Both the position numbers and the translations under genes were made by a program. DNA of 64,000 bases, from the IMG/VR virus record IMGVR_UViG_3300043775_002630, positions 62,001 through 126,000 of that record. One strand, written 5' to 3'. Each line of letters begins with the position of its first letter. The stretch's first letter is position 1. The notes under the pieces were generated by a model. It was given only the letters and a program-made list of their open reading frames with translations. It ran no database searches and was not told where the DNA came from. Positions 1 to 64,000 of the stretch are shown here, in pieces. This DNA comes from a virus.

Positions 1-1465
1 TTAACATACCTTTCATCGCACCTGTTACGTCACATTGGGGGAACACATCGTGAACCAACTGAATTGATGGATAAAGTGACGAGAAGTCGAGCTTTAATAC
101 GCTTTTAGAATACCCTACTTTAAGTAGACGAGACAATCCACCTACGAAGTCTGTCTTGGATTGTTTTGCTGGTATTGCCAAATTATGTTTGTAAGACCAC
201 GCTAACATCAACATCTTCCATAGTGTTGCCGTACCCATTGTAGATACTCGCTCATATGTTGTTGGAATCATTGATGCAAGTAGAAACGATGCTTGGTTGA
301 ATTCTTTATCAACTTTTAAGGTTTCTTCCAAGTCATCTTGGAGATATCGTTCAACCAATTCGGCACCATCAGTTAATAGATAAGTGTCAGGAAACTTTTT
401 ATCCAAATCAACATAGTCACCCTTTTTACGATACTCACCATTTTTGATGTTTAACCAATACTCTTTCTTTTCCTGATACATCTTACCAATAGAGTCGTGA
501 CCAATATAAACTCGGTCTGGTTCTTTTGCGTTTACATATTCTGCAATATACTTCAAACCCGCAGATTTGATTGATGAGTTAATTGCTTGAGCTCTACGGA
601 CCGCGTGAATAATATCAATTACATTGTAACCCCAAATAGAAGTCTGCATAAAATCCTCAACTTCGTTTGCGAGTTTCAACAAGTTTTTCTTTTGTGATAT
701 GGAATGTTCGGGATGTAATGAGTGACATATTTTTTTGATGTCAATTCCCAACGCCTTACATCTTTCAAAAATCCAATACCAGTCAAAGTTTGCTGAGTTG
801 TAACCACCGATAATACTTGGTTTGAGTTCATTAATTACTTTGAAGAACTCGATAATACCGCTCTTCTCTTGTGTCTCATCAATACATTCGATAATTCTAT
901 TATAACCTTTGTTTGTTCTAATACCAATCATAAAGATACGACCGTCTCTTGGTTCGAGTGAGGTCGTCTCTAAGTCGAATACCAATCGAGACACGTCATC
1001 ATAGTCTTCATACCCCTTAAATAATCGTTTTTGTTTTGAAACGAAATATTGTTCTACAGGTGGTAGAATCAAAATCTTATCTTTAAATTTTTCACCCCAA
1101 GGGTCTGCTCCACCATCACGGAAGAACTGAATCAAACTTCTATACCCCTTCAAAGATTTAACCATATAGGTCAAACCTTTTTCCATTCGTTCATCACCGT
1201 GAGTATCTAATTTGTCAATAACAATCCCGTGTTTTGACATTGCTTCTTTTTGAGCTCCTTTGGAGTTTCCGTAGAAATTTAATCCACGTAAATCACCAAC
1301 CCAACAAAATGGAATGAATGTATCTTTTCGGATTTCTTTACCCTTACCAGGAATTTCTTTGATTTTATAAATGGAGTCTGAGGCGTAATCAAATTCTACC
1401 GCCACGATAAATTCTTCAGGGTCGTTCCCTTCCAAGAATTCTTTGATTTCTTGTTGTTCAATCAT
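1..1465 (-). CDS. gp43: DNA polymerase, family B (T4 gp43-like), C-terminal part cut by window edge
   Basis: Replicative DNA polymerase with 3'-5' proofreading. The ATG at 1465 opens a frame with no stop that runs off the left edge after 488 codons; T4 gp43 is about 900 residues. Visible motifs are Exo I FDLETT (residues 163-168), Exo II around GYNSANFDWYW (221-231), an Exo III-like YLQDD segment further on, and polymerase motif A, DFSSLYPS (460-467). Motifs B and C lie outside the window. It is the last gene of the leftmost minus-strand run. Its leader holds a 7-bp hairpin (1497-1511) and a TATTTATA motif (1532-1539). Family assignment is firm from the motifs; the T4-like label rests on the companion T4 core genes. 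Confidence 0.95.
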   Translation of the reverse strand, partial: MIEQQEIKEFLEGNDPEEFIVAVEFDYASDSIYKIKEIPGKGKEIRKDTFIPFCWVGDLRGLNFYGNSKGAQKEAMSKHGIVIDKLDTHGDERMEKGLTYMVKSLKGYRSLIQFFRDGGADPWGEKFKDKILILPPVEQYFVSKQKRLFKGYEDYDDVSRLVFDLETTSLEPRDGRIFMIGIRTNKGYNRIIECIDETQEKSGIIEFFKVINELKPSIIGGYNSANFDWYWIFERCKALGIDIKKICHSLHPEHSISQKKNLLKLANEVEDFMQTSIWGYNVIDIIHAVRRAQAINSSIKSAGLKYIAEYVNAKEPDRVYIGHDSIGKMYQEKKEYWLNIKNGEYRKKGDYVDLDKKFPDTYLLTDGAELVERYLQDDLEETLKVDKEFNQASFLLASMIPTTYERVSTMGTATLWKMLMLAWSYKHNLAIPAKQSKTDFVGGLSRLLKVGYSKSVLKLDFSSLYPSIQLVHDVFPQCDVTGAMKGML

Positions 1466-1496
1466 AATTTAAGTTTTACCGAGTGACTTATTTTCT

Positions 1497-1511
1497 TCCA
1501 CACCGTGTGGA
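1497..1511 (-). promoter_or_regulatory. Hairpin in the DNA polymerase mRNA leader
   Basis: The perfect inverted repeat TCCACAC-C-GTGTGGA lies about 31 bases upstream of the polymerase start. No T-run follows it on the minus strand, so it does not look like an intrinsic terminator. T4 gp43 represses its own translation through a leader hairpin; a similar role here is inference only. Confidence 0.35.
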
Positions 1512-1531
1512 GTTTGTCTTACTCATTCAAC

Positions 1532-1539
1532 TATAAATA
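1532..1539 (-). promoter_or_regulatory. TATTTATA motif upstream of DNA polymerase
   Basis: TATTTATA in coding orientation, about 66 bases before the polymerase ATG and upstream of the leader hairpin. It is the most distant member of the recurring motif family in this window. Confidence 0.35.
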
Positions 1540-1564
1540 TAGATTGTAAAAGTGAATCTGTCAA

Positions 1565-1942
1565 TTAGCAACAAGCAGTTTTTGCAATAAAGCTGTCTTC
1601 AACATTAATATACAACTCTTCTCTAATAGGAACAATTAAATCACCCTCAAAGTTCTTGATTAAGAATTGTCCTTTGTATCTACCAGGAGTATTTGTGTCC
1701 CTTGCAGTAAATTGATAGTAGATATAATATTCTGTTGGAGCTCCGTCAGCCAAAATTAAACTAACAATAGAACAGGGCGCTGAAACAATCTTGGGAATAC
1801 CCGTTGCCTCATTAATCATTGAGAAGTATATTGCTGAAACCTCTAAAAGGTCCATCAACTCCAAATAACCTGACCTACCGTCTTGAACGACCTGCATTTT
1901 TAATACAGGTAAAGTAGCATTTTTTCTGATAAAGAATTCCAT
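1565..1942 (-). CDS. Unknown protein, possible beta-sandwich virion component
   Basis: A 125-residue protein I do not recognise with certainty. It is rich in beta-type sequence: an N-terminal stretch with a DGR turn, a central YYIYYQFT segment, then a TPGRYKGQF segment and a C-terminal CC. The pattern of strands ending in a G-x-Y/W-x-G-x-F motif loosely recalls the N-terminal domain of some baseplate upper or receptor-binding proteins, but this is a weak resemblance. A TATTTATC motif sits 5 bases before the ATG, as for several structural genes here. It lies between the glycosyltransferase cassette and the DNA polymerase on the same strand. Confidence 0.7.
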   Translation of the reverse strand: MEFFIRKNATLPVLKMQVVQDGRSGYLELMDLLEVSAIYFSMINEATGIPKIVSAPCSIVSLILADGAPTEYYIYYQFTARDTNTPGRYKGQFLIKNFEGDLIVPIREELYINVEDSFIAKTACC

Positions 1943-1947
1943 ACAAA

Positions 1948-1955
1948 GATAAATA
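1948..1955 (-). promoter_or_regulatory. TATTTATC motif before the 1942 start
   Basis: TATTTATC on the coding strand ends 5 bases before the ATG of the 125-residue protein. Confidence 0.4.
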
Positions 1956-1960
1956 CTTTG

Positions 1961-3640
1961 TTAAGACTCTTTTCTCAAGCTTCTGTCATAATGTTCAAAT
2001 CTATCGTGCTCAGTTGGGGTTGCAAATAACAATGCCGACTTGATATTACCCTTTTTAGTTTCTTGGAAAATGTAACTCATCCAAGTTTGTTCAAAAGGAC
2101 GGTCCCACTTTGTTGTTAAGAACATTTTCTCGTTTCCATATCTTGTAACAACTTGTGGCCAGTTACAATAATAAACTTCACCAATACCATAAGGTAATCC
2201 TTGATATGAATATACTGCGTCAAATTTAGTTCTTGGCGCATTAGGGTCTAATCCTTGAACAGGTAGGTTTGGTTTTTCAGGCCAAAACTTTTCTCTAACT
2301 GTTTGAGGAACATTATACCAAGACCATTGAACTCCATTGTCCCCAAAAAACTCAGAATAATTTAGTTTCAAAAAGTCTAATGAGTTTTCTCGGGTAATCT
2401 TCATAGACTTATTGTATAGGTCCTGAATATTTCTAATGAACCCATTTCTACAAACAGTATCTTTACCATCATAGAAGAACATATCGTCTTCAAAGAACCA
2501 ATAAAAATCAAAACCATTTTCTTGTGCGTGTTCAGCGATAAATTGTCTACCACCACAGATACCTAAGTTATCTTTTTTAATGTGTTCAAACTCGTATAAC
2601 TTACAAAGTTCCGAGTATTCCTCGGTAGTTGACAAGTCACTTGAATTATCTAAAAGATATTTCTTTTTAGGTTTTGTTAAGAAATTTTCATCATATAACT
2701 CCATAGACTTAATCAATGTTTTAAATTGATTAGGACTATTGAATGTAATTACATAGAGTGAGGTGTTATCATAATCTAAATCACTATAAGACTGTTTACC
2801 TGAAATATTTTTAACTTTATAGGTATCATTTTTAACATCTTCACAAAACTTAGAGATAAGTCCGTTACCATCAATTTCGTGGTAATCAAACATATCGTTG
2901 TGTCTGTATAACATAATACTGAATAAAGATTCTTCAGTGCCCATTAAACCTCTACCTAAAGTCTCACTTAAAACACTATAATAAAGACTATTAACGTCTG
3001 TTATCATACTTTTTAATCCACCAAACAAACCTCCTCTACAAACAAGTTTTACATCTTGTCCTGCGTAATCATTAATCGTTGGGTATTTGAATCCGTGAAT
3101 TTCATTTTCAGCGTCATATGGGAACGCCACAAACCCAAATCTTGGAAATACCTTATCGAATTTTTCTTGAATTTTATCGTGTGTAAAATATCCAGGATGA
3201 ACCGTATTTGTAATACCTGCATCAATCCAAAACAAATGTGTGGAGTCAAATTTGTCAAATATTTTTGCATCGTGCAATACAAACATTTTTGACATAACAA
3301 GAGGGTTATACATATCAAGTTTTGCTTGAGTTGATTCTGGCAGCCATCCCGATTGACTATACCATTCAGGGTTTGTTCTTATAGACTGAATGATTTCATA
3401 AAAATCATTTTTAAACCATTCTTGAGGTCTTACAATAAATTGGGTATTTTCATTATTTCTATTTGGTTGTGAAAATACGAATTCTTCAAGTTCTTTATCA
3501 CCAAAAATAATAAAGTTAGTGTCTTGTCTTAAAAGTTCCGAGAACTTTTGTAGATAATGGTCAAACGACCTTGACCATCCTTCAGTCAAAGAGTCACGTT
3601 TAATATTCCAAAGTCCGGTTACAAATGTAATTTTACTCAT
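1961..3640 (-). CDS. Two-domain glycosyltransferase: HtrL/YibB-like domain plus GT-A-like domain
   Basis: 559 residues. The first half opens with TFVTGLWNIKRDS and resembles the HtrL_YibB/WlaTC family, proteins found in LPS or lipooligosaccharide loci and thought to be glycosyltransferases. From about residue 290 a second domain starts (SLYVITFNSPNQF) and contains an acidic metal-site-like FEDDMFFYDG segment, suggesting a GT-A fold. The fusion could carry two transferase activities. The start overlaps the end of the upstream gene by 8 bases, so the two are translated from one message. It is the last of four glycosyltransferase genes that follow the Thr/Pro-repeat fibre genes. Acceptor and donor cannot be told from sequence. 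Confidence 0.8.
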   Translation of the reverse strand: MSKITFVTGLWNIKRDSLTEGWSRSFDHYLQKFSELLRQDTNFIIFGDKELEEFVFSQPNRNNENTQFIVRPQEWFKNDFYEIIQSIRTNPEWYSQSGWLPESTQAKLDMYNPLVMSKMFVLHDAKIFDKFDSTHLFWIDAGITNTVHPGYFTHDKIQEKFDKVFPRFGFVAFPYDAENEIHGFKYPTINDYAGQDVKLVCRGGLFGGLKSMITDVNSLYYSVLSETLGRGLMGTEESLFSIMLYRHNDMFDYHEIDGNGLISKFCEDVKNDTYKVKNISGKQSYSDLDYDNTSLYVITFNSPNQFKTLIKSMELYDENFLTKPKKKYLLDNSSDLSTTEEYSELCKLYEFEHIKKDNLGICGGRQFIAEHAQENGFDFYWFFEDDMFFYDGKDTVCRNGFIRNIQDLYNKSMKITRENSLDFLKLNYSEFFGDNGVQWSWYNVPQTVREKFWPEKPNLPVQGLDPNAPRTKFDAVYSYQGLPYGIGEVYYCNWPQVVTRYGNEKMFLTTKWDRPFEQTWMSYIFQETKKGNIKSALLFATPTEHDRFEHYDRSLRKES

Positions 3641-4514
3641 CGATTTTATTTAATTCTTCTAAAATTTTATAGAAACTTTTGTTTTCAACAAAGTAACTGT
3701 CAGGGGTTTCTCTTGGAGCGTTATCTCTACACCACCAAGTATCAAAATGTTTTCTAACAAAATATTCTGAATGGTTGTAAAACATTAGTGTCATAAACAA
3801 TTCTTCAGGAAAAGGTCTTTTATCCTCTTCAATAATCTTGTCAGCGTAATTCTCAAACATAGGTACTAATGTCTCCCATAATTCTCGTTTACCACCGAAC
3901 ATACCACCAATAATATGAATTGTTCTATCATAATTGGTATACCATTTTGGGTCAACTGTTTGAGACCAAAAATTTCTATCATTATCTTTACCAATCAAAA
4001 AGAATTTATCTCCTGAAAATTCTACAACATTTTTTAAAAAATCATTATTAAATAACGATGACTCATAAAACTTTCTTGGACCGTTTTCTACCGTAAGGTA
4101 TTTGTTCGGTATTAATCCGCTATGTGATAAACCAGCATCAATCCAATAATAATAATCGTATGTTTTATCTTCGTTCCACCACCAACTAAACTTTTGATAT
4201 TGTATTTCAAAACATCTATCACTTTTTTTAGCGTCTTCATAGTTTTTATACTTTTGAAGTAGTGTTTCATATCTTGTGGTTCTTAAGTTAGACAACTCAA
4301 ATTTTAATTTATCTTCAGATATACCATTTTCAACATAAAAGAAATTTTTTAATCTATCAATTTCTCTTGTTGAGGTATAACACACAAAATCAGCATCGGT
4401 CATTTTTAATAGTGAGAGAAGTGAATTTAAGTAATGACCAAATCTTGATGGTCTACCGCCTAACTCAGTCCCATATAGGTCACCGTAAATACAGGTTATA
4501 AATTTAACTGACAT
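3633..4514 (-). CDS. HtrL/YibB (WlaTC)-like putative glycosyltransferase
   Basis: 293 residues. The N-terminus KFITCIYGDLYGTELGGR and the central DYYYWIDAGLSHSGL resemble the HtrL_YibB family; the same WIDAG signature occurs in the first half of the downstream gene (FWIDAGITN), so the two are paralogous. Many Trp, Tyr and Asp residues fit a sugar-binding GT-A-type enzyme. It overlaps both neighbours (11 and 8 bases), which implies translational coupling in a four-gene cassette. No signal peptide or membrane segment is seen, so it should act in the cytoplasm. The sugar and acceptor are unknown. Confidence 0.8.
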   Translation of the reverse strand: MSVKFITCIYGDLYGTELGGRPSRFGHYLNSLLSLLKMTDADFVCYTSTREIDRLKNFFYVENGISEDKLKFELSNLRTTRYETLLQKYKNYEDAKKSDRCFEIQYQKFSWWWNEDKTYDYYYWIDAGLSHSGLIPNKYLTVENGPRKFYESSLFNNDFLKNVVEFSGDKFFLIGKDNDRNFWSQTVDPKWYTNYDRTIHIIGGMFGGKRELWETLVPMFENYADKIIEEDKRPFPEELFMTLMFYNHSEYFVRKHFDTWWCRDNAPRETPDSYFVENKSFYKILEELNKIDE

Positions 4515-5241
4515 AATAATATTCTTTATGAATGTTTTCTTTTTTCATTGTTTTATTGTTTACGTTATTCATAAACTCATTAGGTATTTTTACCTCACTA
4601 TAAAGGTTCCAATTGTATGTTTGACCGTAAAAATTATTACACATTTGTTGTGAAACGTCTGACCAGTCATTAGTAATTTGTGGTGCTATGGGTAGAATTG
4701 GGCAATAACTTTGTTTTTTTAAATATACTTTTTGATATATGTAATCATCCACTGCGTAAAATCTTCTACGTTCATCTTCTTCTATGGAAATAACATCATC
4801 ATATGATGATTCGTGATACAATATCATATTTGTTGCAAAAATACCTCTGTGTTCAGGAGACGCTGGTGGTAGATTAGTAATATCATTTAATAGTGGGTGT
4901 TTTTCGCTCCTATTAACATATCTATTTAAAGTTGGTGCCAAGTTAAAAACTGCGTATTCAAGACTTTGACACTCATCTTCGATTGCTTTTAATAAAGATT
5001 TTGCATACGGCATAACAACACAATCATCTTCAATAATAAGAACTTCTTTATATCCTCTTTCTTTCGCAATTTTTAAAATAGCCGTGTGGGAAAGTGTACA
5101 ACCCACGTGGCTATTAGTATCAACCGCCTTGAATAACTCAAAATCCCATTCAAGATATTCCATTTCTTTTTTAATGGATTCTAATCTATCAGGTCTTCTT
5201 TCAAGATTTACTACAAATTTTGGTATTGTATTGAACTTCAT
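4504..5241 (-). CDS. Glycosyltransferase family 25 (LPS / procollagen galactosyltransferase type)
   Basis: 245 residues with a clear GT25 pattern: VVNLERRPDRLESI (residues 10-23), VGCTLSHTAIL (46-56) and the metal-binding EDD (71-73). GT25 enzymes transfer galactose or related sugars to lipooligosaccharide or, in eukaryotes, to hydroxylysine of collagen. There is no transmembrane anchor. It starts 3 bases after the preceding gene and overlaps the next by 11. Given its place just after Thr/Pro-rich fibre genes, a protein acceptor is possible, but this is inference. Confidence 0.88.
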   Translation of the reverse strand: MKFNTIPKFVVNLERRPDRLESIKKEMEYLEWDFELFKAVDTNSHVGCTLSHTAILKIAKERGYKEVLIIEDDCVVMPYAKSLLKAIEDECQSLEYAVFNLAPTLNRYVNRSEKHPLLNDITNLPPASPEHRGIFATNMILYHESSYDDVISIEEDERRRFYAVDDYIYQKVYLKKQSYCPILPIAPQITNDWSDVSQQMCNNFYGQTYNWNLYSEVKIPNEFMNNVNNKTMKKENIHKEYYYVS

Positions 5242-5244
5242 TTT

Positions 5245-6492
5245 TTAAAGATTTCCTGTTAATCTATCACACCAACCCTTAGATTCTGAGTGAGGCCATA
5301 CAACCCAATATTTAGGTTTTTCTGCTGTTTGGAATTCTCTCCATACTTTACAATATCCATCAGGGTCTCTTAACATTGAAGTAATTTCATTTTTATCAGC
5401 GTCTTTTCTAAAGATTGTTTCATCATTTTCATTGTGGAACGCAACCACCCAAAAATCATAATCTTTTTCAGGTACTGAAGAATAACCAATATCAATACAG
5501 TGTTTGAATACTTGTGCGAAATCGGCTTTCCAATCATCTTCAGACTCATAATTGTATGGATTTGGCGGATATTTTTTATCAATTGTGTATTGCTGAACAG
5601 CTCTTTTTTCAAATAAAAGACCCGCATATTTTTCATAATCTCTTAAACTTCTAACGGTACCAAAGCCATAAGGACCATCGTGACCTTCTTGAGTTTCACC
5701 GTCCATACCAAACAACTTTCTATTTGTTAAGTGTGAGTGATTATTTTTATTAACCCATTCTTTGTCATCATCCCATTGTTTTGTTCTTCCTTTACGAGTA
5801 TACTCGTGCCAAATTAATGTTTTATGTGGGTGAAACAAATCATAACCCCAAGTATATGCTCTTGCGGCGATTGAAATTTCTTCTCCGTGGAAGTAATATT
5901 CGGGATTGTGTTGTACCTCGTTTGAGAATTCACCTAATGTAAAACAATAGTGTGCAGAATAGAATCTTGCGGGGATTGGTTCTTTTAAATCTTGCCAACC
6001 AGGAATTGTTTCAGGTAAGAAAAATACCGCACCTTCAGGAATAAATCTATCAAAAACCATTCTCCAAGGGTCTTGAACTCTACCTGCAGGGTCGTTTTCA
6101 GGGTCAAATGATGAAACATATCCTGTTAATAAAGGTTTTTTATGACCTTTCTTTTGAAGTTGTTTAATCATCTTAATCATCTCGTCATCCCAATTAGGTG
6201 CGAACCTCATATGTGAGTCAATTTGTAGGGTATATTCTTCACCCTCATAAAGTTGTTGTGTTAAGTTTCTAGCCCAACAAACGCCTTTAGATTCTTCGTG
6301 TGGAATATCTAAAACTCTGAATCTTTTATCCCCTTCAAATTCTTCTAAACTGTCAAATTTATCATCGGGGTGAAATTGTCTTGCAATACCAAATCTAATA
6401 TTTTTTGGTTTTTTAGCATTTTCCAACATATTCTTAATTGTTGGAACGAGTTGTGGGTCTCTATAGGACGCAATTTGAACAAAAATTTTCAT
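5245..6492 (-). CDS. GlcNAc-type glycosyltransferase (Skp1-GlcNAc-transferase-like family)
   Basis: 415 residues. The start KIFVQIASYRDPQLVPTI, the GVCWARN motif (70-76) and the DSH metal site in QIDSHMRF (90-97) match the GlcNAc transferase family (PF11397), whose best-known member glycosylates hydroxyproline of Skp1 in the cytoplasm. Bacterial and phage members are known by sequence but mostly uncharacterised. It is the first gene after the terminator at 6512-6545 and lacks a TATTTAT motif of its own, so it may rely on read-through from the fibre genes upstream. Donor sugar and acceptor are not proven. Confidence 0.85.
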   Translation of the reverse strand: MKIFVQIASYRDPQLVPTIKNMLENAKKPKNIRFGIARQFHPDDKFDSLEEFEGDKRFRVLDIPHEESKGVCWARNLTQQLYEGEEYTLQIDSHMRFAPNWDDEMIKMIKQLQKKGHKKPLLTGYVSSFDPENDPAGRVQDPWRMVFDRFIPEGAVFFLPETIPGWQDLKEPIPARFYSAHYCFTLGEFSNEVQHNPEYYFHGEEISIAARAYTWGYDLFHPHKTLIWHEYTRKGRTKQWDDDKEWVNKNNHSHLTNRKLFGMDGETQEGHDGPYGFGTVRSLRDYEKYAGLLFEKRAVQQYTIDKKYPPNPYNYESEDDWKADFAQVFKHCIDIGYSSVPEKDYDFWVVAFHNENDETIFRKDADKNEITSMLRDPDGYCKVWREFQTAEKPKYWVVWPHSESKGWCDRLTGNL

Positions 6493-6511
6493 TACACTTT
6501 TTTTTAAAAAA

Positions 6512-6545
6512 TAAAAAACCCTCCAATAAAGTGGAGGGTTTATAT
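6512..6545 (-). terminator. Intrinsic terminator after the Thr/Pro-repeat gene
   Basis: A 10-bp stem AAACCCTCCA / TGGAGGGTTT (6516-6525 with 6532-6541) with a 6-base loop is followed on the minus strand by T-rich sequence. It separates the fibre genes from the glycosyltransferase cassette and may lower expression of the latter by partial read-through. Confidence 0.85.
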
Positions 6546-6569
6546 GAAAGTTGTTTTAAATAATTTGAA

Positions 6570-7889
6570 TTAACATCCGTTAGGGTCTGTCTGAACAATA
6601 ACTCCTGAAGAATCTGTTCTGTACCAAGCGGTACCGTTAGACCAATATGCAACTCCTACAGGGTTTGATAATGGGTCAATTGTTTGATATAATGTCTCAC
6701 CTAAGTTTGGTCCTACACCACCTGATACCGAACCATAAACTGTAATAGGACTAGCCGCACAAGCTAAGTTAGCGGTTGAGCCTGATGATAACGAGTAAAC
6801 ATAATTATTTCTTGTTGGTGTTGGTGTTGGTGTACTTGTTCCTGTGTTAGTTGGTGTTTGAGTATTAGTTGGAGTATTAGTTGCGGTATTAGTTGGTGTT
6901 TGAGTATTAGTTGGTGTTGGTGTGTTAGTTGCTGTTTGTGTTGGTGTTGGTGTTAATGTTGGACATATTGAGAATCCATTTAATTCATAACCTGCAGAAT
7001 CTAACTCAACAACTTGACCCGAATTCTGATAGAAACCTGACATATCAGTTGTTACAGGTCCTGAAGGAGAATCATAGAAGAAAATATTTTGGTCAAAGAA
7101 TTGATTTATACCATATATCTCAATAGACGTACCGTAATTACCACAAGCATCAAGGGCATTATTTGCGAAATTCACGGCAAATTGGAATCTAGCAGGTTCA
7201 GTTGTTGATGGTGTTGGAGTTGGTGTTTGAGTATTAGTTGCGGTGTTTGTTGGTGTTTGAGTAATAGTTGGTGTTGGTGTGTTAGATGATGTGTTGGTTG
7301 GAGTATTAGTCGGGGTTTGAGTTTGGGTACTAGTCGGAGTGTTAGTTGGTGTTTGTGTATTTGTAGGTGTTTGCGTTGGTGTACCTGTTTGAGTATTTGT
7401 TGGTGTTTGTGTTTGAGTTGATGTATTTGTTATAGTATTAGTCGGTGTCTGAGTTGGTGTATTTGTTGCGGTATTAGTTGGTGTTTGTGTTTGGGTATTA
7501 CTTGGTGTGTTAGTTACAGTATTTGTTGGTGTATTAGTTACAGTATTTGTTGGTGTTGGTGTAGGCGTTTTGGTTTGAGTATTAGTTGGGGTTTGAGTAT
7601 TAGTTGCGGTGATAGACGGTGTTGGAGTTGGGGTTCTTGTATTAGTTGGTGTTGGAGTATTAGTCGCAGTTTGAGATGGTGTTGGTGAAATAGGAGGGAA
7701 TGTCTCCTCAACAATAGTAAATTGTGCTGATAAAGCAGCTTGAAACGTACCATTAACCAACCAAATATTTCGTACTTGACCAGGTGTTAATAAGATATCG
7801 TATTCCCACATATTGTTGGAACACTCTTGATAAGAGAAAGTTAATCCCTGAGCTGTGTTATTAGTTAGTATGTATTTTTTACAAGCCAT
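6570..7889 (-). CDS. Thr/Pro/Asn-repeat modular adhesin-like protein
   Basis: 439 residues in five parts: a folded N-terminal domain (1 to about 65) that is almost identical to that of the 8498 gene, a long TNTPTPTNT-type low-complexity stalk (about 66-230), a Cys-containing beta-type module (about 231-312), a second Thr/Pro stalk, and a C-terminal module ending in DPNGC. The middle module (CGNYGTS, NSPSGPVT-type, VVELDS) recurs in the 10415 gene. The layout resembles a virion fibre or adhesin made of small domains on mucin-like stalks. No signal peptide is visible. The dense Thr content makes it a candidate O-glycosylation substrate for the enzymes encoded just downstream; this is inference. 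Confidence 0.8.
   Translation of the reverse strand: MACKKYILTNNTAQGLTFSYQECSNNMWEYDILLTPGQVRNIWLVNGTFQAALSAQFTIVEETFPPISPTPSQTATNTPTPTNTRTPTPTPSITATNTQTPTNTQTKTPTPTPTNTVTNTPTNTVTNTPSNTQTQTPTNTATNTPTQTPTNTITNTSTQTQTPTNTQTGTPTQTPTNTQTPTNTPTSTQTQTPTNTPTNTSSNTPTPTITQTPTNTATNTQTPTPTPSTTEPARFQFAVNFANNALDACGNYGTSIEIYGINQFFDQNIFFYDSPSGPVTTDMSGFYQNSGQVVELDSAGYELNGFSICPTLTPTPTQTATNTPTPTNTQTPTNTATNTPTNTQTPTNTGTSTPTPTPTRNNYVYSLSSGSTANLACAASPITVYGSVSGGVGPNLGETLYQTIDPLSNPVGVAYWSNGTAWYRTDSSGVIVQTDPNGC
6815..6955 (-). repeat. Degenerate tandem repeats encoding a Thr/Pro stalk
   Basis: Repeats of about 18-24 bases coding TPTNT-type units in the C-terminal stalk of the 6570-7889 gene. Confidence 0.75.
7196..7690 (-). 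repeat. Degenerate tandem repeats encoding the long Thr/Pro/Asn stalk
   Basis: About 500 bases of imperfect short repeats coding TNTQTPTNT-like units. The same word family recurs in the genes ending at 7929, 8508 and 54521. Confidence 0.8.
7671..7889 (-). repeat. Duplicated N-terminal module, copy 1
   Basis: The first ~73 codons closely match those of the neighbouring gene (8280-8498). The DNA is also near-identical over long stretches, for example around 7790-7840 against 8395-8450, so the duplication or conversion is recent. Confidence 0.8.
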
Positions 7890-7928
7890 TTTAGTAGTTC
7901 TTTATTATTAAATATCATCAATATGTTA

Positions 7929-8498
7929 TTAACAACTGCCAGTGTCTATAATAACTCCTGACCCGTTAGTTTGGATATAATTATGCCCATCAGAATAGAA
8001 TGATGCTTCAGTTGTTGAGGTCATTGCAAAATTTAAATAAACAATATCACCATTAATCAAATTTGAAAATAGTTTTGTCGAATATCTTGGTGCATTTCCC
8101 TGTGGATAGTTATTACAAGCATTTACCGACAAAGTATCATCAATCCCTAAATCAGAATATTCAAACACTACTTGTGTTGGGGTTGGAGTCGGGGTTGATG
8201 TACGTGTTGGTGTTACTGATTGTGTTGGAGTAGGAGTTAACGTTGGAGTAACTGATGGCGTTGGTGTATTAGTCGGAGTCTGAGATGGTGTTGGTGAAAT
8301 AGGTGGAAACACTTCTTCAGTGATTGTGAATTGTGCCTCTAAAGCCGCTTGAAAAGTTCCGTTAACTAACCAAATATTTCTAACTTGACCAGGTGTTAAT
8401 AAGATATCGTATTCCCACATATTGTTGGAACATTCTTGATAAGAAAAAGTTAAACCTTGTGAGGTGTTGTTTGTTAAAGTATATTTTTTACAAGACAT
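7929..8498 (-). CDS. Short Thr/Pro-repeat adhesin-like paralogue
   Basis: 189 residues: an N-terminal domain nearly identical to that of the 7889 gene, a short Thr/Pro linker (about 70-112), and a different C-terminal beta-type module of about 75 residues with two Cys, ending in SGVIIDTGSC. The shared head and swapped tail suggest module exchange. It lies between two larger members of the same family, 9 bases from the upstream one. Likely a virion surface or accessory fibre protein; its real role is unknown. Confidence 0.75.
   Translation of the reverse strand: MSCKKYTLTNNTSQGLTFSYQECSNNMWEYDILLTPGQVRNIWLVNGTFQAALEAQFTITEEVFPPISPTPSQTPTNTPTPSVTPTLTPTPTQSVTPTRTSTPTPTPTQVVFEYSDLGIDDTLSVNACNNYPQGNAPRYSTKLFSNLINGDIVYLNFAMTSTTEASFYSDGHNYIQTNGSGVIIDTGSC
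8280..8498 (-). repeat. Duplicated N-terminal module, copy 2
   Basis: Partner of 7671-7889; see that entry. Confidence 0.8.
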
Positions 8499-8507
8499 AA
8501 TATTTTA

Positions 8508-10415
8508 TTAACTATTTAAACAAGTTATACAATTATTCCAAGGACCCGATATAACGTCTGCGAATGTGGTTACTGTTGCAGTTGTTGTTGATATTATCGT
8601 GTAACAAGAAACACCATCATTAATTACATCTAATTTATAGATTTTACCCGTCTGTAAAGTATCATAAATACCAAACTGACCAACAAATCCTGAAGAACAA
8701 TCTTGTACTAAATATTTTTTAGCCCCTTGAGGTGTGTCAGTAGGTGTTACTGACGGTGTATTTGTATTTGTTGGTGTTGGACTTGCGGTATTAGTTGGAG
8801 TCTGTGTTTGTGTTGGAGTCTGTGTTTGTGTTGTTGTATTAGTTGGGGTTTGTGTTGGAGTATTTGATGCCGTGTTTGTTGGTGTCTGTGTTGCGGTATT
8901 AGTTGGTGTCTGTGTTTGTGTTGCCGTGTTAGTCGGAGTTTGAGTCGGAGTTTGAGTTGAGGTATTGGTTGGTGTATTTGTTGCAGTATTTGTTGGTGTT
9001 TGAGTTGGTGTTGGCGTATTACTAGCAGTATTAGTTGGTGTCTGAGTAGGTGTGTTGGTGGCAGTGTTTGTTGGTGTTTGAGTTGCGGTATTTGTTGGAG
9101 TATTTGTTGGTGTTTGAGTAGGTGTATTTGTTGCGGTATTAGTTGGAGTGTTAGTTGCAGTATTAGTTGGTGTCTGAGTTGGTGTATTTGTTGCAGTATT
9201 AGTTGGGGTATTTGTTGCTGTGTTTGTTGGAGTCTGAGTCTGAGTTGGAGTTTGAGTTGGTGTAGGTGTGTTGGTTGCGGTATTAGTCGGAGTTTGAGTT
9301 TGGGTAGGTGTATTTGTTGCTGTGTTAGTTGGAGTCTGAGTTTGAGTTGGAGTTTGAGTTTGGGTTGGTGTTTGGGTAGGTGTAGGTGTAAGTGTTACGC
9401 ATATTGAATACCCACCTGTTTCATTACCTGATGAATCCAACTCAACAACTTGTGCAGATTGTTGGTAGTAACCTGTCATATCAACGGTTACTGGACCTGA
9501 CGGAGAATTGTAGAAGAAATTGTTTTGGTCGAATATAGTTTCAATACCATATATGGTAGTTGATGTTCCATAATTACCACAAGCCTCATCATATGTACCA
9601 CCTTTGATAACTGAGAACGCATATCTTGGTGGTTCACTTGGGGTTGGAGTTTGTGTTTGTGTTTGTGTCGGAGTTTGTGTTTGTGTCGGAGTTTGTGTTT
9701 GTGTCGGAGTTTGTGTTGGAGTCTCTGTATTAGTTGGTGTTTGGGTTGGTGTTGAACCTAATGTAGATGTTGGTGTCTGAGTTGGTGTAGATGTTGGTGT
9801 GTTTGTCGCAGTATTAGTTGGTGTGTTTGTTGCGGTATTAGTTGGTGTGTTTGTTGCGGTATTAGTTGGCGTATTTGTCGCAGTATTAGTTGGTGTGTTT
9901 GTTGCGGTATTAGTTGGCGTATTTGTTGCGGTGTTAGTTGGCGTATTTGTTACCGTATTAGTTGGAGTTTGTGTCGGAGTATTTGTATTACTTGGAGTTT
10001 GAGTTGGGGTTGAACCTAAAGTTGACGTTGGTGTTTGAGTAGGTGTAGGTGTCTGTGTGTTTGTAGGTGTCTGTGTGTTTGTAGGTGTTTGAGTTGCAGT
10101 ATTTGTTGGCGTCGGCGTATTAGTTGTTGTATTAGTAGGTGTTGTTGTTGGTGTAACAGTCATTGTTGGCGTACTCGTACTAGTTACCGTAGGCGTAGGT
10201 GTTGGGCTTACTGGTGGAACCGTAACTTCTAAAGTGTAAGTGTAGTCATATGTTGGAATGTACATTTCAAACACACCATAATAGTATGATGAAATATAAT
10301 TAAATGGTATTACTTGCGTACCCAAATCTATTGTACCCCCCGAAGCAGGTAGATACGTTACTTCAGCGGTTTGACCACTTAAATTATTACTTAAAATTCT
10401 AATTCCAATTGCCAT
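8508..10415 (-). CDS. Large Thr/Pro/Asn-repeat modular adhesin-like protein
   Basis: 635 residues. A unique ~70-residue N-terminal beta-type domain (MAIGIRILSNNLSGQ start) is followed by a Thr/Pro/Asn stalk (about 70-265), a Cys-bearing module shared with the 7889 gene, a second very long stalk (about 345-560), and a C-terminal module (KKYLVQDCSSG to NNCITCLNS). A version of that last module is found in the 56194 gene, 45 kb away. A TATTTATT motif ends 5 bases before the ATG. This looks like a virion fibre or adhesin; repeat length is likely to vary between relatives by slippage or recombination. Confidence 0.8.
   Translation of the reverse strand: MAIGIRILSNNLSGQTAEVTYLPASGGTIDLGTQVIPFNYISSYYYGVFEMYIPTYDYTYTLEVTVPPVSPTPTPTVTSTSTPTMTVTPTTTPTNTTTNTPTPTNTATQTPTNTQTPTNTQTPTPTQTPTSTLGSTPTQTPSNTNTPTQTPTNTVTNTPTNTATNTPTNTATNTPTNTATNTPTNTATNTPTNTATNTPTNTATNTPTSTPTQTPTSTLGSTPTQTPTNTETPTQTPTQTQTPTQTQTPTQTQTQTPTPSEPPRYAFSVIKGGTYDEACGNYGTSTTIYGIETIFDQNNFFYNSPSGPVTVDMTGYYQQSAQVVELDSSGNETGGYSICVTLTPTPTQTPTQTQTPTQTQTPTNTATNTPTQTQTPTNTATNTPTPTQTPTQTQTPTNTATNTPTNTATNTPTQTPTNTATNTPTNTATNTPTQTPTNTPTNTATQTPTNTATNTPTQTPTNTASNTPTPTQTPTNTATNTPTNTSTQTPTQTPTNTATQTQTPTNTATQTPTNTASNTPTQTPTNTTTQTQTPTQTQTPTNTASPTPTNTNTPSVTPTDTPQGAKKYLVQDCSSGFVGQFGIYDTLQTGKIYKLDVINDGVSCYTIISTTTATVTTFADVISGPWNNCITCLNS
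8745..9390 (-). repeat. Long degenerate repeat tract (second stalk)
   Basis: About 650 bases of TPTNTATQ-type coding repeats. The opposite strand stays open because of composition, not because it is coding. Confidence 0.8.
9790..9975 (-). repeat. 24-bp near-perfect tandem repeats
   Basis: About seven consecutive 24-base units encode NTPTNTAT; copies differ mainly at third codon positions (cgc/tgc, tgt/tat, gtg/gta). The synonymous drift shows selection on the protein repeat. Confidence 0.85.
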
Positions 10416-10420
10416 ATTCT

Positions 10421-10428
10421 AATAAATA
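10421..10428 (-). promoter_or_regulatory. TATTTATT motif before the 10415 start
   Basis: Coding-strand TATTTATT ends 5 bases before the ATG of the large Thr/Pro-repeat protein. Confidence 0.4.
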
Positions 10429-10446
10429 GTTGAATCCAAATAAGAT

Positions 10447-12432
10447 TTATAAAATGTCATAAGATAAATCGTTATTTGGTAATAATGTATAATTCAGGTC
10501 ATTATTCGGAAGTAATACGAAACCTAAATCGTTATCAGGTATTGATATGTAATAGAAGTCATTTGCCGGTATAACAATAGTACAATCAATACAATCAGTA
10601 TCTAATAAATCATACTTATTTTTTAGTAACCTAAAATTGTGTCTAATTTGTGACGCATCCAAAGGTTCGGTATACATTCTAAACGCACTGATATCACCAA
10701 TGAAACTACCACCAAAAATCTCTTCTAAATGTATTTCAGTTGTTAAACCTGAATAGATTGTGTGTTCCAAATCATAATCAGTCAAACACTCAGGGTCTTG
10801 TTGATATGTAATTGCCGACAATGTCGGAGCACATCCACCCGAAAAAGTTAAGTTGTCTTTTAATCCTTGAGTTCCCCCACCTAATGAAATGTTGTATGGA
10901 ACCCCAATTTGTTTTTCTTTATATGTGTTTAATGGTCGAGCAACAATTTCTTCAAAATCATCGATAATCATAAATTGTTTACCGTTAACATAAACATAAA
11001 GTTTACCTAACCTGTATTTTCTTTGTTGAATCCAATAATCGTTAATTTCAACAACATCCGTTGTTGCGGGAACGTCTTTAGGGTTGTGTGTAATTGGGGG
11101 TTCAATTAGGGAGACGCTATTGTTTGCTGTGGTTGCGGTATAAATCTCAGTGACCAATTGTCCTAATCCACCAAGAGAATATTGGTCCTTACAATCTAAC
11201 CAATCATTTCTTCTAAACACAACATCAATTTGAACCCAGTGTTCCACATTTGGATATGTTGTTCCTGTACATCCATCAAAAATTCCTTTTGATGAACACC
11301 ACTCGATTACCGTGGTTCCTGTTACAAATGTTGTTCCTGTTTCACAAGTTCCCGTTGTAACACAAGAACCCGTTATTAGATACTCTTTAACACAGACTTT
11401 AGGGTTACCAGTATCACCGCTAAGTCTAACTGACATACCGTTTGAAACCCCGTCATATAACGGGTCTAGTTCAGGATATTCGGCTTTAACCTCACACTGA
11501 CAAGCACATCCACAACTACAGTTTTTGGATGTTCCTCCTGACATTTGATAAACGTGAATACACTGATTTGAATTTGTGTAACCTGTTTCGTGACAAAGAC
11601 AAGTTTTCATACAAGTCAAACCTGATGTTACTCTTGTATATCCTGTGTCACTTTCAGGACTTCCGTCAGGATAGTGATAAAATTTATTTTCGGCTCTTGT
11701 CCCCAAATAGAAGAAGGTACCTTTGTTATTTGGGTATCTATTATTAATACCGACACTTGTATCACCTGTCCATCTGTATTTTAATAAAAACTCAGCGGTC
11801 CAACCTTGATTAGTTCTAACAGGGAATGTATCATAATCGTATCCTTGTAATTTAAAAAACCCTTGGAAGAATCCTCCGTTAAGTGTTGCCACGGTTCCGA
11901 TACGACCGCCAGCATTAGACCAACTTAAATTATAGTTATATGAGTTGTCATTCCACAATCTGTTTGAAGGAGTTGTACTACCAGTAATTGGATGCATTTT
12001 AAATCTCCTATCGTACTTGTATCTGTTATATGTTTCGGCGGTTGTTGTGTACAGTCCTGTCGTAATGTCTATTGAAACCCCTGACATTTGTAATGTCAAA
12101 CCATTGTCAATTCCTGTAAGTCCTACGTCACACAATGTTGACGCACAAACACAAAAGTTTGGGTCAATGTTTTTTGGGTTGTAATAATTTTCAGAAACTA
12201 TTGTGTCATATAAAAATTCGTTTCTTAAAGGAGCAATTGTTGTTCCAGTAGAATTGAAATCAAATTTCAAAGGCATTCTATTACCATCATCTTCAGCGAT
12301 TAGAAATGGTGAAAAGATAACCTCTTGGTTATAATCTTTTTCGTCAGATGCTAAACAAAAATCAGTTACTTGGTTTACCGGTAGTAATCCAATTCTACGA
12401 TAATTGTATTGATTAATATTTTGATATGCCAT
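10447..12432 (-). CDS. Fibre-like virion protein with a LamG-like region, a Cys-rich insert and terminal decapeptide repeats
   Basis: 661 residues. The central part (WTAEFLLKYRW, LGKLYVYVNGKQFMIID, IGDISAFRMYTEPLD) has the rhythm of a concanavalin/LamG-like lectin fold as in phage fibres. Interrupting it is a very Cys-rich stretch (CMKTCLCHETG to CSCGCACQCE) that could bind metal or form disulfides. The C-terminus carries four 10-residue repeats of the type LLPNNDLxY. It is the first gene of the left minus-strand run, divergent from the 12484 gene, and has its own TATTTATC motif. Probably a receptor-binding or fibre component; no exact family is claimed. Confidence 0.78.
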   Translation of the reverse strand: MAYQNINQYNYRRIGLLPVNQVTDFCLASDEKDYNQEVIFSPFLIAEDDGNRMPLKFDFNSTGTTIAPLRNEFLYDTIVSENYYNPKNIDPNFCVCASTLCDVGLTGIDNGLTLQMSGVSIDITTGLYTTTAETYNRYKYDRRFKMHPITGSTTPSNRLWNDNSYNYNLSWSNAGGRIGTVATLNGGFFQGFFKLQGYDYDTFPVRTNQGWTAEFLLKYRWTGDTSVGINNRYPNNKGTFFYLGTRAENKFYHYPDGSPESDTGYTRVTSGLTCMKTCLCHETGYTNSNQCIHVYQMSGGTSKNCSCGCACQCEVKAEYPELDPLYDGVSNGMSVRLSGDTGNPKVCVKEYLITGSCVTTGTCETGTTFVTGTTVIEWCSSKGIFDGCTGTTYPNVEHWVQIDVVFRRNDWLDCKDQYSLGGLGQLVTEIYTATTANNSVSLIEPPITHNPKDVPATTDVVEINDYWIQQRKYRLGKLYVYVNGKQFMIIDDFEEIVARPLNTYKEKQIGVPYNISLGGGTQGLKDNLTFSGGCAPTLSAITYQQDPECLTDYDLEHTIYSGLTTEIHLEEIFGGSFIGDISAFRMYTEPLDASQIRHNFRLLKNKYDLLDTDCIDCTIVIPANDFYYISIPDNDLGFVLLPNNDLNYTLLPNNDLSYDIL

Positions 12433-12441
12433 AGTGTATAT

Positions 12442-12449
12442 GATAAATA
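12442..12449 (-). promoter_or_regulatory. TATTTATC motif before the 12432 start
   Basis: Minus-strand member of a divergent pair: TATTTATC ends 9 bases before the fibre gene ATG, while the plus-strand gene has its own copy at 12463-12470. Confidence 0.5.
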
Positions 12450-12462
12450 CCCGGGTTAGATG

Positions 12463-12470
12463 TATTTATA
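12463..12470 (+). promoter_or_regulatory. TATTTATA motif before the 12484 start
   Basis: Plus-strand member of the divergent pair, 13 bases before the ATG. Each divergent gene having its own correctly oriented copy argues that the motif is directional. Confidence 0.5.
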
Positions 12471-12483
12471 GATAAAAAAACTG

Positions 12484-13275
12484 ATGATTAATCTTAATGA
12501 GGAATATTTCGAATCAGGATACTACTTTCTTTTGAGAGAAAAGAAGGATGGGATACATATGTGGTACTCTGTATCTAAGACTATTAATGAAGCCAGAGAA
12601 CAAGATGATTATATTAAATTCCCAAAAGATATGTTAAGCAAGGTCCAAAAATATTTGGATAGGTTAACAAAAAATAAAAAGTCAAAAACTCAAAAAGAAG
12701 TTAAGAGTGAATTGGAAGAATTGGTCGATGGTGACGGAAACTTAAATTCATCAAGAGTTCCTATCCTTGACCCAAGATTGTTTCCTAAAAAGACTATGGA
12801 CCAAACAGTTGCTTCTGCAACACAACCTTCAGGAAACCTATGGTGGACATCAAGAGGTGGATGGGGTAGGTCTGTTCAAGCCGAAGAAGATATGTCGGGA
12901 GCATTTGGGTATGAAGAAACTAAAGATTTACCACCAAAACAAACCATCAAAAAATTGGCGGATATGGGTGTTGATAACCCTGTTGAAAGAGCGATTGAAT
13001 TTGGTAAAGACCCAAAAATCAAGCAATCTAAAAAAGCTCGTGGTAGTAAAATGAGAATTAGATTACAAGAAAAAGAAGCAATTGATAGTTTCAGAAAAGA
13101 TGAAATGGAAAAAATTGTAAAAGAAATTTTACTCTCAAAGAAAAAAAATGATAAGGACCTTACTAAAAAGACAAAAGAAACAAATATGTCCAAAAAAAAT
13201 AAAATGGATGTTTTAACAAAAAAAATTAGTAAGACATTAAAAAACAACATAATTAATTCATCTCGTGAACAGTAA
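12484..13275 (+). CDS. Unknown protein with a basic C-terminus
   Basis: 263 residues, no family recognised. There is a mixed N-terminal part with Trp and Tyr (YYFLLREKKDGIHMWYSV), a central segment with SGNLWWTSRGGWGRS, and a Lys-rich helical C-terminus including MEKIVKEILLSKKK. The helical V-K-E-I-L word resembles segments in other small proteins of this window. It is the first gene of the long plus-strand block and overlaps the next start by 11 bases. Abundance in the virion or DNA binding are possible from the charge, but unproven. Confidence 0.7.
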   Translation: MINLNEEYFESGYYFLLREKKDGIHMWYSVSKTINEAREQDDYIKFPKDMLSKVQKYLDRLTKNKKSKTQKEVKSELEELVDGDGNLNSSRVPILDPRLFPKKTMDQTVASATQPSGNLWWTSRGGWGRSVQAEEDMSGAFGYEETKDLPPKQTIKKLADMGVDNPVERAIEFGKDPKIKQSKKARGSKMRIRLQEKEAIDSFRKDEMEKIVKEILLSKKKNDKDLTKKTKETNMSKKNKMDVLTKKISKTLKNNIINSSREQ

Positions 13276-13756
13276 TCTTTATAATACTAGTTTAGGTGTT
13301 GTTATTTTGCCGGATGAAATAAAAAATCATCTTAGAATTTGTTTTGCCAAAGCCAAAGGTGCCGATGAAAATACCGAAGGTTTTAATAGAAACAAAGAAC
13401 TTCAAAACCAAACACAAATCACTTACAAACAATTAAAAAGAATTAAAAACTTTTTTGATAATTTTAAGGGTAATGACACCGATTTATCTTGGATTTTAAA
13501 TGGTGAGGGTGTTATGAAATCTTGGGTTGATAACTCGTTAAATCAAATGAGGAACAACTCACATCAAAAAAATCAAGAAGATACTAAACCTGATGATTCA
13601 AAGGTGACACATAGTGATTTAAAAACTAATATGTCCGACTATATGAGACCATCTAAACAACACAAAACAACTTCCAAAAAACACTCAACATCTGTTTTTG
13701 AATCTAAAGTTGTTGATAACCTTAAAAGGATAAACGAAATAATGTCAAAATTATAA
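13265..13756 (+). CDS. Unknown helical protein (GTG start)
   Basis: 163 residues. The frame appears to start with GTG at 13265, inside the end of the previous gene; no ATG occurs near the start, so the N-terminus is uncertain. The sequence has an LPDEIKNHLRICFAKAKG segment, a likely helix pair around YKQLKRIKNFFDNFKG, and a polar Lys/Ser/Asp-rich second half ending in a short helix (NLKRINEIMSKL). No known domain recognised. It lies in a five-gene run of small proteins. Confidence 0.65.
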   Translation: MNSNLYNTSLGVVILPDEIKNHLRICFAKAKGADENTEGFNRNKELQNQTQITYKQLKRIKNFFDNFKGNDTDLSWILNGEGVMKSWVDNSLNQMRNNSHQKNQEDTKPDDSKVTHSDLKTNMSDYMRPSKQHKTTSKKHSTSVFESKVVDNLKRINEIMSKL

Positions 13757-13759
13757 TTT

Positions 13760-14059
13760 ATGTCAAGCTCAAGTCCATATAACATTGATTTAAGTCAAAC
13801 AGAATCAAATCAATTAACAGCAATTGCAGACGCTGAAAGAAAAAAATTAATAACTCGTAATGATTTTGCACAAAGTGTTGATGAGTATGGTGTGACCAAT
13901 TCTCAAGCACTTGCAGATGGTGATGAAATGGGTCGTGGTACTGGTGTATTCTTAGATGTGTACAATGATACTGCGGGTACCAGCACCGATATTTTTGAAA
14001 GAAAAAACGAGATTAAAATTAACAAATACGATAAATTTAAAACATACCCTAATTTCTAA
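13760..14059 (+). CDS. Unknown small acidic protein
   Basis: 99 residues, polar, no membrane segment, no recognised domain. It has SQTESNQLTAIADAERKKL, probably helical, then a Gly/Asp-rich middle (DGDEMGRGTGVFLD). Its last base is shared with the next start (TAATG), which implies translational coupling to the WYL-like gene. Confidence 0.6.
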   Translation: MSSSSPYNIDLSQTESNQLTAIADAERKKLITRNDFAQSVDEYGVTNSQALADGDEMGRGTGVFLDVYNDTAGTSTDIFERKNEIKINKYDKFKTYPNF

Positions 14060-14439
14060 TGAAATTATTGTCCACTTTTAAGGGATTGCTGAATGAGGTT
14101 GCGTCACTAGACTCAATCCAAAATGCAATTCGCAATAAACAAAAAGTGGTAATTTACTACGATGGTGACGAACCAGGTGGTAAAGGTTTGAGGGTTATCG
14201 AACCCGTATGTTTAGGTAGGAGTAAAAGAAATAATTTAGTTTTAAGGGCTTGGGACGATGAAGGAGCTTCGCATAGAGGTTACTTAGGTACAAGACCTAT
14301 GCCGGGATGGAGACTATTTAAAGTCGATAAAATCGTATCTTTCAAACCAACAGGAGAAAATTTTGAAACTGCAAGACCAAATTACAATCCAAATGGTGAC
14401 AAAAGTATGATTTCGATTATTATTAATGCAATATTTTAA
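14059..14439 (+). CDS. Stand-alone WYL-domain-like protein
   Basis: 126 residues. The pattern SIQNAIRNKQKVVIYYDG, then LRVIEPVCLGRSKRNNLVLRAWDDEG, then PGWRLFKVDKIVSFKP follows the WYL domain: an I-x-Y strand, the R-x-IEP strand, a basic residue pair, and the W-R-L-F/Y ending. In bacteria this Sm-like fold is usually attached to a helix-turn-helix domain and senses ligands or nucleic acid, for example in regulators of phage defence. Here no DNA-binding domain is attached. It could be an anti-regulator or a nucleotide sensor; the role is inference. Confidence 0.75.
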   Translation: MKLLSTFKGLLNEVASLDSIQNAIRNKQKVVIYYDGDEPGGKGLRVIEPVCLGRSKRNNLVLRAWDDEGASHRGYLGTRPMPGWRLFKVDKIVSFKPTGENFETARPNYNPNGDKSMISIIINAIF

Positions 14440-14441
14440 TT

Positions 14442-15011
14442 ATGGACATAGAAAAGTTAATGATGGCAAAGGCCATTATGGATAGAACCAAACAAATGGA
14501 CTCGGGAGAGGTTGCTAAACCACAACAAAGAATGCAACTAGAAAATTTTGATGCTCCACAAGCCAAATACAATTTACCAAGTGATTTAATGGAAGGTATT
14601 GGTCAACCACAAATGAACATACCTACCAAACAAAATAATGGTATGGGTTTTAGTAAACCATCGGTAGATGCAATTAAGAAATCTAAGTTACCAGATGAGA
14701 TTAAAAGATTAATGATTGAACACCCAATCGACAATCCAAATACAATGTCGGGTCCAACATTATCTGATGACTTAATTGAAAAGGCATCAAGACTTATGGG
14801 CACTAAACCACAAGTTAACGAACAATCACAACCTCAAACCGTATCAAGTAATTCAGATATTAAAAAAATGGTAAAAGAAGCGGTACGTGAAATTTTGTCT
14901 GAAAGTGGTTTAATTACTGAATCTACAGAAAAGTCGAATGATGTTTTTACATTTAGAGTTGGTAAACACCTTTTTGAAGGTAAGCTGACCAAAATTAAAA
15001 AAATGAGATAG
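14442..15011 (+). CDS. Unknown protein with a C-terminal basic domain
   Basis: 189 residues. The N-terminal two thirds are polar, Met/Gln/Pro-rich and probably disordered. A helix IKKMVKEAVREILSES (about 142-157) is followed by a short C-terminal module FRVGKHLFEGKLTKIKKM. The helix ends in L-S-E, similar to the (L/I)-x-E sites cut by T4-type prohead protease, so a virion-internal protein is conceivable. It starts 2 bases after the WYL gene stop and is the last of the small-gene run. Confidence 0.65.
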   Translation: MDIEKLMMAKAIMDRTKQMDSGEVAKPQQRMQLENFDAPQAKYNLPSDLMEGIGQPQMNIPTKQNNGMGFSKPSVDAIKKSKLPDEIKRLMIEHPIDNPNTMSGPTLSDDLIEKASRLMGTKPQVNEQSQPQTVSSNSDIKKMVKEAVREILSESGLITESTEKSNDVFTFRVGKHLFEGKLTKIKKMR

Positions 15012-15065
15012 TCCTTTCTTATTATGATTTGAATTCGTATATTTTAGTTTAAAGTATACGATATT

Positions 15066-16283
15066 ATGTCAAAAATTAATGTTTTATGTGTCCCATCTGA
15101 CCGTTCAGGTGTTGGCAAATTCAGGTCGTTAGACCCCCACATTTTTCTTCAAAATCAATATCCCGAGGATTTTTTTGTTGAGATTGATTACAATCCACCT
15201 ATGAATGATTTGAATTTCTATAAGAAATTCCAAATTGTACATTTCCATAGAAGTATCACAGGAGACTTTGATGCATCTAAAAAGTTAGTTGAGGAACTAA
15301 ATAAAATGGGTGTTATCACAATTTGTGATATCGATGACTATTGGATGCCAAGCAAAGACCACCCAATTCACGATGTTATTATGTATAATAAAATCAATGA
15401 AAGAATTGTTGAAAGTCTTAAAGGGGCACAATACGTAACAACAACCACCACTTTATTCGCAGATGAAATTAAAAAGATTAATAAAAATGTGTTTGTATTA
15501 CCAAACGCAGTTAATCCCGAAGAACCACAATTCAAAGAAGTAACACCCGAATCTGATAGACTCAGAATTGGTTGGTTAGGTGGTTCATCACATATGGGTG
15601 ATTTGAAGTTGTTAGACAACTCATTTAATAAATTACTCCAATTCAAAGATAAAGTTCAATATGTTCTTTGTGGGTTTGACACAAGAGGTACGATTACTGA
15701 AATTAACGGTCAAACAGGTGAACAGAAGAAAAGACAAATTCTTCCTCACGAAACTGTGTGGGCTAGATACGAAGAAATCTTTACACAAAACTATAAAGTT
15801 GTTTCAGAAGATTTTAAAAATCATTTGATGAAGTTTGAACAAGGTGAAAAACCTGAGTTTTTAGGGGAGGGTTACCGTCGTGTTTGGACACTTCCTGTTA
15901 CATCATATGCTAAAAATTATTCTAAGATGGACGTTTCATTGGCCCCAATCAAAAACCATATGTTTAACAGAATGAAGTCTCAACTTAAAGTTATTGAGGC
16001 GGGATTCTATAAAAAAGCTGTTGTGGCGTCTGATTTGGGTCCCTACACACTTGATTTGACACACTCATTAGACAAACACGGTAAGTTTACAGATGGTAAC
16101 GCGCTACTAGTTAGTGAATACTCAAACGCTCACGATTGGGCTAAATATTTGGAGAAATTAATCAAAAACCGTAATTTTGCTACTGACTTGGGTGAGAGAT
16201 TGTATGAGTCTGTTAAAGACAAATATGATTTGAAAAATGTCACTAAAGACCGAGCAGAATTGTACAAAAGTTTAATTAAATAA
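15066..16283 (+). CDS. GT-B-type glycosyltransferase
   Basis: 405 residues with the two-Rossmann GT-B outline: an N-terminal half with FQIVHFHRSI and ITICDIDDYWMPS, and a C-terminal half with LRIGWLGGSSHMGDL (about 173-187), then the MKSQLKVIEAGFYKKAVVASDLGPY segment. That last stretch is the donor-binding E-x-G-x-x-K/P pattern of GT4-like enzymes. It probably adds a sugar from a nucleotide donor in the cytoplasm. It opens the dense plus-strand block, after a 54-base AT-rich gap with no clear promoter, and ends one base before the exonuclease start. Confidence 0.85.
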   Translation: MSKINVLCVPSDRSGVGKFRSLDPHIFLQNQYPEDFFVEIDYNPPMNDLNFYKKFQIVHFHRSITGDFDASKKLVEELNKMGVITICDIDDYWMPSKDHPIHDVIMYNKINERIVESLKGAQYVTTTTTLFADEIKKINKNVFVLPNAVNPEEPQFKEVTPESDRLRIGWLGGSSHMGDLKLLDNSFNKLLQFKDKVQYVLCGFDTRGTITEINGQTGEQKKRQILPHETVWARYEEIFTQNYKVVSEDFKNHLMKFEQGEKPEFLGEGYRRVWTLPVTSYAKNYSKMDVSLAPIKNHMFNRMKSQLKVIEAGFYKKAVVASDLGPYTLDLTHSLDKHGKFTDGNALLVSEYSNAHDWAKYLEKLIKNRNFATDLGERLYESVKDKYDLKNVTKDRAELYKSLIK

Positions 16284-16284
16284 T

Positions 16285-17004
16285 ATGATTAAGATTCCAT
16301 TACCTAAAATTCTTTTTCTTGACATTGAGACTGTCGGACTAACAAAAGACTATGACCATTGCAAAAAGGAATACCCAAAAATTGCCGAACAATTTGATAA
16401 GTATTTTGATTGGTTTTTGAAAAGGTTCCCTGAAGACCAACTGATTGGTAAAAACGAAGATGAACAAAAAAATCTTGTGTTTTCTTCACGAGCAGCTTTG
16501 GTTCCTGAATTTGCAAAGATTGTTTGTATCAGTGTTGCGTTTGTTATGGAAAATGGTGATATTAAGAAACAAACATTCCACAACGATAATGAACAACACT
16601 TGTTGGTGGATTGTCAAAAGTTACTTGACCGTTGTGGTAGATTAGAATTTTGGTTGTGTGGACATAACCTTAAGAACTTTGATATTCCTATGATGGCAAA
16701 AAGAATGATTATCAACGGATTAATGCCACCATCAATCTTACCGTCTTATGACACAAAACCTTGGGAGATTAGAGCGATTGACACCAAAGAAATTTGGCAA
16801 TACGGTGCATACACAGCAATTGGTTCTTTGGACCTTATGTGTACCTGTATGGACGTTCCATCTCCTAAAGAAGGTGAGGTTACAGGGGCTAAGGTTCACG
16901 ACGCGTATTGGAATAAAGGTATGTTAAAAGAAATTGCCGAATATTGTGAAAGAGATGTTCAGGTATTAATTGATGTTGTTCAAAAATTAAAAGCACTTAT
17001 ATGA
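16285..17004 (+). CDS. 3'-5' exonuclease related to the PolB exonuclease domain
   Basis: 239 residues. DEDD-type motifs: Exo I LFLDIETVGL (D13, E15), Exo II CGHNLKNFDIP in the middle, Exo III YCERDVQVL near the C-terminus (Y220, D224), which is the DEDDy pattern. It matches predicted PolB-like 3'-5' exonucleases (PF10108) that stand alone in Bacteroidetes and phages. It probably acts in phage DNA replication, repair or nucleotide recycling. It overlaps the dUTPase start by 4 bases (ATGA), so the two are co-translated. Confidence 0.88.
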   Translation: MIKIPLPKILFLDIETVGLTKDYDHCKKEYPKIAEQFDKYFDWFLKRFPEDQLIGKNEDEQKNLVFSSRAALVPEFAKIVCISVAFVMENGDIKKQTFHNDNEQHLLVDCQKLLDRCGRLEFWLCGHNLKNFDIPMMAKRMIINGLMPPSILPSYDTKPWEIRAIDTKEIWQYGAYTAIGSLDLMCTCMDVPSPKEGEVTGAKVHDAYWNKGMLKEIAEYCERDVQVLIDVVQKLKALI

Positions 17005-17609
17005 TTGATTTTGAATCAGACCCAGAATTAAACGATGAGATTAAAAGACTCTTCGACGAAATTAAAAATTTTAAAGACGAGAATGATGATGAGGATTTGA
17101 TGTCCGAAATTGAATCCCGTTTAGGTTTACCTTTTGACGAATTTGAAAAGTTATTAGGGGACGCCTTAACAAAAAAACCATTGTTCTATAAAAAACTACA
17201 CGAAGATGCTGTAGACCCAAAGTACGCATATGAAACCGATTCAGGTTTTGATTTACACAGTGTAGAAGAAATCCATTTCTTACCATTTGAACGTAAGTTA
17301 GTTCCAACAGGATTATCATTTGATATTCCTGAAGGTTTTGAAATTCAAGTAAGAACTAAAAGTGGGTTGGCAATTAAACAAGGACTTATGGTTTTGAATA
17401 GTCCTGGAACTGTAGACCAAGGATACACAGGTGAGGTCAAAGTTATTCTAATGAATATGAATAATATGGCGGTTACCGTTGAAAAAGGACAGAAGGTTGC
17501 TCAAGGCGTTTTATGTCCTGTAGAATCAGGTAAAAAAGTTTCTTTGGTGGAAGATGAATTTGAGGATAAAGAACGTGGTTCAAATGGATTTGGTTCAACA
17601 GGAATTTAA
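17001..17609 (+). CDS. dut: dUTP diphosphatase with an N-terminal extension
   Basis: 202 residues. All five trimeric dUTPase motifs are present: TDSGFDL (79-85), RTKSGLA (118-124), GTVDQGYTGEV (136-146, catalytic D139), GQKVAQ (163-168) and RGSNGFGSTG (192-201). Converts dUTP to dUMP, keeping uracil out of phage DNA and feeding thymidylate synthesis. About 65 acidic, helical residues precede the enzyme domain and are not part of the usual ~150-residue enzyme; they may mediate an interaction. Motif 5 is complete, so activity is expected. Confidence 0.95.
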   Translation: MIDFESDPELNDEIKRLFDEIKNFKDENDDEDLMSEIESRLGLPFDEFEKLLGDALTKKPLFYKKLHEDAVDPKYAYETDSGFDLHSVEEIHFLPFERKLVPTGLSFDIPEGFEIQVRTKSGLAIKQGLMVLNSPGTVDQGYTGEVKVILMNMNNMAVTVEKGQKVAQGVLCPVESGKKVSLVEDEFEDKERGSNGFGSTGI

Positions 17610-17619
17610 AAAATAAGAT

Positions 17620-19239
17620 ATGATTACTATTGGATATTCTACCCGAGAAAGTAAACCTGAGTTTATTGAATACTTAAAAACCTCATCAGGTTATGCCAAA
17701 AATGTTAGGGTTATTGAGAAAGTTAATAATGGTGAAAAATCACTATCACAAGTTTATAATGAAATTTTAAATGAAAGTGAAACTGATATTGTAATCTTTT
17801 GTCACGATGATATCTATTTTGATAGTACTGGATGGTATCATAAAATACTAAAACATTTTGAAAAAACAGATTACGGAATTTTAGGTGTTGCTGGTACCAA
17901 ATTTATGAGTGAAAATGGTACTTGGTGGTCCGACAGAAGAAAGATGTATGGTGTTGTTAATCACGAAAGTGGGGGTAAAAAATGGGAATCAAAATACTCC
18001 ACATCATTAGGAAACGGTATCGATGATGTTGTTGTTCTTGACGGTGTTTTTTTAGTGGTTCATAAGAATAGAATTAATCATAACTTTGTCGAAGAATTTG
18101 AGGGATTTCACTTCTACGATATTCCATTTTGTTTTGAGAACTTTTTAAGTGGTGTAAAACTTGGTGTTATGTATAACGTAAGAATTACTCACAAATCAGT
18201 TGGTATGACTAACGAACAATGGGAGATAAATCGAAAAAAATTCGAGGAAAAATACAATCAACATCTACCACAAAAATTGGCATTAGACCCTAAGACAAAA
18301 TTAAAGATTTTGTTTACTTGTTTATCATTTAAAACATTGACAGGTTCTGAACTTTATGTATACCAATTAGCCAAGTCACTTAAGAAAATGGGACACGATG
18401 TTTCTGTTATGTCAGAAATTGGTGGTCCTTTAACTGATATGGCAAAAAAAGATGGTATCAAAGTTTATTCAATTAGAGAACCTTTGGGCTATAAATTAGG
18501 AGATGGAAAGTGGAGTTTTCAAAATGGTGAAATTTCACAACCAAATGTCCTATACCCTGTTGGAGAATTGATGGTAGATTTAATTCACACTCAACACAAA
18601 CCAATCACAGAACATATTTGTAGACTTTATCCAAACATACCAAAAATATCCACAATACATTCTGAAGTAATTGATTTGGAAATTCCATATGTTCACGAAT
18701 CTATTAAAAAATACATTGCAATCAGACCTGAAATTAAAGATTATTTGATTACTGAACACTCAATCGACGAGGAAAAAATTAAAGTAATTTACAACCCAAT
18801 TGATAATACAAAATTTAAATCATCGACAACAAGTGAGGATTATGTTCTGTTTGTCGGTACTTTAGATTATTTGAGAAAAAATACAATTTTTGATTTAGTT
18901 GAGAAAACTAAAGAAAGGGGTTTGAAATTAGTGGTTGTTGGTGAAGATAAATCAATTTATTTAAACGAATTAAAAAGTCACTCTCACGTAGAATATTATC
19001 CTGCGACTTGGTCGGTTGAGAAATATGTTTCAAAGTGTAAAGAAACTGCAGGTATTCAATTAGGGAGAACAACTATTGAAGGTTGGATTTCAGGTAAACC
19101 AGGTTGGATTTATAAAGTCGATGCTCAAGGGAATATAATGGATATTGAGTATCACGAACCCCCAACTGATGTGGATAAATACTATTCGGAAAATGTTACT
19201 AAACAAGTAATTGATGAATATCTTTATTCGGTAGTTTAA
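17620..19239 (+). CDS. Bifunctional glycosyltransferase: GT2-like domain fused to a GT-B domain
   Basis: 539 residues. The first ~215 form a GT-A domain (ITIGYSTRES start; DIVIFCHDDIYFD with the acidic metal site; VVVLDGVFLVVHK), similar to the Glyco_tranf_2_5 group. From about 226 a GT-B domain begins (KLKILFTCLSFKTLTGSELYV) with IKVIYNPIDN and LFVGTLDYLRKN as the donor-side features of GT4 enzymes. One polypeptide could add two successive sugars. No membrane segment. It lies in the sugar island, 10 bases after the dUTPase. Confidence 0.85.
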   Translation: MITIGYSTRESKPEFIEYLKTSSGYAKNVRVIEKVNNGEKSLSQVYNEILNESETDIVIFCHDDIYFDSTGWYHKILKHFEKTDYGILGVAGTKFMSENGTWWSDRRKMYGVVNHESGGKKWESKYSTSLGNGIDDVVVLDGVFLVVHKNRINHNFVEEFEGFHFYDIPFCFENFLSGVKLGVMYNVRITHKSVGMTNEQWEINRKKFEEKYNQHLPQKLALDPKTKLKILFTCLSFKTLTGSELYVYQLAKSLKKMGHDVSVMSEIGGPLTDMAKKDGIKVYSIREPLGYKLGDGKWSFQNGEISQPNVLYPVGELMVDLIHTQHKPITEHICRLYPNIPKISTIHSEVIDLEIPYVHESIKKYIAIRPEIKDYLITEHSIDEEKIKVIYNPIDNTKFKSSTTSEDYVLFVGTLDYLRKNTIFDLVEKTKERGLKLVVVGEDKSIYLNELKSHSHVEYYPATWSVEKYVSKCKETAGIQLGRTTIEGWISGKPGWIYKVDAQGNIMDIEYHEPPTDVDKYYSENVTKQVIDEYLYSVV

Positions 19240-19290
19240 AGTCCTTATTTATTTTTACTAAAAAATTATTATTTTAGTATAAAAATTAAT

Positions 19291-21267
19291 ATGATAGTTC
19301 TTACAACAACATATAATTGTGAAAATTTTGTAGAAAGGTCTTTACTGAGTATAATGAGTCAACGTTTTAAAAACTTTACTTGTTATATTACTGATGATAT
19401 GTCTACCGACAATACAGTGTCAATAATCAAAGAGACTATTAAGGGTGACGATAGATTTGTATTGATTGAAAATACAAAAAAGATGTATCAACCAGGAAAT
19501 TACGACCAAGTAATCAGAGGTTTAAACATACCTGATGATGAGGTTTGTGTTGAAGTAGATGGTGATGATTGGTTACCTAATTCAAATGTATTAGGGTTTA
19601 TTGACGATGTTTATAAAAACCCTGATATTTGGATGACAAGTGGTTCATTTAAGTATCACGATGGTAGACTTGGTTTTGCAAAAAAACCACATAATTTATT
19701 AGACATTAGAAAACAAACTTTTACCCTAACGCATTTAAGAACTTGGAAATCTTGGTTATGGAAAAAAATTGAGCAGTCTGATTTAATGGATTCTAATGGC
19801 GAATATTGGTCGGTTGCTGGGGATTTATCATTTATGTTTCCAATGGTTGAGATGTCAGGCGAAAAACACTTTAAGTTCATACCTGAAATTTTATACGTCT
19901 ATAACGAATCAAACCCGTTAAATGACCATAAAGTTAATATGTCAGTTGTGAATAATACAACGTCAATAATTAGGAATAAGAAACCATACAAAAGATTATC
20001 AGGTTCCGAATCAACAAACCCACACGATTTAATTACAAATCAAAGATTTGATGTGATTGTTAAATATCTTTACGCACAATCTATAATTAAAAATTATCAG
20101 ACAGATACGTACAAAAATTTATACAAAGAACATTTAATAAAATGGAATAATTGTTTTGAAATTTCAAACCCATCAAAAAATTCATTCGAGGTATTTGACA
20201 ATACTTTTAAAGATATTATCACTAATATAAGTGAGAATGGATTTGACCCACAAATATCAAAAATCCCTGTGGTGAATGATAAATATATTGTTAATGGTGC
20301 TCACAGATTGGCCGCGAGTTTAGCTTTAAATAAGAATGTTTTTACTGAAGAATCTACAAGTATTAAAGACGGTCAACTAATTTGTTCTTGGGAGGGTGAA
20401 TTCAAAAAATTAAATTTAAGTGAAACTCTATGTGATAGAGTTGCTCTTGAATACGCAAAATTAAAAAATAACACTTATATTGTTAGCGTTTTTCCATCAA
20501 CAGGAGGGAATATCGAAGTACCTCTTTCTATTCTAAAAAAATACGGTTCTGTATTTTATTACAAACAAATAAAATTAGAAAAGAACGGTCCTCTAAACTT
20601 TATGAGAGAGTTATATGCCGGTGAACAATGGGCTGGTAATCATCAAAACAATTACATTGGTTATAGACAGAAAGAAGGTTTGTGTTTTACACAAAACGCA
20701 CCTGTAACAATCTTCTTAGTTGAATTTGATAGTGTTGAGCAGTCTGTAAGAGCTAAAGAAGAAATTAGGAATCGTTTTAATATAGGAAAACATTCTGTTC
20801 ATATAAATGACACTCACGACCAAACTATCAGACTTTCACAATGTGTATTTAATCAGAACTCAATAAAATTTATGTGTGATAGTACCCCATCAGATTACAG
20901 AAAATTTGATGGTTTATTAAATAGTTTTAAAAAATATATTGAGGATAATAATTTAGATATTGATGAATATGCGGTAACCGCAAGTTCAATACTATCAATC
21001 TATGGTCTTAGAGAAGGTAAAGACTTAGATTATATCCACACAAAATCAGCACCGTTAATTAAAGTAAGTGATGATATACAATCTCATAATTCATATGGTA
21101 TTGGTAGATATGAACTTAATTATGATGAAATAATTCACAATCCAGTTAATCATTTCTATTCGAGAGGGGTCAAATTTGTTTCCCCAAAAATAATAAAAGA
21201 TATGAAAGAAAAGAGGAACGAACCGAAAGATATTAACGATATAAACCTATTAAATAGTATATTGTAA
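19291..21267 (+). CDS. Three-part protein: GT2 glycosyltransferase, ParB-like motif region, nucleotidyltransferase-like C-terminus
   Basis: 658 residues. Residues 1 to about 220 are a GT2 domain: MIVLTTTYNCENFVERSL, then CYITDDMSTDNT, then VEVDGDDWL, with the D-x-D motif. Around 315-360 the segment VVNDKYIVNGAHRLAAS resembles the ParB-like D-G-x-H-R motif (here N-G-A-H-R). Near 565-590 the stretch AVTASSILSIYGLREGKDLDYI resembles a nucleotidyltransferase-type G-S-x-x-L-x-x-x-G-x-R-x-x-x-D-x-D pattern, with A-S-S in place of G-S/G-G-S. The last two assignments are weak. No known protein with this exact order comes to mind. It is followed by the sulfotransferase after 3 bases. Confidence 0.7.
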   Translation: MIVLTTTYNCENFVERSLLSIMSQRFKNFTCYITDDMSTDNTVSIIKETIKGDDRFVLIENTKKMYQPGNYDQVIRGLNIPDDEVCVEVDGDDWLPNSNVLGFIDDVYKNPDIWMTSGSFKYHDGRLGFAKKPHNLLDIRKQTFTLTHLRTWKSWLWKKIEQSDLMDSNGEYWSVAGDLSFMFPMVEMSGEKHFKFIPEILYVYNESNPLNDHKVNMSVVNNTTSIIRNKKPYKRLSGSESTNPHDLITNQRFDVIVKYLYAQSIIKNYQTDTYKNLYKEHLIKWNNCFEISNPSKNSFEVFDNTFKDIITNISENGFDPQISKIPVVNDKYIVNGAHRLAASLALNKNVFTEESTSIKDGQLICSWEGEFKKLNLSETLCDRVALEYAKLKNNTYIVSVFPSTGGNIEVPLSILKKYGSVFYYKQIKLEKNGPLNFMRELYAGEQWAGNHQNNYIGYRQKEGLCFTQNAPVTIFLVEFDSVEQSVRAKEEIRNRFNIGKHSVHINDTHDQTIRLSQCVFNQNSIKFMCDSTPSDYRKFDGLLNSFKKYIEDNNLDIDEYAVTASSILSIYGLREGKDLDYIHTKSAPLIKVSDDIQSHNSYGIGRYELNYDEIIHNPVNHFYSRGVKFVSPKIIKDMKEKRNEPKDINDINLLNSIL

Positions 21268-21270
21268 AAT

Positions 21271-21870
21271 ATGCCAATATCAGATAACCTAAAAACAATT
21301 TTTGTCCATATACCAAAAAACGCTGGTACTGCAATTACTAATAGTAAAATTGCAAGATTTTATATGGGTGGTCACGATTCGGCAAAAGAAATTAAAAATA
21401 AAGAACCTAAAAAATGGGACGAATATTTCAAATTTGCCGTCATTAGAAATCCTTGGGATAGGGTCGTTTCCAATTATGAGTATGCTCGTATGGAAAAAAG
21501 TTATTGGCACCACGTAAGTGACACGAATGTTGGCGCGGCTCATTTCGATTACCATACATTGAAAGATAAAACATTTGAGGAGTGTGTTAATATGTTGTAT
21601 GAAGACAGGTCGTCTTTAAAACATCAAGGTTGGGCACCTCAATATGTGTGGATATCTGATAATGAAAAAAATATTTTAGTTGATAAAGTTTTTTATCACG
21701 AAACTTTAGAAACTGATGAGGAGTTTAATAAGTTAATTCCTGATTTAGAAAAGGTAAACTTTAGTGATAGAAAAAGCAACAATTACAAAGATTATTATAC
21801 TGAAGATTTGATACGTAAGGTGTCAGAGATTTATGAATATGATATAAATTTATTTAAATTCAAATACTAA
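21271..21870 (+). CDS. PAPS-dependent sulfotransferase (carbohydrate type)
   Basis: 199 residues. The 5'-phosphosulfate loop FVHIPKNAGTAI (11-22) and the 3'-phosphate-binding FAVIRNPWDRVVSNY (55-69; R59, S67) are clear sulfotransferase signatures, as in the Sulfotransfer_2 family acting on sugars. It would transfer sulfate from PAPS to a glycan. There is no transmembrane anchor, so the acceptor would be cytoplasmic, such as a lipid-linked sugar or a glycosylated phage protein. The next gene, 3 bases on, is an APS kinase that would make PAPS. Confidence 0.88.
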   Translation: MPISDNLKTIFVHIPKNAGTAITNSKIARFYMGGHDSAKEIKNKEPKKWDEYFKFAVIRNPWDRVVSNYEYARMEKSYWHHVSDTNVGAAHFDYHTLKDKTFEECVNMLYEDRSSLKHQGWAPQYVWISDNEKNILVDKVFYHETLETDEEFNKLIPDLEKVNFSDRKSNNYKDYYTEDLIRKVSEIYEYDINLFKFKY

Positions 21871-21873
21871 ATT

Positions 21874-22323
21874 ATGATTTATTGGTTTACAGGCCAGCCA
21901 GGCCACGGAAAAACGGTTTTATCTAACCATTTAAAAGGTTATTTAGAATCAAATTACAAAAAAAATGTCATTCACATTGATGGTGATGACATTAGAGAAA
22001 TCTTTCAGAATAAAGACTATTCAAGGGAAGGTAGAATTAAAAACATAACATTCGCACAAAACTTGGCACATTTTTGTAGTCACAAAGGATTTGACGTTGT
22101 TGTTAGTGTTGTTGCACCATATAAAGAAGTTCGAGATTCTTTTAAGGAAAGAATGGGTGAAAATATGGTAGAATTATATGTACACACAACTGAGGAAAGA
22201 GGACGTGAAAATTACCACGTCGCAGATTACGAAGCACCAACTGAAAATTATGTTGATGTTGATACAACAGATGAATCACCAGAAGGTTCATTGGTTTACA
22301 TTATTAATGAATTAGATATATGA
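21874..22323 (+). CDS. cysC: Adenylylsulfate (APS) kinase-like protein
   Basis: 149 residues. The P-loop GQPGHGKT (7-14), HIDGDDIRE (34-42), YSREGRIKNI and a YEAP segment near the C-terminus are typical of APS kinase, which phosphorylates APS to PAPS. It is somewhat shorter than usual CysC (about 175-200). No ATP sulfurylase was seen, so APS would come from the host. It stands directly after a sulfotransferase and overlaps the next start by 4 bases. A known caveat is that some CysC-like kinases in capsule loci act on other nucleotides, for example in Campylobacter phosphoramidate synthesis. Confidence 0.88.
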   Translation: MIYWFTGQPGHGKTVLSNHLKGYLESNYKKNVIHIDGDDIREIFQNKDYSREGRIKNITFAQNLAHFCSHKGFDVVVSVVAPYKEVRDSFKERMGENMVELYVHTTEERGRENYHVADYEAPTENYVDVDTTDESPEGSLVYIINELDI

Positions 22324-22661
22324 AGAAATTTAACACCTATTTTTGTGACATAGATGGCACAATTTTTAAGTATAGAAAGTTTACTGATATACCAGTCACA
22401 AAACCTGAAGTAATAACATCAGTTGCTGAAAAATTAAATGAATGGTTTTATGAAGGTCATCATATTGTTTTAACTACCGCAAGACCTGAAAATTTGAGAA
22501 GCCACACTGAATTTGAATTAAAAGATAATAATATAAAATACAATCAATTGGTTATGGGTATCGAAAGAGGTCCAAGATATCTAATAAATGATATGGACCC
22601 TGATAAAGAAGGTGAAAGAGCAATTGGTATAAACTTAAATAGAGATAAAGGATTTGAATAA
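22320..22661 (+). CDS. Small HAD-like phosphatase
   Basis: 113 residues. HAD motif I FCDIDGTIF (8-16), motif II LTTARPE, and a late GPRYLINDMDP segment as the acidic motif IV region. Small HAD proteins of this size without a cap occur in capsule and LPS loci as sugar-phosphate phosphatases. It overlaps the APS kinase by 4 bases and is followed one base after its stop by the nucleotidyltransferase. Such pairing suggests a phosphatase plus nucleotidyl transfer step in making an activated sugar or alcohol; the substrate is unknown. Confidence 0.78.
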   Translation: MKKFNTYFCDIDGTIFKYRKFTDIPVTKPEVITSVAEKLNEWFYEGHHIVLTTARPENLRSHTEFELKDNNIKYNQLVMGIERGPRYLINDMDPDKEGERAIGINLNRDKGFE

Positions 22662-22662
22662 A

Positions 22663-23067
22663 ATGGAAAATTGGACTAAAAAAATTCACGTAGGGTCGTC
22701 CTTACCCGCTAAAGATGGACAATACGCAATGTTTGTTGGTAGATGGCAACCACTCCATCCTGGACACCAAGAACTTTTTAAACAAGCAATGGATGAAGGT
22801 AAGAATGTTTTAATTTGTATTAGAGACATTGCCCCTGACGAAAAAAATCCATTTGCTGCCGAAGAGGTTAGACAAAATATTATGGAACATTACTCAAATG
22901 AATGTGAGGAAGGAAAGGTAAAAGTTATGGTTATTCCAGATATCTGCTCAATAGAATTTGGAAGAGGAGTTGGTTACGATATTATTGAGCGTATACCACC
23001 ACAGCAAATTGCAGATATTTCAGCAACTAAAATTCGTGAACAAATGAAAAAAGAAGGTAAATTATGA
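22663..23067 (+). CDS. HxGH-type nucleotidyltransferase (cytidylyltransferase / NMNAT-like)
   Basis: 134 residues counted from the ATG at 22663; a TTG nine bases upstream would be inside the previous gene and is less likely. The segment FVGRWQPLHPGHQELF carries the H-x-G-H nucleotide-binding motif, and ISATKIREQM near the C-terminus is the I-S-x-T-x-x-R motif. The family includes glycerol-3-phosphate cytidylyltransferase, NMN adenylyltransferase and HldE-type enzymes. The G-R-x-Q-P opening is nearest to NMNAT-like members. Given its place among sugar genes either a sugar-related or a NAD-related role is possible. Confidence 0.82.
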   Translation: MENWTKKIHVGSSLPAKDGQYAMFVGRWQPLHPGHQELFKQAMDEGKNVLICIRDIAPDEKNPFAAEEVRQNIMEHYSNECEEGKVKVMVIPDICSIEFGRGVGYDIIERIPPQQIADISATKIREQMKKEGKL

Positions 23068-23297
23068 TTGATGTAAAAATTAGATACAATACGGTTTGTG
23101 ATGATAATCACATGTATTGGAGAATTTTAATAAACGGTGTTGAACATACTTGTTCAAATATCTTAATAGAAACACCCATGCACACAACTATTGATACGGT
23201 GTATGACCCATCAAGAGAAAAAATGGTAACAAAACACCATATCTCTTGTATGGCATCTGAAGTTATTTGGAAGGGTGATGTTGTAATTGTTAAGTAA
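23064..23297 (+). CDS. Unknown small protein
   Basis: 77 residues, beta-type (YWRILINGVEHTCSNILIET), with several His and Cys. No family recognised. It overlaps both neighbours by ATGA or single-base junctions, so it belongs to the same message. Real gene status is supported by the tight packing rather than by homology. Confidence 0.7.
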   Translation: MIDVKIRYNTVCDDNHMYWRILINGVEHTCSNILIETPMHTTIDTVYDPSREKMVTKHHISCMASEVIWKGDVVIVK

Positions 23298-23518
23298 TGG
23301 TAAACGTTAAAAGACATATTGGTAAAACTATAAGTTACCGTTTGATTGGGACACTTACAACAGTGTTAGTAGCATATTCTTTTGGAGCGGATATAAAATT
23401 AGCTTCCTTAATGGGTGTTGGTGAATTATTATTTAAACCAGTAATCTACTTTTTACACGAAAGAGTTTGGTACAAATACATAAAATTTGGGTTGATAGAA
23501 AAAAAAGATGGAAATTAA
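23297..23518 (+). CDS. DUF2061-like small membrane protein
   Basis: 73 residues. The sequence KRHIGKTISYRLIGTLTTVL, the two hydrophobic stretches (about 14-30 and 33-50) and the ending KPVIYFLHERVWY match the DUF2061 family of small integral membrane proteins. In bacteria such proteins occur near sulfate-activation genes, and here an APS kinase lies 1 kb upstream, so a link to sulfate or PAPS handling is possible but not shown. It overlaps the next gene by 11 bases. Confidence 0.82.
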   Translation: MVNVKRHIGKTISYRLIGTLTTVLVAYSFGADIKLASLMGVGELLFKPVIYFLHERVWYKYIKFGLIEKKDGN

Positions 23519-24068
23519 AGATATACAACATTCTGAAAATTGGTTTAATTACCAAGAATTTTACAATGAAATTGCTAGTAAAAAATATGAAACTTTAGTT
23601 GAGTTAGGTACTTGGAAAGGTCACTCACTATCTTATTTGGCAAAAAAATTATTAGAACAAACTTACAAATTTGAACTATACGGAGTTGATTTATTTGATG
23701 ATTCGTACATTCACACCAAAGAAGGAAACGAATATTTAACACCACAAATGAAATATATTTATGATGTTTATAATCAAAATTTAATTGATGCCGGTGTTAG
23801 AGATGTTGTTAAAGACATTAAAGGTAATACTTGGGACGCCGCAGCTCAATTTGAAGATGGTAGTGTGGATTTTGTGTTTATTGATGCAGACCATAATTAT
23901 GAGTCAGTAAAAAAAGACATTCTTTCTTGGTTACCAAAAATGAGAGAAGGTGGAATTATGTCAGGTCACGATTATTGGAATCATACTTGTGGTGTTAAAC
24001 AAGCAGTTGATGAACTTTTTCCTAATGTAATCATCGGTACAAATAACATTTGGATGGTTAAATTTTAA
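23508..24068 (+). CDS. Class I SAM-dependent methyltransferase (Methyltransf_24 type)
   Basis: 186 residues. Motif I is LVELGTWKGHSLSYLA, motif II is FELYGVDLFDD, and VDFVFIDADHNYESVKKDI is the acidic post-I/IV region typical of sugar O-methyltransferases such as Methyltransf_24. It ends with GGIMSGHDYWNH, a His/Asp-rich segment also typical of this family. It probably methylates a sugar hydroxyl in the glycan pathway. Confidence 0.85.
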   Translation: MEIKDIQHSENWFNYQEFYNEIASKKYETLVELGTWKGHSLSYLAKKLLEQTYKFELYGVDLFDDSYIHTKEGNEYLTPQMKYIYDVYNQNLIDAGVRDVVKDIKGNTWDAAAQFEDGSVDFVFIDADHNYESVKKDILSWLPKMREGGIMSGHDYWNHTCGVKQAVDELFPNVIIGTNNIWMVKF

Positions 24069-24070
24069 TT

Positions 24071-24499
24071 ATGAAAAAAATTTCACATAGAGGTAATTTA
24101 AATGGTCGTATTCCTGAGAGAGAAAACTCACCTGATTATATTGTTGAGTCTTTATCTCTTGGTTATAATTGTGAGATTGATGTTTGGGTGGTTAATGATG
24201 AATATTTTTTAGGTCACGACAAAGCTCAATACAAAATTGAGGAGACATTTTTAGAAAGCAATTTATTATGGTGTCACGCTAAAAATATTCAAGCTCTCGA
24301 AAAGATGTTAAAGAATAAAAAAATACATTGTTTTTGGCATCAAAATGATGATGTTACTTTAACATCGAAAGGTTTTATTTGGACCTATCCAAATAAAGAA
24401 TTAACAAAAAAATCAATCTGTGTTTTACCTGAACTAAATTCTTTTGATATGGGAGATTGTTATGGGGTCTGTTCAGATTATATTCAACAATACAAATGA
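24071..24499 (+). CDS. Glycerophosphodiester-phosphodiesterase-like (PLC-fold) protein
   Basis: 142 residues. It begins ISHRGNLNGRIPERENSP and continues GYNCEIDVWVVNDEYFLGHD, which are the catalytic His/Arg, the E-x-D metal site and the G-H-D of GDPD-like enzymes. It is much shorter than canonical GDPD (about 240), so it may be a minimal version, as seen in other phages and capsule loci. Its stop overlaps the next ATG (ATGA). The role could be hydrolysis of a glycerophospho or sugar-phosphodiester bond. Confidence 0.75.
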   Translation: MKKISHRGNLNGRIPERENSPDYIVESLSLGYNCEIDVWVVNDEYFLGHDKAQYKIEETFLESNLLWCHAKNIQALEKMLKNKKIHCFWHQNDDVTLTSKGFIWTYPNKELTKKSICVLPELNSFDMGDCYGVCSDYIQQYK

Positions 24500-25857
24500 T
24501 AAAGTTAATAATTTTTGATTTGGATGGTGTATTAATAGATACAAAAAATATTCATTTTGAATCATTAAATGACGCAATCGTAAAATATCAACCTGAATGT
24601 GTAATTCCTTGGGAAGAACATTTGGGTAAATTTGATGGGTTAAAAACAAATCAAAAGTTGGATATTTTAACTAAGGAAAAAAATCTTGATTCTAACCTGC
24701 ATAATTTAATATGGTTAGAAAAACAAAAATTAACCATCGAGAAATTAACTGAAACGGTTCCATCAAAACATATTGTCGAGTTATTTAAAAACTTATCTAA
24801 AGATGGGTATAAAATCGCCTGTTGCAGTAACTCAATTAGAAAGACGGTTTTAACTGTATTATCGAAACTTCAAATAATTGAGTTTTTCGATATTATCATA
24901 TCAAATGAAGATGTGATTAATAGTAAACCACACCCTGAAATGTATTGGACTTGCATTTCGAAAATGAAATGCTTACCGGAACAAACATTAATTATTGAGG
25001 ACTCTCCATACGGGTTATTAGCAGCATCAAGGTCCCATTCAAAAATTATGAGAGTGTCATCACCAGATGAAGTTAATACAAAAAATGTATACAATAAATT
25101 AAGTGAGATTAATCATATTACAATGAAAAGCCCAAAGTGGTCAGACAAAAAATTAAATGTTCTTATACCTATGGCGGGTGCCGGTTCTCGTTTTGAAAAG
25201 GCCGGATATAGTTTTCCAAAACCCCTAATAGATGTTAAGGGTGAACCAATGATTAAGGTTGTAAGTGAAAACTTAAACCTTGATGCGAACTTTATTTACA
25301 TAGTTCAAAAATCACACAGAGAAAAATACAATTTAGACACATTATTAAATTTAATCAGTCCAAACTGTAAAATAGTTGAAGTTGACGGTGTTACGGAAGG
25401 TGCTGCGTGTACCACCCTTTTAGCCAAAGAATTCATCAATAATGACGATTCGTTAATCCTTGCAAACTCAGACCAATTTATTGAGTGGGACTCTAACGAG
25501 TTTATGTATAAAATGAAAGAAACTGATGTTGATGGAGGTATTGTAACATTCGAATCTACCCACCCAAAATGGTCTTTTGCAAAATTAAATGAATTTGGTT
25601 TTGTTAGTGAAGTTGCCGAAAAGAATCCAATTTCTGACATAGCAACTGTAGGAATATATTACTGGAAGAAAGGTTCTGATTATGTAAAATATGCAGAACA
25701 AATGATTAGTAAGAACGTAAGAGTTAATAATGAATTTTATGTGTGTCCTGTCTTTAATGAGGCAATACCTGACGGTAAAAAAGTGATAAATTACCGTATA
25801 GACAAAATGTGGGGTCTTGGGACACCGGAGGATTTAGTAACATACTTGAACAAGTAA
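24496..25857 (+). CDS. Bifunctional HAD phosphatase / sugar-phosphate nucleotidyltransferase
   Basis: 453 residues from the ATG at 24496; an upstream in-frame ATG at 24457 lies deep in the previous gene and is rejected. Residues 1 to about 205 are a beta-phosphoglucomutase-like HAD domain (IFDLDGVLIDT, CCSNSIRKT, IIEDSPYG). From about 220 a GT-A nucleotidyltransferase starts with LNVLIPMAGAGSRFEKAGY and FPKPLIDVKGEPMI, the signature of sugar-1-phosphate NDP transferases. The fusion could move or remove phosphate and then activate the sugar. It is followed by a 37-base AT-rich gap. Confidence 0.88.
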   Translation: MIKLIIFDLDGVLIDTKNIHFESLNDAIVKYQPECVIPWEEHLGKFDGLKTNQKLDILTKEKNLDSNLHNLIWLEKQKLTIEKLTETVPSKHIVELFKNLSKDGYKIACCSNSIRKTVLTVLSKLQIIEFFDIIISNEDVINSKPHPEMYWTCISKMKCLPEQTLIIEDSPYGLLAASRSHSKIMRVSSPDEVNTKNVYNKLSEINHITMKSPKWSDKKLNVLIPMAGAGSRFEKAGYSFPKPLIDVKGEPMIKVVSENLNLDANFIYIVQKSHREKYNLDTLLNLISPNCKIVEVDGVTEGAACTTLLAKEFINNDDSLILANSDQFIEWDSNEFMYKMKETDVDGGIVTFESTHPKWSFAKLNEFGFVSEVAEKNPISDIATVGIYYWKKGSDYVKYAEQMISKNVRVNNEFYVCPVFNEAIPDGKKVINYRIDKMWGLGTPEDLVTYLNK

Positions 25858-25894
25858 TTCTTTTTTTTAAAATAAAACCTTTTATATTTTTAAA

Positions 25895-26737
25895 ATGAAA
25901 AAAATATATTTTGCAAATACTTCTTGGGGAGACTCAGAATCATTAGTAAGAAACATTATTGACCAAACCCCAAATAGTTTAGGTGTTTGGGAAGATGTTA
26001 CATACACATTAAATAAATCAGAGTCGGATTTTATTATCGTGCAAGATGGGACCCCTGAGGATGTTGATGACTCCAAAGTAATTTATTTTGGTAGAGAACC
26101 TAAACACGTAACAGTTGCGTATTATGAATGGAAAAGAAATTCATATGGGAACTATCATCACGAAGCAGGTAATTGTTGGTTACCATCGACTTGGTGGGTT
26201 AAACACCCATTTAATGAGTTGTTTGATTTAAACCCAACAAAGACTAAAAAACTATCCGCAATAGATTCTGGTAGAATTATGACAGAATATCATCATTTTA
26301 GAAAAGAATTGGTTACAAAATTGATGACGAATTATTCACAAGATGTTGATGTTTACGGACATATCAGACCAGGTCACGCCCTACCTCCTAGAGATAAAAA
26401 ACAAGGTTTAATTGATTACAATTACAACTTAGTTATTGAAAACGGTAAAACTGATTTTTATTTCAGTGAAAAATTTGTTGACCCAATTTTATTACTTACA
26501 ATGCCAATTTATTCAGGTTGTAAACAAATTAGTAAGTTTTTTCCAAAAGGTAGTTATATCGAATTTGATGATTCTAAAGGTATCGATTATGCAATTAGTC
26601 AAATACTTGAAATTGCAAATTCAAACTATAGAGAAGAAAATATTGAAAATCTAAAAGAAGCAAGACACTTAGTCCTAAACAAATATAATATTTGGCCAAC
26701 AATAAAAATGGCGATTGACAATAAAAAAGTATTATAA
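25895..26737 (+). CDS. GT10 fucosyltransferase-like protein
   Basis: 280 residues. The C-terminal half carries the family 10 pattern: YNYNLVIENGKTDFYFSEKF followed by MPIYSGC and a late FPKGSYIEFDD. This matches the alpha-1,3-fucosyltransferase motif (N-x-E-N, T/S-E-K, P-V-Y-x-G). These enzymes use GDP-fucose or a related GDP-6-deoxyhexose. A GDP-mannose 4,6-dehydratase is encoded 1.5 kb downstream, which fits a GDP-deoxysugar donor. It opens a sub-block after the 25858-25894 gap and shares TAATG with the cupin gene. Confidence 0.84.
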   Translation: MKKIYFANTSWGDSESLVRNIIDQTPNSLGVWEDVTYTLNKSESDFIIVQDGTPEDVDDSKVIYFGREPKHVTVAYYEWKRNSYGNYHHEAGNCWLPSTWWVKHPFNELFDLNPTKTKKLSAIDSGRIMTEYHHFRKELVTKLMTNYSQDVDVYGHIRPGHALPPRDKKQGLIDYNYNLVIENGKTDFYFSEKFVDPILLLTMPIYSGCKQISKFFPKGSYIEFDDSKGIDYAISQILEIANSNYREENIENLKEARHLVLNKYNIWPTIKMAIDNKKVL

Positions 26738-27150
26738 TGGAAAAAATATATTCAAAAGTAGACCCATCTAAACTTCTTCATTTAATTGTTAGAAAAGATG
26801 ACATCACTCCAGGAAGACAAGATGTAATCTCTGAAGAAAACTTTATCCAATGTTCAATCTTGAATATGGAGGAAGGTAAAACATTTAAACCACATAAACA
26901 CATTTGGAAAGAAAGAACTCGTAATGTAATCGCCCAAGAAAGTTGGATTGTAATCCAAGGCTCTGTAAAATGTATTTTTTATGATATTGATGACACTATA
27001 ATTGCCGAACCAATATTAAATGTGGGTGATGCCAGTTTCACTTTAGAAGGTGGACATAATTACTATATTTTGGAAGACAACACTTTGGTTTATGAATATA
27101 AAACAGGTCCATATGAAGGTCAAAAATTAGATAAAACATTTATTGAATAA
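26737..27150 (+). CDS. Cupin-fold protein
   Basis: 137 residues. The strand pattern FIQCSILNMEEGKTFKPHKHIWKER, then SWIVIQGSVKCIFYDID, then GGHNYYILED fits a cupin barrel; the H-x-H pair (PHKH) and a later His could hold a metal. Cupins in sugar loci can be dTDP-sugar isomerases or deoxysugar-modifying enzymes, but small ones are diverse. Co-translated with the GT10 gene upstream. Confidence 0.7.
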   Translation: MEKIYSKVDPSKLLHLIVRKDDITPGRQDVISEENFIQCSILNMEEGKTFKPHKHIWKERTRNVIAQESWIVIQGSVKCIFYDIDDTIIAEPILNVGDASFTLEGGHNYYILEDNTLVYEYKTGPYEGQKLDKTFIE

Positions 27151-27151
27151 T

Positions 27152-27688
27152 ATGAAATTACATCTTGGTTGCGGTAAAAGAGATTTTGGTCCTGAATGGA
27201 TTCACATCGATGGGGCGGACTTCCCACACATTAAAAGTCACGATATTACAAAATTAGATTTTGAAGAAAATACAGTTGATTTAATTTATTCATCACACAC
27301 TTTGGAATACTTTGATAGAATTGAAGTTATTGAGGTATTGAAAGAATGGTTAAGAGTTTTAAAACCAAATGGCGTTTTAAGATTGGCGGTTCCTGATTTT
27401 GAATCAATGGTTCATCTCTATATTGTTGGTGGTGAATTAGAATCATTTTTAGGCCCTCTATACGGTAGAATGGATATGGGTGACACCAAAATATATCATA
27501 GAACTTGTTATGACTTTAAATCATTAAAGACTTTGTTAGAAAACAATGGTTTTACGGATGTATCAGTGTATGATTGGAGGGAGACTGAACATTCACACAT
27601 TGATGACCATTCTCAAGCATATCTACCACATATGGATAAAGAACACGGAACTTTAATTAGTTTAAACGTAGAATGTAAAAAAAAGTAA
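27152..27688 (+). CDS. SAM-dependent methyltransferase (Methyltransf_11 type)
   Basis: 178 residues from the ATG at 27152, one base after the preceding stop; the in-frame TTG at 27143 is rejected. Motif I KLHLGCGKRDFG is near the N-terminus, then DFEENTVDLIYSSHTLEYF as motif II/IV, and LRVLKPNGVLRLAVPDF as motif VI. This is the compact form found in sugar and LPS loci. It ends one base before the DegT-like gene. Confidence 0.85.
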   Translation: MKLHLGCGKRDFGPEWIHIDGADFPHIKSHDITKLDFEENTVDLIYSSHTLEYFDRIEVIEVLKEWLRVLKPNGVLRLAVPDFESMVHLYIVGGELESFLGPLYGRMDMGDTKIYHRTCYDFKSLKTLLENNGFTDVSVYDWRETEHSHIDDHSQAYLPHMDKEHGTLISLNVECKKK

Positions 27689-27689
27689 T

Positions 27690-28286
27690 ATGACACCAAC
27701 ATTTGAAATTGTTCAGGAATTTGAAAGTAAAGTTGCGGAGTTTTTTGGAGCACCGTTCGCAGTTGCTTTTGATAGTTGCACACACGGGATTGAAGTTGTT
27801 CTTAGATATTTGGAAACTAAAGAAATTTCAGTGCCAACAAGAACATACTTATCCATCCCATTTTTAGCTAATAAATTAAACATTGGTTTAGAATGGAGAA
27901 TCGAAGCTTGGCAAGATTACTACTACATTACAGACAGAGTAATTGATGCCGCTGTTTTATGGAAAAAAGATTCTTATATCCCAGATACATTTATGGGAAT
28001 TAGTTTTCAATACCAAAAACACTTATCTTTAGGTAGAGGTGGGGTTATATTATTAGATAACGAACACGATAAAAATCAAATTAAAAAAATGTCATACGAC
28101 GGTAGATTACCTATGATACCTTGGAGAGACCAAAACATCGACACTTTTGGTTATCACTATTATATGACGCCAGAAACCGCAAAATTGGGTTTATCAAAAC
28201 TAGAGGACGCAATCAACACAGAACCAAAAAAATGGGTGGTTACAGATTGGCCAGATTTAACAGAAATGGATATTTTTAAAAAATGA
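27690..28286 (+). CDS. Short DegT/DnrJ/EryC1-like aminotransferase-related protein
   Basis: 198 residues. FGAPFAVAFDSCTHGIEVVLRYL matches the cofactor loop of DegT sugar aminotransferases, and GISFQYQKHLSLGRGGVIL carries the PLP-lysine region (K in YQKHL) followed by the Gly-rich G-R-G-G. The usual length is about 370-400, so large parts of the C-terminal small domain are missing or shrunk. It may be active in reduced form or may have lost the aminotransferase role. Next to the GDP-mannose dehydratase, a GDP-perosamine-type amino sugar is a possible product. Confidence 0.75.
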   Translation: MTPTFEIVQEFESKVAEFFGAPFAVAFDSCTHGIEVVLRYLETKEISVPTRTYLSIPFLANKLNIGLEWRIEAWQDYYYITDRVIDAAVLWKKDSYIPDTFMGISFQYQKHLSLGRGGVILLDNEHDKNQIKKMSYDGRLPMIPWRDQNIDTFGYHYYMTPETAKLGLSKLEDAINTEPKKWVVTDWPDLTEMDIFKK

Positions 28287-29263
28287 GTAAAGTAGCTTTT
28301 ATAACAGGAATTAATGGTCAAGACGGTAGTTACTTGGCGGAACACTTATTAACTATGGGTTATGAAGTTCACGGTATGGTTAGAAGAAATTCTATGTCCG
28401 AGAACCAAGATTCAAGAGTTTATCACTTAACAGACCAAATAACAACACATTATGGAGACTTATTGGATGAAAGTTCTATTGATAGAATTTTAGAAAAAGT
28501 AAGACCTGATGAAATTTATAACATTGGTGCACAAAGTCACGTAAGAATATCTTTTGATATGCCACAATTTACGGTTAAAACAAATGCTCTTGGTGTATTG
28601 AATGTTTTAGAGTCATACAGAAGAGTTGTACCAAACGCTAAATTTTATCAAGCGTCATCTTCTGAAATGTTTGGTAATAGTGTTGATGAGGATGGGTTTC
28701 AAAGAGAAACCACCCCGATGCATCCAGTATCACCTTATGGATGTTCAAAATTGTTTGGTTATTCTATCGTTAGAAACTATAGAAAGGCATACGGATTACA
28801 CGCAACTAACGGAATATTATTTAATCACGAGTCACCAAGACGAGGTTCAAATTTTGTAACTAACAAAGTTGTTAAAACCGCAGTACAAATTAAACTTGGT
28901 CTTGAGAAAAAATTAGAATTAGGGAATTTAGACTCATACAGAGATTGGGGTCACTCAAAAGATTATGTTAAAGCAATGCATTTAATTATGAATCACGAAA
29001 CACCTGAAGACTTTGTTGTATCAACAATGCAAACCCACTCTGTAAGAGATATGACAAAATATGTTTTTGATAGTATGAATATGAACTATGAAGACTATGT
29101 AACACAAAATCCAATTTTCATCAGACCTGAAGAATTAAAATATCTTAAGGGAGATTCTACAAAGGCTAGAACAATACTTGGTTGGAAACCTGAATATACA
29201 TTTGAGTCAATGTTAGATGAAATGGTTGAATATTGGTATAACCATTTTTCAAAACAACTATAA
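28283..29263 (+). CDS. gmd: GDP-mannose 4,6-dehydratase
   Basis: 326 residues. Short-chain dehydrogenase fold: NADP-binding TGINGQDGSY (8-17), the SSSEMFG segment (125-131), the catalytic Y152-x-x-x-K156 in PYGCSK, and FNHESPRRG for substrate binding. It makes GDP-4-keto-6-deoxymannose, the precursor of GDP-fucose, GDP-rhamnose or GDP-perosamine. No GDP-fucose synthase was found nearby, so the second step may be by the DegT-like protein or a host enzyme. Overlaps both neighbours. Confidence 0.95.
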   Translation: MSKVAFITGINGQDGSYLAEHLLTMGYEVHGMVRRNSMSENQDSRVYHLTDQITTHYGDLLDESSIDRILEKVRPDEIYNIGAQSHVRISFDMPQFTVKTNALGVLNVLESYRRVVPNAKFYQASSSEMFGNSVDEDGFQRETTPMHPVSPYGCSKLFGYSIVRNYRKAYGLHATNGILFNHESPRRGSNFVTNKVVKTAVQIKLGLEKKLELGNLDSYRDWGHSKDYVKAMHLIMNHETPEDFVVSTMQTHSVRDMTKYVFDSMNMNYEDYVTQNPIFIRPEELKYLKGDSTKARTILGWKPEYTFESMLDEMVEYWYNHFSKQL

Positions 29264-29400
29264 TGTCAGAAAAAAAACCAAAAAAACCGGAAAAACAAAC
29301 CGAGGACAAACCATACATTTATGAAAGTCCTGATAAAGGAAAAACTATCTACAAAAGAAAATTAGGTGAATACCCGATTGAACGAGAACGTATAAAATAA
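29263..29400 (+). CDS. Small Lys-rich protein (45 residues)
   Basis: Open frame of 45 codons between the dehydratase and PhoH, joined to both by TAATG junctions (the last base of each stop is the first base of the next ATG). The sequence is KPKKPEKQTEDKPYIYESPD-like: lysine- and proline-rich at the N-terminus, then a short YIYESPDKGKTIYKRK beta-hairpin-like segment. No function recognised. The perfect packing is the main evidence that it is a gene. Confidence 0.75.
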   Translation: MSEKKPKKPEKQTEDKPYIYESPDKGKTIYKRKLGEYPIERERIK

Positions 29401-30134
29401 TGAGGATGAAGAAAAAAACAAACAACCCAACACCAACTCCTGAGTATGGTGGTTCACCAAGAACTAAAAAGGAACTGATTTCAACAATCATAAAAAGACA
29501 AACAAAAGAAAAATTTCTAAGTGAAAGTCAGAAGTTGTATTACGAAAAATTAAAAACATCTGAAATCACAATTTGTTCGGGTCCTGCAGGTGTGGGTAAA
29601 AGTTACATAGCAATGAAAGCGGCTATTGACCTATTAGCTGACCCTAGTACACCTTACGAAAAGATAATCATTGTTAGACCAGCGGTTGAAGCTGAAGAAA
29701 AACTGGGTTCTTTACCGGGTAATGTTGAAGAGAAACTTGACCCATATATCTTCCCAAGTTATTACCTTTTAAACAAAATTATCGGTAAAGACGCACGTGA
29801 AAAATTAAAAGATATTGAAGCGATTGAAGTATTCGCATTGGCTTATATGAGAGGTATGAATATTGACAACTCAATTCTAATCTTTGAAGAAGCTCAGAAC
29901 GCAACCCCCAATCAAATGAAATTGCTTTTGACAAGAATTGGGTTTAACTCCAAATTCTTTATCTCAGGTGACTTAGAACAAACTGACCGATACAAAGATA
30001 AAACACACTCAGGTTTGTGGGACGCGATGAAAAGATTCTCAGATTTAGATAACATCGGAACTCACGAGTTCAAAGATACTGATGTTGTGAGAAATCCTTT
30101 GATTACCAAAATACTAAAAAGATACGAAGATTAA
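29400..30134 (+). CDS. phoH: PhoH-like P-loop ATPase
   Basis: 244 residues. Walker A is GPAGVGKS (61-68), Walker B is SILIFEEAQN (around 155-164), and LTRIGFNSKFFISGDLEQTDR is the conserved sensor segment of PhoH. PhoH-like genes are common in marine phages; the exact role is unsettled (RNA helicase or nuclease-related functions have been proposed). A second ATG at 29406 is an alternative start. Confidence 0.92.
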   Translation: MRMKKKTNNPTPTPEYGGSPRTKKELISTIIKRQTKEKFLSESQKLYYEKLKTSEITICSGPAGVGKSYIAMKAAIDLLADPSTPYEKIIIVRPAVEAEEKLGSLPGNVEEKLDPYIFPSYYLLNKIIGKDAREKLKDIEAIEVFALAYMRGMNIDNSILIFEEAQNATPNQMKLLLTRIGFNSKFFISGDLEQTDRYKDKTHSGLWDAMKRFSDLDNIGTHEFKDTDVVRNPLITKILKRYED

Positions 30135-30135
30135 A

Positions 30136-30726
30136 ATGAGAATCGCAATTGATGTTAACGGAGTTCTTAGAGACACTCTTTTAAGAATTGAACAGGTCTA
30201 TACTAAGTTCTATGTTGATAATCCATTTATCACTGATGAGGAAAAAGAACCTTATGAAGTGTTATCACCCGTAGAAACTTTAGATATTTCAAAACACCTG
30301 AAATTCAAAGATGAGGATGAGGTTTATGACTTCTTGTATAGAGAACATACTATGGAAATATTTGGTCACGCTCCGTCCGTAGAAATGACATCATTTAACG
30401 ACTTCAACGAGTTTTATACTGACCACAGAGATAATAACGAAATTATTATTGTATCTGATGAGATTGGTAAATCAAAACCCGCAACATTATTCTTCTTATC
30501 TAAGTTTGGATGTTTAGTAGAAAAGATAAAATTCTACTCAGAAATCACCACTAATTCTATGTGGGATGAAATAGATGTTTTACTTACGGCTAATCCTAAC
30601 TTATTATTAAATCACCCTACTGATAAAATTGTGATAAAATTCAACACTGTCTATAATACAGATATTGATATAACACACAATATTAATACTATTAAAGAAC
30701 TTAAAGAAATTATAGAAAAATTATGA
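30136..30726 (+). CDS. HAD-like protein, possible nucleotidase
   Basis: 196 residues. It opens MRIAIDVNGVLRDTLL, a HAD motif I (D-x-N/D-G-x-L), and has EIIIVSDEIGKSKPA as the motif II/III area. This layout recalls 5'(3')-deoxyribonucleotidase-like phage proteins. The usual second Asp of motif I is replaced by Asn (D-V-N), which could lower or change activity. It lies between PhoH and a small unknown gene, in a nucleic-acid part of the block. Confidence 0.65.
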   Translation: MRIAIDVNGVLRDTLLRIEQVYTKFYVDNPFITDEEKEPYEVLSPVETLDISKHLKFKDEDEVYDFLYREHTMEIFGHAPSVEMTSFNDFNEFYTDHRDNNEIIIVSDEIGKSKPATLFFLSKFGCLVEKIKFYSEITTNSMWDEIDVLLTANPNLLLNHPTDKIVIKFNTVYNTDIDITHNINTIKELKEIIEKL

Positions 30727-30998
30727 TAGAAGTATTTGGACAAAACTATTATGTGGATTTCGATAAAATCGAATCATACATTGATACTATCGGTGACGAA
30801 AGTTTAAATCTTTCAGGTGGGACGGAAATGAAAATTAATGTTGTAAAATACGAGCTAATTAAATTAATGTTAGATGTTATTTTTAGTGAAATGGATATGG
30901 GAGACAATAAATTAGGACTTAAAAGTTCAGAAATATCCATACCATTTAGATTAGCATTTAACTCATTATTAAACAAAAATATAATAAATCATTATTAA
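30723..30998 (+). CDS. Unknown small protein
   Basis: 91 residues, no recognised family. It has YYVDFDKIESYIDTIG, a stretch of beta then helix, and a helical C-terminus. Overlaps the previous gene by 4 bases and is followed one base later by a glycosyltransferase. Confidence 0.65.
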   Translation: MIEVFGQNYYVDFDKIESYIDTIGDESLNLSGGTEMKINVVKYELIKLMLDVIFSEMDMGDNKLGLKSSEISIPFRLAFNSLLNKNIINHY

Positions 30999-30999
30999 T

Positions 31000-32055
31000 A
31001 TGGACCAATTACAAATTGACAAGGTAAAACAATCTATAGACAAACTTAGAGATAAGTCGTCTAAAATTTATTTCTTTGTGCACGACACAAAAGGAAATGC
31101 GAAAGCATCAATAAAATACATTTATGATATGGCGTTGACTCTTAAAAGAGGGGGTTACAACGCAATCATTCTTCACGAGAAGAAAGATTACACAGGAGTT
31201 TCAGGATGGTTGAATGAGGAGTATATGAATGAAATCCCTCATAAAGTTATTGAAGGTGAGAATATTGAAATTGCACCTGAAGACTTTTTGGTAATCCCTG
31301 AAATCTTTGGGTTTATGATGGACCAAGTTAAAAACTTACCTTGTGGTAAAATTGTATTAACTCAGGGTTATTCATATATGTTGGAAACATTACAACCAGG
31401 TCAAACTTGGAATCAGTTTGGTTTCTTAAAATGTATCACCACAAGTGAAGTTCAAAAAGACTACATTCAAAAAGTTATGAGAGGTCAAACTTTTGATGTT
31501 ATCGAACCATTTATTGAGGATTACTTCAAAAAGTCTGAAAGACTTCCGATGCCAATTATCGGTGTTCACTCAAGAGAACAAGAAGATACAATTAACCTAA
31601 TCAAAACTTTCTATTTGAGATTCCCTCAGTTTAGATGGTTTACGTTTAGAGATTTACGTGGATTGAGTCAAGAACAATTCGCTAAGGCAATCTCAGAATG
31701 TTTCTTAACAGTTTGGATTGATAGAAACAGTGCTTACGGTACCTTCCCATTGGAGAGTATGAAATGTGGTGTTCCAACAATTGGTATCCAACCAAACTTG
31801 AAACCTGAGTGGATGAATGAAACTAATGGTGTGTGGATTAAGGACGAAACTTTACTACCTGAATTAATTGCCGATTGGTCTCAACATTGGTTAGAAGATG
31901 ACATTTCAGAAGATGTCCTTAAAAATTTAGATATAACAATCGAACCTTTACCAAATAAAGAGTCGTTTCAAAATAAAGTGATAGAAGTGTTCTCGGGATA
32001 CCTTAATACCAGAGCAGAATCTATGGAAGAACAAATCTCAAAATTCGCAGAATAA
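31000..32055 (+). CDS. GT-B-like glycosyltransferase
   Basis: 351 residues. The N-terminal half (IYFFVHDTKGNAKASIKYIYDMA, EDFLVIPEIFG) and the C-terminal half with AYGTFPLESMKCGVPTIGIQP show the GT-B donor-binding pattern (E-S/A-x-x-C-G-x-P). Probably a GT4-type enzyme. It neighbours another glycosyltransferase by 1 base, away from the main sugar island but in the same block. Confidence 0.8.
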   Translation: MDQLQIDKVKQSIDKLRDKSSKIYFFVHDTKGNAKASIKYIYDMALTLKRGGYNAIILHEKKDYTGVSGWLNEEYMNEIPHKVIEGENIEIAPEDFLVIPEIFGFMMDQVKNLPCGKIVLTQGYSYMLETLQPGQTWNQFGFLKCITTSEVQKDYIQKVMRGQTFDVIEPFIEDYFKKSERLPMPIIGVHSREQEDTINLIKTFYLRFPQFRWFTFRDLRGLSQEQFAKAISECFLTVWIDRNSAYGTFPLESMKCGVPTIGIQPNLKPEWMNETNGVWIKDETLLPELIADWSQHWLEDDISEDVLKNLDITIEPLPNKESFQNKVIEVFSGYLNTRAESMEEQISKFAE

Positions 32056-32056
32056 T

Positions 32057-32863
32057 ATGGAAGAAAAATTAAATTTATCAGTAATCCTACCCATCAAATC
32101 ATCATTAGCATTAAATTTTGATGAGTATTTTAATAAAGCAATTACTTCATTAAAAAACCAAATGGTTGGTTTTGAAGAATTAATCATTGTTAGTTCAAAT
32201 GAAGAACAACTAAAGTCTTACTTAGAATCATTTGATTTTGGTGACTTGAATGTTGTAAAATTAAATTACGATGGTGAACCAAATTATTCATCACAAATTA
32301 ATTATGGTGTATCACAAGCCAAGGGTGAATGGATTTCATTTTTTGAATTTGATGACGAATACGCATCAATTTGGTTTAAAAATGTTTTAAAGTATTCAAA
32401 ATCATATCCTGAAGTACAAGCTTTCTTACCTGTAGTTGTTGATGTTGATGATAAAGAAGTTTTTGCTGGTTTCACAAATGAAGCGGTATTTGCCGCAAAC
32501 TTCTCACAAGAAATGGGATATTTGACAAATGATATTCTACAAGATTATCAAAACTTCCAAAGCTCAGGTATGGTAATTAAAAAGAGCGTTGTCGAAGAGT
32601 TTGGTGGTTTTAAATCTTCAATCAAACTTACATTCGTATACGAATTTTTACTTAGAATGACATACAATTCGGTATCTATTATGACAATCCCAAGATTAGG
32701 ATACAAACATACAAATATGAGAACAGGTTCATTGTTTTGGAACTACAAGTTTAGTGATGAGAAAATGGTTGAGGATGAGGTTAAGTTTTGGGTCCAAACA
32801 GCTAAAAAAGAATATTTCTTCTCAAATGATAGAACCATAAAGTATGAGAGTCAAAATGGATAA
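32057..32863 (+). CDS. GT2 glycosyltransferase
   Basis: 268 residues. GT-A fold: LSVILPIKSS, FEELIIVSSNEE, GEWISFFEFDDEYAS with the acidic metal motif, and later VVEEFGGF, the conserved sub-site of GT2 proteins. It shares TAATG with the gp55-like gene. The donor and acceptor are unknown. Confidence 0.82.
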   Translation: MEEKLNLSVILPIKSSLALNFDEYFNKAITSLKNQMVGFEELIIVSSNEEQLKSYLESFDFGDLNVVKLNYDGEPNYSSQINYGVSQAKGEWISFFEFDDEYASIWFKNVLKYSKSYPEVQAFLPVVVDVDDKEVFAGFTNEAVFAANFSQEMGYLTNDILQDYQNFQSSGMVIKKSVVEEFGGFKSSIKLTFVYEFLLRMTYNSVSIMTIPRLGYKHTNMRTGSLFWNYKFSDEKMVEDEVKFWVQTAKKEYFFSNDRTIKYESQNG

Positions 32864-33615
32864 TGCTAGAGGTTCTATCAGCTACAACAGAAGAGTCCAC
32901 CGCAAAAAAACGCGGTAGGAAATCTACAGGTCAAACTACGAATTATTTTGACGTAAGGGAAGAAGAGGCTGTTAAAAGTTTTCTTTTAGCGGAAACGCAA
33001 GAAGAAAAAAATAGAATTTATAACGAATTTCTACGTATGCCATTGGATAAAATGATATCCTCAATTATACGTAGATACAAACTTTATAGAAAAGATATGG
33101 ATTTCAGGGAAATCCATAACGATACTCATTCATTCTTAATGACAAAAGTTGATAAGTTTAAGCCTTCTAAAAATAAGAAGGCTTATTCATATTTTGGGAC
33201 TATTTGTAAGAATTATTTGATGGGTCAAATAATTAAAGACCAAAAAGAAACTAATCGTAAAGTTTCTTATGAAGACATATCAACCTCATTAGAAGAAAGA
33301 GCTGATATGATATATCATATTGATACCGAAGTCGTTGAAACTGATTTTGTGATAAAAAAATATTTGGACGAACTTAGAGGATTTATTGAAGAAGATTCTT
33401 TAAGTCATAGTGAGGTTAAACTAGGTTACGCCCTTATTGATTTATTTGAAAACTATGAAGAGATATTTTCAGGTACAGACAATAATAAATTCAATAAAAA
33501 CATTATTTTACTCTCTTTAAGAGAGATGACAAATCTTTCAACAAAAGAGATTAGAAACTCAATGAAAAAGTTTAAAAAACTTTATGTTGTGGTGCAAGGT
33601 AGAATAAAAACTTAA
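32863..33615 (+). CDS. gp55: T4 gp55-like late sigma factor
   Basis: 250 residues. The core EFLRMPLDKMISSIIRRY, HNDTHSFLMTKVDKFKPSKN and KKAYSYFGTICKNYLMG is the sigma region 2-like pattern of T4 gp55, which directs host RNA polymerase to late promoters. T4 gp55 is about 185 residues; here the N-terminus has a basic KKRGRKSTG stretch and the C-terminus is longer. No sigma region 4 is evident. It sits at the boundary between the early-type block and virion genes. Confidence 0.85.
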   Translation: MLEVLSATTEESTAKKRGRKSTGQTTNYFDVREEEAVKSFLLAETQEEKNRIYNEFLRMPLDKMISSIIRRYKLYRKDMDFREIHNDTHSFLMTKVDKFKPSKNKKAYSYFGTICKNYLMGQIIKDQKETNRKVSYEDISTSLEERADMIYHIDTEVVETDFVIKKYLDELRGFIEEDSLSHSEVKLGYALIDLFENYEEIFSGTDNNKFNKNIILLSLREMTNLSTKEIRNSMKKFKKLYVVVQGRIKT

Positions 33616-33621
33616 GAAAAA

Positions 33622-33629
33622 TATTTATA
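33622..33629 (+). promoter_or_regulatory. TATTTATA motif before the 33633 start
   Basis: TATTTATA ends 3 bases before the ATG, right after the gp55-like gene. It marks the start of the plus-strand virion gene run. If this is a -10 element, the transcript would be nearly leaderless. Confidence 0.45.
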
Positions 33630-33632
33630 GGT

Positions 33633-34004
33633 ATGCCAAGACCACAAAAAAAAGAGATTAATCTTACAAAAGAGTCAATGTTGTCTCTTATGCAAGAAAT
33701 TTATAACGAAATTGTTGAGCAACGTAACACAGCAATTAGGATACAAAATAAAATGTTATCAATGATGAAGGAAGCATCAGATATGCAAAAATTAGGTCCT
33801 GTCATTGAAAAACAACAAAAAATTATAAACGACTGTGTAGAAAAAAAGTTAACACTTTCAAAACTACAAGCAGGAATTTGGGAGAAGTCGTCATCAAATC
33901 AAGAATCATTTTCTTTATCTGATATGGACGATGAATTGATGCGTTCACTTATTGATAGAGATTCTGACATCGATGATGATGAACCCACATACAAAATGAA
34001 ATAA
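33633..34004 (+). CDS. Unknown helical protein, candidate virion or baseplate gene
   Basis: 123 residues. It has a long helical, coiled-coil-like stretch (ESMLSLMQEIYNEIVEQRN to IINDCVEKKLT) and an acidic tail (DRDSDIDDDEPT). No family recognised. It is the first gene after the late-type motif and is joined to the large 34006 gene by one base, so it is probably a virion assembly protein. Confidence 0.68.
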   Translation: MPRPQKKEINLTKESMLSLMQEIYNEIVEQRNTAIRIQNKMLSMMKEASDMQKLGPVIEKQQKIINDCVEKKLTLSKLQAGIWEKSSSNQESFSLSDMDDELMRSLIDRDSDIDDDEPTYKMK

Positions 34005-34005
34005 T

Positions 34006-36144
34006 ATGCCGTATGACGTTTCAAATATATCACCAGATTTAACTGATGGGTACAAAAGTATCCAATCACAAATAGGTGCTTTTGGGGCATATACACAAGC
34101 AACTACATCACAAAAAGAAGTTTCATCTACGAAAGGTAATTCAGATGCACAAGGGACTAATGCAATTGCACAACAACTCAATAGTGTCACTGAAGGACAG
34201 AAAGCGTTTCAAAGAAACGTACCAACAAGTTACGACCAACTCTTAAAATTAATTAAAAGTTCGGCAAACGCAAATTCACAAGGTCAGGGTGGTCTTGAAA
34301 CAACTAGAGCACTAAGAAAAATATTATTGGATGCGGTATTCAAGATGGAACCGTATGTTGCAAAAGTTATTGCAGATGAAGCGTTTAAAGCTTTAGGTTG
34401 TGCACAACAACAAACTTACCCATCTATTTCACAGACAGTATTAGATTCCTTACCAAGCTTATCTACATTACCGGCAAACGAATCAATTTATGTTAACTTA
34501 GAAGAAATTGATTTTTTTGGTAGTTTGAAGGTTAAACCAAATTCATTAGTTGGTCGAATATATTACGAAACAACAGGATTTACACAACTATCACCATACA
34601 TAAACTATAGTGGAGCTAAAAAGTTCCCAATGAATTTTGAGCTACAAAATAGAACTCAAAATTTAAATCAAACTTTTAAGTATGAATATGACTTACCTTA
34701 TTACGGTAAATCAAATACAAATCTTTGGGATTTTGAATACGTTAAACAAAATGATATTGGGGCAACTGGAGATTATCTTAGGATGTTTTTATTACAGAGA
34801 CCTGATAAGAGTGGACAGTATGTTCCCCCTCCAACAACAGGAAGTACATTAAAATACTCGGCAAATACGATAGTTGATTCTTTGGGTGATTATTACCAAT
34901 CTATCAAGGTATTTGATAGTAGGGTTTTTGCTGCAAACTTAATAAATTTATTAACGGGTTCTCTTTCCGTAGATTTAACATCAACTCAGGTTGAGGAGCA
35001 ATCTAAATTTATATTAATTTTAAATAGGATTTTTGGTTTATGTGAGTCGGGTCCTAAAGAAATTGATGTTGCAGGAACATCAAAAATATCTGAATACGAT
35101 AATATTGGTGATGAGTTTTTTGAATTTAATGAGGTAGATAATAACAATATTAATCAGTTTGTTAATGACGCCTTAAATGGTGTCGTGACATTCGTAGAAT
35201 GTAATAATATCAATGTTCCTGTAAACAATCAGGTTATTTTAGAACAATTAACTCAAATAAATGATGACTTAAGTGTTAATGAACAAGTTGATTTACTTGA
35301 AGGTATTTTAGATTCAATTGTAGACAATTGGGAAAATACTTTTCCAGGAGTAGGGTTAAATGAGGCTTGGTTACAAAATATTTTACAGAAACTTCCTGTT
35401 GCGTTATTAGCGTCAATTTTTACACCAAAAGTTTTACTCCCTCTTTTTACATTTAAATCTGTACTAGAAAATCAAATTTTAGGGTTTGCAAATGAAATTA
35501 TTCAATCAGGAAACAGTATTGTAATTTCAGGAAACTCATCAATCGCGTCTGCAAATACAATCAATGATATTGTAAGTTCACAAGTTGCAAGTGGTGTTGA
35601 TTTTGCAAGAAAATTTAAAAAATTTGTGTTCGGAGTTGTTGCCGCAGTTGCCGAAAAATTCTTAGAAATATTATTTGAGGAACTAAAAAAGAATCTACTT
35701 AGAATAGTTAAGTTAATACTCAAAGACATATATCGAACAACTAAAGATAAAAGAGTTTTGATTATTCAATCATTGTTAGAAGCGGGCGAATTTATTGTTC
35801 AAACAGTTGTTAATTACCGAGAATGTAAATCATTAGTTGGTGCGATTCAAAAAATATTAAAACTGATTAATAAAAAGTTACCAGGTACAGGAATTAATAA
35901 AGCACTTCTAGCTTTTGCGGATGCGTTACCAGGTTTCTCACCTGAAAGGGCGGCAATAAATGCTATAGAATCTATGCAGGGATATGGATTACGAACAGGA
36001 CCAACACCAGATGGTCAACCAAATAAAATGACATTTTACCAAATTGCAACACAAAAAGGTTTAAGCGTTGAGGACGCTAAAAATGGTGTTGTTGATATTG
36101 GTATTAGTGTAATAACAGGACTACCAATTGGAAAATCTCGATGA
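34006..36144 (+). CDS. Large virion structural protein (unassigned)
   Basis: 712 residues. The N-terminal third is polar and Gln/Ser-rich; the middle has YYETTGFTQLSPYINYSGAKK and other beta-type stretches. The region about 515-600 is rich in long amphipathic helices (FARKFKKFVFGVVAAVAEKF, LEEL-type KKNLLRIVKLILKD), which could be membrane-active. It ends in a PTPDGQPNKMTF segment. It stands before a gp5-like baseplate gene, so a baseplate or tail role is the best guess, not a proven one. Confidence 0.75.
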   Translation: MPYDVSNISPDLTDGYKSIQSQIGAFGAYTQATTSQKEVSSTKGNSDAQGTNAIAQQLNSVTEGQKAFQRNVPTSYDQLLKLIKSSANANSQGQGGLETTRALRKILLDAVFKMEPYVAKVIADEAFKALGCAQQQTYPSISQTVLDSLPSLSTLPANESIYVNLEEIDFFGSLKVKPNSLVGRIYYETTGFTQLSPYINYSGAKKFPMNFELQNRTQNLNQTFKYEYDLPYYGKSNTNLWDFEYVKQNDIGATGDYLRMFLLQRPDKSGQYVPPPTTGSTLKYSANTIVDSLGDYYQSIKVFDSRVFAANLINLLTGSLSVDLTSTQVEEQSKFILILNRIFGLCESGPKEIDVAGTSKISEYDNIGDEFFEFNEVDNNNINQFVNDALNGVVTFVECNNINVPVNNQVILEQLTQINDDLSVNEQVDLLEGILDSIVDNWENTFPGVGLNEAWLQNILQKLPVALLASIFTPKVLLPLFTFKSVLENQILGFANEIIQSGNSIVISGNSSIASANTINDIVSSQVASGVDFARKFKKFVFGVVAAVAEKFLEILFEELKKNLLRIVKLILKDIYRTTKDKRVLIIQSLLEAGEFIVQTVVNYRECKSLVGAIQKILKLINKKLPGTGINKALLAFADALPGFSPERAAINAIESMQGYGLRTGPTPDGQPNKMTFYQIATQKGLSVEDAKNGVVDIGISVITGLPIGKSR

Positions 36145-36347
36145 CAGAAGAAGAATTTAAAATTATGATTGAAAGTTCTAAAGACGTTGATAAATTATCC
36201 AATAAGTCTTTAGAAACTAATATGGACAAACTTGCAACAGAGTTTGAAGATACTAAAAAAAACATTATTAATATGACATACTACTTAGATAGAGTTGAGC
36301 AACTTTATGACGTTATGTTAAAAGAACACAAGAAAAGAAACGGATAA
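36141..36347 (+). CDS. Small helical protein
   Basis: 68 residues, almost wholly charged helix (SLETNMDKLATEFEDTKKN, YLDRVEQLYDVMLKEH), likely a coiled coil. Overlaps the previous gene by 4 bases and shares TAATG with the baseplate gene. Possibly a small assembly factor or chaperone for its neighbours. Confidence 0.7.
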   Translation: MTEEEFKIMIESSKDVDKLSNKSLETNMDKLATEFEDTKKNIINMTYYLDRVEQLYDVMLKEHKKRNG

Positions 36348-37852
36348 TGGCAAGGTTATGGTATTACGCTAAAGTTGTTGACAATCAAGACCCTTTAAAT
36401 CTTGGTCGTGTACGTGCACAAATTTTAACAGATGATACGGAAGCGATTAGACAATCTGTAGAAGATTTTAATGTTGTAACGGATGCTTGGTCAGAAAAAG
36501 ACCCATTTGTTTTTAACAGTTTATTACCAATATACATTTGGTCCGTTCCAAAAGTAGATGAACTTCTACAAATTTACTACCACGATACTGATGACTCTCA
36601 GTTTTTAAACGCGTACTACATACAAGGTCCTTTCTCAAGAATTCAAAATATTGTTTTAGAAAATTACGCTCAATCTGAAAGATATGGAGATATTAGAGGT
36701 ATCAGATTAAATGGGTCAAAGTTTATTAGAAACACGGATGGTAGTTTTAAGAATCCTGACCCAAATGGAGTATTCCCCGACCCAGGAGATGTTGCAGTTA
36801 TGGGTAGAGGGTCAACAGATTTAGTTTTAAAAGAAAACGAATTATTACTTAGAGCCGGGAAATACAAAGGAGAATTAGTTGGTGATAAAGACCCTGTCGG
36901 TAATAAAAACAGAGCCTTTTTACAACTATCAAAATTTGACACATCAAAGATTAAAGAGGCTCAAAAAACATTCTTCGAGATTAAGGAATCTAACCCCCAA
37001 GTTAAGTATCTTATTGAGTATATTATTAATAACCCCGAAAACTCATTACCAAACCCGATTTATAATGGTGTTTGTCGACTTTACAAATTAGTCCCTTCAG
37101 AAAGAACGTTAGCAAAGGCATTAAAGGTTGATTCAAATATTGAGGATTTAAAGGTTCTTGTTGCCCAAGAAAAGTTTACCAATTTAGAAGGAACACAACA
37201 AGTGATTGATTTTATTAACTTATTCATTCAAACTTGTAACTCTAAAAGAAAAACCGCAAGTGGTGTTGAATTGTTTGGTGTTTTAGAACAAAGATTTCCA
37301 ATCTACTTTAGACCCGCACCATTTTTCTATACTCAAATGAGTGCCGGTAATTTTCAGACTCAAAGAACTTTATCAACCATATATCAAAAGATTAAGTTGA
37401 ATCAAAACAACTCAGTTGGTGGTTATGGTTTAATATACGAACAGTCTAAAGTTGGTGTTCCTATTAAATTAATCAAAAATGTTGTTGAAGGTTTTAAAAC
37501 TACAGGATTACCATCAACATTCGCGGCATTAGGGGGGAACAAAATTTATCTATTGTCTCAAACCTCTCAAATACCGGGTAAAAAGAAAATCAATTTTGAT
37601 AATAGTCTCTATGGTATTGATGAAACTAAGTTTGTTACTGAGATTGACCCAAATACCTCAAGTTTAGTTAGGGGTGAAGAGTTATTAGAGTTTTTGAATC
37701 AAATTGTTAGGTTCTTAATTTCACATACTCACGCTTATCCTGGTGAACCACCTTGTGTTGTTACAGAAGACGGTTCTACTGTTTCTGCAGTTCTTACAGC
37801 AAATAATGAAGCTCCATCCAAAGTTCTTAACCAGAATATTCGACTGAATTGA
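36347..37852 (+). CDS. gp5-like baseplate protein with an N-terminal OB-like domain
   Basis: 501 residues. The N-terminus WYYAKVVDNQDPLNLGRVRAQI matches the OB-fold opening of gp5/VgrG-like tail proteins (A-x-V-x-x-x-x-D-P-x-x-x-G-R-V-x-V/A). A lysozyme domain like that of T4 gp5 is not evident. The C-terminal part contains LISHTHAYPGEPP, a His-rich segment as found at the start of some phage spike regions. Likely part of the baseplate hub or spike that punctures the cell envelope. Confidence 0.78.
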   Translation: MARLWYYAKVVDNQDPLNLGRVRAQILTDDTEAIRQSVEDFNVVTDAWSEKDPFVFNSLLPIYIWSVPKVDELLQIYYHDTDDSQFLNAYYIQGPFSRIQNIVLENYAQSERYGDIRGIRLNGSKFIRNTDGSFKNPDPNGVFPDPGDVAVMGRGSTDLVLKENELLLRAGKYKGELVGDKDPVGNKNRAFLQLSKFDTSKIKEAQKTFFEIKESNPQVKYLIEYIINNPENSLPNPIYNGVCRLYKLVPSERTLAKALKVDSNIEDLKVLVAQEKFTNLEGTQQVIDFINLFIQTCNSKRKTASGVELFGVLEQRFPIYFRPAPFFYTQMSAGNFQTQRTLSTIYQKIKLNQNNSVGGYGLIYEQSKVGVPIKLIKNVVEGFKTTGLPSTFAALGGNKIYLLSQTSQIPGKKKINFDNSLYGIDETKFVTEIDPNTSSLVRGEELLEFLNQIVRFLISHTHAYPGEPPCVVTEDGSTVSAVLTANNEAPSKVLNQNIRLN

Positions 37853-37860
37853 TATTTATA
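37853..37860 (+). promoter_or_regulatory. TATTTATA motif before the 37878 start
   Basis: TATTTATA begins right after the stop of the gp5-like gene and ends 17 bases before the next ATG. Confidence 0.4.
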
Positions 37861-37877
37861 ATAAAATACTTATTTAA

Positions 37878-39386
37878 ATGTCTATCTTAAGGTCATATTT
37901 CTCAAAGAACGATACTATAATATCAAATCTTTATACCAATACTGCTCGTAACCCAGTTGCTGAATTAAACTTTGGTGCTTCGGATTTAATTGTACCCAAC
38001 TTTGGTTTTACACGTTTTTTATTTGACCTTGATTTAACTTATCTTGAAGAACAAATTGCTTCAGGTGTTATATCAACAGGTTGTACCACAGGTATGACTC
38101 ACGTTTTAAATATGGTTAATACTTCATCGTTTGAAGATGACTTGATTAATACCAATATGACAAATGGTAGAAAAAGAGCAACATCATTTGATTTAATTCT
38201 TTTTAGAATACCAAAATACTCAGGAAGTACAGGTGAACCTCAAGTATGGGATGAAGGTGTTGGGTTTGATTATAATGATTACGCATTAACTAAGAATGGT
38301 GTTAGTGGTCAATTATCTGTCATCCAACAAAACAATAACTCAGCCTTTTCAACAAGACCAACAAACTGGTATCAAAGAAGTACACTTAAGAATTGGTCAG
38401 TACCTGGTTTATATGACAATAGAAACACTTTAACAAGTTTGACGGGGTGTAACTACTCTGCGTTAACAATCGTTGACGTACAACACTTTGAATTGGGTAA
38501 TGAAGATGCAAGTTTTGATATGACTAATGAAATCAACAGTATTTTAAATGGTACGTTGACAGGTGTCACAGGATGGGGAATTGCTTATGTCCCTGATATT
38601 GAGAATATTACAGGTTTAACTGAGAGTTATAGTGTTGCGTTCTTTTCAAAATACACACAAACATTCTACCAACCATATCTTCAAACAACCTATAATGATT
38701 TGATTAAGGATGATAGAAATTTATTCTTACAAAATCAGACAAATAAGTTATACTTATATGTTTATCAAAACGGTGATTTTGTAAACTTAGATAATTTACC
38801 AACAGTATCTATTGAGGACTCTGCAGGAGATTTAGTTGTTACAGGATTGTCAACTTGTTTGATTACAAAGGGTATTTATGAAGTCACGGTTCCTAACGCC
38901 TTTTCAGCATACACAACACCTTGTATGTTCTATGATGTGTGGTCTAACTTAACAATTAATGGACAACCCATTCCAAACATAACCAATGAATTTGTTTTAA
39001 GACCTTATACGTCAGGAATTCAGATAGGAACCCTATCCAAAGAACCTGAAAAATTTGGGTTTAGTTATTATGGTATTTTACAAAATGAAAAAATACTTAA
39101 TACTGAAATTAGAAAAATTGGTGTAATCGCCAAAAAACTTTGGTCGTCACAGACTTTATTGATGGACATTGATGTTTACTATAGAGTTTACGTAAAAGAA
39201 GGTACCACTGAGGTTATCGTCCAAGATTGGACTCCTGTAAATAGAACCCCTAACGAATATTATTTCATCTTTGATATGAGAGACAAAATACCAAATGAAT
39301 ATTTTGTGGACATAAGGGTAAACACAAGTGGTGAGAAAGATATTTATAAAGACACATTACAATTCCAAATAGTAAACAAAAAATGA
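37878..39386 (+). CDS. Beta-rich virion structural protein
   Basis: 502 residues. The first ~55 residues (KNDTIISNLYTN to FLFDLDL) recall DNRLRE-like carbohydrate-binding segments: D-T-x-I-x, then N-x-G, then R-F-L-F-D-L. The rest is beta-rich with many Asn, Thr and Tyr. No enzyme motif was seen. Downstream of the baseplate gene, it may be a tail or baseplate decoration that binds surface sugars. It overlaps the next gene by 4 bases. Confidence 0.72.
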   Translation: MSILRSYFSKNDTIISNLYTNTARNPVAELNFGASDLIVPNFGFTRFLFDLDLTYLEEQIASGVISTGCTTGMTHVLNMVNTSSFEDDLINTNMTNGRKRATSFDLILFRIPKYSGSTGEPQVWDEGVGFDYNDYALTKNGVSGQLSVIQQNNNSAFSTRPTNWYQRSTLKNWSVPGLYDNRNTLTSLTGCNYSALTIVDVQHFELGNEDASFDMTNEINSILNGTLTGVTGWGIAYVPDIENITGLTESYSVAFFSKYTQTFYQPYLQTTYNDLIKDDRNLFLQNQTNKLYLYVYQNGDFVNLDNLPTVSIEDSAGDLVVTGLSTCLITKGIYEVTVPNAFSAYTTPCMFYDVWSNLTINGQPIPNITNEFVLRPYTSGIQIGTLSKEPEKFGFSYYGILQNEKILNTEIRKIGVIAKKLWSSQTLLMDIDVYYRVYVKEGTTEVIVQDWTPVNRTPNEYYFIFDMRDKIPNEYFVDIRVNTSGEKDIYKDTLQFQIVNKK

Positions 39387-39862
39387 AAACAGTAAGACTT
39401 TCAGAAACAGAACTAACTAACCTAATAAAAAAAGTTTTAGGTGAAGATAAGGATATGAGAAGTAACAGATATATGTTCTTTTCTAATTTAGAACAAATGA
39501 AAAGACAATGTGAGCTTCTTTTGGAGCTAGACGAAGACACTATCACAGAAATTCTTAACAATGGACACGACTGGGCTGATGACCATATAACAGAATCCAA
39601 AAACAATTTAGACCAAGTTTTTGATTTTATGATGAATGAAATCAATGGTGAGGGGGAAGATATGGAATACGACGAGTATGAATATGTTAACGAAGGTCGT
39701 AAAAAGACAGGGACTAAGTTATGTGCTCGTGGTAAAGCTGCTGCCAAATCAAAATTTGATGTTTACCCTTCAGCATACGCTAATGGATACGCGGTCCAAG
39801 TCTGTAAGGGAAAACAACCTGGACTTGACGGTAAAAAAAGATGTTCAGGAACCTACTGTTAA
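39383..39862 (+). CDS. Small protein with N-terminal helix and Cys-bearing C-terminal domain
   Basis: 159 residues. The N-terminus KTVRLSETELTNLIKKVLGE is a widespread opening in large-phage proteins (I/V-R-L-T/S-E-x-x-L-x-x-x-I-K-x-x-L-x-E). The C-terminal 55 residues (GTKLCARGKAAAKSKFDVYP, SAYANGYAVQVCKG, CSGTYC) form a conserved small domain seen in large phages and giant viruses, here tentatively DUF5872-like. L-G-E at about residue 20 could be a prohead protease site. Possibly an internal virion protein delivered with the DNA. Confidence 0.75.
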   Translation: MKTVRLSETELTNLIKKVLGEDKDMRSNRYMFFSNLEQMKRQCELLLELDEDTITEILNNGHDWADDHITESKNNLDQVFDFMMNEINGEGEDMEYDEYEYVNEGRKKTGTKLCARGKAAAKSKFDVYPSAYANGYAVQVCKGKQPGLDGKKRCSGTYC

Positions 39863-39885
39863 TTTTTTTATTCAAAAACTTTCAT

Positions 39886-39893
39886 TATATTTG
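39886..39893 (+). promoter_or_regulatory. Bacteroidetes-type -7 element before the 39912 gene
   Basis: TATATTTG fits TAnnTTTG exactly, 18 bases before the ATG. A TTTT stands in place of TTTG 19 bases upstream, so the -33 match is partial. Confidence 0.5.
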
Positions 39894-39911
39894 TAGTCAA
39901 TAAACGAGACT

Positions 39912-40316
39912 ATGAGTACATTACTACACAAACTAAAACGTTTCATCCAAAAGAGTGCAATTAAAGCAATTCGGGTTTCTACACCACCACAAGAGAAATC
40001 TGAATATGAGAGAGATGCTATTAATATTTGTAAAAGACTAATAGCAAAACCTGAAAGTTTGTTATTACTAACCCCAATATCGTCTAAAAGATATATTAAA
40101 AACGATGCCTCAGGTATCTTTGTAATTTTAGAAGGTCGAAGTATCAAAGTAATAAATCACGTATACTCTTACGTAGTATTTTTAGAAGACAAATCTTGGA
40201 ATCAGTTAACTTCATTGTTTGATAATGAAGTTGAAAGCCGTAGAGAGGAATTTGAAAAGGAGATAACTGCAAATATTCGTCATTCACTCCAAACAATTTA
40301 TAAGAATATAAAATGA
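39912..40316 (+). CDS. Unknown protein
   Basis: 134 residues, mixed alpha/beta, with a basic N-terminus (LLHKLKRFIQKSAIKAIRV) and a central IFVILEGRSIKVINHVYSYV beta stretch. No family recognised. It overlaps the next gene by 4 bases. A host-type promoter element lies just upstream, unlike the structural genes around it, so it may be expressed early. Confidence 0.65.
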   Translation: MSTLLHKLKRFIQKSAIKAIRVSTPPQEKSEYERDAINICKRLIAKPESLLLLTPISSKRYIKNDASGIFVILEGRSIKVINHVYSYVVFLEDKSWNQLTSLFDNEVESRREEFEKEITANIRHSLQTIYKNIK

Positions 40317-40633
40317 AACAGTTTAAAAGTTTATTTGTATATGGTTTGATTGGATATCTATTTATCTCATCAATAGTTATTCTACTTACGTATAACGTAT
40401 TACTTTATTTTGGTAAAGGTGGTAGAAAACCTATCACTAAAACTATTGAGGAAAAACCTTATGTTTTTGATGATGAATCTAAAAAACCATTAAAAAATGA
40501 TAGTAATAATACTGTCAAAATTCAAAAACAAACACCTAAAGTTATTCCGCAAGTTGTCCCACAAGTCAAAGATTCCTTTAAAGAAAGTAATGATAGTATT
40601 GTTAACCCTGTCGATTCTTTAAAGACTCCTTAA
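40313..40633 (+). CDS. Single-pass membrane protein
   Basis: 106 residues. One hydrophobic segment of about 24 residues near the N-terminus (VYGLIGYLFISSIVILLTYN) is followed by a polar, Lys/Pro/Val-rich tail. No family recognised. The 3' end overlaps the convergent gene by 32 bases. It could be an envelope protein, for example a spanin or holin-like component, but nothing specific supports this. Confidence 0.68.
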   Translation: MKQFKSLFVYGLIGYLFISSIVILLTYNVLLYFGKGGRKPITKTIEEKPYVFDDESKKPLKNDSNNTVKIQKQTPKVIPQVVPQVKDSFKESNDSIVNPVDSLKTP

Positions 40634-41006
40634 GAACATTTAAAATAGTATTTCTAAGACTTTCATTTTTTTTAGTCTTATAGGACACCATAGTTGGTTT
40701 ATTACCCTTACCAACTTTTGGGTCCTTTTTTTCCGCACGTCTTTTTTGTGCACAGGCAGCTTTTTTCTGTGCATCTGTCATTTTAGACGCTACTCCCGCC
40801 GCACGACATTTTGGATATCCTTTAGGGTCAGCATCAGGTCTACCACAAGGTGGATGACCTCCACCTTCTTTTTTTCTACAAATATTAACCCAAGGACCTT
40901 TAGGTTGCTTAGAACCTTTTGGTTTTTTCTTAGTACCAAACCAAACCGCTAAATCTTCGTTTAACATTTTTTCGTAATTAGAATCTCTTCCCGCTTGTAA
41001 TTTCAT
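40602..41006 (-). CDS. Basic Cys-motif protein (DUF6321-like)
   Basis: 134 residues, strongly basic. The middle GPWVNICRKKEGGGHPPCGR and PDADPKGYPKCRAAGVASKM form a conserved Cys/His/Gly pattern found in large phages and giant viruses, here tentatively the DUF6321 family. The C-terminus ends in a helix LRNTILNVLKESL. A TATTTATA motif on the minus strand lies 17 bases before its ATG. Role unknown; nucleic acid binding is possible because of the charge. Confidence 0.75.
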   Translation of the reverse strand: MKLQAGRDSNYEKMLNEDLAVWFGTKKKPKGSKQPKGPWVNICRKKEGGGHPPCGRPDADPKGYPKCRAAGVASKMTDAQKKAACAQKRRAEKKDPKVGKGNKPTMVSYKTKKNESLRNTILNVLKESLKNRQG

Positions 41007-41023
41007 AAAAAATATCTTATTAT

Positions 41024-41031
41024 TATAAATA
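41024..41031 (-). promoter_or_regulatory. TATTTATA motif before the 41006 start
   Basis: Minus-strand TATTTATA, 17 bases before the ATG of the basic Cys-motif protein. Read on the plus strand it is TATAAATA, 5 bases before the 41037 ATG, so it could serve either gene. Confidence 0.4.
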
Positions 41032-41036
41032 TCACT

Positions 41037-41261
41037 ATGGAAGATAATTTCGAAAATACAGAACCTATTGGGGAATTGTTTGGTAATGTTTTATACAGAA
41101 CCAATGAACAATTAAATGATTTAATTGATAATTTGGATGAAGAGCAGGCATACATTATGATGAAGTTTGCCTGTGAAAAGGCGTTATACGCGGGTATCTT
41201 TACATTACCCGAAACCGAAATACTACTTAAATCTTTACGGAAAACACATAAGTTAGGATAA
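41037..41261 (+). CDS. Unknown small acidic protein
   Basis: 74 residues, helical (NEQLNDLIDNLDEEQAYIMM, ALYAGIFTLPETEILLKSLR). No family recognised. It stands alone between two minus-strand genes and ends directly at a bidirectional terminator. Confidence 0.65.
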   Translation: MEDNFENTEPIGELFGNVLYRTNEQLNDLIDNLDEEQAYIMMKFACEKALYAGIFTLPETEILLKSLRKTHKLG

Positions 41262-41290
41262 AAAAAAAAGGGGACCATTGGTCCCCTTTC
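41262..41290. terminator. Bidirectional intrinsic terminator
   Basis: Stem AAAGGGGACC / GGTCCCCTTT (41267-41276 with 41280-41289), loop ATT, with an A-run on the left. It serves the plus-strand small gene and, with a T-run on the minus strand, the major capsid gene. Confidence 0.88.
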
Positions 41291-41308
41291 TGTTAGATTT
41301 GAGTTTGA

Positions 41309-43114
41309 TTATCTCAATTCTCTCAAGTCGAATGTTCTAACACCATCAACTGTGATTCTACCATAGAATCTGTTGTTCACCATTTTCTTAGCGTATCTTG
41401 TCATAATACCTTTGATTGGTGTGAAGTTGAATGGGTTATACATTGTTGGTGTTAATTGTAGAGGTACATACGGTGCGTAAATGTAACCTGTGTCAAGTAA
41501 CGATGTTCCTTTATGTCCTAACAACACTTGGTTTGCTGGGAAGTAAGGGTCACGGTAAACTTGATATCTACCAGCCAATGTACCAACTCTCTCAATACCC
41601 ATATTGTATTGGTCTTGCTCAGGAGCCGCATTTGATACGTGGAAGTATTCCAAGTCATCAAAGATAGCAGATACCTCAGAAGATACTACAATCCAGTTAG
41701 CTCCACCTCTTAAAGTAGATTTGTGGATTTGAGCTGAGATTTGGTTGATTGCTGTGATAAGAGTTTGGTTCCAGTCCTTTTGTGTGTAAGGAACTGCACT
41801 TGAACCTAATCTCTTCCATCCGTTGTAGTCCCAACGTAAGTTCCAAGCCGCACCTTTTCTAAGGTCTCTTAAGATTTCACGGTCGATTTCAGCCGCAACT
41901 TGCTCAGACAATAAAGCTGTTAATTCAGCTTCAGCGTCGATGTTGTGGAATGCCGCTACGTCTTGAGCCATTTCAGGTGACCATTGTGCTCTTAATTTTC
42001 TTTCTGTAACCGATACAGTCACTGACTGAAGGTCGAAAGAAACTTCACCGATTCTATCTTCAAATTCAAGATTCTTGTAGATTCTATAAGTTGTAGAGAA
42101 TGCTTGTGAAGCTGCTGACAATGAAGAGTAGAATGTTGAACCTGTGTAACCATCGATTGAGTTAGCATCTCCACAAGAGATACAAACAGGAACCTGAAGG
42201 TCAACTTCCAAGTAGATTTTACCTTCTGCGTCACATACGTTGTAATATGTACCACCGTCAGTTCTAGAGTTAGGGAACTCAAGAGTTACGTCTGAACCGT
42301 ACTCAACAATACCTTTACCATATCTTTGAGTAACAACTCTGAATAAGTAGTTATTGTTTACGTTAGCAGCTGTTGTGTAGTTACCAGCCTTACCTCTAAT
42401 AGTCAAGTCAGATAAGAATTCTTCAGTATCCATTGGTTGACCGTTAGGTCCGATTAATTGACCAGCACCTGCTGAAGCAAATCCTGTCATAACCAAAAGA
42501 ACTTTTCTGTAGTTATCTAAACCATAACCTGAAGCAACTAACTCATCACCAACCCATACTACAGTAGAGTTACCAGCTGTGATTGACGAGAAGCTACCTT
42601 TTGAGTAGTCGTAAAGACCTGGAGGGTCAAGAGCTGGTTCGTTACCTTCGTAGAATCTATCGTAAAGGTCTTTAGTTGCGTTGTAATCATAACCACTATT
42701 TGGTTGTTGGTTAGCAGCCGCGTTAGGTGAACCATAAGGTGCCCAGTGTTCACCAAATGTTGATGTTTCAGTTTCGTAAGACTGAATGTTAGGTACGAAG
42801 TAGAACAATTTACCGATAGGAAGGTTCATAGCTTGTACTGAAACGATGTCGTTAGCCAAAAGTTTAGAGAAAACTCTTCTTACGATTGGGAAAACAACTG
42901 TTTCAAATGAACCTGAGTCAGCAGTTGATGCAGCTTCGTTAATGAGATATGATGCTTGGTTTTCATATAACTGAGCAACGTTCTCTTTTAGGTGGCCTTT
43001 AAGACCTTCAAGGAACCCTAATTTGTCCCATTTGTTGATTGTATCTTCTTTGATAACTTTAAGGTGCTTAAGACCAATGTTACCAACAAGACCTGATTCT
43101 AATAATGCTCCCAT
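41309..43114 (-). CDS. gp23: Major capsid protein (T4 gp23-like)
   Basis: 601 residues. The segment FPIVRRVFSKLLANDIVSVQAMNLP matches the conserved core opening of gp23 proteins, and position after gp22-like and gp21-like genes gives the T4 order. A likely prohead protease site is I-N-E60 followed by A61; T4 gp23 is cut after Glu65 at an I-x-E/A site. This would leave a mature chain of about 541 residues. It ends at the bidirectional terminator, and a 38-base gap separates it from the scaffold gene upstream. Confidence 0.93.
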   Translation of the reverse strand: MGALLESGLVGNIGLKHLKVIKEDTINKWDKLGFLEGLKGHLKENVAQLYENQASYLINEAASTADSGSFETVVFPIVRRVFSKLLANDIVSVQAMNLPIGKLFYFVPNIQSYETETSTFGEHWAPYGSPNAAANQQPNSGYDYNATKDLYDRFYEGNEPALDPPGLYDYSKGSFSSITAGNSTVVWVGDELVASGYGLDNYRKVLLVMTGFASAGAGQLIGPNGQPMDTEEFLSDLTIRGKAGNYTTAANVNNNYLFRVVTQRYGKGIVEYGSDVTLEFPNSRTDGGTYYNVCDAEGKIYLEVDLQVPVCISCGDANSIDGYTGSTFYSSLSAASQAFSTTYRIYKNLEFEDRIGEVSFDLQSVTVSVTERKLRAQWSPEMAQDVAAFHNIDAEAELTALLSEQVAAEIDREILRDLRKGAAWNLRWDYNGWKRLGSSAVPYTQKDWNQTLITAINQISAQIHKSTLRGGANWIVVSSEVSAIFDDLEYFHVSNAAPEQDQYNMGIERVGTLAGRYQVYRDPYFPANQVLLGHKGTSLLDTGYIYAPYVPLQLTPTMYNPFNFTPIKGIMTRYAKKMVNNRFYGRITVDGVRTFDLRELR

Positions 43115-43152
43115 TTTAGTATTTGGATTTTGTTTTTAGTTTATTTTTATTT

Positions 43153-44661
43153 TTACATCTTCGCCATCAAATCTTTAATTCTTAAGAATTGTGGATTTTC
43201 GTATGTCTTAGATTCAATTAGACTTGTTGAAGAGCCTGAGCTCATTTGGTTGTTAAGTTTAGTTTCAACACTTTCGTTGATACTCTTACCCTCAACTTTA
43301 CTCAATTCATCTTTAACAGTCTTGTAGAGTTGTTTTGATTCTTTTAGTGATTCAACAGAATCAAATCTTCTCAAGATATTTATTTTTTCTTTCTTGGTAG
43401 TAGAATGTTCCGTGAACAATCTTGTAGCGTAAGCTAGGTTAGAATTAAAAACCGCAACTTCATTAAGTTTTTCTCTGAAAACATTCAATGCTTTTCTATA
43501 CTCTTCGTTTTTCTCTCTAAGTACATTCATTTCAGTTTCAACAGATTCATAAGTATAGTTACGATTGTTTGTAATTCCTTTTCTTAAACCTCTACCTTCT
43601 TTTGAACCCATACCATAAGTTCTAGCAGCTTCTTTGGTTTCTTCTTTTTTCTTACGAGTTTCGAAGTGAGCATCATCTCTACGAGACTTAGTTGACTTAA
43701 GGTCTTTCTTAGCAATTTTACCGTGCTTCATACCTTCTCTTTCGTCTTCCTTGTCATCGTATCCTTGACCCTCTTTAAACTCAAATTTTGCTTTACCAGT
43801 ACCCATAGTTTTAGGTCCTTCTTTCTTGTCGTCAGAGAATCCTTTTTTAGGTAATGAACTACCGTATTTAAATTTAGGATTTCCCATTCCAACGCCTTTA
43901 GGTTTAACAGTCATTTTAGCTTCCTCAAGGTTGTAACCTTCATTGTCTTCATCTTCTTCATACATTTCAGACATATCCATATCGTCCATTTCAGACATAT
44001 CCATATCTTCTTCATCCATAACAATTTCATAGACTACTTCATCTTCTTCATCTACTTCTTCTTGTTCGTTATAAAGTGCGTCTAAAACTGCATCCAAATC
44101 AGAATCTTCAACATCCTGTTCCATCATTTCATCTTCTTCACCAATTCCGTCAAATCCGAAATAATCTTCTTCTTCATCGTATTGTTCGTCAAGTTCTTCG
44201 TCTTCTTCTTGTTCATTCATTTTAACAAGATACTCAACGTCATCACCGCTGTCTTTGATTGAGATTTCATCACCGTCTTTTTGAACAATGATTCCATCCT
44301 CATCAGACATACGTTTAAAGATTGTTAAGATGTCTTCTGCTGAAGCGTTAGTAAGGTCAATAGTTTCTTCGTCATCTTCAAACTCCATTTCGTCTTCGTC
44401 ACCGAATTCCATTTCGTCTTCAGATTCTTCAGAATCCATATCCTCAAGGTTATCAGCTTCATCTTCCACTTCATCAGTGTCAAACTCCGCATCTAATTCA
44501 ATCTCCTCATCTTCTTGCTCGTTGAGAGATTCTTTTACTAACTGACTGATTTCTTCCTTCATAGTTGAAGCAAGTATTCCTTTTGCGTTTTCGGCTATAA
44601 CGTCTTCGACGTTTTTCATTTGAATTAAAGCCTCTTGAACCAAATTTTTATTTTCGGACAT
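43153..44661 (-). CDS. gp22: Prohead core scaffold (T4 gp22-like), with a long acidic N-terminal half
   Basis: 502 residues. The first half is extremely Asp/Glu-rich, including the region about 50-250. A basic, Gly-rich insert follows (about 250-360), and the last ~130 residues are helical (NVLREKNEEYRKALNVFREK, VAVFNSNLAYATRLF), as in gp22 of T4-like cyanophages. T4 gp22 is about 270, so this form is nearly double. Acidic scaffold plus basic insert suggests internal charge pairing or binding to DNA or protease. Several L/I-x-E sites could be cut by gp21. Confidence 0.83.
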   Translation of the reverse strand: MSENKNLVQEALIQMKNVEDVIAENAKGILASTMKEEISQLVKESLNEQEDEEIELDAEFDTDEVEDEADNLEDMDSEESEDEMEFGDEDEMEFEDDEETIDLTNASAEDILTIFKRMSDEDGIIVQKDGDEISIKDSGDDVEYLVKMNEQEEDEELDEQYDEEEDYFGFDGIGEEDEMMEQDVEDSDLDAVLDALYNEQEEVDEEDEVVYEIVMDEEDMDMSEMDDMDMSEMYEEDEDNEGYNLEEAKMTVKPKGVGMGNPKFKYGSSLPKKGFSDDKKEGPKTMGTGKAKFEFKEGQGYDDKEDEREGMKHGKIAKKDLKSTKSRRDDAHFETRKKKEETKEAARTYGMGSKEGRGLRKGITNNRNYTYESVETEMNVLREKNEEYRKALNVFREKLNEVAVFNSNLAYATRLFTEHSTTKKEKINILRRFDSVESLKESKQLYKTVKDELSKVEGKSINESVETKLNNQMSSGSSTSLIESKTYENPQFLRIKDLMAKM

Positions 44662-44673
44662 ATATTTTTTTAC

Positions 44674-44681
44674 TATAAATA
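44674..44681 (-). promoter_or_regulatory. TATTTATA motif before gp22
   Basis: Minus-strand TATTTATA ends 12 bases before the scaffold ATG, directly after a terminator, so it is well placed to start a gp22-gp23 transcript. Confidence 0.55.
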
Positions 44682-44731
44682 CTGCAATAAAACAAAAAAT
44701 TTAATTTTTGTCCCATTAAAGAATTTAAAGC

Positions 44732-44770
44732 AAAAAAAAAGTGGTCGATTTGACCACTTTATTTTTTTTT
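44732..44770. terminator. Intrinsic terminator between gp21 and gp22 transcripts
   Basis: Stem AAAGTGGTC / GACCACTTT (44738-44746 with 44752-44760), loop GATTT, with an A-run on the left and a T-run on the right, so it can work in both directions. On the minus strand it ends the protease operon before the scaffold gene. Confidence 0.87.
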
Positions 44771-44774
44771 GTTT

Positions 44775-44984
44775 TTAATCTATTACTTCGTCTATTTTAC
44801 TTTCAGATACTGAAACGATTCTCCAATCGTGTTGAAAGCCTTGGTATTTCCCTGTTACTTTAGCTTCGACATCTGTAACTGAAAATCCCCTCACTAATTT
44901 CTCTTCTCTAATTTTTTTAATTCTTCCTGAGTTTTCATCGGGGAGTTCATAAACGATTTTTGCAACAAAATATTTTTCATCCAT
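44775..44984 (-). CDS. DUF4494-like small protein
   Basis: 69 residues. YFVAKIVYELPDENSGRIKK, then EEKLVRGFSVTDVEAKV, resembles DUF4494, a small family mainly of Bacteroidetes (F-x-x-K-x-x-Y, D/E-G-x-x-K-K, L-V-x-A-x-S-x-T-x-A/V-E). Its function is unknown. It is 13 bases after the protease gene and ends right before the terminator. It supports a Bacteroidetes host. Confidence 0.7.
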   Translation of the reverse strand: MDEKYFVAKIVYELPDENSGRIKKIREEKLVRGFSVTDVEAKVTGKYQGFQHDWRIVSVSESKIDEVID

Positions 44985-44997
44985 AATTGTAAGTTTT

Positions 44998-45711
44998 TTA
45001 TCTTGTTAAATAATCGTTTAATTTTTTCATTAAGTCAACAGACTTACCCAAAGAATCTGAGTCTTTCATCTTTCTTTCTTCTTCTAAGTTTTCTTCGTAG
45101 TTATTTCTATCTTCAGGATTACTGAATAAGTAAGCACCTGGTGTAGATGGTGAAGATACCAAGTCAAAACAAATTAATTCAAAATCGTCTTGAACTTCAT
45201 TTTGTTCACCAACTTTTTTAAGAGAGCCGACACCACGAGATGAAACACCCATAGTAACACCTTGTCTCATTAGATTGGCAGCAATATCTCCTTTTGTAGA
45301 TACGATACCTCTTTCGTGGAAACCTGGTGATGTCAATAATTTTAGCTTACCCATCAAAATATTATTGTCCCACCATATATCAGTAATAATATGCGCAACT
45401 CTATCTAAATCGATAAGTGATGATTCAGGGTGATTTAATTCAGATGTTGATAAACCTTTCTTAATTGCTGTCTTATATCTCTCAGCTTCTCTTTTTAAAA
45501 TCCTTTCAGGATAAACTCTACCATTTCTATTTGGTACACCATATTTTTGTAAAACGGCGTAAAACTCAAAAGGATTTCTATAATCAAGTTCTTTTTGTTC
45601 CCTCATTATAGCTTCATTGAGACGGTCAGTTGGGGAGATATATCCCGCATCCATTTCAATAAGAATTCCTTTTCCTGTTTGGCCTGCTCCAAGTACTGAA
45701 TAATTTTTCAT
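44998..45711 (-). CDS. gp21: Prohead core protease (T4 gp21-like)
   Basis: 237 residues. The fold type is the herpesvirus-assemblin-like serine protease of phage proheads. Candidate catalytic residues are H94 in ELNHPES and Ser157/158 in MGVSSRG; FDLVSSPSTPGAY is the conserved third region. It matures the capsid by cutting scaffold and capsid proteins at (L/I)-x-E sites. It sits between the small DUF4494-like gene and an unknown gene, in T4-like order relative to gp22 and gp23. Confidence 0.9.
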   Translation of the reverse strand: MKNYSVLGAGQTGKGILIEMDAGYISPTDRLNEAIMREQKELDYRNPFEFYAVLQKYGVPNRNGRVYPERILKREAERYKTAIKKGLSTSELNHPESSLIDLDRVAHIITDIWWDNNILMGKLKLLTSPGFHERGIVSTKGDIAANLMRQGVTMGVSSRGVGSLKKVGEQNEVQDDFELICFDLVSSPSTPGAYLFSNPEDRNNYEENLEEERKMKDSDSLGKSVDLMKKLNDYLTR

Positions 45712-45724
45712 CTATTCTTTTTCA

Positions 45725-45732
45725 AATAAATA
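45725..45732 (-). promoter_or_regulatory. TATTTATT motif before gp21
   Basis: Minus-strand TATTTATT ends 13 bases before the protease ATG. Confidence 0.4.
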
Positions 45733-45736
45733 TACA

Positions 45737-46189
45737 TTAATAGATTGTTTGGAGTAAATCTGAGTTTTTGGTGGAGGAAAAGTTAAAATGATTGTTGTTT
45801 AAAATGTTATCCTTATAGACTCTTTTAAGGATTTTTTTGACTGAATCTTTAATTTCATTACATTTGAAATCACCGTCTTGTTTGGTGAAAAGATTTATTT
45901 CAAGATTCATAAATGATTTTTTATTGTATCTAATACCACTTGTTCGTAAGTCTAAATCTACAATAAAATGTTGTTTGAATAATTCTGTGTTTATTGAATG
46001 TAAAACTGAATGTTTTACCTCTCTTGACATAATGGACACTATCCTATTCCAATTATCATCTTCATTTATTGGGGTTACCCAAGTTTGAATATTCAAATAA
46101 ATTGATTTTAGTTCTTTAGCGTCAACTGTCCCGTAAAAGCTTTTAATACTGTCGTATTGATTTAGAGTAATTGTTTTGCCCTTCTTCAT
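45737..46189 (-). CDS. Unknown protein upstream of the protease
   Basis: 150 residues from the ATG at 46189; an in-frame TTG nine bases further upstream is rejected because ATG follows so closely. Mixed alpha/beta with IVDLDLRTSGIRYNKKSFM and a Lys/Asn-rich C-terminus. No family recognised. In T4 the corresponding place is occupied by gp67/gp68 prohead core proteins, but similarity is not visible. It is divergent from the bS21 gene across a 81-base AT-rich gap. Confidence 0.65.
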   Translation of the reverse strand: MKKGKTITLNQYDSIKSFYGTVDAKELKSIYLNIQTWVTPINEDDNWNRIVSIMSREVKHSVLHSINTELFKQHFIVDLDLRTSGIRYNKKSFMNLEINLFTKQDGDFKCNEIKDSVKKILKRVYKDNILNNNHFNFSSTKNSDLLQTIY

Positions 46190-46270
46190 TAAGGTCAACT
46201 ATTATTGTCTCGTTTATTTTTTTAAAATATACTAAAAAATTATCAACAAAACAAATATATTTAATATTGT

Positions 46271-46456
46271 ATGTTAATAGTAAAAGTAGACTCAAATATT
46301 GAAAAGGCACTAAAGACTTTGAAATCCAAAGTTATTAGAACAAAACAAATGCAAAGATTAGTTGAATTGAAAGAATTTAAAAAGAAATCTGTAGTTAAGA
46401 GAAGTCAGAAAGAATCTGCAAAACACAAACAATATCTTAGGACTCTTGGTGAATAG
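46271..46456 (+). CDS. rpsU: Ribosomal protein bS21
   Basis: 61 residues. The pattern MLIVKVDSNIEKALKTLKSK, then a basic stretch with FKKKSVVKRSQKE, is that of bS21: I-x-V-x-x-x-x-N-I-x-x-A-L-x-x-x-K, then K-x-S-V-x-K-R. bS21 binds the small subunit next to the 3' end of 16S rRNA and affects translation initiation. In flavobacterial ribosomes bS21 helps hide the anti-Shine-Dalgarno sequence. It is the only plus-strand gene within the head module, on the opposite strand from its neighbours, and its end overlaps the 46437 gene by 20 bases. Phage bS21 genes are known in aquatic phages. Confidence 0.88.
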   Translation: MLIVKVDSNIEKALKTLKSKVIRTKQMQRLVELKEFKKKSVVKRSQKESAKHKQYLRTLGE

Positions 46457-47144
46457 AATCCTTTAATTGTTTTAATCTGATATAATTCATTAAATCAAAA
46501 TTTTCAGATTTAATCTTTTCAATAGTTTCATTTAACTTAGTCTTCATATCTTTTTCAGATTCTTTTTCTGAAATGACAACTAGTCTCTCTATTGTAGATT
46601 CTTTAATTGTTTGGAATTCTTTTTCTAAATCATCTTTAGATGTTGCCATTAAATGAAAGACTTCTACTTTTGTAGATTCGTCTAATGTTTCCAAATATGA
46701 TTGAACTGTTTGATTGGCAATATTGACCATAGACTTTAATGGAATTTTTACAGTTTCACTCACGTTAGTTTTGTTCTTCATTAAAGTTTCTATGATACGT
46801 TTTTTGGACAATACTCTTTCAGATAGATTTACGTTTTTGAAATAAACTAAATTATCCAAATCTGAATATACGTTTTCAGATACCCCAACCCCATTTGGTA
46901 ACTGAGTTTTGGTAACCAAATGTCTAACAATCTCAATACCTTCATTTAAGAATAACTCAGCATCTTCTTTAGATAATCCTTGTGGTTTATAAAGGTCATC
47001 GTAGATAGAATATAATTTTGAAAATGATTTATTTTCAAGAATATTGTGTTTGAATTCTCTTAAAGTTTTTTTAAAGTCTGATTGGTTCTTGTAGGATTCT
47101 ACAAGACTCTTTTCAATTGCCGATTTTATTTGTCCAAATGTCAT
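46437..47144 (-). CDS. Unknown helical protein of the head module
   Basis: 235 residues, almost wholly helical and charged. The start FGQIKSAIEKSLVESYK ends a short helix with L-V-E, a possible prohead protease site, which would fit a prohead core or internal head protein. No family recognised. It lies between portal and the protease group, where T4 has core proteins gp67 and gp68. A TATTTATA motif stands 15 bases before its ATG. Confidence 0.7.
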   Translation of the reverse strand: MTFGQIKSAIEKSLVESYKNQSDFKKTLREFKHNILENKSFSKLYSIYDDLYKPQGLSKEDAELFLNEGIEIVRHLVTKTQLPNGVGVSENVYSDLDNLVYFKNVNLSERVLSKKRIIETLMKNKTNVSETVKIPLKSMVNIANQTVQSYLETLDESTKVEVFHLMATSKDDLEKEFQTIKESTIERLVVISEKESEKDMKTKLNETIEKIKSENFDLMNYIRLKQLKDSIHQES

Positions 47145-47159
47145 TTTTAGGGGTTTTCA

Positions 47160-47167
47160 TATAAATA
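47160..47167 (-). promoter_or_regulatory. TATTTATA motif before the 47144 start
   Basis: Minus-strand TATTTATA directly at the end of the portal gene, 15 bases before the ATG of the helical protein. Confidence 0.4.
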
Positions 47168-49030
47168 TTACGAATTCAGCAACTTATCAAGTTCTTCACC
47201 CATTTTTCCTAAACTTTGTTGTCCAACACCTAAATCTAAAAATTTGTTACCATACATATCACTCTCTAAAAGGATATTCATATCTCTATCCATTTTGGAT
47301 TCTGGCGCTAACTCTGGCGCGCCAGCTTCAGGTGCCGGTGGTGGAGGAACCTCTCCACCCGCTTCTGGCGCGGTCTCAAAACCACCGCCTCCACCTGCGA
47401 ATATATCTTCACCTGGAGGTGGCGTTGTAGTCTCGCCTGCGGGTTCTTGACCTGTTGCTGGTAGATTACCTTGTTTGTTACCATAAAGTTTATCAATTGT
47501 ATCAAAGATACCTGTTTTAGAAATAACTGTTGGTGTATTTTTAAGCTCTTCACCCACAGCCTTTTCAAGTCTTTGTTGTAGTAGGTCAACTCTAATTTCT
47601 TCATCAGACCATTGGAATATATGTTTTTTGGCCCAAGTTGATGAGGTTGGTTGAATACCATTTCCTGGGTCAGTAACCATATCTTTATACAATAACATTT
47701 TTTCTTTCCAAATGTCAATCTTAAGAAGGTCTGCTTGTGTTGATGGGTTTGTTAATCCCAATTCAAAATTAGATATCTCTTCTTCAAAACCTAAAAGGAA
47801 CAAGTGAATAATTGCAATTTTATTCATTTCTTGAACCATAGATTTTTGAATTCTATTAATGGTTCTTGCAAATCTGATATCCATCAGTGCCAAGCTTTTA
47901 CCATCACCTACGGTTTCTTCAAATCCTAAAAATGCTTTTGGTATACGAAGTGCTGTAACAAGTTTCTTTTGAATATATTCAATATCTGCAATTTCAGATA
48001 AGTTCTGTGCACCAGGTAATGTGTCAATTGGACTTGGCGCTGCAGGGTCTCTTACAGGAATAAAATAATCTTGGTCAACCGCCATTTGGTTAAATCTCAT
48101 ATCTACGTTACCTGTTTTAGAATCAACAATTTGTTCTCTTTTAAACTTGTTGGCAACACGTTGTACGTAAGCCTCAACATCATCGTCGTTCATATTTCCG
48201 ACATATACTTTGAAGACCCTACGTTCAGGGGCTCTTGAAGTACGGTATATCAACATCGCGTCCTCCGATAATAGAAGTTGTTTCCAAATTCTACGGGACT
48301 TTTCCAACATAGATGTACCATACGGCAATTTACGGTCATCACCCAATAATCTAAAGTGAGCAATTTCCCAAGGTTGGAATTCCATATTCTTTTCTTTCCA
48401 ATAGAATTTCAATCCTTTATTTTTAGTGTAATCGTTACCTATGTTTGGAGATACTGAACCATCCATAAGTCCACTTTCAACCCTTTCAACTTCAATGTTT
48501 GGTAACTGAACACAACCAACAACACCCTTTTCAGGGTCCAATCTTAGATAAACAAAATTGTCACCATACTTACAAGTGTTTCTAGTCCACATAGGTAAGT
48601 TAGTGTTAATATCTAAGTTATTATTGAATAAATCCGCTAATACAGATTTAATCCTTTTTGATTCTGAATAAATCTGTAATACAAAACCATCTTCATTAGG
48701 TGTTGTAGATTCTTCAGCGTAAATGTCTAAGGCTGCAGAAATTTCTGGAGTATACTCCATAGACTCATAGTCATAATAAGATGATAATCTATTTGGTTGG
48801 TAGTATACTGCTTGAGTGTATAAATTATTCTCTACCTTAGCAAATTGTCCTGCCAAGTAAGCGGTTTGTCTTGCTTGGAGTTTTTCCTTTTCATATTCGG
48901 CTTTATCGGTAGTTCTTAAAAGTTCTTTTTTATCAAACTTAAATACAGGAAAATCCTGATTCATTAACGCGTCAGGACCTAAGGCTCTACCTAATCTTTG
49001 CCAAACTGTAAATTGCTTATTTTCTGCCAT
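47168..49030 (-). CDS. gp20: Portal protein (T4 gp20-like)
   Basis: 620 residues. The T4-type portal signatures include the N-terminal YDYESMEYTPEISAALDIYA, then GDNFVYLRLDP, FRLLGDDRKLPYGTSMLEK and PAAPSPIDTLPGAQNL, and KKLVTALRIPKAFLGFEE. It forms the dodecameric ring for DNA packaging. A Pro/Gly/Ala-rich, likely flexible tail occupies about residues 520-580, longer than in T4 gp20 (524 residues). It sits 38 bases after the terminase stop and has a TATTTATA motif upstream. Confidence 0.93.
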   Translation of the reverse strand: MAENKQFTVWQRLGRALGPDALMNQDFPVFKFDKKELLRTTDKAEYEKEKLQARQTAYLAGQFAKVENNLYTQAVYYQPNRLSSYYDYESMEYTPEISAALDIYAEESTTPNEDGFVLQIYSESKRIKSVLADLFNNNLDINTNLPMWTRNTCKYGDNFVYLRLDPEKGVVGCVQLPNIEVERVESGLMDGSVSPNIGNDYTKNKGLKFYWKEKNMEFQPWEIAHFRLLGDDRKLPYGTSMLEKSRRIWKQLLLSEDAMLIYRTSRAPERRVFKVYVGNMNDDDVEAYVQRVANKFKREQIVDSKTGNVDMRFNQMAVDQDYFIPVRDPAAPSPIDTLPGAQNLSEIADIEYIQKKLVTALRIPKAFLGFEETVGDGKSLALMDIRFARTINRIQKSMVQEMNKIAIIHLFLLGFEEEISNFELGLTNPSTQADLLKIDIWKEKMLLYKDMVTDPGNGIQPTSSTWAKKHIFQWSDEEIRVDLLQQRLEKAVGEELKNTPTVISKTGIFDTIDKLYGNKQGNLPATGQEPAGETTTPPPGEDIFAGGGGGFETAPEAGGEVPPPPAPEAGAPELAPESKMDRDMNILLESDMYGNKFLDLGVGQQSLGKMGEELDKLLNS

Positions 49031-49060
49031 ACTCTATAAAATTATTCAAACTAGTCTGAA

Positions 49061-49068
49061 TATAAATA
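49061..49068 (-). promoter_or_regulatory. TATTTATA motif before portal
   Basis: Minus-strand TATTTATA, just after the terminase stop and 30 bases before the portal ATG. Confidence 0.4.
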
Positions 49069-50835
49069 CTATCGAGAACCAAACAGCCATTTATATTTCT
49101 CATAATCATTTTTAGAGGGTTCATAATTCCTACTATGTTGTTGTTGATTCGGAAATTGTGGTATTGACGGATTAAAATATTGTGAACTATCTTTATGTTC
49201 ATTTACAGTTGTGGACCAAGAATCAATCATTGCTTTAGTGTGATTAACCACCTTAGTCAATGAAGGGAACGCCGCTTCAGCAGCATACAACGCCATTGAA
49301 ATTGACATAATACAATCATCGTGATGTCCTCTTTGGTGGTCAGGTCTACCATTTATGTATACAAATGTTCCCATTTCACCTAATAATCTACTTGACCTGA
49401 CTTTAAAGTCGTGTCTAATTGCCTCCTCAAATGATGCAATGATTTGAACTCTTTTTGAATTAAAATTAATACCAGGTATTTTTTCATTTTGTTTAGGGTC
49501 ATATTTCCATTTGTTGGTTAAGTCAACACCATCATAATAGAAATTTTTATACCCTAATTCTTGTAATCTTCTTGATGTCGCAACACCCATACCCCCCGTT
49601 AAGTCAACAATACATAAAGCATTATACATTGTTCCCCACTTGTACGCAATCTCTGCTAATACATCGGGTGGTATTTTACCAACAAATTCTAAAACCTGTT
49701 CTCTTGAGTCAAAATCAATGATTTCAATACACGAGAAGTCTTCTGAATCTCCCCTTGATACATCAACACCCATCACATATTTGTGATTATTTTCAGGTTC
49801 TTTCCATATCCAAAGTTGGTTACCCATTAATTTGGCTGTTGGTTCTTTTACATCATTCTCAGAAATTTTTTGGGTTAATAAAGAATCAAATACGTTATCA
49901 CCTGAACCCAAGAAATTACATTCCAATTCCTGAGCAACTTTTCGTTTGTCGTACTTGAGTTTTTTAACCATACTCTCAAACCAACTTGAACAAGGTTTAT
50001 ATCCTTGTTCCATATATGTTTGAATTAGTTCAATATCTCTGTCGTATGGATTTTCATCGGGTAATTGTCTTACAACGTCTTTGGGGTATTCTTCCTTATT
50101 TAACAAATAATGAACAATATCCTCACATTTAACCATATACAAATCTTTGGTATAACGAGGGTCACGGAACCAATACATTGGCGTGATTTTGAAGTCGTTC
50201 ATACCTCTTTGTGCTTGGTCGTAAATTTCGTAGTAAATCGGGTCGTATCCGTTAGGTGTTGATATTACAACAACTTTACCACCCGTAGATAGTGAGGCCA
50301 TACAAGCCGCCCAGAAATCACTGTCAGCTTCAATAAACGCCGCCTCGTCAAATATTAATATCGTGGGGGTATAACCACGTAAGGCATCTTTAGATGTGGC
50401 AACCGCCTTAACTTCACATCCATTAGTTAATTTAAAGTGTCTGGCAGAGTTTTTTTCACCTGAGAACCCAATACCAACCCAGTTCGGCCATTGTTCCGTA
50501 AAAGCTCTAATTTTATTAGCAAATTCTACAGATGTTTCTAATTTATTGGCAATAATAAGAATCTTTTCAGGTTTTTCTTTTCGAGCAAACGCTAATCGTT
50601 TACTTGCCCAACCTGCAGTAACCGTAGATACACCCGCCTGACGATACTTCAATGCAATGTTTTCATTATACATTTCGTAATCGTTAACAAGTGTTACTTG
50701 GTCTTTAAATAATTCTAAGGGAACATACTTTGATACTGTGTTATCGTATGTTTGTAGATATGTTTTAAGAGCATAAGGAGTGCTTTTCATACACTTCTTA
50801 TACTCTATTAAAACTTGTTCTTTTGTTAAACTCAT
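49069..50835 (-). CDS. gp17: Terminase large subunit (T4 gp17-like)
   Basis: 588 residues. ATPase domain: KYRQAGVST (63-71) as the Walker A-like loop and TILIFDEAAF (about 149-158) as Walker B. Nuclease domain: VMGVDVSRGDSEDF (D in the first acidic motif, about 355-368), ALCIVDLTGGMG and HHDDCIMSISMALYA (the last acidic motif). It pumps DNA through the portal and cuts concatemers. No small terminase was identified. It shares TAATG with the upstream gene. The T4 genes for sheath and tube (gp18, gp19), normally between gp17 and gp20, are absent here. Confidence 0.95.
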   Translation of the reverse strand: MSLTKEQVLIEYKKCMKSTPYALKTYLQTYDNTVSKYVPLELFKDQVTLVNDYEMYNENIALKYRQAGVSTVTAGWASKRLAFARKEKPEKILIIANKLETSVEFANKIRAFTEQWPNWVGIGFSGEKNSARHFKLTNGCEVKAVATSKDALRGYTPTILIFDEAAFIEADSDFWAACMASLSTGGKVVVISTPNGYDPIYYEIYDQAQRGMNDFKITPMYWFRDPRYTKDLYMVKCEDIVHYLLNKEEYPKDVVRQLPDENPYDRDIELIQTYMEQGYKPCSSWFESMVKKLKYDKRKVAQELECNFLGSGDNVFDSLLTQKISENDVKEPTAKLMGNQLWIWKEPENNHKYVMGVDVSRGDSEDFSCIEIIDFDSREQVLEFVGKIPPDVLAEIAYKWGTMYNALCIVDLTGGMGVATSRRLQELGYKNFYYDGVDLTNKWKYDPKQNEKIPGINFNSKRVQIIASFEEAIRHDFKVRSSRLLGEMGTFVYINGRPDHQRGHHDDCIMSISMALYAAEAAFPSLTKVVNHTKAMIDSWSTTVNEHKDSSQYFNPSIPQFPNQQQHSRNYEPSKNDYEKYKWLFGSR

Positions 50836-52139
50836 TATTTAGGACGGCTTAAGCCAAGTCCTGCTAAGAAATCATCAAAATCATCATCGTCATTGTCATC
50901 TGAACCACCATCTTCATTTTCATCGTAACTTTCGTATTCTTCTTTTACTTTGAAGGCAGTGTTCATCAAATCACGGAATTTATCAGTGGCTTTCTTATTT
51001 CTGTCTTTATCCTCTGAAATTACATCTCCAATAAGTCTAAGGAATTCGTCAGCAGGAAGTTTGTAAAGTTCCATTTGGAACCAGTTTATGATACCTTTAT
51101 TCTCCTCCTCAAATACTTCATCAGGGAGTGAAAATCTTATCTTTTCAATAACTTGAGGACCAATTCTTAATGACCACGCCTCCATAGGAAGTGTATCAGT
51201 TTGACCCAAAACTTTTTCTCTCATAACAGGGTCTTGTGGTAATCCATAACGACCTTTAGCTTCTTCAAGACCTTTTAAAATTTCGTGACAAAGGATTGGG
51301 AATAACATACCCCAAGCCGAGATTGTAGTATCAGGTTTTTCTTCACCACCTTCATCTCCACCACCATCATCATCACTATTATCTTGTAATTCAACTTTTC
51401 CACCAACACCTTGTCCTGTTTGACTCATCATTTCGATAGCTCTTTCATCTGTAAAGTAGTTAAAGTCATTTACAGACATAATTAACAAATATGCATCGTA
51501 TAGTTGTGGGTTGATAGCGTTAAGTGCTCTTCTTACAGATGGTTTTTGGAAAATATAGTGACCTTTTTTAGCCGCCCCTTGAATAACAGCATTGATGATG
51601 TTTCTTTTGTGAGTTTCAAGTTCAAGTAATTCTTCATCAGTCATTACATCTGCATCGAAAGAAGACATTTCTAATTTTTGCTCAATTTCTTCTTCAACCT
51701 CATCATCAATTTCTTCGGCCTCCATACGGAAGTTATTCACATTGATTTGTTCACCTAAGTGTAAATCGAAGTTAAACCAATCCATTGGCATTTCAGACTC
51801 CTCAAGACACGCTTGTAGGGCTAAGTTTTTTAACTCATCAATATGTTGTTGTTCTATTCTCCAAACTTGAGGAACCATTCTAAATGACTCTGCTTGTAAC
51901 ATTTGAAATAAGTTACGTGGAGTTACCAAAGTATCTTTACCTGTAACTGTACGTAATTTATCAACAACTTGTTTAAAACGGTTAGTAACGAGTTTTTGAA
52001 CGTCTTTTTCAGAACGTCTTAATGCAGGATTTTTTGCATATGGACTTTCAGGGTCACCAAGTTTTCTTTCAAGACTTGGGTCCATTCTTTCAGGGTAATT
52101 CCCATAATCAATCTGTTCTTTAATTCTCTTATTTGCCAT
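50835..52139 (-). CDS. Unknown protein coupled to terminase
   Basis: 434 residues. Helical N-terminal half with RRSEKDVQKLVTNRFKQVV and FDLHLGEQINVNNFRMEA; two strongly acidic linkers (about 135-150 and 240-262, including a DDDGGGDEGG stretch) and an acidic C-terminus (DDNDDDDFDDF). Folded middle part with WSLRIGPQVIEKIRF. No family recognised. By position it could be a virion or packaging accessory protein; a small-terminase role is possible but nothing proves it. Confidence 0.7.
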   Translation of the reverse strand: MANKRIKEQIDYGNYPERMDPSLERKLGDPESPYAKNPALRRSEKDVQKLVTNRFKQVVDKLRTVTGKDTLVTPRNLFQMLQAESFRMVPQVWRIEQQHIDELKNLALQACLEESEMPMDWFNFDLHLGEQINVNNFRMEAEEIDDEVEEEIEQKLEMSSFDADVMTDEELLELETHKRNIINAVIQGAAKKGHYIFQKPSVRRALNAINPQLYDAYLLIMSVNDFNYFTDERAIEMMSQTGQGVGGKVELQDNSDDDGGGDEGGEEKPDTTISAWGMLFPILCHEILKGLEEAKGRYGLPQDPVMREKVLGQTDTLPMEAWSLRIGPQVIEKIRFSLPDEVFEEENKGIINWFQMELYKLPADEFLRLIGDVISEDKDRNKKATDKFRDLMNTAFKVKEEYESYDENEDGGSDDNDDDDFDDFLAGLGLSRPK

Positions 52140-52926
52140 TTTTCAAAAGTTTCATAATTACTTGGATAACATCCTCTTTAGCTTTCTCTTTGTCAGATGC
52201 TTTAGGTGCAGGATTTTCACCCGGATTAGGGTTTTTTCCTGGGTGAGCAGGTCTTGTTCTTGGTTTTGTACCAGGTTTAACACCAGGTTTAACATCCGGT
52301 TTTGTAGGTGCGGTTGTTGGTTGTTCAGATAACATTTTCATAAAATCTCCTTTTGTCATTTTTGGTTGTAGATTTCTCTCCACCAAAGATACAATTTCTT
52401 TTTCAATTAAAGAAATGTAAGGGTCTTTTCCTTCTTTCAAAGATTGTTTTACATCTTTAACACACCTTTCATACTTGTTCTTTTGTTTTGCACTCCACTC
52501 ACTTCTTTCAGTTGTTTTAAATTGTTTCCCTAATTGTGATGTACAAATAGCCCAAGCGTTATCTTTTGTTTTTTTATTTCCTTCAGTCATTTGACTTTCG
52601 GTTGGCATTCCGTCGCCATAATCATTATATCCGTCATCGGTAGATGGCCCTACTTGATGTGGGTCTTGAGTCCTTGCACCTTTTTCAAAATCCATAGGGT
52701 CCTCTTCGTCTTCAGTCATTTCAGTTTCAACTTTAACATTGATTCCTTGCGAGGTCATCTTTTTGATTTCTGTAGGGTCAGTACCCTTTTTAACAACAAC
52801 AAGTCCCTGTTCAGATAACCCGAATTTTTTAAATAATGTAGTAATTTCAGATTCTTGTAAATTAAGAACTGTTTTAGGACTAAGTCCCATTTCAATTAAC
52901 TTGAGAGCTTTTTTATTAGTTTTCAT
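52129..52926 (-). CDS. Unknown protein with helical and Pro-rich parts
   Basis: 265 residues from the ATG at 52926 (an upstream ATG at 52950 would overlap more and is less likely). N-terminal helices include LIEMGLSPKTVLNLQESEI. A DNAWAICTSQLGKQF segment with two later Cys recalls small repeated units in phage head proteins (A-W-A-I-C-T-x-x-x-G). A Pro/Lys/Gly-rich linker (about 220-245) and a short C-terminal helix follow. No family recognised. Overlaps both neighbours by 11 bases. Confidence 0.65.
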   Translation of the reverse strand: MKTNKKALKLIEMGLSPKTVLNLQESEITTLFKKFGLSEQGLVVVKKGTDPTEIKKMTSQGINVKVETEMTEDEEDPMDFEKGARTQDPHQVGPSTDDGYNDYGDGMPTESQMTEGNKKTKDNAWAICTSQLGKQFKTTERSEWSAKQKNKYERCVKDVKQSLKEGKDPYISLIEKEIVSLVERNLQPKMTKGDFMKMLSEQPTTAPTKPDVKPGVKPGTKPRTRPAHPGKNPNPGENPAPKASDKEKAKEDVIQVIMKLLKNGK

Positions 52927-53308
52927 AAACAAATTCTTTTTCAAATGCAAGAATTAAATCTTTTTCATAAAGTTTATCTTTTACTGAAGTCTCTTCTTCA
53001 CCAAAAGAAAAAACTAATCTTGTATCACCCAAATAATCTACTTCCCAAGCCAATGCAATTACTCCGTCAACTGAATCGTGCATTGAGAAATAATCTGAGT
53101 TTTGGATTAGTTCAAATTTTGTATCAGTACCTTTAAGAACACCTACTTTTTTGATAAACTCTAAGTTTGGTGGAGAGGGATAACCATTTGCTGGTGAACT
53201 ATCCCAAGAATCTCCCTCAACGTTTAAAGTATCAGAAAAAATAAACTCGTATAAATTATCACCTTTATAGTCAGGACCAAGTCCATTCACATAAATTAGA
53301 TAACTCAT
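52916..53308 (-). CDS. Unknown beta-rich protein
   Basis: 130 residues. SYLIYVNGLGPDYKGDNLYE, then WDSSPANGYPSPP, then SDYFSMHDSVDGVIALAWE are strongly patterned and look like a conserved family of phage head or tail genes, though I cannot name it. Coupled by ATGA overlap with the upstream gene. Confidence 0.7.
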   Translation of the reverse strand: MSYLIYVNGLGPDYKGDNLYEFIFSDTLNVEGDSWDSSPANGYPSPPNLEFIKKVGVLKGTDTKFELIQNSDYFSMHDSVDGVIALAWEVDYLGDTRLVFSFGEEETSVKDKLYEKDLILAFEKEFVYEN

Positions 53309-54495
53309 AACAATAGACCTTCTTCAGATATTCTAACTTGTTTATTTTTATATTCAAACACCAAGTTATTCTTGTTTGTTTTTCCTATAAAATTATAAAA
53401 ATTATTTTCTTCTAAAAATTTCTTAGCTGAAAGTTCTTGTTCGATAGTTTCAGACAATCTTTCGATTTGAGTAACACTTTTTTTGGCGTTAGTCTTAACC
53501 TCATTCTTTCTTGACTCATACATCAATTTAGATTGTTTAACTTCAGAGTCAGAAACTTCAAAATACTTACTTAAAACTTTGTCAATTTTAGATTCAGACA
53601 TCGCATTTTCAAATGAATATGATTCTGTAGGTTCTTCAATTTCTACCTCACCTTCCATATCATCCCCCATTGCAGGTTCTTCAACATCAATTTCATCTTC
53701 CATACCCATATCAGCACCTTCTTCTTCGGCACCCTCAAGTTTGGACATAATGTCTTCCAAGTCTTCTTCACTTAGTTCTGTTAAATCAACTGCAGATAAA
53801 ACCATATTGATAACGTATTTGATGTCTTCAGAAGTCATACCTTCAGCGTTATCAAAAGTTCTCATTTTTTGAGTTAACTTACCAGTTAATTTTTGGATTG
53901 TCTTGAATGTAACCTCCTCGTCGTCAGCAGGCTCTTCAACATCCATCTCAGCGTCAACCTCCATTTCATCATCCATTGGTGGTAAATCTTCTCCCGCCAT
54001 ATCATCTGCGGGCATATCATCCATTGGAACATCGTCAGCAGGTGCTGCTGGTAAAGCTGGTTCAGGAACCATAGGTGGTTCAGCAGGAACTGAAGGAGCT
54101 GCCGGTACATCTACCTCAGCCTTTTTAGTTTTGAAAACAAACTTTTTTTGTTCACCAAACAATTCAGTACCTTCATCATTACCATTTAAAGTGTTAACTT
54201 CTTTGATAACTAAGTTTAGTCTTTTCAAAGCTTGTGAATATGAAGAATAATATTTTCTATTCTTCATTGGCTCAATATAATCAGACGTAGACTCAGTTAG
54301 TCCTTTTTTAATAATATAACCTTGTTTTTCTTTAACAATGTGATAAGTCATTCCATCAACTAAGTTAATAGAATAATCTTGTGTTGATTCAGTCAAGGTA
54401 CTGTTAGGAGTATTGTATTTAGCAATCTCCATAATTCTTTTTATTTTATCAGTTCCTTGTAACTTTTCACTACCGATAGGTTTTAGTTTTGACAT
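53305..54495 (-). CDS. Unknown acidic protein with a low-complexity centre
   Basis: 396 residues. A folded N-terminal part (about 1-120) includes YSINLVDGMTYHIVKEKQGY. The centre is Pro/Ala/Met/Asp/Glu-rich (about 130-200, with many DDMP-like units), followed by a helical, acidic region and a C-terminal beta-hairpin (NLVFEYKNKQVRISEEG). Scaffold-like composition, but it is distinct from gp22. It may be a second prohead or tail assembly protein. Starts after a 25-base gap behind the Thr/Pro-repeat gene. Confidence 0.65.
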   Translation of the reverse strand: MSKLKPIGSEKLQGTDKIKRIMEIAKYNTPNSTLTESTQDYSINLVDGMTYHIVKEKQGYIIKKGLTESTSDYIEPMKNRKYYSSYSQALKRLNLVIKEVNTLNGNDEGTELFGEQKKFVFKTKKAEVDVPAAPSVPAEPPMVPEPALPAAPADDVPMDDMPADDMAGEDLPPMDDEMEVDAEMDVEEPADDEEVTFKTIQKLTGKLTQKMRTFDNAEGMTSEDIKYVINMVLSAVDLTELSEEDLEDIMSKLEGAEEEGADMGMEDEIDVEEPAMGDDMEGEVEIEEPTESYSFENAMSESKIDKVLSKYFEVSDSEVKQSKLMYESRKNEVKTNAKKSVTQIERLSETIEQELSAKKFLEENNFYNFIGKTNKNNLVFEYKNKQVRISEEGLLL

Positions 54496-54520
54496 AGTTT
54501 TATTTATTTAATTTTCATTT

Positions 54521-56194
54521 TTAGCTGTTAATTCCATCGAATCCTCCGATTCTAATAGCACTTAAATCTATAACAACACCCTTTTTATTTTGTGGGTTCC
54601 AATCAACTGGGTGAGGAGGTTGGTCGGGGAATGGCGGTGACTCCCAAGTACCACCACTAAAGCTTCCTAAAATATCCGCAGTATACGCATATTGGTCGTT
54701 AACATCTAAACCAAAACCAAATGGAGTTGGAGTTGGTGTTGGAGTTGCGGTGTTTGTTGTTGTTGGTGACGGTGTTACGTCAGCAGTTGTTGATGGTGTG
54801 GGTGTGTTACTATTTGTAACAGTTGGTGTAGGTGTGTTAGATGCTGTAATTGATGGTGTTGGTGTTGGTGTTTTAGTAGGTGTGTTAGTTGGAGTTTTTG
54901 TTGGAGTTGGTGTTGAAGTTTGTGCCGGTGTTGTTGATGGTGTATTTGAAGGTGTTACTGTTTGAGTTGCGGTCTGTGTTGGTGTTTTAGTTGGAGTTGG
55001 AGTTGTTGTTGTAGTGTTAGACGGTGTAGGTGTAGGAGTTTTGGTATTTGTTGGTGTAGGTGTTGGAGTGGCATTTGTTAAACACTCGATACAATTTTGC
55101 CAAGGACCTGTTACAACTGTTGCCAAGTTATAAAGACTTGATGATGAACCACCAATAATTGTTAAACATAATTCACCTGAACCTACAACATTTAGTTTAT
55201 AAATTTTTCCTGTCGCTAAACTTGAGTCGTTTAATGCTAATGTATACGTACTAGATGACGTACATTCCTGTACAAAATATTTCACTAAAGCTTCAGGACT
55301 TTCACTTGGTGTAATTGAAGGTGTAATTGAAGGTGTTGGTGTATTTGTAACCGTAGGAGTATTTGTTGAAGTTATTGTTGGTGTATTAGTTGGTGTGACC
55401 GCTGGTGTTCCTGTCGGTGTATTTGTTGCGGTAGTAGTTGGTGTGTTAGTTGATGTGACAGTCGGAGTATTAGTTGATGTTATGGTAGGTGTGTTAGTTG
55501 GAGTTACTGTTGCAGTATTAGTTGGAGTTACTGTCGCAGTATTAGTTGGAGTTACTGTCGCAGTATTTGTAGGAGTGTTAGTCTGTGTTGCTGTATTTGT
55601 AGGTGTATTAGTTGGGGTTGATGTTGGAGTTGCGGTCGTACCTGTATATGGGTCAGTAGATGTTGGAGTTGGTGTTGTTGTAGAAGTATTTGTTGGTGTT
55701 TGTGTTGGTGTTGCAGTAGGTGTTGGGGTTGGCAAAGGCCCAACTTGTACAGTAATTGAATCTGCGGTTGGTCCTGAACCCCAAGTCCAAGTATATGAAC
55801 CAGTATTTATTCCCAAAGTTGCAAAACTTTTATTAGTAAAAGTTGCAATTGTTGGTCCTATTTCATTTCCAGAAACATATGATTCATCAAGATATAAGGT
55901 TGCTGTTCTTGGCGTACAACATTCACCAACACCAAAACTAAGACCACTACCTGACCTATTAAATGAATTTGTAAAACTACCAGCACCCATATCATAGTTT
56001 TGTAACGCCAAACCAGTCCACGCTCTTACTTGGGTAATACCGGTGCTTAATAAAGAAACCCTGTCCTCAGATGGGTAAATTGTTGACCCTAAAGTTAAAG
56101 TAACACCTGATGTTAATGATGAAGTGTTAGCAGTACCTCCACCAGACATTACAACGTCGGCTCCAACTTCAAGTATAGTAATTAATATTGACAT
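54521..56194 (-). CDS. Fourth Thr/Pro-repeat modular adhesin-like protein
   Basis: 557 residues. An N-terminal beta-type domain (1 to about 150) is followed by a Thr/Pro/Asn stalk (about 155-290), a module VKYFVQECTSS to NCIECL, which is a variant of the C-terminal module of the 10415 gene, a second stalk (about 375-490), and a C-terminal domain (FGLDVNDQYAYTADILGSFS). It lies in the head module, 45 kb from the other three family members, and has TATTTATT upstream. Likely a virion surface decoration or fibre. Confidence 0.78.
   Translation of the reverse strand: MSILITILEVGADVVMSGGGTANTSSLTSGVTLTLGSTIYPSEDRVSLLSTGITQVRAWTGLALQNYDMGAGSFTNSFNRSGSGLSFGVGECCTPRTATLYLDESYVSGNEIGPTIATFTNKSFATLGINTGSYTWTWGSGPTADSITVQVGPLPTPTPTATPTQTPTNTSTTTPTPTSTDPYTGTTATPTSTPTNTPTNTATQTNTPTNTATVTPTNTATVTPTNTATVTPTNTPTITSTNTPTVTSTNTPTTTATNTPTGTPAVTPTNTPTITSTNTPTVTNTPTPSITPSITPSESPEALVKYFVQECTSSSTYTLALNDSSLATGKIYKLNVVGSGELCLTIIGGSSSSLYNLATVVTGPWQNCIECLTNATPTPTPTNTKTPTPTPSNTTTTTPTPTKTPTQTATQTVTPSNTPSTTPAQTSTPTPTKTPTNTPTKTPTPTPSITASNTPTPTVTNSNTPTPSTTADVTPSPTTTNTATPTPTPTPFGFGLDVNDQYAYTADILGSFSGGTWESPPFPDQPPHPVDWNPQNKKGVVIDLSAIRIGGFDGINS
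54725..55075 (-). repeat. Thr/Pro-coding repeat tract, C-terminal stalk
   Basis: Degenerate short repeats coding TPTPTNT/TPSNT-like units. Confidence 0.75.
55300..55735 (-). repeat. Thr/Pro-coding repeat tract, first stalk
   Basis: Includes several consecutive 24-base units encoding TPTNTATV. Confidence 0.78.
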
Positions 56195-56206
56195 TTAATT
56201 TTTCTT

Positions 56207-56214
56207 AATAAATA
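56207..56214 (-). promoter_or_regulatory. TATTTATT motif before the 56194 start
   Basis: Minus-strand TATTTATT ends 12 bases before the ATG of the fourth Thr/Pro-repeat gene. Confidence 0.4.
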
Positions 56215-56259
56215 TACATTTGGGTAGAATAATTTTCTAAATACTTGGACCTGCAATAA

Positions 56260-57012
56260 TTAGTCGATATTTTTTACTTCAACGGAAAGTTCTTTATCCA
56301 TTTGATTGTTGATAGTATCATACAATTTTTCAATAAGACCTGACCTTCTTAGATATTTGAAAACCAAATTCTCATACGAGTATTCACCTTCTTTCTCCAA
56401 ACCTGAAGTTCTATATTCTTTCAATTTATCCTTAAGAGCCAAAATTTTAGATTCAGTTTTTTCAACACCATCCTTTTTAATTTGGAGAATCAAATTTTGA
56501 AGTTTCTGTTTCCAAGAAAGAATTTTTGTTTCCAATAAATCTCTATCTATTTTTGAATTTTCTCTTTCGGGAACATTTAACCATTTATCATCTGAAATTG
56601 AATAAACACCTGAAGAATAATGAGCTTCTTTGGCATCTTGGGCGTACAACTCAACCTCGTAACCAAAAATTACGATGTCGTGTTTTTCATTAAAAAGTTG
56701 TTTTTTAAGGTTAAACAATTCTTTGTGTAAATCTTCTTGTTTTTTGAATTGTGAGAAATCAATTACAACGTGTAAATCAAAGTCTGAAAATTTTGACCAG
56801 TTATAATTTGCCAACGAACCTGTTAATATAATATCTTCAACTTTAATATCATCACCAAGACTATCGATAAAAGCATCCGCAATTTTTAATAAAGCCCTTT
56901 TTACTTTTGACTTCATTTTTGCATCTTTAGCTTCCTCAGGATTTTCCCAAACTTTAGGGTTTAAGGTTTCTCTAAGTGAAAAACTATCAATAATGTCGTT
57001 AACTTTCTCCAT
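56260..57012 (-). CDS. Nucleotidyltransferase-fold protein
   Basis: 250 residues. The segment DIILTGSLANYNWSKFSDFD, then LHVVIDF, has the pol-beta-type nucleotidyltransferase motif: G-S-x-x-N, then S-D-x-D-L-H. A further acidic residue in YEVELYAQD could complete the metal site. Related proteins occur in T4-like marine phages. The substrate could be a nucleic acid end or a protein; unknown. TATTTATT lies 4 bases before its ATG. Confidence 0.8.
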   Translation of the reverse strand: MEKVNDIIDSFSLRETLNPKVWENPEEAKDAKMKSKVKRALLKIADAFIDSLGDDIKVEDIILTGSLANYNWSKFSDFDLHVVIDFSQFKKQEDLHKELFNLKKQLFNEKHDIVIFGYEVELYAQDAKEAHYSSGVYSISDDKWLNVPERENSKIDRDLLETKILSWKQKLQNLILQIKKDGVEKTESKILALKDKLKEYRTSGLEKEGEYSYENLVFKYLRRSGLIEKLYDTINNQMDKELSVEVKNID

Positions 57013-57016
57013 TATT

Positions 57017-57024
57017 AATAAATA
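57017..57024 (-). promoter_or_regulatory. TATTTATT motif before the 57012 start
   Basis: Minus-strand TATTTATT ends 4 bases before the ATG of the nucleotidyltransferase gene. Confidence 0.4.
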
Positions 57025-57029
57025 GATAG

Positions 57030-57275
57030 TTATTCTACTTTCTTATACTTGAATTTTTTTGATATCTCAGAATTGAAGAATTTACCCTGTGATTCGGACA
57101 TTCTGAATTTTGTGTATGTTGCGTGTGGTACATCTTCATATTCGTATCTCACGCCATTTTTGAACTCTGCAATCATTTTTTTGGTTGCAGTATCATATTC
57201 TGTTCTTGTAATATTACTTGACTCAATCTCGTTGAGTATTTTTGTTCCGTCTATAATTTCTCTTTTAATTGCCAT
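57030..57275 (-). CDS. KTSC-domain protein
   Basis: 81 residues. ESSNITRTEYDTATKKMIAE, then FKNGVRYEYEDVPHATYTKF, then ESQGKFFNSEI follows the KTSC domain (S-S-x-I, Y-D, F-x-x-G-x-x-Y-x-Y-x-x-V-P, S-x-G-x-F-F-N). These small domains are thought to bind nucleic acid or lysyl-tRNA synthetase-associated partners; the role in phage is unclear. Overlaps the upstream gene by 11 bases. Confidence 0.85.
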   Translation of the reverse strand: MAIKREIIDGTKILNEIESSNITRTEYDTATKKMIAEFKNGVRYEYEDVPHATYTKFRMSESQGKFFNSEISKKFKYKKVE

Positions 57276-57564
57276 CGTTTAAAGGGAATAACTCATTTAT
57301 CTTCTCCAATCTTTTGTGGATAATTAAATTTAAATCATTTTCTTCCAAATTAAACATATCAGACAATTCCTTCTTTAACATATGTAAATAATAATTAAAC
57401 TCATCGTGAGCTTTAAATAATTCTACGGTCATATTCGAAACCTTAGCCGCGGTTTCCTCTGTATAACCAAGTCTTTTTAATTCTTTTCTAATTCTAATAT
57501 AGGCATCAAAAAGTGATGAATAGTTAAAAGAACCATCAAGATATTTGTTCACTATCTTTTCCAT
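57265..57564 (-). CDS. Unknown small helical protein
   Basis: 99 residues, helical, acidic to neutral (FDAYIRIRKELKRLGYTEET, ELSDMFNLEENDLNLIIHKR). No family recognised. First gene of a short run after a terminator; TATTTATC lies 4 bases before its ATG. Confidence 0.65.
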   Translation of the reverse strand: MEKIVNKYLDGSFNYSSLFDAYIRIRKELKRLGYTEETAAKVSNMTVELFKAHDEFNYYLHMLKKELSDMFNLEENDLNLIIHKRLEKINELFPLNDGN

Positions 57565-57568
57565 ATAA

Positions 57569-57576
57569 GATAAATA
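57569..57576 (-). promoter_or_regulatory. TATTTATC motif before the 57564 start
   Basis: Minus-strand TATTTATC ends 4 bases before the ATG, immediately downstream of the terminator at 57578-57603. Confidence 0.4.
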
Positions 57577-57577
57577 T

Positions 57578-57603
57578 AAAAAACCCCCAACTTAGTCGGG
57601 GGT
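57578..57603 (-). terminator. Intrinsic terminator after the UVR-motif gene
   Basis: On the minus strand ACCCCCGAC / GTTGGGGGT (57595-57603 with 57583-57591, one G-T pair), loop TAA, followed by a T-run. Confidence 0.82.
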
Positions 57604-57610
57604 CTTCAAA

Positions 57611-58057
57611 TTATTCATAGTTTCTCAACTCGTTTCGTATCTCAATCGCTGATTCAAAATCTTGTGTTTCGATTGCCGATTTCAATTTAGACTGTAGTTC
57701 TTCTACCTTGTCTTTATTCTCTTCAATTGATTTAATCATATCACGAAGTTTAATTGCCAATAAGAAATCTTCAGTCTCAACCGCTCTTTCGAGTTCTGCT
57801 TTTAGTCTTTCAACTTTATTCTCAGATTGTTTTGGTTTTCTCAATTTAGATTTAAGACCATCTTTGTCACTTCCAAAGTAGGACTTATAAATTACGGTTG
57901 ATTTCCAAGTACCATCTGGTGATGTGTAACTTTCACTGGTCCATTCACCTTCTTCATCTTTACCCGTTTTAAAATCTTTTTTAAAGTCTTTAAAAGGGTC
58001 TCCACCGAACATTGATTCAAACATTTCGTTTAGGTCGTCAAAATTAAATCTTCTCAT
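57611..58057 (-). CDS. UVR-motif protein (McsA-like adaptor candidate)
   Basis: 148 residues. The N-terminal part (FDDLNEMFESMFGGDPFKDF) is acidic; two UVR-type helical hairpins follow: LERAVETEDFLLAIKLRDMI (about 90-109) and LKSAIETQDFESAIEIRNEL (about 126-145). UVR motifs occur in UvrB/UvrC and in ClpC and its adaptor McsA. The gene is divergent from a ClpC-like gene, so an adaptor or regulator for that unfoldase is the leading idea. No zinc-finger Cys pairs as in McsA are present. Confidence 0.78.
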   Translation of the reverse strand: MRRFNFDDLNEMFESMFGGDPFKDFKKDFKTGKDEEGEWTSESYTSPDGTWKSTVIYKSYFGSDKDGLKSKLRKPKQSENKVERLKAELERAVETEDFLLAIKLRDMIKSIEENKDKVEELQSKLKSAIETQDFESAIEIRNELRNYE

Positions 58058-58132
58058 AGTATTTTTTTTATTAAATATAAATGTTTATTTTTGTAGAGAC
58101 AATAGTCAATTTGAATGCCAAATGGAAATATA

Positions 58133-58170
58133 TGACATTTTGTCAGTATCACAAAAAACTTAACTGACAA
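58133..58170. promoter_or_regulatory. Inverted repeats upstream of the clpC promoter, candidate operator
   Basis: TGACA-TTT-TGTCA (58133-58145) overlaps a second inverted repeat TTGTCAGT / ACTGACAA (58140-58147 with 58163-58170). The sites end 11 bases before the -33 element, a natural place for a regulator. Confidence 0.55.
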
Positions 58171-58181
58171 TTTTTCAGTTG

Positions 58182-58213
58182 TTTGGATTTGTATGAAAAT
58201 TGTTATACCTTTG
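58182..58213 (+). promoter_or_regulatory. Bacteroidetes-type promoter for clpC
   Basis: TTTG (58182-58185), 20-base spacer, TACCTTTG (58206-58213): an exact match to the Bacteroidetes primary-sigma consensus, 17 bases before the ATG at 58231. Confidence 0.85.
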
Positions 58214-58230
58214 TAAAAAAATAGAAAACT

Positions 58231-60231
58231 ATGAATGGATTAATGGATGATGACGAAAAACCTCTAAGCCAACGTAAATCTTCTGATTCTTCAACACCTG
58301 TGTTGGACAATTTCAGTAGAGACCTTATTAAGTTAGCTGAAGATGGTAAACTTGACCCTGTTGTTGGTCGTGAACAAGAGATTCTACGAATTGCACAAGT
58401 TTTATCACGTAGGAAGAAAAACAACCCAATTATCTTGGGGGAACCTGGTTGTGGTAAAACCGCGATTGTCGAAGGATTGGCAATGTTGATTCACAAAGGT
58501 GAGTGTCCAAAGAATTTGTTGGATAAACGAATTGTTACTTTGGATTTGACATCTGTGGTTGCAGGAACCAAGTATCGTGGTCAGTTTGAAGAACGACTAA
58601 AGGTTATCTTGGAAGAACTTCAAAACAACCCGAATATCATCGTGTTCATTGATGAGATTCATACGTTGATTGGTTCAGGTAACTCATCAGGTTCTCTTGA
58701 TGGTTCCAACATCTTTAAACCAGCTCTTGCTCGTGGAGAACTCCAATGTATCGGAGCGACTACTTTGGATGAGTATCGTAAGTCGTTTGAGAAAGATGGG
58801 GCGTTGGAACGTCGTTTTCAAAAAATTATGGTTGACGCATCAACACCTGCAGAAACTGTAATTATCCTTAACAATGTCAAGGATAAGTATGAGTCTTACC
58901 ATAAGGTAACCTATTCAGATGAGGTAATTGAATTGTGTGTAAAGTTGGCTGACCGTTACATCACAGACCGTCAATTCCCTGACAAAGCCTTTGATATTCT
59001 GGATGAGGTTGGGGCTCGTGCTCAAACTGAGGTTAAAATACCTGAAGCAATTGAGGACCTGAAACGTAAAGCGGCTGAAATCAAACAACAAAAACTTGAT
59101 GTTGTAAAACGTCAAAACTTTGAACAAGCAGCCGAATTACGTGACAAGGAACGTAAAATCTTGGCAAAACTTGAATCTGAAAAGAAAAAGTTTGAAGAGG
59201 AGTCATCAACCAATCGTACCTCGATTACTGTTGATAATGTTTATGATGTGGTTTCGTCTATGACAAAAATTCCTGTAAACAAAATGACAATCGATGACAC
59301 TAACGCACTTATCAATATGGATAGTGTTATTAAGTCTAAGGTAATCGGTCAGGATGAGGCGGTAGAAAAGATTGTTAAATCAATCCGTAGAAACCGAATT
59401 GGTATCAAAGACCCTAATCGTCCAATTGGTTCATTTATTTTCTTGGGTTCTACTGGTGTTGGTAAAACTCACTTGGCTAAACAAATCGCCAAAGAAATGT
59501 TTGGTTCAGAAGATTCGATGATTCGTGTGGATATGTCCGAGTATCAAGAAAAACACACGGTATCTCGATTGGTCGGAGCACCTCCAGGATACGTTGGTTA
59601 TGATGAAGGTGGTATGTTGACAGAACAAGTCAAAAACAAACCATACTCAGTAATCCTATTTGATGAGGTTGAAAAGGCTCACCGAGACATCTTCTCAATC
59701 CTACTTCAAATCCTTGATGATGGTCACGTTACTGATTCATTGGGTCGTAAGATTAACTTCAAGAATACCTTGATTATTATGACCACAAACTTGGGTGTTA
59801 AAAAATTGTCTGATTTTGGTTCAGGTATTGGTTTCTCATCAAACAAATACTCAAACGAAGAAGCCAAAAAACAGATGTTGATGAAAGAACTCAAAACTTT
59901 CTTCTCACCTGAGTTTTTGAACCGTGTAGATGACACCATCGTGTTCCAAACTTTATCGAAAGAAAATATCGATAAAATCACCAAACTTGAATTGGATAAA
60001 TTGGTGACTCGTTTGACTGATATGAATTATCAAATTACATATAGTCCTTCGTTGATTGAATTTATCTCAAAAGTTGGGTTTGATGAAATATATGGAGCAC
60101 GTCCTATCAAAAGGGCTATTCAAGATAAGGTCGAAGATTTTATCTCTGAGATGGTCCTGACAGGTAAAATCAAGGAAGGTAAAAAAATCAATCTTACCGT
60201 CCAAGATGAGACAGTAAAAATTGGTAAGTAA
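58231..60231 (+). CDS. clpC: ClpC/ClpA-like AAA+ unfoldase lacking the N domain
   Basis: 666 residues; full ClpC is about 810-850. AAA domain 1: GEPGCGKT (70-77) and VFIDEIHT. A middle segment with a UVR-like [12 protein letters not shown] (about 295-306). AAA domain 2: GSTGVGKT (406-413), LFDEVEKAH and an I-G-F loop (533-535) at the place of the ClpP-docking tripeptide. The N-terminal repeat domain that binds adaptors is missing; only about 25 residues precede AAA-1. It may feed the host ClpP or act alone as an unfoldase. The N-domain loss suggests altered substrate choice. It has a host-type promoter and its own terminator. Confidence 0.93.
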
Positions 60232-60232
60232 C

Positions 60233-60264
60233 AAAAGGGGGGATGAAAGTCCTCCCTTTTATAT
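60233..60264 (+). terminator. Intrinsic terminator after clpC
   Basis: 11-bp stem (60233-60243 with 60250-60260, one G-T pair), loop TGAAAG, ending in four T within a T/A-rich tail. Confidence 0.83.
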
Positions 60265-60269
60265 TTATA
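60262..60269 (+). promoter_or_regulatory. TATTTATA motif before the 60274 start
   Basis: TATTTATA directly after the clpC terminator, 4 bases before the next ATG. Confidence 0.45.
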
Positions 60270-60273
60270 TTAT

Positions 60274-60900
60274 ATGCGTGATAGAATTAAACAAATTTTA
60301 CAAGAACAAATCGACCTTAAAAAAATAGGTATTGAAGTTGAACCTTCAGATAGAGTTGTACGTAGTATTTGTGATGCTAAGAAATTTTGTGATGCTCAAG
60401 GACCTATAACATTTGGTCAATTAAGAACTATTATCGAATCGGCAATAAAGGAACGATTGGGTAAACATATTGGCGAGGGTGGGTTTAAAGCAACATTAAG
60501 ATTATTACCTTGGTTTTTACCACAATTAGCGGTTGCGGGATTTGGTGCTGCAATTATGAGAGCTGCAAATAAAATTATTAAACCTTCATTAACTGAAACC
60601 CAAAATTACAAGACTTGGTGGGGTAAAACAATTTTAAGACTTATGGATGCAGTTGAGGGTGACCTTCCTCTTTCAGACCCATTTAGTAAAATATTTTTTA
60701 TATCAGATGGTTTAATGAGCTTAATGGACGATGAGAGTAAAGTTAAATTTGCTCGTCATATTGCAGAAATTGCTAACAGAATGCCAGACGATGAACCAGT
60801 GCCAGAGTTTTTTGTAGAAAACGAATTAAGAAATTGGGTTAATAAAAGATTTTTATTAGACCCACCACTTGAACCAAAGGGAATAAAAAAAGAGGACTAA
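60274..60900 (+). CDS. Unknown protein with a hydrophobic segment and a possible capsid-targeting N-terminus
   Basis: 208 residues. It begins with a short helix RDRIKQILQEQ (L-Q-E at residues 9-11), then has a hydrophobic stretch LLPWFLPQLAVAGFGAAIM (about 76-94) and a well-patterned second half (KTWWGKTILRLMDAVEGDLP, LSDPFSKIFF). No family recognised. The N-terminal helix ending in an L-x-E site resembles the T4 capsid-targeting peptide removed by gp21. The stop codon forms the loop of the following terminator. Confidence 0.7.
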   Translation: MRDRIKQILQEQIDLKKIGIEVEPSDRVVRSICDAKKFCDAQGPITFGQLRTIIESAIKERLGKHIGEGGFKATLRLLPWFLPQLAVAGFGAAIMRAANKIIKPSLTETQNYKTWWGKTILRLMDAVEGDLPLSDPFSKIFFISDGLMSLMDDESKVKFARHIAEIANRMPDDEPVPEFFVENELRNWVNKRFLLDPPLEPKGIKKED

Positions 60901-60913
60901 TGTCCTCTTTTTT
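60886..60913. terminator. Bidirectional intrinsic terminator
   Basis: 12-bp stem AAAAAAGAGGAC / GTCCTCTTTTTT (60886-60897 with 60902-60913), loop TAAT, which holds the stop codon of the plus-strand gene. It lies between two convergent genes. Confidence 0.9.
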
Positions 60914-60916
60914 GTT

Positions 60917-61747
60917 TTAGAAAAGTAAAAACTGATGTGAGTTTTTATCTACTCTGTTAGTGTGGTGATAATTGTTACCAATTGATTCGATAATTTTTTT
61001 ACCAATGTTAATACCGTTCTCGACATCTTCAATTACAACATATTCATATTTTGAGTGGTAGTCATAATAACCAATTGATAGGTTAATACAAGAGAAATCA
61101 AATTTCTTTCTCAAAGCGTATACATCAGTAAATGGGTGTCGTTGGTACTTCATATCGTCTGTCATAGACTCTTTCAATACAACATCACAAGACTTGAAGA
61201 AATCAGAGTTTCGGTCAAACAATCTTTCACCAAAACAATATTCTGTAACCATCCAGTTCTCAGGTGCATCAAACTGAATCGCATATCCGACATTTTTGAA
61301 GAACTCAGGGTCAGCGTGAGATGAACCAATACAACCAATTTCCTCACTAACAAAAAACGCAACTTTCAAGTCAGGTAGTTCTTCCAATAAAGTCAAACAG
61401 GCAAAAACACCCGCCTTGTCATCACCACCAATACCTGTTGGATTTCCGTGGTCGTCATAAGCTTTCAAGGAAAGTTTCATTTCACCTTGAGCATTTTCTT
61501 TCATTTCTTCACGAACATTAATATTTGTCAATGAGTGGACCGTGTCCGTATGAGCAACAACACAAGGAAAATATTCAACAACTTCAGAAGTCTGTTTTGT
61601 AACATAAACGTTCATATGTTCATCAACCTGAAAGTTGTAACCTTTGTTGGTTAGGTAGTTTGTGAGGTATTCTACCATAATACCTTCGTGTCTTGATACT
61701 GTGGGAACTGATAGAACTTCCTTAAGTAGGTTTGTGTTGATTGTCAT
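60917..61747 (-). CDS. M20-like metallopeptidase (peptidase T-like)
   Basis: 276 residues. Metal-site motifs include VVAHTDTVH (H and D), GIGGDDKAGV (the bridging Asp), SEEIGCIGS (catalytic Glu) and a late YDYHSKYEY His. This is the peptidase T/M20 pattern in compressed form; peptidase T is about 410 residues, and the dimerisation domain seems shortened. It may break down peptides for amino-acid supply or act on a specific phage or host peptide. A host-type promoter lies upstream. Confidence 0.82.
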   Translation of the reverse strand: MTINTNLLKEVLSVPTVSRHEGIMVEYLTNYLTNKGYNFQVDEHMNVYVTKQTSEVVEYFPCVVAHTDTVHSLTNINVREEMKENAQGEMKLSLKAYDDHGNPTGIGGDDKAGVFACLTLLEELPDLKVAFFVSEEIGCIGSSHADPEFFKNVGYAIQFDAPENWMVTEYCFGERLFDRNSDFFKSCDVVLKESMTDDMKYQRHPFTDVYALRKKFDFSCINLSIGYYDYHSKYEYVVIEDVENGINIGKKIIESIGNNYHHTNRVDKNSHQFLLF

Positions 61748-61764
61748 TGTATATTATTTGTATA

Positions 61765-61796
61765 CAAATATACTAAAAACCTAACAGATTTTCAAA
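61765..61796 (-). promoter_or_regulatory. Bacteroidetes-type promoter for the peptidase gene
   Basis: On the minus strand TTTG (61793-61796), 20-base spacer, TATATTTG (61765-61772), ending 17 bases before the ATG at 61747. Exact consensus; it overlaps the end of the upstream gene. Confidence 0.82.
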
Positions 61797-63140
61797 GTTA
61801 AATAACTTTTTATTGTAAATAAAATCATTAAATTTTTCATAGTCCATTGAAAAATTTCTCTGTTGTAATCCTTTTTGGACTTTAAACTCAACTTTTAAAG
61901 TTTCAGGGTTGACACTATCAACAACCAATCTTAAATCAGGGTAATTTGGGAACGGAAGACTATACCCCTGTTTAAACTTACTAAAAATTTCTTTGGATAT
62001 TCTGGACCATTCTTCAATTTGATAATCTTCCTCAAACTTCTCAAGTATCTTATCAAGGTTTCGTCCCAAATCAACATTAAAACCGTGACTATCAAAATCT
62101 CCTTGGTAGTTCCAATACTCTTCGTACCAACCTCCATTTATACCACCAACTTCATTAAAAATCCCTTCCAATAATTGTTTTGGTGTTGCAGATTCCATAT
62201 TAAGTTGGACTGCCCAAGTATAAAGAACGGCAACTGTTGCGGTTAATTCGTTATCTCTCGAGTCCCAACTAAAACCATTTTTTGAGAAAACATTGTTTAA
62301 CTCTTTATAAACACTTTCTCTAACACCATCTCTTACTTCCTCATTGGCATAATAATTGGCACTATCCATCATATCACCCAAAATACCCGGAACAAGTTTA
62401 TTGAAGTCTCTATACAGTTTTGCCAAAACTTCTTCGTTACTAGAGTTATCAATACTGATATCTTCCTCATTCCAATCAGGATGCAACAAAGAAAATATTT
62501 TCTTCATTTTTTCTTTGTTTTCATCATTATATTGACTTTGATACCAATATCCCTCTGAAAAATTTTCTCGTGTACTCCATTCATCAACAAACTGAAAACC
62601 ATCATAACCACCATAACTTGATGTAACAGCATTAATAATATAAATGTCATCCTCAACCAAGTTAAACATATTTTCATAATCATTCTCGCTTAATTTGAAG
62701 ACAATTTTTGTTTCACCCTTTCTACTACCTCTTTCTATTACTTCAGAAACTTTTGGAAATCTATCTAAATAATCAGCATCGACTCTACCATAGATGTATT
62801 TTCTTAACGCAATTGGGAAGAATGGACCTGGTTTTGTAAGAGTCTCAATAAAGTCTTCCAATGTACCATTTGTTGTGAAATTTTTCAAATTAACCTCTGA
62901 AGATTTAGAATCAACAATTTTGTAGTCACTCTCAGTACGAGTTAATAAATAATACTTCCCACTTTCATTGATAACATAAGCACCTCCAAGGGAAAAAGAT
63001 TTTTCCAAATCTTCTACAGTTTCATCGTTCTGACACCAATTTGTGTTATCTTGGAAGTTATTACATAGTGCTTCCATATTGTAATATAGAACGATTGTAT
63101 CGTTAAAAGATTCAAATATTTTCTTGTCAAACTTTGGCAT
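61773..63140 (-). CDS. Unknown 455-residue protein
   Basis: Acidic, mixed alpha/beta, with many Tyr, Asp and Asn. Features are ESFNDTIVLYYNMEALCNNF near the start, SSYGGYDGFQFVDEWSTREN in the middle and MSTPK-type helical parts (SATPKQLLEGIFNEVGG). No family or catalytic motif recognised. TATTTATT lies 5 bases before its ATG. It is divergent from the tmRNA gene. Confidence 0.7.
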   Translation of the reverse strand: MPKFDKKIFESFNDTIVLYYNMEALCNNFQDNTNWCQNDETVEDLEKSFSLGGAYVINESGKYYLLTRTESDYKIVDSKSSEVNLKNFTTNGTLEDFIETLTKPGPFFPIALRKYIYGRVDADYLDRFPKVSEVIERGSRKGETKIVFKLSENDYENMFNLVEDDIYIINAVTSSYGGYDGFQFVDEWSTRENFSEGYWYQSQYNDENKEKMKKIFSLLHPDWNEEDISIDNSSNEEVLAKLYRDFNKLVPGILGDMMDSANYYANEEVRDGVRESVYKELNNVFSKNGFSWDSRDNELTATVAVLYTWAVQLNMESATPKQLLEGIFNEVGGINGGWYEEYWNYQGDFDSHGFNVDLGRNLDKILEKFEEDYQIEEWSRISKEIFSKFKQGYSLPFPNYPDLRLVVDSVNPETLKVEFKVQKGLQQRNFSMDYEKFNDFIYNKKLFNFENLLGF

Positions 63141-63163
63141 ATACTAATAAATACTTATATTTG
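63133..63163 (+). promoter_or_regulatory. Bacteroidetes-type promoter for the tmRNA gene
   Basis: TTTG (63133-63136), 19-base spacer, TATATTTG (63156-63163): exact consensus. Start of transcription would fall about 12 bases before the mature tmRNA 5' end, leaving a short leader for RNase P. Confidence 0.8.
63146..63153 (-). promoter_or_regulatory. TATTTATT motif before the 63140 start
   Basis: Minus-strand TATTTATT ends 5 bases before the ATG, nested within the divergent tmRNA promoter region. Confidence 0.4.
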
Positions 63164-63181
63164 TATTGTTCTTTGAAATAT

Positions 63182-63577
63182 GGGGGTGCCTTGGTATTGA
63201 TTGGCGTTGCTGGGCATCGGGGGCACGTAGTGAGAAGTTTCCTATCACTATAATCTACGGAGGCGATTTTTAACTGGCAATACTTTTGCTAAACTTTCTG
63301 CTCTCGGTCTTATGAGAGAAGAAAAAGTTGCTGTAGCCTAAGAGGTATACACAACACGGGGTCGATGGACATTAACCTAGCAACAGAAGTCCTTTAAGGT
63401 GTGGTTTCTATCCAAAAAGGAACAAAACGGGTATGGTTCCCCGTAAGAACTGTCACCGTCGCTGAGCGGTGTGAGAACTCAGATATTTCGGAAGGTATGA
63501 AAAACCTTGACCTAAACGTGTAGTCCCTAATGGTTAGGGCGAGCAAGACGGGGGTTCGACTCCCCCCACCTCCACCA
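63182..63577 (+). ncRNA. ssrA: tmRNA (transfer-messenger RNA)
   Basis: 396 bases. The acceptor stem is GGGGGTG with CACCTCC, holding a G3-T70 wobble, the alanine identity element. The T arm GGGGG-TTCGACT-CCCCC and an encoded CCA end are complete. The GGGCATCGGGGGC region near the 5' end matches the conserved post-acceptor part of tmRNA. The likely tag frame starts with GGC at 63276 and runs 21 codons to TAA at 63339: it begins GNTFAKLS and ends KVAVA. Bacteroidetes tags also start with Gly but usually end in ALAA. tmRNA with SmpB rescues stalled ribosomes and tags nascent chains for Clp proteases. Confidence 0.93.
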
Positions 63578-63581
63578 AGTT

Positions 63582-63622
63582 AGATGTGGGAGTTTTAGTT
63601 GACTCCCATATCTCTTTTTTTT
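63582..63622 (+). terminator. Intrinsic terminator after tmRNA
   Basis: 12-bp stem (63582-63593 with 63602-63613, one G-T pair), 8-base loop, then a run of eight T. Confidence 0.88.
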
Positions 63623-63633
63623 ATATTTTACCT

Positions 63634-64000
63634 GTGGGTAATCATTGTCAAGTTTGTAGTTTTAAATGTTGGGGTCGAGATGACCATCACGCCAGTTGTT
63701 GTTCTTTGGAAGATAGGAACTACATTATGGGTCCAATAGAAGACTATCAAACATTTCTAAAAAACCTTTCTAAAAAACTTGGTCGTGAAGTAAAGTTTGA
63801 TGAGGTTTTTTATAACTATGAAACGGGGTCTAAGGTATTTCCTGATAGACCTGTTTGGCAAGATTTCCGTAGTTATCCAGCATTTAAAGTAGATTTCTCA
63901 ACAGAAAACAAATATTGTATCAACTATAATAGACACTTAAGAAGTTGTATGGTGTATGACATTAGACCTGAAACTTGTGTAAATTATTTTTGTGATTATT
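63634..64000 (+). CDS. Cys-cluster protein (YkgJ-like metal-binding), cut by right edge
   Basis: At least 122 codons from a GTG at 63634; the next in-frame ATG (63727) would cut off the Cys motif, so GTG is preferred. CQVCSFKCWG, then HHASCCSLED, resembles the CxxCxxCC-type zinc/iron-chelating domain, followed by FLKNLSKKLGRE, WQDFRSYPAF, CINYNRHLRSC and DIRPETCVNYFC, which add further Cys. The P-E-T-C-x-x-Y-x-C ending is typical of this family. Role unknown; the protein continues beyond the window. Confidence 0.8.
   Translation, partial: MGNHCQVCSFKCWGRDDHHASCCSLEDRNYIMGPIEDYQTFLKNLSKKLGREVKFDEVFYNYETGSKVFPDRPVWQDFRSYPAFKVDFSTENKYCINYNRHLRSCMVYDIRPETCVNYFCDY

What the first reader, a model, noticed from the sequence alone, without database searches (positions are those of the whole stretch)
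1961..12432. A phage-encoded system that may O-glycosylate its own mucin-like fibres
Three Thr/Pro/Asn-repeat proteins with hundreds of Thr residues are followed on the same strand by four glycosyltransferase-type genes. Two belong to families that include cytoplasmic protein-glycosylating enzymes: the PF11397 type (Skp1 hydroxyproline GlcNAc transferase) and GT25 (collagen hydroxylysine galactosyltransferase). All four lack signal peptides or membrane anchors, so the acceptor could be a cytoplasmic phage protein. Gene order, strand and family all fit a cassette that decorates fibre stalks, perhaps to stiffen them, protect them from proteases or mimic host or environmental glycans. I know of no described system of this layout; the link is inference.
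Basis: partly seen in the sequence, partly recalled or inferred. Interest (0 to 1): 0.9.

Follow-up and report, generated by a model that had tools for sequence, protein, structure and literature searches.

The report
Phage mucin-type fibre glycosylation cassette
A freshwater-type phage carries genes for stalk-like proteins packed with threonine and proline next to enzymes that look built to coat such stalks with sugars, a pairing that recurs in many other viruses and in some bacteria, although no sugar has yet been measured on the stalks.

Summary
In detail: three Thr/Pro-rich ORFs (378 Thr) precede four soluble glycosyltransferase-type genes. The gene immediately upstream of the first enzyme (PF11397/GT60) is TP-rich in 26 of 35 dereplicated close loci and 17 of 62 distant ones, against 9/452 and 34/979 other genes; random viral loci have a TP-rich ORF in 1 of 120. 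Its predicted fold is closest to mucin-type polypeptide GalNAc-transferases. Between it and a conserved last enzyme (HtrL plus a second domain) lie interchangeable sugar-adding and sugar-capping genes. In four myxobacterial contigs the two conserved enzymes are one protein. Isolated phage XacN1 has both enzymes, many TP tracts and reported glycoproteins. Against: 16 of 27 TP-selected viral records lack the enzyme, this phage has TP tracts at other places, and about half of the distant loci have no TP gene immediately upstream or near. Best reading: cytoplasmic mucin-type O-glycosylation of the phage's own TP stalks; no direct chemistry.

The parts
10447..12432 (-). F0: putative fibre/adhesin protein (661 aa); homologues in related phages often carry TP tracts themselves
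   Evidence: homologues and TP-rich forms; no Pfam hit
8508..10415 (-). TP-rich protein 1 (635 aa, 227 Thr): likely glycan acceptor
   Evidence: phrog_15511, unknown function
7929..8498 (-). TP-rich protein 2 (189 aa, 32 Thr); its N-terminal stretch is nearly the same as that of protein 3
6570..7889 (-). TP-rich protein 3 (439 aa, 119 Thr): likely glycan acceptor
5245..6492 (-). PF11397/GT60 glycosyltransferase (415 aa), proposed initiating polypeptide O-glycosyltransferase
   Evidence: Pfam 1.5e-66; AF2 pLDDT 92; best PDB matches are polypeptide GalNAc-transferases; D92-S93-H94 invariant in 43 sequences
4504..5241 (-). GT25-type glycosyltransferase (245 aa), proposed extension enzyme (variable part of the cassette)
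   Evidence: Pfam PF01755 4.1e-15; homologue labelled in 34 of 80 close loci
3633..4514 (-). HtrL-like glycosyltransferase (293 aa), proposed extension enzyme
   Evidence: hhalign 98% to the HtrL alignment; Pfam none
1961..3640 (-). HtrL_YibB plus C-terminal GT-A-like domain (559 aa), conserved last enzyme of the cassette
   Evidence: Pfam PF09612 7.4e-11; HtrL and/or second domain in 75 of 80 close and 70 of 80 distant loci; model resembles two-domain GTs LH3, LARGE1, chondroitin polymerase
15066..32055 (+). second carbohydrate cluster of the same phage (GTs, GDP-mannose 4,6-dehydratase, DegT aminotransferase, APS kinase, sulfotransferase, methyltransferases, with other genes between): possible supply and further decoration
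   Evidence: link to the cassette is inference

Best explanation
The locus is a self-contained mucin-type O-glycosylation system for the phage's own virion stalks. In the host cytoplasm the PF11397/GT60 enzyme transfers a first sugar (most likely alpha-GlcNAc from UDP-GlcNAc; inferred) to many Thr of the TPTNT/TPTQT tracts. The middle enzymes (here GT25 and an HtrL-like GT) and the two-domain HtrL enzyme extend the glycan. The heavily coated tract then serves as a stiff, protease-resistant, hydrophilic stalk between folded fibre domains. In related phages the first and last enzymes stay while fucosyl-, methyl-, sulfo-, carbamoyl- and other transferases in between are swapped, so that related phages would display different glycans. 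Shown by computation: gene content, order, co-occurrence, predicted fold, and domain fusions in bacteria. Inferred: acceptor, sugar, site, order of reactions, virion display, benefit.
For: TP-rich ORF in the locus in 73 of 80 close PF11397 loci, 47 of 80 distant loci and 1 of 120 random viral loci. Immediately upstream, same strand: 26/35 and 17/62 dereplicated loci; other genes of the same loci 9/452 and 34/979; immediately downstream 0/35 and 0/62. In nine close loci the TP gene instead follows HtrL; these nine are one group of 94-100% identical enzymes, so one rearrangement that kept the pairing. Of 59 distant loci without F0/g125/polB homologues (not dereplicated) 14 have it immediately upstream. 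Of 31 records with the enzyme but no TP-rich gene in the flank, 14 have TPTxTPT sites, 8 of the 9 of 70 kb or more; random records of 57 kb or more: 1 of 12, a single site. The three GenBank phages with the enzyme are XacN1, CM1 and RAS14; XacN1 and RAS14 were scanned and hold 51 and 22 TPTxTPT sites with 0 for the reversed pattern and HtrL downstream. XacN1's paper reports at least two glycoproteins detected by proteomic analysis and suggests that its GTs, of which ORF334 is this homologue, make them (PMC5852040, passages). Fold: the 29 best entries are all polypeptide GalNAc-transferases, Z 19.2-22.4, then 18.0 and below (a second look at Foldseek's matches, TM about 0.5). GT60 includes the Thr-specific mucin enzyme of T. 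cruzi. GT60-HtrL-second-domain fusions in the phage order in four myxobacterial contigs. TP-rich genes within 2 genes of bacterial PF11397 10/252 against 1/308 at 4 or more genes, several with twin-arginine-like leaders.
Against: No glycan was measured on any TP tract. TP tracts are common without the enzyme: PF11397 in 10 of 120 TP-repeat loci and 11 of 27 hand-picked TP-selected records (two of the 11, L133 and L147, were known positives); no HtrL was found in the other 16 (no control rang). Of 14 records chosen by a related head protein 6 have the enzyme, yet the 9 longest all have TPTxTPT sites. 81 genes downstream of TP genes in loci without the enzyme are not GTs, apart from one RgpF match. 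This phage has further TP proteins far from the cassette. Of the 59 distant loci without synteny markers 30 have no TP-rich gene in the flank, and 17 of 31 such records no TPTxTPT site, 16 of them under 70 kb. Only 9 of 69 bacterial loci have a TP-rich gene within two genes; three of the ten such genes lie in contigs that look like phage (L447, L477). HtrL proteins in bacteria are associated with lipooligosaccharide loci (PMC4172580, passages). That the TP proteins are in the virion is inferred; one has a Hoc-like head-decoration match. A fold shows no acceptor. The random control is not matched for habitat. Confidence lowered from 0.72 to 0.70 on checking, because the nine rearranged loci are one event.
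Confidence: 0.7

Rival explanations
1. The enzymes glycosylate other virion proteins (capsid, tail tube, fibre heads); the TP genes are merely in the same late operon and their tracts are naked spacers.
For: Known phage virion glycosylation lies on capsid and tail tube (Freeman 2023 as cited in PMC12619734, passage; original not held). TP tracts occur without the enzyme in 16 of 27 TP-selected records.
Against: The pairing recurs beyond syntenic relatives, once survived a rearrangement, and is enriched in bacteria, although some of those contigs may be phage.
Confidence: 0.15
2. The enzymes remodel the host envelope (LPS/O-antigen) to block superinfection or free progeny, and sit by the fibre genes as part of a receptor module.
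For: HtrL and GT25 families occur in lipooligosaccharide loci (PMC4172580, passages); hypervariable GT content resembles O-antigen loci.
Against: No membrane spans in the four enzymes. No flippase, polymerase or lipid-carrier family among the hits or among the 25 of 36 families shown. The fold of the first enzyme is closest to polypeptide GTs. Some bacterial relatives lie beside S/T-P-rich proteins with export-type leaders.
Confidence: 0.1
3. The enzymes hypermodify phage DNA; the cassette lies beside a DNA polymerase gene.
For: The C-terminal part of the last enzyme has weak matches to DNA glycosyltransferases (PF20691 E 4.8e-4, below cut-off; phrog_842 1.4e-5). A polymerase-B-type ORF follows the cassette here and its homologue in many relatives.
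Against: No PF00303 (thymidylate synthase/hydroxymethylase type) in the own record, 9 of 14 controls ringing; PF12851 also none, but no control rang. The record may be incomplete. Bacterial relatives of both enzymes exist, partly beside S/T-P-rich proteins.
Confidence: 0.04

Closest known systems
Eukaryotic mucin-type O-glycosylation started by CAZy GT60 (T. cruzi TcOGNT-2, Dictyostelium Gnt2)
   Same: Same enzyme family (PF11397 taken as GT60 from recall) and Thr-rich mucin acceptors; GT60 is related to animal pp-GalNAc-transferases (PMC3769586 section 4; PMC3188802 passage; PMC8724618 passages)
   Different: Golgi enzymes in eukaryotes; here a soluble phage enzyme with its presumed acceptor, extender and decorator genes in one cassette
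Virion glycosylation by mycobacteriophages (Freeman et al. 2023)
   Same: Glycans on virion proteins, seen only as cited in PMC12619734 (passage)
   Different: There capsid and tail-tube C-termini; the GT families were not compared here; no TP stalks or swappable cassette known to me
Xanthomonas phage XacN1
   Same: Holds the GT60 homologue (ORF334), a carbamoyltransferase (ORF333), HtrL (ORF330) and 51 TPTxTPT sites; glycoproteins reported by proteomic analysis
   Different: The paper names only two GTs and, in the passages read, does not link them to TP repeats; TP genes mostly not adjacent to the enzyme
Serine-rich repeat adhesin loci of streptococci (GtfA/GtfB plus variable GTs)
   Same: Layout: repeat protein, conserved initiator, variable extension GTs, cytoplasmic O-glycosylation (recalled, no call)
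   Different: Different initiator family and an accessory Sec export system; acceptor is Ser-rich (recalled)

Membership tests
GT60 / PF11397 polypeptide GlcNAc-transferase | matches the PF11397 profile above its cut-off | tested here: met
   225.7 bits against 21
GT60 / PF11397 polypeptide GlcNAc-transferase | GT-A fold related to pp-GalNAc-transferases with a DXH metal motif (motif recalled) | tested here: met
   29 best entries are pp-GalNAc-Ts, Z 19.2-22.4 over 252-282 residues; D92-S93-H94 invariant in 43 sequences
GT60 / PF11397 polypeptide GlcNAc-transferase | transfers GlcNAc from UDP-GlcNAc to Thr or hydroxyproline | not testable with these tools
   needs enzyme assay
Phage-encoded virion glycosylation | phage genome encodes the GTs | tested here: met
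   virus record with major head and portal protein genes in the same window
Phage-encoded virion glycosylation | acceptor is a virion protein | tested here: inconclusive
   one TP-tract ORF matches Hoc-like head decoration, E 9.2e-13; the other seven match phrog_15511, unknown function, best
Phage-encoded virion glycosylation | glycan present on virion protein | not testable with these tools
   only XacN1's reported glycoproteins, proteins not identified in the passages read
Phage DNA-glycosylating enzymes (TAGT, T4-type) | TAGT profile above cut-off | tested here: not met
   20.6 bits against 27.5, 34 residues only
Phage DNA-glycosylating enzymes (TAGT, T4-type) | genome encodes the base hydroxylation/hydroxymethylation step | tested here: inconclusive
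   PF00303 not found; PF12851 not found but no control rang; record may be incomplete
Temperate-phage O-antigen conversion (gtr clusters) | membrane-bound flippase/transferase genes in the cluster (recalled) | tested here: not met
   no hydropathic span in the four enzymes, highest mean 0.93
Streptococcal SRRP glycosylation locus | GtfA/GtfB initiator pair (recalled) | tested here: not met
   the initiator candidate is PF11397; no GtfA/GtfB-type family among the hits of the nine ORFs scanned

The most novel reading that the evidence does not exclude
A portable prokaryotic counterpart of mucin-type O-glycosylation exists: a GT60 initiator plus a two-domain HtrL extender, sometimes fused in one polypeptide, that coats Thr/Ser-Pro-rich stalks made in the cytoplasm. 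Phages use it for virion stalks and vary the glycan through an interchangeable cassette of fucosyl-, methyl-, sulfo- and carbamoyl-transferases; some bacteria use it for Tat-exported proteins and perhaps for repeat tails of type VI secretion spikes.
Probability: 0.5. Interest if true: 0.92.

Novelty: new variant of a known kind. Interest (0 to 1): 0.82.

Why it matters
If true, mucin-like O-glycosylation started by this enzyme family is not a eukaryotic speciality: a widespread group of environmental phages would carry its own assembly line and a quickly changing virion glycan coat, which bears on adsorption, protease resistance and recognition of virions. It would also suggest a function for HtrL_YibB, still described in Pfam as a bacterial protein of unknown function, and a simple cytoplasmic, lipid-free route to dense O-glycosylation of TP repeats that could be tried in E. 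coli.

Tried and rejected
Skp1-type hydroxyproline glycosylation as the analogue: set aside because GT60 also holds the Thr-specific mucin enzymes and Thr-rich tracts are the neighbours. I had no eukaryotic GT60 sequence, so I could not place the phage enzyme in a tree.

Sequence search of PDB with the PF11397 protein and its alignment (three hits with E 0.21-0.76, taken as chance) found no relative; only the fold comparison did. A tblastn for the fibre N-terminal stretch in GenBank phages found nothing. Other GT-A enzymes follow the pp-GalNAc-transferases in the fold list (TarS, RmlT, chondroitin polymerase), so the fold alone is not decisive.

GTs beside TP genes that lack PF11397: Pfam scan of 81 of the 84 downstream neighbour genes listed (three left out; at most two per locus) gave DNA polymerase, portal, collagen-like and similar families and one RgpF. 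The association is with PF11397, not with GTs near any TP gene.

Bacterial counts: high-GC genomes give doubtful ORFs; ten of 79 loci in which my caller lost the PF11397 ORF were left out. Twin-arginine signals were judged by a simple pattern and by eye, not by a trained predictor: flags four loci (L424, L425, L474, L483); a stricter pattern flags seven (4 of 18 loci with HtrL, 3 of 61 without), of which L444 and L465 are doubtful, and does not list L424, L425 and L437, which I judge Tat-like. Type VI spike (VgrG) repeat tails near the enzyme are a lead only: 12 of the 24 loci printed, by eye, two with pure TP repeats, about 4 kb from the enzyme; only two of the VgrGs were checked with Pfam and I did not test how common such tails are elsewhere.

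Two counts differ by ORF cut-off: 73 of 80 (60 aa) and 71 of 80 (90 aa); the Fisher test used 73. Fisher values treat related genomes as independent and are only descriptive. The 27 TP-selected and 50 (33) random records were hand-picked from 120 each, mostly for length. In one search I gave 29 of 32 distant loci without a TP gene (L524, L571, L575 left out) and two close ones. In one search the reversed control pattern also hit 2 of 33 records, as often as the pattern itself. PF11397 rang in no control genome, but the same search found it in the own record and 17 others. The middle-gene tally shows 25 of 36 families and does not say how many of the 145 proteins match nothing.
Full report
What is there. 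On the minus strand, in order of transcription, lie a 661-aa putative fibre protein (10447-12432), three Thr/Pro-rich ORFs (8508-10415, 7929-8498, 6570-7889), then PF11397/GT60 (5245-6492), GT25 (4504-5241), an HtrL-like protein (3633-4514) and a two-part HtrL protein (1961-3640), followed by a 125-aa ORF and a polymerase-B-type ORF cut by the window's edge. Neighbouring ORFs from 12432 to 1961 are separated by 77 bases at most or overlap. The TP proteins hold 227, 32 and 119 Thr; their tracts are 35-46% Thr and nearly uncharged. The window is part of a 142,363-base virus record with major head and portal protein genes. TP tracts are not unique to the locus: 85 TPTxTPT sites fall at five places of the record and TP-rich tracts in eight ORFs, one of which matches Hoc-like head decoration.

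The association. PF11397 relatives were found in 538 stretches of viral contigs, of which the best 80 were kept. 73 of these 80 loci have a TP-rich ORF, mostly just upstream on the same strand. Of the seven without, five have 2.3 kb or less upstream; the other two (L059, L082) hold short TP stretches below my threshold. In nine loci the TP gene sits behind the cassette instead; their enzymes are 94-100% identical, so this is one rearrangement. A second, distant set of 80 (47-64% identity to the XacN1 enzyme) has a TP-rich ORF in 47 loci, a random set of 120 viral loci in one. After dereplication at 95%, the gene immediately upstream is TP-rich in 26 of 35 close and 17 of 62 distant loci with at least 1 kb upstream, against 9 of 452 and 34 of 979 other genes in the same loci, and 0 of 35 and 0 of 62 immediately downstream. 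Among 59 distant loci without homologues of F0, g125 or polB (not dereplicated), 14 have the immediate pairing, 15 a TP gene elsewhere in the flank and 30 none. Of 31 records with the enzyme but no TP-rich gene near it, 14 have TPTxTPT sites, and 8 of the 9 that are 70 kb or longer; of 33 random records 2 have a single site each, no more than the reversed control pattern.

The converse is weaker. In the 16 TP-selected records without PF11397 no HtrL was found either (no control rang in that search). So TP tracts exist without this system, while long records with the system seldom lack TP tracts. Of 14 records chosen only by a related major head protein, 6 have PF11397, all among the 9 of 60 kb or more, and those 9 all have TPTxTPT sites.

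Anatomy of the cassette. In 75 loci with both ends, 1 to 13 genes lie between PF11397 and HtrL, all on the same strand; the 207 of them that are neither GT25 nor the 293-aa type fall into 57 families by BLAST linkage. Of 145 dereplicated middle genes Pfam finds GT10 in 18, FkbM methyltransferase in 15, CmcI-type methyltransferase in 10, PLOD-type GT in 6, GT25 in 6, three sulfotransferase models in 2-3 each, carbamoyltransferase in 2 and others (25 of 36 families shown, one protein may match several, and the number without a match is not given). These are glycan-building and glycan-capping functions. The window phage has a second carbohydrate cluster at 15066-32055 with GTs, GDP-mannose 4,6-dehydratase, an aminotransferase, APS kinase, a sulfotransferase and methyltransferases.

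What the enzymes look like. The PF11397 model (43 sequences, pLDDT 92) has polypeptide GalNAc-transferases as all 29 best entries (Z 19.2-22.4, 252-282 residues, 3.1-3.8 A), then 18.0 and lower for other GT-A enzymes (a second look at Foldseek's list). No solved relative is found by sequence. D92-S93-H94, placed like a DXH metal site (recalled), is invariant. The HtrL model (pLDDT 84, pTM 0.53, so the domain arrangement is uncertain) resembles two-domain GTs: LH3, LARGE1, chondroitin polymerase. GT60 holds both the Skp1 hydroxyproline enzyme and the Thr-specific mucin enzyme (PMC6939170 passage; PMC3769586 section 4; PMC8724618 passages), and is described as related to animal polypeptide GalNAc-transferases (PMC3188802 passage). 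That PF11397 corresponds to GT60 is recalled.

Independent contexts. A genome scan kept 79 bacterial loci. HtrL and/or its second domain lie in 18 of them, in 70 of 80 distant and 75 of 80 close viral loci, and in 0 of 120 random viral loci. In four myxobacterial contigs GT60, HtrL and the second domain are one open frame in the phage order; L457 has GT60-HtrL in a frame cut by the end of the locus and L458 has HtrL before GT60. In the 69 loci counted, TP-rich genes make up 10 of 252 genes within two of the enzyme and 1 of 308 at four or more; nine loci have one, and two of these (L447, L477; three of the ten genes) look like phage. Several of these or nearby S/T-P-rich proteins begin with twin-arginine-like leaders, for example in Saprospiraceae, Jiulongibacter, a Vicinamibacterales and Sorangium contig. 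Export by Tat after cytoplasmic modification would fit (inference). In many Burkholderiales loci the enzyme lies in a type VI secretion locus (TssA, PAAR and VgrG models confirmed on sample proteins), where VgrG tails often carry P/S/T repeats; this is only a lead.

Isolated phages. Of 50,697 GenBank phage records three have the enzyme at this sensitivity: XacN1, CM1, RAS14. XacN1 and RAS14 carry 51 and 22 TPTxTPT sites and HtrL four and three genes on; CM1 was not scanned. Several XacN1 TP genes lie next to the tail sheath genes. [quoted passage not shown] Which proteins is not in the text I read.

Verdict. The proposal that this cassette O-glycosylates TP stalks is well supported by genome comparison and fold, and not proved by chemistry. 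It is a new variant of phage virion glycosylation, built on a mucin-type enzyme family. My literature searches (open-licence papers only, seen as listings, with passages or sections of seven papers read) showed no description of this layout; that does not cover subscription journals.

Noticed in passing
window 15066-32055 (+): Large second glycan cluster including APS kinase beside a sulfotransferase and a GDP-mannose 4,6-dehydratase beside a DegT aminotransferase.
   Followed up: partly
window 63182-63577 (+): ARAGORN calls a tmRNA with a 21-residue tag peptide.
   Followed up: no
L003:5862-8330 (record 5862-8330): An 822-aa TP-tract protein matches Hoc-like head decoration.
   Followed up: no
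L454, L456, L480, L483: GT60-HtrL-second GT domain fusion frames in myxobacterial contigs.
   Followed up: partly
L426 and L430 (13-17 kb): Type VI VgrG proteins ending in long TP repeats near a PF11397 gene; other loci have other P/S/T repeats there.
   Followed up: partly
L178, L125, L157: Viral ORFs of 4628, 4239 and 3665 aa classed TP-rich; in the records behind L125 and L157 no PF11397 or HtrL was found; L178's record was not searched.
   Followed up: no
L444:7167-7886: Protein with a marginal PqqD match (below cut-off) and a TP-rich tail next to PF11397 in a Gemmatimonas contig.
   Followed up: no
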